Origin: an uncultured Planctomycetaceae bacterium
Lineage (GTDB): Bacteria; Planctomycetota; Planctomycetia; Pirellulales; Pirellulaceae
Length of the DNA: 16,451 bases
Assembly (NCBI GenBank): GCA_903927685.1
Contig: CAIYOB010001325.1
Coordinates: 1-16,451 of the forward strand
Reading direction: 5' to 3'
Shown: piece by piece, positions 1 through 16,451 of the stretch
How the letters are laid out: the number at the start of each line of letters is the position of its first letter
How positions within the stretch are numbered: position 1 is the first letter of the stretch
Translations under genes and position numbers: made by a program
The notes under the pieces: model-generated
Told to the model about the DNA's origin: nothing
Databases searched by the model: none
Seen by the model: only the letters and a program-made list of their open reading frames with translations

Positions 1-1325
1 CGCGCGTGGACGATTTGCTGTGCCTGCAGCCGGAGTGGGTTCCGCAGAAGGGCCAGTTCGGACCGGAGCGCCGGTTGCGATACGTGTTCTTTGCCGACGG
101 CGGTTACGTGGCGATGTGCAAACGCTACCGCCAGCACGCCCAGGAGACGGGGTTGCTGAAAACGCTGGCCGAAAAACGGCGGGAGATTCCGGCCGTCGAT
201 CAGTTGGTCGGCGCGGTCAACGTCTGGTGCTGGGACCGCGATCCGGTCGCCATTTGCCGTGATCTGCAGTCGGCGGGCATCCAGCGGATCCTGTGGAGCA
301 ATCGGGCGGGACCGGAGCAGTTGCAAGCGTTGAATGAATTGGGCGTGTTGACCAGTCGCTACGACATCTACCAGGACGCGATGAACCCGGCGGACTTTCC
401 CAAGCTCCGCTGGTTGCACCCGGATTGGACCTCGGACGCCTGGCCCCAGGATTTGGTCCTCAAGGCGAATGGCGACTGGGAGCGTGGCTGGGAAGTCGAG
501 GGCAAGGACGGCCGGTTGTATCCATGCGGCGTGCTGTGCGACCGGCAGGCTGTGCCGTACGCCCAGCGGCGAATTCCCGCGGAACTGCAGACGCACCCGT
601 ACCGCTCCCGGTTCATCGACACGACCACGGCCTCGCCGTGGCGGGAGTGCTACCATCCCGACCATTCGATGACGCGGAGCGAAAGCCGGCACTGGAAGAT
701 GGAGCTGCTGCGGTACGTGAGCGAGGGCTGCCACCTGGTGTGCGGCAGCGAGACGGGCCATGACGCCTCGGTGCCCTACGTGCATTATTTCGAGGGCATG
801 CTCAGCCTGGGACCGTACCGCGTCCCGGACAGTGGGCGGCGCATGGCGGACGTCGTCGAGGACGTGCCCGAGCGGGTGGCCAAGTTCCAGACCGGTCACT
901 ACTATCGTTTGCCGCTGTGGGAATTGGTGTATCACGACTGCGTGGTGGCCCAGTGGTACTGGGGCGACTACAACAACAAGCTGCCCGCGGTGTGGGACCG
1001 CCGCGATCTGTTCAACGCTCTGTACGGCACGCCGCCGATGTTCATGTTCCGCCGCGAGCAGTGGGAACAGAACCGCGACCGGTTCGTTCGCAGCTACCGC
1101 ACCGCAACTCCGGTGGCCCGAGCCACCGGCTATTCCGAGATGCTGTCGCACCGCTGGCTGACCGAGGACCACACGGTGCAGCAGACCGAGTTTGCCGGCG
1201 GCGTCACCGTCACAGTGAATTTCGGCGACCAGCCGTATACAATGGCGGACGGGACGACGTTGGCGCCGCTGGCGCATCGGTTTGCAGGGTTGCCCGAGGA
1301 TTCGCCGGGGCAGGGTGACAAGTGA
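1..1325 (+). CDS. Glycoside-hydrolase-like protein (DUF5696/GH101-like), 5' truncated
   Basis: This is the C-terminal part of a large carbohydrate-active-type protein. The reading frame is open to the window edge, so the GTG at 6 is probably not the true start and the N-terminus lies outside. About 440 residues are visible. The pattern resembles the large TIM-barrel proteins labelled DUF5696 or GH101-like: an FADGGYVAM stretch (residues 29-37 from the GTG), a RFIDTT strand (D205), a GSETGHD strand (E249), then YWGDYNNKLP and ARATGYSEM. D205 and E249 sit at barrel-strand-like positions and could be the acidic catalytic pair, but that is inference. The last ~45 residues look like a beta-sandwich cap. 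Its stop codon overlaps the start of the epimerase gene, so the two are probably co-transcribed. The substrate is unknown. The family assignment comes from memory of motifs, so I am fairly sure of the class and unsure of the exact family. Confidence 0.7.
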   Translation, partial: RVDDLLCLQPEWVPQKGQFGPERRLRYVFFADGGYVAMCKRYRQHAQETGLLKTLAEKRREIPAVDQLVGAVNVWCWDRDPVAICRDLQSAGIQRILWSNRAGPEQLQALNELGVLTSRYDIYQDAMNPADFPKLRWLHPDWTSDAWPQDLVLKANGDWERGWEVEGKDGRLYPCGVLCDRQAVPYAQRRIPAELQTHPYRSRFIDTTTASPWRECYHPDHSMTRSESRHWKMELLRYVSEGCHLVCGSETGHDASVPYVHYFEGMLSLGPYRVPDSGRRMADVVEDVPERVAKFQTGHYYRLPLWELVYHDCVVAQWYWGDYNNKLPAVWDRRDLFNALYGTPPMFMFRREQWEQNRDRFVRSYRTATPVARATGYSEMLSHRWLTEDHTVQQTEFAGGVTVTVNFGDQPYTMADGTTLAPLAHRFAGLPEDSPGQGDK

Positions 1326-2008
1326 TGATGCCCCACTACCTGACTCGACAGCAAATTCGCGAAGTGGACCGCCGGGCGATCGAGGAGTATGGAATATCCG
1401 GACTGGTCTTGATGGAGAACGCCGGCCGCGGATGCGTCGACACGCTGTGCCAACTGGGGGTCAGCGGGCCCGTGGTGATTGTCTGCGGGCGCGGGAACAA
1501 TGCGGGGGACGGCTTTGTGATCGCCAGGCACTTGGAGTTGCGGGGTTGCGAAGTGCGTGTGATCCTGTTTGGCGATCCCGCCGATCTCCGCGGCGACGCG
1601 GCGGCGAATTTTGTGATCCTGACCAGGTGCGAGGTGCCCGTGCGTGTCGTGACGGCGGCGAACGACACAGGTTGGGAGGCCGAACTGACGGGAGCCCAAT
1701 GGCTGGTCGATGCCCTGCTGGGCACGGGCACGCGCGGCCCGCCTCGGCCGCCATTGGACCAAGTGATCCAACGCTTGAATCAGCAGCCAGCCCGCCGCAT
1801 GGCCGTCGACTTGCCCAGCGGCTTGGACTGCGACACGGGCGAGCCGGCGCCGACCACGTTTCGCGCGGACCACACCTGCACCTTTGTGGCCCCGAAAACC
1901 GGATTCGCTTCGCCCGCCGCCGCGAAGTACCTCGGCCAAGTGCACGTCCTGGACATCGGAGCCCCGCGCAAGCTGATCGCCCAAGTGCTGGCGACGGCGA
2001 CAACCTGA
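1325..2008 (+). CDS. nnrE: NAD(P)H-hydrate epimerase (YjeF_N domain)
   Basis: This enzyme epimerises the R and S forms of damaged, hydrated NAD(P)H so that a separate dehydratase can restore the cofactor; it is cytosolic metabolite repair. The 227-residue protein is one YjeF N-terminal domain of normal length. The dinucleotide-binding signature GRGNNAGDG is at residues 55-63, the DALLGTG motif at 129-135 and AVDLPSGLD at 160-168, followed by the conserved TFVAPKTGF segment. There is no C-terminal NnrD dehydratase domain, unlike the fused form in many bacteria, so that activity must be encoded elsewhere. I chose the ATG at 1325, which shares one base with the upstream TGA. GTG at 1322 and ATG at 1328 are in frame and cannot be excluded. 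The overlap suggests translational coupling to the upstream gene, although no functional link is evident. Confidence 0.93.
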   Translation: MMPHYLTRQQIREVDRRAIEEYGISGLVLMENAGRGCVDTLCQLGVSGPVVIVCGRGNNAGDGFVIARHLELRGCEVRVILFGDPADLRGDAAANFVILTRCEVPVRVVTAANDTGWEAELTGAQWLVDALLGTGTRGPPRPPLDQVIQRLNQQPARRMAVDLPSGLDCDTGEPAPTTFRADHTCTFVAPKTGFASPAAAKYLGQVHVLDIGAPRKLIAQVLATATT

Positions 2009-2057
2009 CCCTCGAACACCCATTTCAACCAACAACCGTGATCCCAGGAGCAAGATA

Positions 2058-3428
2058 ATGAATCGCCGCAGATTCCTTCAATCGAGTGTCGCCGGCTTGA
2101 CCGGCTTGGCTTTGTTCCGGTCCCAGGGTGGCGCCGCGGACTTGGCCAGCCCCGCGAAACGCGTCGGACTGATCGGCACCGGCTGGTACGGCAAAGTCGA
2201 CTTGCTGCGGCTGATCCAAGTCGAGCCGGTCGAGGTGGTATCGCTGTGCGACGTCGACAAGCGTCTGCTGGCCGAAGCGGCCGAAATCGTGGCGACGCGC
2301 CAGTTGTCCAAGAAGACGCCGCGGACGTACAGCGACTACCGCGAGATGCTCAAGGAAAAGGACCTGGACCTGGTGCTGATCGGCACGCCGGACCACTGGC
2401 ACGCGCTGCCGATGATCGCGGCGGTTCAGGCTGGAGCCGATGTCTACGTGCAAAAGCCGATCGGCGTGGACGTGGCCGAATGCCTGGCCATGGAGGCGGC
2501 GGCGCGCAAGTACGAGCGTGTGGTCCAAGTCGGCACGCAACGCCGCAGCACGCATCATTTGGTCGAAGCCCGCGAATTGATCCAGGAAGGCCGCTTGGGC
2601 CGGATTGGGCTGGTCGAGACCTACTGCTACGGCCGGCGCGGGATCAGCAACCCACCCGACGAGTTGCCGCCGGAGAACCTCGATTACGAAATGTGGACCG
2701 GGCCGGCTCCGCTGCGGCCGTTCAACAAGAGCATTCACCCTCGCGGCTGGCGGAGCTACATGGAATACGGCAACGGCACGATCGGCGACATGGGCATTCA
2801 CATGATCGACATGGCCCGCTGGATGCTGGGACTGGGCGCGCCGAAGCATATCAGTTCGACCGGCGGCAACTATTTCCACCAGGAAGGCAAGCCGAACATC
2901 TCGGACATGCAGACGGCCACGTTCGACTACGGCGACCTGCAGATGACCTGGCAGCATCGCCACTGGGGCGCCAATCCCGATCCGAAGTACTGGTGGGGCG
3001 CGAATTTCTACGGCGAAAAGGGCACGCTCAAGGCCAGCGTGTACGGCTTCGACTTCACGCCTCTGGACCGCGGCGAGTCGCTTCACCGCGAGTGGAACGA
3101 CGCCCAGGCCAAGTATCCGGTGGACAGCGATCAGTATCCGCAGGACAAGGACGAGAAGGGGATCGAGATCCACGTCGCGCCGGCCGTCCGGGCGCACATG
3201 AAGGATTGGGTGCAGTCCAGCCAGCGCCGCAGCCGGCCGGTTGCCGATATCAGCGAAGGCTGCACGTCCACGGTGGCCTGCATCCTGGCCAACGTCTCGC
3301 TGCAGCTGGGACGCAGCCTGACTTGGGACGCCGAGAAAGGCCAAGTGGTCGGCGACGAGGAGGCCAACCGCCTGTTGGCTCGCCCCTACCGCGCGCCGTG
3401 GGTCCATCCCCAGCGGGACGCGGTGTAG
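2058..3428 (+). CDS. Gfo/Idh/MocA family oxidoreductase with Tat signal
   Basis: This is an NAD(P)-dependent oxidoreductase of the kind that acts on sugars, inositols or their derivatives. The 456-residue protein starts with a twin-arginine-type signal (RRRFLQ, residues 3-8, then a hydrophobic stretch), so it is predicted to be exported folded, as is common for this family in planctomycetes. The Rossmann motif GTGWYG is at 40-45. The usual EKP motif appears as QKP with the lysine at 133. The C-terminal alpha/beta domain carries the GDMGIHMID signature with D244 and H248, the expected catalytic region. AGGAG at 2046-2050 lies 7 bases before the ATG and supports this start. It follows the epimerase by 49 bases on the same strand. 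The substrate is not predictable: this family is heavily expanded in planctomycetes and covers many substrates. Confidence 0.93.
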   Translation: MNRRRFLQSSVAGLTGLALFRSQGGAADLASPAKRVGLIGTGWYGKVDLLRLIQVEPVEVVSLCDVDKRLLAEAAEIVATRQLSKKTPRTYSDYREMLKEKDLDLVLIGTPDHWHALPMIAAVQAGADVYVQKPIGVDVAECLAMEAAARKYERVVQVGTQRRSTHHLVEARELIQEGRLGRIGLVETYCYGRRGISNPPDELPPENLDYEMWTGPAPLRPFNKSIHPRGWRSYMEYGNGTIGDMGIHMIDMARWMLGLGAPKHISSTGGNYFHQEGKPNISDMQTATFDYGDLQMTWQHRHWGANPDPKYWWGANFYGEKGTLKASVYGFDFTPLDRGESLHREWNDAQAKYPVDSDQYPQDKDEKGIEIHVAPAVRAHMKDWVQSSQRRSRPVADISEGCTSTVACILANVSLQLGRSLTWDAEKGQVVGDEEANRLLARPYRAPWVHPQRDAV

Positions 3429-3434
3429 GTCGCA

Positions 3435-3454
3435 GAACGGAGTCCATTCCGTTC
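3435..3454 (+). repeat. Small inverted repeat after the oxidoreductase gene
   Basis: A perfect 7-bp stem (GAACGGA / TCCGTTC) with a 6-base loop sits 6 bases after the oxidoreductase stop codon. It could form a short hairpin in the transcript. No run of T follows, so it is not a convincing intrinsic terminator. It may protect the mRNA 3' end or be chance. The rest of the 138-base gap before the next gene shows nothing recognisable. Confidence 0.35.
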
Positions 3455-3566
3455 CAGCGTGAGCGTTTGAAGTGCCTGACCCTCGGCGAGAACCATTCCT
3501 CTTGCTACCGGTGCTGGTTTTCGTTAGAAGCCCGTCTTCTGACCGTCACCCTTCGCCGGACGCTGT

Positions 3567-4721
3567 GTGCACAGATTCTCGTCGCTAGCATTGCCGCTGT
3601 TGCTGCTAACCGTCTGGTCCGCCAGTCCGAACCGGCTGGCGGCTCAAGATGCTCCGGCCGGTCCGCCCGCCGGAGCACGGTGGGCGCCTACGCGGGAGCC
3701 CGCCAGCGACCAACCGCCAGGACTCACCGAGGGGCCGCCCCCGCTGCTGGAACGACTGCCTCCTACCGACGAACCCCTGGTCGCCGAACCGTTGCCGTTG
3801 GACCAGCCGGCGCCGGACCGTCCTCCCGGCGGTGGCTTGTCGCCGGGCGGCAACCGGGCCCCGTTCACCGCCCAGCTGTTCTGGATTCCGCCGCAGAACC
3901 TGAAAGGCCAGCCGGGCACGCTGTCGCTCAGCGGCGAGGAAATCAAGCTGGCCTTTCCGCTGCACATCGCGGAAAACGGGATCTGGTTAGGGCTGGCCGA
4001 CGCCCAGCGGCTGGAGATCAGCACGTCGGCGCTGCTGCCGGACTCGGGGATCCCGGTCCCGGATGAGCTGTGGGACCTCGAAGTCGGCACGCTGCACATT
4101 CGCGACCTTGGGGAAGGCTGGCAAGCCGGGGGCATGGTCCGTGTCGGCTCGCCCAGCGACCGGCCCTTCGAGCAACTGCGCGACATGACCTTCACGCTGC
4201 TGGGCTTCTTGACGATCCCCAGTGGCGAACGGAACGCCTGGAATTTCAGTCTGTTCTATTCGCCCACCGGGCAGATCATCTACCCGCTGCCGGGCATCGC
4301 CTACGTTTGGCGGCCCAGCCCGCAGTTCCAGGCCAACGTGGGGATTCCGTTTTCCGTCGAGTATCGGCCCACGGATACCTTCAGCGTCACGGCCAACTAT
4401 CGCCCTTTGAATCATGTCCAGGTGCAGGCTCGGCAAACGCTGGGGCCGTTGTGGAGCGTCTACGGCGGCTACCAGACGGTGACCGAGACCTATTGGCTGG
4501 CCGACCGCGTGGCTGATGAACAACGCTTGTACCTGTTCGATCAACGTTTGACGCTGGGCGTCCAGCGGGAACTGGGCGGGCGGTGGAGTGTCGACGTCTC
4601 GGCCGCTTATGTCTTCGATCGCCAGCTCTTCCAGGCGGAAAAGTTCTCCGGCAGCCGGGCTGACGAACTGGGAATCGAGCCTGGCGTGGCGGGGACGGTT
4701 CAGCTAATTTGGACTCGGTGA
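3567..4721 (+). CDS. Predicted outer-membrane beta-barrel protein (DUF6268-like)
   Basis: This is a 384-residue secreted protein, probably an outer-membrane barrel. Residues 1-26 form a signal peptide (a basic residue, then SLALPLLLLTVW, with likely cleavage after LAA). Residues 27-95 are a proline-rich, low-complexity linker. From about residue 100 to the end, the sequence alternates hydrophobic and polar residues in beta-strand style, with aromatic girdles such as FSLFYSPTGQIIYPLPG and WSVDVSAAYVF, and it ends in an aromatic-containing strand (LIWTR). This matches my recollection of DUF6268, a planctomycete and Bacteroidetes barrel family of unknown function. The start is GTG at 3567, chosen because it opens the signal peptide; no strong ribosome-binding site is visible. 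The role could be porin-like or structural. It is probably its own transcription unit, given the 138-base gap upstream. Confidence 0.75.
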   Translation: MHRFSSLALPLLLLTVWSASPNRLAAQDAPAGPPAGARWAPTREPASDQPPGLTEGPPPLLERLPPTDEPLVAEPLPLDQPAPDRPPGGGLSPGGNRAPFTAQLFWIPPQNLKGQPGTLSLSGEEIKLAFPLHIAENGIWLGLADAQRLEISTSALLPDSGIPVPDELWDLEVGTLHIRDLGEGWQAGGMVRVGSPSDRPFEQLRDMTFTLLGFLTIPSGERNAWNFSLFYSPTGQIIYPLPGIAYVWRPSPQFQANVGIPFSVEYRPTDTFSVTANYRPLNHVQVQARQTLGPLWSVYGGYQTVTETYWLADRVADEQRLYLFDQRLTLGVQRELGGRWSVDVSAAYVFDRQLFQAEKFSGSRADELGIEPGVAGTVQLIWTR

Positions 4722-4777
4722 CTACATCGTGTGCTTGAGCCTGTCCTACGAGCACCATGGATACCCCAATTGCAGAT

Positions 4778-4782
4778 GGGAG
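4778..4782 (+). promoter_or_regulatory. Ribosome-binding site that sets the radical SAM D start
   Basis: GGGAG lies 8 bases before the ATG at 4791. It favours that codon over the earlier in-frame start at 4731, whose 20 extra residues resemble neither the paralogues nor a B12-domain N-terminus. Confidence 0.55.
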
Positions 4783-4790
4783 TCCCGCCG

Positions 4791-6176
4791 ATGAAGGTTC
4801 TGCTGATCATGGCCGATGCCAATATGCACAAGTTTTGGATTTTCGGCCGGTTGAAGTCGGCGCGGGAGGCGCCGCTGACTCTGACGACATTGGCGGCTAT
4901 CGGGGGCGAAGTGCCGGACGTTGAATTTCGTTTGGTGGACGAGAGCGTCGATACGGTGCCGCTGGATTACCCGGCAGACCTTGTGGGGATCAGCGTCCTG
5001 ACCGGGACGGCGCGGCGGGCCTATGCGCTGGCCAACCACTTTCGCAGCCGAGGCATTCCCGTCGTGCTCGGCGGGGCTCACGTGACGATCCTGCCGCAGG
5101 AGGCGGCGCGGTACGCGGATGCGATCGTGGTGGGGATGGCGGAACAGACGTGGCCGCAGGTGTTGCGCGACTTCTTGGCCGGGAAAATGTCGCGGGTGTA
5201 CCGGGCGGAGCCGGAACTGGGCGAATACCTCGCGGGTGTCCCGACGCCCCGGTACGATCTGCAACGCAGCAGCGGCTACATGGTGCCACACGTGGTCCAG
5301 GCGACGCGTGGCTGCCTGCACAGTTGCGACTTCTGCGCGGTGCCGGTCATCTGGAAACGGTTTCTGCGGCGCCCCGTCGCCGATGTCATTCGGGACATCC
5401 AGGCCATTCCCGCGCGCCGGTTCGTGCTCAGCGACGTGTGCCCGTTTGACGACGTGGACTACGCTAAGGAACTGCTGCGAGCGATGATCCCGCTGAAGAA
5501 GAAATGGGGCGGGCTGGCGACGACCAAGATCACGTCCGACCCGGAGTTGTTCGATCTGCTGGTCCGCAGCGGCTGCGGCTTTCTGCTGATTGGCTTCGAG
5601 TCGATCAGTCAGCCGTCGCTGAACAAGATTCACAAGGGCTTCAACGCACGGGAGTCCTATGACGAGGTCGTGGGCCGGCTGCGGCAGGCGCGGATCATCG
5701 TCCAAGGCTGCTTTGTGTTCGGCTTCGATGAAGACAACACGGACGTGTTCGCTGCCACGGTGGACGAGGTCCAACGGCTGAAGATCGACATCCCGCGGTA
5801 CTCCATCTACACCCCCTATCCCGGAACGCACCTCTTCCGTCGCTTGCAGGCCGAGGGGCGGATTCTGAGCTACGACTGGGGCGACTACGACACGATGCAC
5901 GTCGTCTTCCAGCCGCAGCAAATGAGTCCGGTCGAACTGTTCGAGGGGTTTCGCTGGGCCTACCGCGAGACGTTCCGCTGGAAGAGAATCCTGCGCCGCG
6001 CGGTCTCCAGCGGCCGACGATTCCCGATCACGCTGGTGGGCAACATCACCTATCGCAATTTCGTCCGGCGGATTCACATCGCGAAGGGGTTTGAGCAGCC
6101 GTTGGGAGCCTACGCCGAGCGGATTTCAAACGCCTGTCTCGAAGACCGCGGGCCAGCCGGGGCGTGGGTCGAGTAG
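4791..6176 (+). CDS. Radical SAM protein with B12-binding-like N-terminal domain (copy D)
   Basis: This is a 461-residue radical SAM protein of the cobalamin-binding architecture. Residues 1-140 form a Rossmann-like B12-binding-type domain (MKVLLIM start, VVLGGAHVTILP at 91-102). The radical SAM core follows, with the 4Fe-4S cysteines in RGCLHSCDFC (C175, C179, C182), GFESIS and GCFVFGFDEDN motifs, and PYPGTHLFRRL near the end of the barrel. A basic C-terminal tail of about 90 residues follows. The cobalt-ligating DxHxxG motif is absent: the equivalent segment reads DESVDTV. Relatives with this layout include methyltransferases and lipid-modifying or C-C-bond-forming enzymes such as HpnP and GrsA, but the substrate here is unknown. 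It is clearly more distant from the three minus-strand copies than they are from each other. Its 3' end overlaps the GH3 gene on the other strand by 51 bp. Confidence 0.9.
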   Translation: MKVLLIMADANMHKFWIFGRLKSAREAPLTLTTLAAIGGEVPDVEFRLVDESVDTVPLDYPADLVGISVLTGTARRAYALANHFRSRGIPVVLGGAHVTILPQEAARYADAIVVGMAEQTWPQVLRDFLAGKMSRVYRAEPELGEYLAGVPTPRYDLQRSSGYMVPHVVQATRGCLHSCDFCAVPVIWKRFLRRPVADVIRDIQAIPARRFVLSDVCPFDDVDYAKELLRAMIPLKKKWGGLATTKITSDPELFDLLVRSGCGFLLIGFESISQPSLNKIHKGFNARESYDEVVGRLRQARIIVQGCFVFGFDEDNTDVFAATVDEVQRLKIDIPRYSIYTPYPGTHLFRRLQAEGRILSYDWGDYDTMHVVFQPQQMSPVELFEGFRWAYRETFRWKRILRRAVSSGRRFPITLVGNITYRNFVRRIHIAKGFEQPLGAYAERISNACLEDRGPAGAWVE

Positions 6177-7790
6177 GAGAGGCTTGATGTCTCCCCAGCG
6201 CATCCCGCGGGCGACACATTCGCGACGGTAGATCGCCCAGCCGGATTCGCCGTGAGGGGACAGGCTGAAAACCTCCACGGGCGCCAATTGGCCGAGGCGG
6301 CGGGCATAGGCGTAGTGGGGGTTTTCACCAAGGCGGCAATCGAGTTCGGCCGCCAGATCTCGCCACAACGGAGCCGTGACCTCGAGGGTGGGGACCTGCA
6401 GGTAGAGACGGTAACGCGGCGGTCGCGAGTCGGCAGAGACGAGGAGAGCGAACGTAGGCCGAATGTGGTGCTGCTCGAACAGGGCCTGCAGCACCGTGCG
6501 GACGTGCGGCTCCGCGAGCTTCTCGCCGACCAGGTCGCTGATGCAGTCGGCCTTGCCGAGAAACCGTAGCAGAGGACACTGGTTCTCGAAGCCGACGACT
6601 TCGATCTGGTCGCGCAGTTCGTACCGATACAACCCGCCGCCAGTCGTGAGGATCACGCCATAGTGTCCGCCGGGTTCCAACTCGTGCGCGAGGCGGATTT
6701 CTTGGGGGGCGTCCACCGGCTGGAATTCAAAGAAATGAGATCGTACGGCCAGGGCGGCACCCGGCCGGCCCAGGAGTGGCAGCGAGACACAGCCTTCGGT
6801 CGCCAGAAGGCCCTTGGGTTGGAACTCGACGGTGGGAAAGAGCGATTGCAGTTCTTCGTAGTAGCGGCTGGCCCCGGCGTCGGCCCAGCAACTGATGAGT
6901 GCCAGCTTGGGCCAGATGAGCCGCAGTTTCTCCAGCCACGGCAAATCGCGGCGGAAGATCGTCTGCAACTCTTCCGCCCGCCGGCCCGCCGCCGTGGCGG
7001 CGAATTGGCTTGACAGCTCGGGCGGCAGCGGGTCCGGCGGCTCCGGTCGGCCGCGACGAAGATCGAAGCACAGACGATCATGCCAGGCTTCCAACGGCGC
7101 CAACAAGGCCGTCAGGAACGTGGGATTCCAGACGGAGATCGAGGTCAAGTCGGCGGCGCGGAGGAGAAACCACAAGGTGCAGTATTGAAAGGACTCGACG
7201 TCGGACAGGCGGCCCACGTTGGGGGGCAAAACCTGCAAGCGTTGGATCAGCCACCGTTGGGCCGCGCCCAGATAGGCCGCGTCGTCCTCGAATCCGATCC
7301 GAATGCCGCAGGCGGTTCGCCGTCCTGCAGCCACCGCGGGCGAAATCGACCAATAGGCTCGGCCTTGACGCAGTGCGGGCCGATGCCGGAACAGATCGTA
7401 CACCCAGGCCGACACGGCCCGCTGGAATTGCTGTCGCAACGAGGCCGTGAAGGGGATCAGCTTTTCGCCGCCGGTCGAGCCGCTCGTCGGTTCCAGCAGT
7501 TCGACCGGGTCGCGCGTCAGCACGCCCCGTTCTCCTTCGCCGATGCGGCGAATCGCGTCGGCGTAATCGTCGTAGCGGGAGAGCGGCACGCGGTCCTGGT
7601 ACGCGCGCGGTCCGTCGAGTTGCGACAAGCCGTGCTTCCGGCCGAACTCAGTATCGCGGTTGCGGCGCAGAATGGCGGCGAGGACTTCTGCCTGAGTGGC
7701 CGCCACACGACCGGTCGCGCGGTGGAAAGCTCGCGCCTCGCCGCCGCAGCGGAGCATCCAGGAGCTGTTCAACCACCAAGCCGCATTCAT
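6126..7790 (-). CDS. GH3-family acyl-adenylating amide synthetase
   Basis: This is a member of the GH3 branch of the ANL (acyl-adenylating) superfamily. Such enzymes activate a carboxylic acid with ATP and join it to an amine, usually an amino acid; plant members conjugate auxin and jasmonate. The 554-residue length is normal. The ATP-binding loop EPTSGSTGGEK is at residues 100-110, the acyl-AMP-contacting ATEG at 330-333, YRYELRDQIEVVGF at 388-401, and the hinge FLGKADCISDLVGEKL at 410-425, where the C-terminal domain begins. The start is ATG at 7790; its ATGA overlap with the upstream gene's stop indicates translational coupling. It is the last gene of the minus-strand operon. Bacterial GH3 proteins are poorly characterised, so both the acid and the amine are unknown; the neighbouring acyltransferase-like and radical SAM genes suggest a dedicated biosynthetic route. 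Confidence 0.88.
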   Translation of the reverse strand: MNAAWWLNSSWMLRCGGEARAFHRATGRVAATQAEVLAAILRRNRDTEFGRKHGLSQLDGPRAYQDRVPLSRYDDYADAIRRIGEGERGVLTRDPVELLEPTSGSTGGEKLIPFTASLRQQFQRAVSAWVYDLFRHRPALRQGRAYWSISPAVAAGRRTACGIRIGFEDDAAYLGAAQRWLIQRLQVLPPNVGRLSDVESFQYCTLWFLLRAADLTSISVWNPTFLTALLAPLEAWHDRLCFDLRRGRPEPPDPLPPELSSQFAATAAGRRAEELQTIFRRDLPWLEKLRLIWPKLALISCWADAGASRYYEELQSLFPTVEFQPKGLLATEGCVSLPLLGRPGAALAVRSHFFEFQPVDAPQEIRLAHELEPGGHYGVILTTGGGLYRYELRDQIEVVGFENQCPLLRFLGKADCISDLVGEKLAEPHVRTVLQALFEQHHIRPTFALLVSADSRPPRYRLYLQVPTLEVTAPLWRDLAAELDCRLGENPHYAYARRLGQLAPVEVFSLSPHGESGWAIYRRECVARGMRWGDIKPLLLDPRPGWPAVFETGV

Positions 7791-8530
7791 GGTTCTGGCT
7801 CCGCCAGCCGCGGCTCGGCGCCCAGCACGCGGCGCACGGCCGGAGTGAGATTGTCGCGGGCCAAACGGGCCAGGCAGCAGAGTTCCTCGCCGCGGCGGTG
7901 GCCCGGATTGCGTTCGACAAAGAACCGCACGTGCGGGTCGCGGAGCCGCCGGTCGTCGACATCGGCCACTCCCGGACGCAACCGGTCTTTGTCGGCTCCG
8001 GCCCGCACGACACCGGCCGCCGGATCATACGCAGCGCCGAACTTGTGCCGGCCCAACGCGTCGATCAGCCGCTGGGCCCACTCGGGTGTGGGCACGTCGT
8101 ACCGCGGATAGAACGCGCGGAAAAACAGCGACAGGAAACGATACGTGCGATAGCCCTTGGAGATCAGAAACCAGTACAGCGGCGCCGGTGCGCACTGGTC
8201 GATCAAGTCGAGCGCGAGCCCCGCCCACGCGCGGACCAGCGCTGGCTCGCTCCAGTGATCCCGCGAGACGATCGTGTCCCCGGAGAATAGCGATTTGACC
8301 GGCACGCCATCGACGTTGACCTCCAACAACCGCTGCGTGGAGAAGCCGCACAGCGCATCGGTCTGCCGATCCAGGAGCATGACCACCCATTGCTTTTCGG
8401 CCATGTCGGCCAGGAAGGCCGTTCGCGTGACGTTCTCGAAGTACTGCTGCATCAGAGACAGCATCTCCTCACGCCGCGCCGGGGAAATCGACGCGGCCGG
8501 AACCACCGTGCTTTCCATCGTGTCAGACAT
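7787..8530 (-). CDS. Acyltransferase-like protein, probably GNAT fold
   Basis: This is a 247-residue protein that I recognise only as a recurrent, unnamed family. Residues 45-60 (QWVVMLLDRQTDALCGF) fit the central strands of a GNAT acetyltransferase. The LFSGDTIV strand and the AWAGLALDLID helix that follow fit the acyl-CoA-binding region, but no clear RxxGxG loop is visible. The C-terminal part has conserved-looking stretches: LYWFLISKGYRTYRFL, FYPRYDVPTPEW and FFVERNPGHRRGEELCCL. The start ATG at 8530 has AAAGGA 6 bases upstream on the minus strand. Its stop overlaps the GH3 start by 4 bases, so the two are translated together and probably act in one pathway. An acyl-transfer role is inference from the fold-like pattern and context. 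Confidence 0.7.
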   Translation of the reverse strand: MSDTMESTVVPAASISPARREEMLSLMQQYFENVTRTAFLADMAEKQWVVMLLDRQTDALCGFSTQRLLEVNVDGVPVKSLFSGDTIVSRDHWSEPALVRAWAGLALDLIDQCAPAPLYWFLISKGYRTYRFLSLFFRAFYPRYDVPTPEWAQRLIDALGRHKFGAAYDPAAGVVRAGADKDRLRPGVADVDDRRLRDPHVRFFVERNPGHRRGEELCCLARLARDNLTPAVRRVLGAEPRLAEPEP

Positions 8531-8578
8531 CAGGCGTCCTTTACTTTGTCCTGGCTACGGCCCGACCACGCTGTGAAT

Positions 8579-9694
8579 TCACAGACTCCCCAACTCCAAG
8601 TATCTCGGCCGGGCGTCGAGGGCCTGGCGGAACGGCTCACCGTCTACCCAGCACGCCAGGTACAAATTCGTTGCGTAATGCTCCGCCGGGTAGCGGCGCG
8701 TTGCGGCGAGCAGCGGATCGGACTCGTGCATCCCGACCAGCAGATACTCCCACGGACCGCCGCTGGTGCGCTGCACGAGGGTCCCGAGCAGCTCCTGAAA
8801 GATGAGCGGATCGTCGCTTTCCACCAGCGGCAGCGCGGCGATCAGGTGGCGGATCGGCACGTTCGGCAGTGGCAGTCGCGGCAGGCCGCGGACCTGGGCC
8901 CAGACATTATACAGTGGCCGCAGGCGGCGCCGCAGCCGCCCGTAGTCGTGAACCACGATCTGGCGAAAGGCGTGCTGGTCCCAGCCGCCCAACGTGCCGA
9001 CCAGTTGTCCGCCCCGAAACGCCAGCAGTAGATCCTCCGGCCGCAAGCCTCGAAAGACGCCTTCGTCCGAGAAGAAACCACCGGCCTCGTAGCACGGAAA
9101 GAACTGGCGTTGCGGACCGACACGGCGGATGAAGTCGAGGACGACGGGTACGTCGTCGACACGGGCCGGACGAGTCTCGACGCCAGCGCCGCTGCGCTCC
9201 CACTTCCTGCCGCGCGAAAGCCCGATCGCGACTGTCAAGTAGCGTCCGGCGTAGTGGTACCTCGGCAGGCCGGCCCGGCCCCCGGTCAACGCCGCAAGCG
9301 CGGGCTGGTTGTCGCTGGCGATGGTCGTCAGGTACAGCGGCGTGCGGCCGTCTGCGTGCAGCTGGCGAAGGAAGGCATAACCGCGTGCCAACATGCCCAG
9401 GCCGCGATGGCCTGCCAGCACGCGCAGGCCGCTCAGATAGCCCACGTCGGCCGGCTGGCCGTTGACGTACCGCGGCCCGACGGACCGCGACGCGACACCG
9501 ATGATCCGCCGAGTCTGCGGATCGCGTGCGGCCAACGTCTGCCGAAAGCGGCCGTCAACCACGGCGGCGCCGAAGTAGCTGGGCTCGCGGTGAAAGCTGA
9601 CCGCGATCGAGCCCGGCATCGGCGTCGCCGCCAGTGCCGCCCGTAGTTCGCCGTCGTCGGCCGGCGTCGCCAACTCAAACCGATACCGGCTCAT
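8579..9694 (-). CDS. GNAT-family N-acetyltransferase, probable double domain
   Basis: This is a 371-residue protein, about twice the length of a single GNAT domain. The N-terminal half carries a good acetyl-CoA-binding segment: a VGYLSGLRVL strand followed by GHRGLGMLARGYAFL, which matches the R/QxxGxG/A pyrophosphate loop, then YLTTIASDNQPAL. The second half starts again with a typical GNAT opening (ETRPARVDDVPVVLDFIRR) and contains LLLAFRGGQLVGTLGGWDQ, a normal second-strand pattern, but its CoA loop is less clear, so it may be non-catalytic. The ATG at 9694 lies inside the end of the upstream radical SAM gene (20-bp overlap), consistent with coupling. The likely role is acyl transfer to an amine within the operon's pathway; the substrate is unknown. 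Confidence 0.82.
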   Translation of the reverse strand: MSRYRFELATPADDGELRAALAATPMPGSIAVSFHREPSYFGAAVVDGRFRQTLAARDPQTRRIIGVASRSVGPRYVNGQPADVGYLSGLRVLAGHRGLGMLARGYAFLRQLHADGRTPLYLTTIASDNQPALAALTGGRAGLPRYHYAGRYLTVAIGLSRGRKWERSGAGVETRPARVDDVPVVLDFIRRVGPQRQFFPCYEAGGFFSDEGVFRGLRPEDLLLAFRGGQLVGTLGGWDQHAFRQIVVHDYGRLRRRLRPLYNVWAQVRGLPRLPLPNVPIRHLIAALPLVESDDPLIFQELLGTLVQRTSGGPWEYLLVGMHESDPLLAATRRYPAEHYATNLYLACWVDGEPFRQALDARPRYLELGSL

Positions 9695-11036
9695 GCCCCG
9701 CCTCCTGCTCCCACGGTCCGGCTCCCAGCTGCAGCCCCTGACGCCGCTGGATGTCGCCGCGAGCGCCGAAATTCAGGGCCAGAAACGTCGCCAGGTTCGG
9801 CAGGCTGGAGGCGTTGACTTTCCAATCTGCCAAGCGGCCGAGGATCGACGGCCAACCGAAAAACTGCCGCCGCGCTTGCAGGCACGCCGCTTGCAGTTCC
9901 TCCGGTGACACCCGGCGAGGCCGAAACACGACGTCGCCGACGCAGCCGTCAGGATCGAGCCACCACTTGGGCGTCAGCAGCCGGCCTTCCTGCTCCAGCC
10001 GCCGGAACAGCGGGGTGCCGGGAAACGGGACCACCTGGTTGAAGGCGGCCAGAAACAGCTGCTGTTCGCGGGCGAAATCGACGCTTCGGCGGATCGTCTC
10101 GGCGTCGTCGTGGTCGTAGCCGAATAGGAACGTTCCGTAGATGGCCAGCCCGTGCTTGCGGAGGTGCCCCAGACTTTGCGCGTAATTCTCCGCCGCCAGA
10201 TTCCAGGATTTTCCCATCGCCTGCAGGTTGGCCGGTTCCAGAGACTCCACGCCGACCAGTACACCGCGGCAGCCACTGGCGACCATCCGTTCCAACAGCC
10301 GCTCGTCGCGCGCAGCGTGCAGCCCAATCTGGCCGATCCAGCGGCGACGCAACGGCGTCAGTTCGCGGCACAGTTCCCGCGCCCACTGGGGCTGAGCGGC
10401 GAAGTTGTCGTCGACCAGGAAGAACCAACGCTGGCCGCACGGCTCCATTTCGGCCGCGACTTCCGCCGGGGGCCGACGGTTCTGGCGAGCCTGATGAAAC
10501 GCCGTGATCGAACAGAAATCGCAAGCGAGCGGACATCCTCGAGTCGCCTCTATCAAGGCGACTCGCTGATAGTCCTTTCCGCGAAACAGCTCACGCCGCG
10601 GACGCACCCCGGCCAGTGGACGCGGGGCCGCCGCTCGATACACGGCTTCCAGACGATGGTGCCGAGCGTCAGCGAGCAGCCGCTGCCACACGGGCTCCGC
10701 GTCGCCGACGACGATGGCGTCAGCCTCCCGTCCGGCCTCTTCCGGAATCAACGTCACGTGATAGCCTCCCAGGACCACCGGCACGCCACGTGCGCGGAAC
10801 TGCCGCGCGATCCTGTAGGCCCGCAGCGCCGTGAACGTCTCCACGCTGATCGCCACGAGGTCCGTCGGCTCGTCGAACGGAATGCGCTCCAGTCGGTCAT
10901 CGAAGAAGCGGACCTCGATGTCGGGCGGCGTCAGGCCCGCCAGCACGGCCATCGCCAGCGGCTCCATCTGCCACGACCGGACATACGGATGCCCCGGCTT
11001 GCGTCCGACCGCGGGATAGATGAGCGTCAGCTTCAT
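9675..11036 (-). CDS. Radical SAM protein with B12-binding-like domain (copy A)
   Basis: This 453-residue protein is one of three tandem paralogues. Residues 1-140 are a B12-binding-type Rossmann domain (MKLTLIYP start, SWQMEPLAMAVLAGLTPPD, PVVLGGYHVTLIPEE). The radical SAM core has RGCPLACDFC with cysteines C168, C172 and C175, followed by FFLVDDNFAAQ, GVESLEP, YGTFLFGYDHD and PFPGTPLFRRL. The C-terminal ~80 residues (WWLDPDG, RRVSPEEL, then a basic helical tail) are shared with copies B and C. The DxHxxG cobalt-ligand motif is replaced by DDRLERI. The ATG at 11036 is chosen over an upstream in-frame start at 11147 because it aligns with the paralogues and avoids 101 bases of overlap with copy B; the gap to copy B is 10 bases. 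No strong ribosome-binding site is seen, so translation may depend on coupling. The substrate is unknown. Confidence 0.9.
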   Translation of the reverse strand: MKLTLIYPAVGRKPGHPYVRSWQMEPLAMAVLAGLTPPDIEVRFFDDRLERIPFDEPTDLVAISVETFTALRAYRIARQFRARGVPVVLGGYHVTLIPEEAGREADAIVVGDAEPVWQRLLADARHHRLEAVYRAAAPRPLAGVRPRRELFRGKDYQRVALIEATRGCPLACDFCSITAFHQARQNRRPPAEVAAEMEPCGQRWFFLVDDNFAAQPQWARELCRELTPLRRRWIGQIGLHAARDERLLERMVASGCRGVLVGVESLEPANLQAMGKSWNLAAENYAQSLGHLRKHGLAIYGTFLFGYDHDDAETIRRSVDFAREQQLFLAAFNQVVPFPGTPLFRRLEQEGRLLTPKWWLDPDGCVGDVVFRPRRVSPEELQAACLQARRQFFGWPSILGRLADWKVNASSLPNLATFLALNFGARGDIQRRQGLQLGAGPWEQEAGHEPVSV

Positions 11037-11046
11037 GAGGGGGCTC

Positions 11047-12375
11047 TCAACGCAGGCCGAATCGCATTCCCTGTTTCTTGAACGTCTCGCGGCGGAAGAG
11101 GGGATTGTAGCGAAGGTACAACCCCAAGCGGTAGGGACTGCGGACATATCGCCAGTCGCAAGCTCGGAAGAGGATCGAGCCGAAGCTGTTAAATCGTCGC
11201 CGGGCTTGGAAGCAGACGTCGGTGAGTTCCTCGGCCGACATTCCGCGAGGCTGGAAGGCCGCGTGGTTGAAGCGATACTCCGGGTGCAGCCACCATTGCC
11301 CGTCGTACAGCAGGCGGCCTTCCGCCCGCAGGGTCTCGTACAAGGCGGTACGCGGGTACGGCATCAGAATGTTGAACGCCGCGAAGCAGAACTTGTTGTC
11401 GATCGCGAAGTCCACGGTTCGCTCGATGGAGTCCCGCGTGTCGTGATCGTGGCCGCAGGTGAAGGCGGCCCAAACCTGCAGCCCGTAATCGCGCAGGACC
11501 TGGAGCGGCTCGCGGTAGTCACGGCCGGCGTCCGTCAGGTTGGGAGCCTTGCGTGACTCGCGGATGTTCTCCGGGTTCAGCGATTCGAACCCGATGACGT
11601 GCCCCAGGCAGCCGCTGGCGGCCATCAGTTCCATCAGTTCGCGGTCTTCCGTCATGTCGATGCTGGCCTGCGAGACCCAGCGAATCCGCAGCGGGATCAG
11701 TTCGCGGCACAGGGCTTTGGCGGCCTCGCGGTTCCACAGCATGTTGTCGTCCACAAAGAAGAGCAGTCGCCGCGGCTGAGACTCGATTTCCGCAACCACT
11801 TCGCGGACGGCCCGCAGGTAGTGCGTCTGGTGGAAGTAGGCGCTGACCGCACAGTACGTGCAGTCGAACCCGCAGCCGCGGCTGAATTGCAGCAGGGCCA
11901 ACGGCAGGTAGCCCCGGCCGCGGAACAGATCACGCCGCGTCAGCGTGCCGGGCTGCGGCGGTCCCACGGGAGCTTGGTACAGCGGCTGTAACCGCCCGCG
12001 GCGGCAGTCGTCCAGCACTTGCGTCCACAGGAACTCCGCATCGCCCAGGTACAGCGAATCCGCGTGCTGCGCCGCTTCCTCGGGCAGCAGCGTCGGATGA
12101 ATTCCGCCCAGAATCACGGGCACGCCGCGTTGGCGGAACTCGGCCGCGATTTCGTACGCGCGGCGGGCCGTGAACGTTTCGACGGTGATCGCGGCCAAGT
12201 CGGTCGGCTCGTCGTAGGGAATCGGCTCCATCCGGTCGTCGTACATCGCGACCTCGACGTCCGGCGGCGTCAGCGCGGCCAGGACGCCCAACTGGAGCGG
12301 CTCCATTCGCCCCGAGTCCACGTACAGGCTGTGCTCAAGCCGGCCGATGTTGGGCTTGATCAGACTGACCTTCAC
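11047..12375 (-). CDS. Radical SAM protein with B12-binding-like domain (copy B, diverged core)
   Basis: This 442-residue protein is the middle paralogue. Layout matches copies A and C: MKVSLIKPNIG, MEPLQLGVLAALTPPD, PVILGGIHPTLLPEE, then the core with RGCGFDCTYC (C168, C172, C175), LFFVDDNMLW and QASIDMTEDRE. Two core positions differ from copies A, C and D. The GTFLFGYDHD-like strand is AAFTCGHDHD (around residues 303-312), and the PGT turn is PYPRTAL (339-345). That suggests a changed substrate or an altered, possibly reduced, activity. The N-domain has DDRMEPI where DxHxxG would be. The start is GTG at 12375, supported by a strong GGGGAGGT ribosome-binding site. The first 41 bases overlap the end of copy C. 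Confidence 0.9.
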   Translation of the reverse strand: MKVSLIKPNIGRLEHSLYVDSGRMEPLQLGVLAALTPPDVEVAMYDDRMEPIPYDEPTDLAAITVETFTARRAYEIAAEFRQRGVPVILGGIHPTLLPEEAAQHADSLYLGDAEFLWTQVLDDCRRGRLQPLYQAPVGPPQPGTLTRRDLFRGRGYLPLALLQFSRGCGFDCTYCAVSAYFHQTHYLRAVREVVAEIESQPRRLLFFVDDNMLWNREAAKALCRELIPLRIRWVSQASIDMTEDRELMELMAASGCLGHVIGFESLNPENIRESRKAPNLTDAGRDYREPLQVLRDYGLQVWAAFTCGHDHDTRDSIERTVDFAIDNKFCFAAFNILMPYPRTALYETLRAEGRLLYDGQWWLHPEYRFNHAAFQPRGMSAEELTDVCFQARRRFNSFGSILFRACDWRYVRSPYRLGLYLRYNPLFRRETFKKQGMRFGLR

Positions 12376-13708
12376 GCTCCACCTCCCCGGACGTCAGCGA
12401 ATCCGCGCCTCCCAACGCCATCCCTTGCTTCCTCCTAATCTCCCGCCGCGAGATGAAGTTGCCCAACAGAAACGCGGCCAGGCGACCGGGACTGCGGCAG
12501 TTCGTTCGCCAATCCCAGACGCGGCGGAGAATCGACCGAAATGTATTGAAGGCCCGCCGCGCCCGAAAGCAGCCCTCCGCCAATTGTTCGGGGCTCATCC
12601 CTCGCGGCCGGAAGAGTGCCTGCCCGTAGCGGAATCCGGGTGCCAGCCACCAGCGGTCGTGCAGCAGTCGCCCTTCGGCCGCCAGCCGGCGGTACAAGGC
12701 CGTGCCGGGCGTCGGCGTGAGCGGGTTGAAGTTCGCCAGAAAGAACCGCGACCGCAACGCGAAATCGACGCAGGCGTCGAACGCATCGACCGTGTCGTGA
12801 TCGTACCCGAACACGAACGTACCGTAGACCATGATGCCGTGTTCGCGGATCCTGCGAAGCGACGCGGCATAGTCTCCGTCCTGCACCGCCCACCCCTTGT
12901 TCATCTGCTGGAGGTTGCGCGGATCCAGCGATTCGAAGCCGATCACCATCGCCTGGCAGCCGCTGTCCGCCATCAGCTTCAGCAGTCGCGGTTCCCGGCA
13001 CACGTCGATGCTCGCTTGGCACGACCAGCGGACCCGCAACGGAATCAGCGCTCGGCACAACGCCTCCGCTCGGCCCTGGTCGGCCAGCAGATTATCGTCG
13101 ACAAACAGCAGATGCCTGCGGCCCAGCGACTCGATCTCAGCGATGACTTCTTCCACCGGCCGCCAGCGGAGGTTCGTGCCGTAGAAGGCATGGATTGAAC
13201 AGAAATCGCACGCGAACCGGCACCCGCGTCCGAATTGCACAAGGTTCAGCGGAGCGTACCGTTTGCCCCGAAAGATGTCTCGCCGGGGCAGCGGCCCGGC
13301 GAGTGACGGCGTCTCGGCCGCCTGATACACGCGCCGCAACTTTCCCGCCCGCGCGTCCTCGACGACCTCCGGCCAGATTCCTTCCGCATCGCCGACGACA
13401 ACGGCGTCGGCATGCTGGAGCGCCTCCTCAGGCAACAGCGTCGGATGATACCCGCCCATGACAACCGGGATTCCACGCCGCCGGAAGCGAGCCGCAATCT
13501 GATAGGCATTCCGCGCCGTGAACGTCTCGACGGTCATCGCCACCAAGTCCGTCGGCGCATCGACGGGAATCGGTTCCAGCCGCTCGTCCATCAATTCCAA
13601 CTGCACATCCGCCGGAGTCAAACTCGCCAGAATCGCCAAGCTCAACGGCTGCATCGCATCCGCGGAACGGACATCAGCCAGATTAGGTCGGACAAGTGCG
13701 ACTCGCAT
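12335..13708 (-). CDS. Radical SAM protein with B12-binding-like domain (copy C), first operon gene
   Basis: This 457-residue protein is the promoter-proximal member of the three paralogues. The B12-binding-type domain covers residues 1-135 (MRVALVRPNLA, MQPLSLAILASLTP, PVVMGGYHPTLLPEE). The radical SAM core contains RGCRFACDFC with C163, C167 and C170, then LLFVDDNLLADQ, QASIDVCREP, IGFESLDP, YGTFVFGYDHD and PTPGTALYRRL. The cobalt-ligand motif is absent (DERLEPI). Its last 41 bases overlap copy B. I prefer the ATG at 13708 because it aligns with the paralogues; GTG at 13726 is in frame and would add six residues. Neither has a ribosome-binding site, and a -10-like TAGAAT lies only 8 bases before the ATG, so the message may be leaderless. 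The chemistry is probably methylation, C-C bond formation or rearrangement on an unknown substrate. Confidence 0.9.
   Translation of the reverse strand: MRVALVRPNLADVRSADAMQPLSLAILASLTPADVQLELMDERLEPIPVDAPTDLVAMTVETFTARNAYQIAARFRRRGIPVVMGGYHPTLLPEEALQHADAVVVGDAEGIWPEVVEDARAGKLRRVYQAAETPSLAGPLPRRDIFRGKRYAPLNLVQFGRGCRFACDFCSIHAFYGTNLRWRPVEEVIAEIESLGRRHLLFVDDNLLADQGRAEALCRALIPLRVRWSCQASIDVCREPRLLKLMADSGCQAMVIGFESLDPRNLQQMNKGWAVQDGDYAASLRRIREHGIMVYGTFVFGYDHDTVDAFDACVDFALRSRFFLANFNPLTPTPGTALYRRLAAEGRLLHDRWWLAPGFRYGQALFRPRGMSPEQLAEGCFRARRAFNTFRSILRRVWDWRTNCRSPGRLAAFLLGNFISRREIRRKQGMALGGADSLTSGEVEREGQSDQAQHRPA
12381..12388 (-). promoter_or_regulatory. Strong ribosome-binding site for radical SAM copy B
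   Basis: On the minus strand GGGGAGGT lies 5 bases before the GTG at 12375, inside the coding end of copy C. It fixes a GTG start for copy B and is the clearest Shine-Dalgarno site in the operon. Confidence 0.65.
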
Positions 13709-13716
13709 GGCCGCGG

Positions 13717-13722
13717 ATTCTA
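13717..13722 (-). promoter_or_regulatory. Candidate extended -10 for the radical SAM operon
   Basis: On the minus strand TAGAAT is preceded by TGC, the extended -10 pattern (TGnTATAAT-like). With a normal 6-7-base distance to the start of transcription, the RNA would begin 2-3 bases before the ATG at 13708. The hexamer at the 17-base spacing (TTCGCT) matches a -35 poorly. This is a candidate only. Confidence 0.35.
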
Positions 13723-13821
13723 GCACGGCGAGTCAAGAAAGCGAATCCATCAACACCATTTGGCCGACGTTGCGGTAGCGTTCGCCTTGGTGGTGGCACG
13801 CGATTGACTTTGGCTCGTTTC

Positions 13822-13874
13822 ACCGCGACCCAACGGGGAGCGTGAGGCCGACGCGCTCCCCGCTGGGTCGCGGT
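13822..13874. repeat. Large palindrome, 21-bp arms
   Basis: The two 21-base arms, 13822-13842 and 13854-13874, are complementary except at one position (A opposite C, where a G would complete the stem). The loop is 11 bases. The arm core reads CGCGACCCAACGGGGAGCG. The near-perfect pairing and GC-rich stem are typical of dispersed, REP-like palindromes, and I recall very similar elements scattered through planctomycete genomes. It lies upstream of the radical SAM operon and could also act as a bidirectional transcription block, but no T-tract is present. Confidence 0.7.
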
Positions 13875-13882
13875 TAACCAAC

Positions 13883-13897
13883 GCGGCCTTCGGCCGC
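13883..13897. repeat. Short perfect GC palindrome
   Basis: GCGGCC and GGCCGC form a perfect 6-bp stem around a TTC loop, 8 bases after the larger palindrome. It is probably part of the same composite repeat. Confidence 0.5.
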
Positions 13898-13920
13898 AAC
13901 CCAATGAATCCGGGAATCGT

Positions 13921-13986
13921 GAACAGGAGGAAACGGAGGGAACAGAGTGCAGGAGCTTTCTCCGTGGTTTCTGTTACCTCCTGTTC
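13921..13986. repeat. Imperfect inverted repeat with purine-rich arm
   Basis: The outer arms GAACAGGAGGAAAC (13921-13934) and GTTACCTCCTGTTC (13973-13986) pair at 13 of 14 positions. The interior continues as repeated GGAAAC/GGAACAG-like units, including a second purine-rich block, GGAGGGAACAGAG. I recall similar GGAAACAGAGG-type dispersed repeats in planctomycetes and cyanobacteria, but cannot confirm that here. Confidence 0.55.
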
Positions 13987-14337
13987 AAGAAATGCGCGCA
14001 AGAACCCGGGTGCTGAATCGGGGCGGCCGGGGCGTGCGCAGCCCGCTGGATCATCCCCCGGGATATTCCGACCTACCGCCTCGTTTTCCATCCGTGTTAC
14101 GATCCCAATCCGGCGGTGACCGGAATGAGGAATGCCCGACTGTCCGACAGCTCCGCCGATTCTTGTGCCGTCGCCGTTGCAATTCTCCCCAGAACACCAA
14201 TCATCATCCCTGATTGATGGATTCTAAGTATTTGCGGGGGGTGTGGCTAACCGAACCTGTCGTCGCAAGCCCTGGCGAGCGGAACGAAAACACTCGGCCG
14301 CTTGCCATCAACATTTCGGCTTGAACGCACGGCGTCG
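13987..14337. other. About 350 bases with no recognisable gene
   Basis: Open frames here are short and have no family resemblance. A TTACGAT sequence (about 14097) resembles a planctomycete -10 element, but only a 30-residue frame follows (ATG at about 14125). The stretch may be the remains of a lost gene and its promoter, or simply spacer. Confidence 0.4.
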
Positions 14338-14463
14338 GTGCGACCTCCCACAAAACAGGGACGCTATGGGTCTCTTGGCAAATTGAAATTCCTCGGATGG
14401 GCTACCCTCCTGGCCGCTTACTTCGCCTGTTTTCCCAGTTTGTGGGAGGCCGTTCTTGCGTAA
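14338..14463 (+). CDS. Candidate tiny membrane peptide (first of two)
   Basis: This is an open frame of 41 codons from a GTG at 14338, or 26 from a TTG at 14383. It encodes one hydrophobic helix, FLGWATLLAAYFACFPSLW, preceded by lysines, and it ends in TAA. There is no clear ribosome-binding site and no family match I recognise. It is listed because the hydrophobic, lysine-flanked composition is unlike ordinary frame noise, and because a second such frame follows 21 bases later. The chance of it being a real gene is low to moderate. Confidence 0.22.
   Translation: MRPPTKQGRYGSLGKLKFLGWATLLAAYFACFPSLWEAVLA
14344..14449. repeat. Inverted repeat with 11-bp perfect arms
   Basis: CCTCCCACAAA (14344-14354) and TTTGTGGGAGG (14439-14449) are perfectly complementary and enclose 84 bases. 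The match continues imperfectly inward (ACAGGG against CCCAG). It could be terminal repeats of a very small non-autonomous element or the base of a structured RNA. It overlaps the first candidate membrane peptide, and both readings cannot easily be true. Confidence 0.4.
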
Positions 14464-14484
14464 GGCGGCGAGAATGGACTTGAC

Positions 14485-14604
14485 ATGCTTCTCTCGCTGA
14501 TTTCACTGGTGGGCTCGCTTTCGCTGGTCGTCGTGGCGCTCGTGCTGGCGCTCCGCGGATGGACGTGGGCCGCGCATGATCGGGCAAAACGCCACCAGCG
14601 ATGA
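14485..14604 (+). CDS. Candidate tiny single-span membrane protein (second of two)
   Basis: This 39-residue frame starts at an ATG and has a clean layout: a hydrophobic span (LLSLISLVGSLSLVVVALVL, residues 2-21), a tryptophan-rich boundary (RGWTWAAH) and a basic tail (DRAKRHQR). That is a typical small inner-membrane protein with its C-terminus in the cytoplasm. Upstream, GGCGAGAA could be a weak ribosome-binding site. I do not recognise a family. It ends 12 bases before the predicted hicA -35 element, so it is probably not in the hicA transcript. Confidence 0.33.
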   Translation: MLLSLISLVGSLSLVVVALVLALRGWTWAAHDRAKRHQR

Positions 14605-14616
14605 GGAGGCTTCCCG

Positions 14617-14645
14617 TTGGTCCCCGCGGGGGAATTTGGTAAACT
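14617..14645 (+). promoter_or_regulatory. hicAB promoter with palindrome in the spacer
   Basis: TTGGTC (14617-14622) and TAAACT (14640-14645) are separated by exactly 17 bases, a good sigma-70-type spacing. The spacer contains the perfect 10-bp palindrome CCCCGCGGGG (14622-14631), a plausible operator. A 6-bp stem (CCCCGA 14666-14671 with TCGGGG 14681-14686) follows in the leader before hicA. Type II toxin-antitoxin operons are usually autorepressed, so an operator here would be expected. Confidence 0.5.
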
Positions 14646-14709
14646 GACGCAGGCGCCCTTTTTGTCCCCGACGACGGTGATCGGGGCTCTTCCTGGGTGA
14701 GTCGAGATC

Positions 14710-14714
14710 GGGAG
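14710..14714 (+). promoter_or_regulatory. Ribosome-binding site that sets the hicA start
   Basis: GGGAG lies 7 bases before the GTG at 14722 but only 1 base before the in-frame TTG at 14716. The GTG is therefore the likely start, giving the usual HicA opening MTVRDAIRLLEDDGW. Confidence 0.6.
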
Positions 14715-14721
14715 CTTGGAT

Positions 14722-14910
14722 GTGACTGTTCGCGATGCAATCAGGTTGCTCGAAGACGATGGCTGGCAGTTGGTGGCGCAGAAGGGTAGCCACCGCCAGT
14801 ACAAGCACCCGACCAAACCTGGTCGCGTCACCGTCGCCGGCAACATGAAAGACGATCTTGCGCCGGGTACGCTGAACAGCATCCTGAAGCAAGCAGGATT
14901 GAAGGAGTAA
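14722..14910 (+). CDS. hicA: HicA-family toxin (mRNA interferase)
   Basis: HicA toxins are small ribosome-independent RNases that cut mRNA when not held by HicB. This 62-residue protein has a normal double-stranded-RNA-binding-like HicA fold pattern: LLEDDGWQLVAQKGSHRQYKH with the catalytic histidine (H24), then a VTVAG strand and the conserved ending DDLAPGTLNSILKQAGLK. All family landmarks are present, so it should be active. The hicB start lies 4 bases after its stop, with hicB's AAGGAG site inside the end of hicA; this linked arrangement is typical. The gene is intact even though the neighbouring transposase is broken. Confidence 0.92.
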   Translation: MTVRDAIRLLEDDGWQLVAQKGSHRQYKHPTKPGRVTVAGNMKDDLAPGTLNSILKQAGLKE

Positions 14911-14914
14911 CTCG

Positions 14915-15124
14915 ATGCAACAGTACTTGATCGTGATCGAGAAAGCGAAGGGCAACTACTCCGCCTACTCACCGGACCTTCCGGGCTGCGTCGCCACAGG
15001 ACAGACGAAGCAGGAAACCGAGGAACGGATGCGGGAGGGTATTCGCATGCACCTCGCGGGACTCGCCGAGGACGGACTTCCGATACCGGCGCCCTTCGCG
15101 AGCGCCGAATACGTCGAAGTGTGA
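14915..15124 (+). CDS. hicB: HicB-family antitoxin, short form
   Basis: This 69-residue antitoxin partners HicA. The partial RNase-H-like HicB fold is evident: YLIVIEKAKGNYSAYSPDLPGCVATG, then TKQETEERMREGIRMHLAGLAEDG and the typical ending LPIPAP...AEYVEV. The protein ends there, with no C-terminal ribbon-helix-helix or helix-turn-helix DNA-binding domain, so promoter control by HicB alone is doubtful. AAGGAG lies 7 bases before the ATG. Immediately after its stop codon begins homology to a decayed transposase. Confidence 0.92.
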   Translation: MQQYLIVIEKAKGNYSAYSPDLPGCVATGQTKQETEERMREGIRMHLAGLAEDGLPIPAPFASAEYVEV

Positions 15125-15546
15125 CTGGAAAAGAGGCCGTGGAACGTACGCAAATGCGGCTGTTGGCGTATTGCGTGTTACCCAACCATTGGCACTTGGT
15201 TGTCTGGCCGCGAGACGACGGGGAGCTGTCCCGGTTTACGAGCGAATCTCGCCCCTGGTCCCTGGTGCGGAACGTTGGCGTGGGGGCAGTCTGCATCGCT
15301 GGAAACTACGGTACGGCGAAGGAAAAGTCGTTGTTGGCGGCTTGGCCATTGCCGCGTTGGCCGGGCTGGGTCGAGCACGTCCACGGACCGCAAACCGAGG
15401 CGGAGTTGGCGGCGCTGCGTCGTTGCGGGCAACGCGGCAGTCCGTTCGGCGAGGGAGCATGGTGCGACCAGATCGCCCGCCGACTGGGACTGGAAAGCAC
15501 GCTTCGCCCCCAAGGCCGCCCCAAAGAACGCAAAAACGGTTCCTGA
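15125..15546 (+). pseudogene. Decayed REP-associated tyrosine transposase (RAYT, Y1/HUH family)
   Basis: RAYTs mobilise REP palindromes using a HUH motif and one catalytic tyrosine. The visible start, EAVERTQMRLLAYCVLPNHW, matches the family's HUH block (HWH) but lacks the ~50 N-terminal residues. After GELSRF the text jumps to the late RANL segment, so the central part carrying the catalytic tyrosine region is deleted (roughly 50-60 codons). The remaining text is spread over three frames: RANL (15239-15250), LVPGAERWRGGSLHRWK (15255-15305), and YGTAKEKSLLAAWPLPRW onward (15307-15543). The well-preserved C-terminus is PQTEAELAALRR ... RRLGLESTLRPQGRP. An open frame crosses the region by chance, so automatic annotation may call it a gene; the protein cannot be functional as a transposase. 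Confidence 0.85.
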
Positions 15547-15550
15547 CACC
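15538..15550. repeat. Transposase-end repeat GGTTCCTGACACC
   Basis: This 13-base sequence contains the pseudogene's stop codon and is followed by TTCCCCAAAAAA. I recall GGTTCCTGACACC next to the 3' end of many RAYT genes, where it probably belongs to the mobilised repeat. Only one copy is visible in the window, so this rests on recollection. Confidence 0.4.
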
Positions 15551-15708
15551 TTCCCCAAAAAACGCATGCGCGACTTGCCGTAGGATCCCGCCGAAGTCCT
15601 GGCACAACCTGCCCTAGTGCTTGCTGGACGAATCCTGTGGTAAACTGGACGCCGTAGCCCAACAGGTTTGGGCGAGCGGACTTCCTGGCCGACCGAAGAG
15701 GGACAATA
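15551..15708. other. Spacer before the DUF4258 pair, with a -10-like TAAACT
   Basis: The context GGTAAACTG at 15639-15647 exactly repeats the -10 region of the hicAB promoter (14638-14646). TAAACT is at 15641-15646. No good -35 element occurs at 16-18 bases, so this is a weaker promoter candidate for the DUF4258 pair. The first part of the spacer is transposase-derived or unassignable sequence. Confidence 0.35.
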
Positions 15709-15999
15709 ATGGGACAGCTGTTTGCCGCCATTTGCAAGCTTGTCACCCAGGATAAGTACGTCGTCGGGAAGCATGCGGCCGAGCGGTTGGAAGAACGGGG
15801 CATTATGGAATGGCAGGTTGTTGCTGGCATGGACGACGGAGAATTGATCGTCGAACGCCCTGCGGCTTCTCCCAACCCGGTGGTGGAGGTGCGCGAGACG
15901 CTGCCCGACGGCACTGAGTTCAAAGCGGTCTGGTCGCACCTGCGGCAAAGTGGTGTGGCGAAGTTGGTAACGGTTCATTTCTTTGACGAGGATTGGTGA
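15709..15999 (+). CDS. DUF4258 domain protein, possible RelE-like toxin
   Basis: This 96-residue protein shows the DUF4258 landmarks: KHAAERLEERGI (residues 21-32, with the conserved histidine at 22), an ELIVERP turn, and a final strand run, DGTEFKAVWSHLR...AKLVTVHFF. DUF4258 has a fold related to RelE/ParE-type toxins and is often found in two-gene units, but the activity of most members is unproven. The start ATG at 15709 has AGAGGGA several bases upstream. Its TGA shares one base with the next gene's ATG, so the two are coupled. A toxin-antitoxin role is inference from fold and layout. Confidence 0.8.
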   Translation: MGQLFAAICKLVTQDKYVVGKHAAERLEERGIMEWQVVAGMDDGELIVERPAASPNPVVEVRETLPDGTEFKAVWSHLRQSGVAKLVTVHFFDEDW

Positions 16000-16226
16000 T
16001 GCGGATCCCAGGCCAACGAATGAAGCGCACTCGCTTGGTTCAAAGCGATCGATACGTGGTCGCAGTGGATGTCGAGATGGTCATACCCGTCGATGATCCA
16101 AGCGAACCGTGCTACGAAGCTGAAACGATCAACTTGCTGCGGGAAATCAAGCAGCGGGCAGACGCCGGCGACCTCGCGTGGCTGAGGCGTCATGGGAAAG
16201 TGTACGAGGCCGTGGGGGCAGCCTGA
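15999..16226 (+). CDS. Small partner of the DUF4258 protein, possible antitoxin
   Basis: This is a 75-residue protein starting at the ATG that overlaps the upstream TGA; an internal ATG at 16020 would give 68 residues beginning MKRTRLVQSDRYVV. It has a strand-like first half (RYVVAVDVEMVIPVDDPSEPC) and a helical second half (ETINLLREIKQRADAGDLAWLRRHGKVYEAV). I recall similar small proteins next to DUF4258 genes in planctomycetes but know no name. Its size, charge and coupling fit an antitoxin. No DNA-binding motif is obvious. Confidence 0.65.
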   Translation: MRIPGQRMKRTRLVQSDRYVVAVDVEMVIPVDDPSEPCYEAETINLLREIKQRADAGDLAWLRRHGKVYEAVGAA

Positions 16227-16392
16227 TCGCTCCAGGGGGTTGAGGTCGCAGAACCAAATCTTCCTTTAGACGCCAGTACTCGTCCGGGCGAAGGAGGACA
16301 AACGTCTCCGTCGTACGGGGGTTCATAATCCGTGGCGGCACGGCTTCGGAGGTCTCATCGAACTCCTGGACTTGCCGAGCTACAGAGACCAC
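16147..16392 (-). CDS. Antitoxin-like short reading frame, uncertain extent
   Basis: The frame opens at GTG 16392 and remains open upstream to the window edge. Its first ~50 residues look like a small antitoxin-type protein: SVARQVQEFDETSE, then PRIMNPRTTETFVLLRPDEYWRLKEDL, resembling the PLRVVDPxTxxxYVLL pattern of short planctomycete antitoxin-like proteins. The last ~30 residues (PPRPRTLSHDASATRGRRR) are arginine- and proline-rich and lie opposite the end of the plus-strand gene, so they look like antisense read-through. This may be a truncated gene that lost its natural C-terminus. Its neighbour would lie outside the window. Confidence 0.4.
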   Translation of the reverse strand: MVSVARQVQEFDETSEAVPPRIMNPRTTETFVLLRPDEYWRLKEDLVLRPQPPGAIRLPPRPRTLSHDASATRGRRRLPAA

Positions 16393-16451
16393 GGTTCGCG
16401 GATTGGCTGGGTGAGAAGCGCGTTCGCTTGCTCGTCGCCCTCGAACACCTC
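16380..16451 (-). CDS. Possible C-terminal end of an upstream minus-strand gene
   Basis: A second minus-strand frame enters from the window edge and reads EVFEGDEQANALLTQPIREP before WSL and a TAG stop at 16380. It overlaps the antitoxin-like frame by 13 bases (GTG 16392), a layout typical of two coupled small genes. The fragment is only 23 residues long, so it cannot be assigned. Confidence 0.25.
   Translation of the reverse strand, partial: EVFEGDEQANALLTQPIREPWSL

Follow-up and report, generated by a model that had tools for sequence, protein, structure and literature searches.

The window, by which we mean the whole 16,451-nucleotide stretch of DNA analysed (contig CAIYOB010001325.1 of an uncultured Planctomycetaceae bacterium), carries a series of closely spaced genes for radical SAM proteins, acyltransferase-like proteins and a GH3 amide synthetase. 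It raises the question of whether these genes serve one pathway and what that pathway would produce. Our reading, to which we give a probability of roughly 0.55, is that the operon encodes one pathway leading to an N-acylated, probably lipid-like amide whose C-H bonds are altered by the radical SAM enzymes.

Organization of the operon

The genes considered here, with their coordinates in the window, are the following.

12335..13708, minus strand: rSAM1, B12-binding radical SAM protein, first gene of the operon (Pfam Radical_SAM 58.8 bits, B12-binding 35.5 bits)
11047..12375, minus strand: rSAM2, radical SAM protein with a weak B12-binding domain (Pfam Radical_SAM 52.9 bits, B12-binding 24.6 bits)
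9675..11036, minus strand: rSAM3, B12-binding radical SAM protein adjoining GNAT371 (Pfam Radical_SAM 39.8 bits, B12-binding 32.1 bits)
8579..9694, minus strand: GNAT371, predicted double-GNAT protein in the N-myristoyltransferase (NMT) arrangement, C-terminus invariant in the alignment of relatives
7787..8530, minus strand: P247, predicted GNAT-fold protein without a Pfam family
6126..7790, minus strand: GH3-type acyl-acid amido synthetase (PF03321, 172.8 bits)
4791..6176, plus strand: rSAMplus, fourth B12-binding radical SAM protein (Pfam Radical_SAM 48.2 bits, B12-binding 38.8 bits)

The tight packing of the six minus-strand genes that the first-pass annotation had described was confirmed exactly by the ORF coordinates and simple arithmetic. 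rSAM1 and rSAM2 overlap by 41 bases, rSAM3 and GNAT371 by 20 and P247 and GH3 by 4, and gaps of 10 and 48 bases separate rSAM2 from rSAM3 and GNAT371 from P247, respectively. An alternative GTG start of rSAM1 is possible at 13726, and the open frame of rSAM3 extends to 11147. rSAMplus, the open frame of which begins at 4731 with the likely start at 4791, is convergent with GH3 (tail to tail) and overlaps it by 51 bases. An Rfam scan of the window gave no match, and a tRNA-Ala predicted by ARAGORN within rSAM3 was treated as false.

A three-gene core in distant bacteria

The steady core of the cluster consists of P247, GH3 and GNAT371, and rSAM1 and rSAM2 are variable extras. Genome comparison had been named beforehand as the test of whether the genes are regular neighbours, and they are: in 45 of 66 loci (the trio loci), no more than 8 kb separates GNAT371 from P247 and from GH3, and the same is true of 37 of the 47 loci with at least 3.5 kb of flank on each side. 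Carriers of the core trio belong to the Planctomycetota, the Pseudomonadota (Massilia glaciei and Parachitinimonas caeni being the named ones), one cyanobacterium and others. The order is GNAT371-P247-GH3 in 22 trio loci, P247-GH3-GNAT371 in 20 and GH3-GNAT371-P247 in two, with the genes on two strands in the remaining one; in L030, GH3 and GNAT371 are fused into one 929 aa open frame. As the neighbourhood recurs across phyla, the grouping of the genes exceeds chance.

The figure of 66 is the total after removal of duplicates, namely L085 (an upstream extension on the contig of L008), L090 (on the contig of L026) and matches in the already represented genomes G002, G011, G018 and G021. The 21 loci outside the trio group comprise 11 distant relatives (L080-L084 and L095-L100), with 24-32% identity to the best query and 20-26% to the window protein, four loci on contigs ending close by (L018, L024, L027 and L038), and L006, L017, L025, L029, L075 and L093, in which one or both partners are absent within 8 kb; P247 of L017 lies 8.7 kb from GNAT371. 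Scanning a GNAT371 alignment of 16 rows against a one-genome-per-species collection yielded at least 38 loci, a lower bound because only two peptide patterns were used, and the trio is complete in 30 of these 38. Among sampled genomes, a GNAT371 locus occurs in at least 15/199 of the Planctomycetota, at least 5/299 of the phylum of Massilia, at least 3/200 of its order and at least 10/194 of the phylum of the cyanobacterial carrier; these are also lower bounds, because scoring covered just some of the first-look candidates.

Within the 199 Planctomycetota genomes, P247 is present in 17, GNAT371 in 15 and both in 13. A GH3 of the core clade was counted in 16 genomes, including 15 of the 17 with P247 and 13 of the 15 with GNAT371, at a threshold of about 430 bits (split matches summed, counted by hand) that was set after the scores had been seen; any GH3 match at E 1e-20 is found in 49 of the 199. 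The Fisher values for sharing of P247 with GNAT371 and with GH3 are 3e-15 and 2e-19, uncorrected for kinship. Four genomes have P247 without a GNAT371 match, and in the two that were opened (L101 and L102) a weak GNAT371 match, of 58 and 45 bits, sits between rSAM3 and P247.

GNAT371 and P247

The two proteins that had been called acyltransferase-like both turned out to be GNAT folds by predicted structure. GNAT371, which matches no Pfam family at E 0.001, is predicted to contain two adjacent GNAT domains in the arrangement of NMT, and the predicted structure aligns with NMT over its full length, from residue 1 to its last residue, C-terminus on C-terminus. Among tandem GNATs (CA_C0184, 5kf1; MAB_4324, 7q3a), 7q3a covers just residues 1..352 of GNAT371; the alignments to NMT extend to residue 371. 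The catalytic base of N-myristoyltransferase is its C-terminal carboxylate. The relatives of GNAT371 end at the same C-terminal column in 64 of 64 cases (63 distinct, L090 sharing the contig of L026), with proteins that lack a stop codon in the stretch, are interrupted by stops or fall below 250 aa excluded from the count, and a glutamate or aspartate is fifth from the C-terminal end in 63/63. The putative NMT-type catalysis by GNAT371 is supported by the predicted fold together with this C-terminus.

By sequence, GNAT371 was rejected as an NMT: no NMT family is among the 13 Pfam families matched at E≤1 by any of 44 GNAT371 members, and it is only the predicted structure and the C-terminus that favour NMT. 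The predicted double-GNAT architecture, the end-to-end alignment and the invariant C-terminus are what it has in common with eukaryotic NMT and with the double GNATs of bacteria that PMC12219266 refers to as 'NMT-type', whereas its sequence and its location in a biosynthetic operon set it apart from NMT. If the mechanism by the C-terminal carboxylate is true, a bacterial NMT-type enzyme gains a pathway context.

P247 has no Pfam match at E 0.001 and no match to PDB sequences at E≤1, and neither it nor its relative in L012 matches a Pfam GNAT family at E≤1. The CoA pyrophosphate motif Q/R-x-x-G-x-G/A is not visible in the P247 consensus (32 rows, inspected by eye only). A database search at E 1e-5 gives it at least 4027 relatives. 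A role like that of FeeM or LuxI was considered as a possibility for it.

The GH3 enzyme

The assignment of the third core protein as a GH3 amide synthetase held, with the N, middle and C domains scoring 172.8, 59.7 and 28.3 bits against the Pfam cut-off of 23.6. The nucleotide motif residues T102, G104 and K110, T331 and E332, and G386, R389, Y390 and D394 are invariant in 27 of 27 rows, the motif positions having been compared with those in PMC12493201. Plant GH3 enzymes are the closest proteins of solved structure (profile E 4e-40 at best), and JAR1, GH3.12 and GH3.15 have the three nucleotide motifs in common with the window protein; the latter, in contrast, is bacterial, distant and encoded beside acyltransferases and radical SAM proteins in one operon, and hormone substrates are not implied. 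In a tree of frames of 450-640 aa, a length range that excludes fragments and the 929 aa fusion, a branch with 100/100 support separates the 45 core proteins from 12 of the 14 further GH3 proteins; the two other non-core rows have a branch length of 10 and are unplaceable, and the program therefore counts two label changes rather than one.

The radical SAM proteins

As for the three tandem B12-type radical SAM proteins originally described, the radical SAM part of that description stood and the B12 part stood incompletely. The Radical_SAM domain exceeds its Pfam cut-off in all three, whereas for the B12-binding domain, with a cut-off of 32.1, rSAM1 is over, rSAM3 equal and rSAM2 below. The count itself has to be raised to four: rSAMplus on the plus strand, which exceeds both cut-offs, had been overlooked. 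The motif CxxxCxxC is present in all four window proteins (at residue 169 in the long form of rSAM1) and likewise in each of 60 relatives. A tree of 58 proteins places rSAMplus in a deep clade of its own (20 rows, support 100/100) and rSAM1 and rSAM2 in small clades of 6 and 5 rows, respectively, window included.

The gene order of L005, L009 and L011 is rSAM1, rSAM2, rSAMplus, rSAM3, GNAT371, P247, GH3, with an additional gene separating rSAM1 from rSAM2 in L011. The window contains the same set, but with rSAMplus inverted behind GH3, as is also the case in L001 (75% identity) and L007 (72%); in other loci rSAMplus lies upstream of rSAM3. In many loci rSAM3 adjoins GNAT371.

No window radical SAM protein reaches any of the NCBIfam cut-offs listed (BchE, HpnJ, ladderane and other named B12-radical SAM families). 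The best partial models for the four are HpnJ and BchE, at 76 to 95 bits versus cut-offs of at least 480; the BchE model gives 75 to 86 bits for rSAM1, rSAM2 and rSAMplus and 61 for rSAM3, with a cut-off of 481. RiPP radical SAM models are also among the partial matches.

Two sets of tailoring enzymes

Around the core, two sets of tailoring genes are found, one of B12-radical SAM proteins, as in the window, and one of Rieske and desaturase-type enzymes with an RnfD/FG-GAP protein, which is 919 aa long and has RnfD-like, FG-GAP and ASPIC domains. The 45 trio loci divide into 16 with radical SAM genes only, 17 with Rieske genes only, 7 with both and 5 with neither. A convincing radical SAM gene of the kind found in the operon is thus absent nearby in 22 of the 45, and a Rieske gene is present in 17 of these 22. 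The raw script tally was 9 loci with both sets, 25 with radical SAM genes and two with the RnfD/FG-GAP protein beside a radical SAM match; L016 and L022 were removed by hand because their radical SAM matches are 24-26% identical and more than 4 kb from the other such genes of the cluster. L022 is the locus of Massilia glaciei B448-2 and represents the Rieske/FG-GAP variant. Strict replacement of radical SAM by Rieske enzymes is ruled out by the 7 of 45 trio loci with both sets. The RnfD/FG-GAP protein is found in 0/23 radical SAM trio loci versus 13/22 of the others (p 7e-6, kinship uncorrected). Recurring neighbours within 8 kb in the 45 trio loci are desaturase-type (19), SnoaL-like (15), PAP2 (9) and hexapeptide (7) genes, and in L031 the trio stands beside genes for a ketosynthase III, a reductase, an epimerase and an AMP-ligase-like protein.

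A putative acyl-amide pathway and its alternatives

It is very likely that the genes act in one pathway, and the enzyme classes make an acyl-amide product plausible. In the putative pathway, P247 would make or pass on an acyl-amine precursor, and GNAT371 would transfer an acyl group from a thioester to a primary amine in the manner of NMT, using its own C-terminal carboxylate as general base. GH3 would adenylate a carboxylic acid with ATP and join it to an amine, and the B12-type radical SAM enzymes may oxidise, cyclise, rearrange or methylate unactivated acyl carbons; in relatives with the same core and without radical SAM genes, the candidate tailoring enzymes are the Rieske and desaturase-type enzymes of the neighbourhood. 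The points that we count for an N-acylated amide are the conserved core, the NMT arrangement and invariant end of GNAT371, the intact GH3 motifs, the desaturase-type, PAP2 and L031 ketosynthase neighbours, and the precedent of BchE and AcsF. GNAT and GH3 chemistry, chosen by the first-pass annotation as the frame for the operon, was the right choice. Its remark that no described pathway has this combination agrees with our search of open-licence papers: in the text portions retrieved, none was found that combines GH3, GNAT and radical SAM enzymes. Since the core recurs in distant bacteria, the product is probably widespread. P247, GNAT371 and the GH3 clade, all protein groups without assigned function, are in this way tied to one testable pathway in several phyla.

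The radical SAM enzymes might merely methylate the product and have nothing to do with the Rieske/desaturase step of other loci. According to PMC13142503, cobalamin-dependent radical SAM enzymes are mostly methylases, and the presence of both tailoring sets in 7/45 trio loci would fit such a division; we nevertheless consider this rather unlikely in view of the distribution of the RnfD/FG-GAP protein, which avoids the radical SAM trio loci, and of the best partial models HpnJ and BchE, which are non-methylating, yet far below their cut-offs. A variant of ornithine lipid synthesis, in which the GH3 would act like OlsH and make an N-acyl amino acid, the GNATs would add a further acyl chain and the radical SAM enzymes would alter the membrane lipid, also draws on a parallel. 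OlsH of the Singulisphaera acidiphila OlsH/OlsI/OlsG operon is a planctomycete GH3 enzyme producing N-acyl ornithine (PMC12493201), and the window GH3, likewise an amide synthetase in a planctomycete operon, has recognisable corresponding motifs. The window GH3, however, scores 41.5 bits against the curated OlsH cut-off of 620 (NF052613) and was rejected as an OlsH. Its partners are GNATs and radical SAM proteins, neither OlsI (an alpha/beta-hydrolase) nor an OlsG-like gene is among the window genes scanned, and the 21 carrier genomes contain no match that exceeds the OlsH cut-off, although G006 scores 394 bits at another place in its genome. This variant is therefore unlikely.

It is quite unlikely, too, that the system is RiPP-like, with GNAT371 acting like eukaryotic NMT in acylating a peptide or protein, and with that same peptide modified by the radical SAM enzymes. 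The nearest fold family of GNAT371 does acylate peptides, and the partial matches to RiPP models point the same way, but inspection by eye recognised no precursor peptide gene in or beside the operon, and the desaturase-type, PAP2 and ketosynthase neighbours of other loci suggest small lipid-like molecules. Solitary GNAT371 relatives, in L029 (flanked by genes for thymidylate synthase and an M23 peptidase), L095 and L098-L100, are what would be expected of chance neighbours or of a loose cluster without a common pathway. Against the adjacency recurring across phyla in two gene orders, and the GH3-GNAT371 single frame, such an explanation is very improbable.

The reading as an N-acylated amide pathway can be extended to oxygen. 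In the preprint PMC13142503, BchE (radical SAM) and AcsF (diiron, O2-dependent) catalyse one and the same reaction and so provide a precedent for O2-independent and O2-dependent enzymes sharing one step; the window proteins differ in lying far below the BchE cut-off, and the substrate is unrelated as far as known. It is possible that the radical SAM and the Rieske/desaturase sets are likewise O2-independent and O2-dependent versions of one step, and if both perform the same step, they form a natural experiment on oxygen-independent versus oxygen-dependent C-H chemistry. The full picture, in which an NMT-type enzyme using its C-terminal carboxylate partners GH3 in a widespread acyl-amide pathway, with C-H oxidation by B12-radical SAM enzymes in O2-poor lineages or by Rieske/desaturase enzymes in aerobic ones as a second switch of the BchE/AcsF kind, is offered tentatively, and we would sooner expect it to fail in some part than to hold as a whole.

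COX1 is absent in 5/18 genomes with radical SAM and without Rieske genes, and present in the other 13/18, versus absence in 0/20 of the others (Fisher 0.017), in a comparison that includes 8 of the 17 Rieske-only loci and assemblies that may be incomplete. Two of the 18 genomes (G030 and G061) have desaturase-type genes, one of them with a weak Rieske match. The missing COX1 hints, weakly, at a radical SAM set suited to low oxygen.

Conserved neighbours of the core in other genomes

At loci without radical SAM genes, the core, comprising P247 (GNAT-fold protein), the GH3 amide synthetase and the double-GNAT protein GNAT371, is adjoined by a protein of 919–1014 amino acids in which an RnfD-like membrane domain is fused to FG-GAP and ASPIC repeats. 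This protein may be an electron supplier.

L016 5315–8071: RnfD-like/FG-GAP/ASPIC protein
L012 11113–14154: RnfD-like/FG-GAP/ASPIC protein
L016 1258–1917 and 8950–9909: F6 and F8, conserved neighbours of the core

Among the 45 loci with both P247 and GH3 within 8 kb of GNAT371, F6 is present in 14 and F8 in 11, and the L016 proteins of both matched no Pfam family at E 0.001. A further small module, composed of a hexapeptide protein, an amidohydrolase and an additional radical SAM protein, adjoins the core in L001 (8212–11457), L007, L021 and L094; the L001 copy also contains a methyltransferase.

A GNAT371 relative is present without the core in Neisseria elongata (L029 9980–11095), where a thymidylate synthase gene lies on one side of it and an M23 peptidase gene on the other. 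The metagenome bin of L033 carries the label Bordetella parapertussis, which looks doubtful; in the GH3 tree its GH3 clusters with that of L020, a betaproteobacterial bin.

Flanking genes and a tRNA call in the window

ARAGORN placed a tRNA-Ala(ggc) at 10892–10979 (minus strand), within the coding region of the radical SAM protein rSAM3. Since Rfam found nothing anywhere in the window, this call is probably false. No connection to the operon was seen for the plus-strand flanking genes at 3–4721.

within 3–4721 (+): GH129-like glycosidase relative
within 3–4721 (+): NAD(P)H-hydrate epimerase domain
within 3–4721 (+): Gfo/Idh/MocA oxidoreductase
within 3–4721 (+): DUF6268-like protein
14716–15124 (+): toxin–antitoxin pair of HicA and a HicB-like protein (Pfam)
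15121–15546 (+): open frame without Pfam match
15709–15999: DUF4258 protein

The toxin–antitoxin pair lies upstream of the operon. By eye, the open frame resembles a remnant of a REP-associated transposase, and the DUF4258 protein comes after it.
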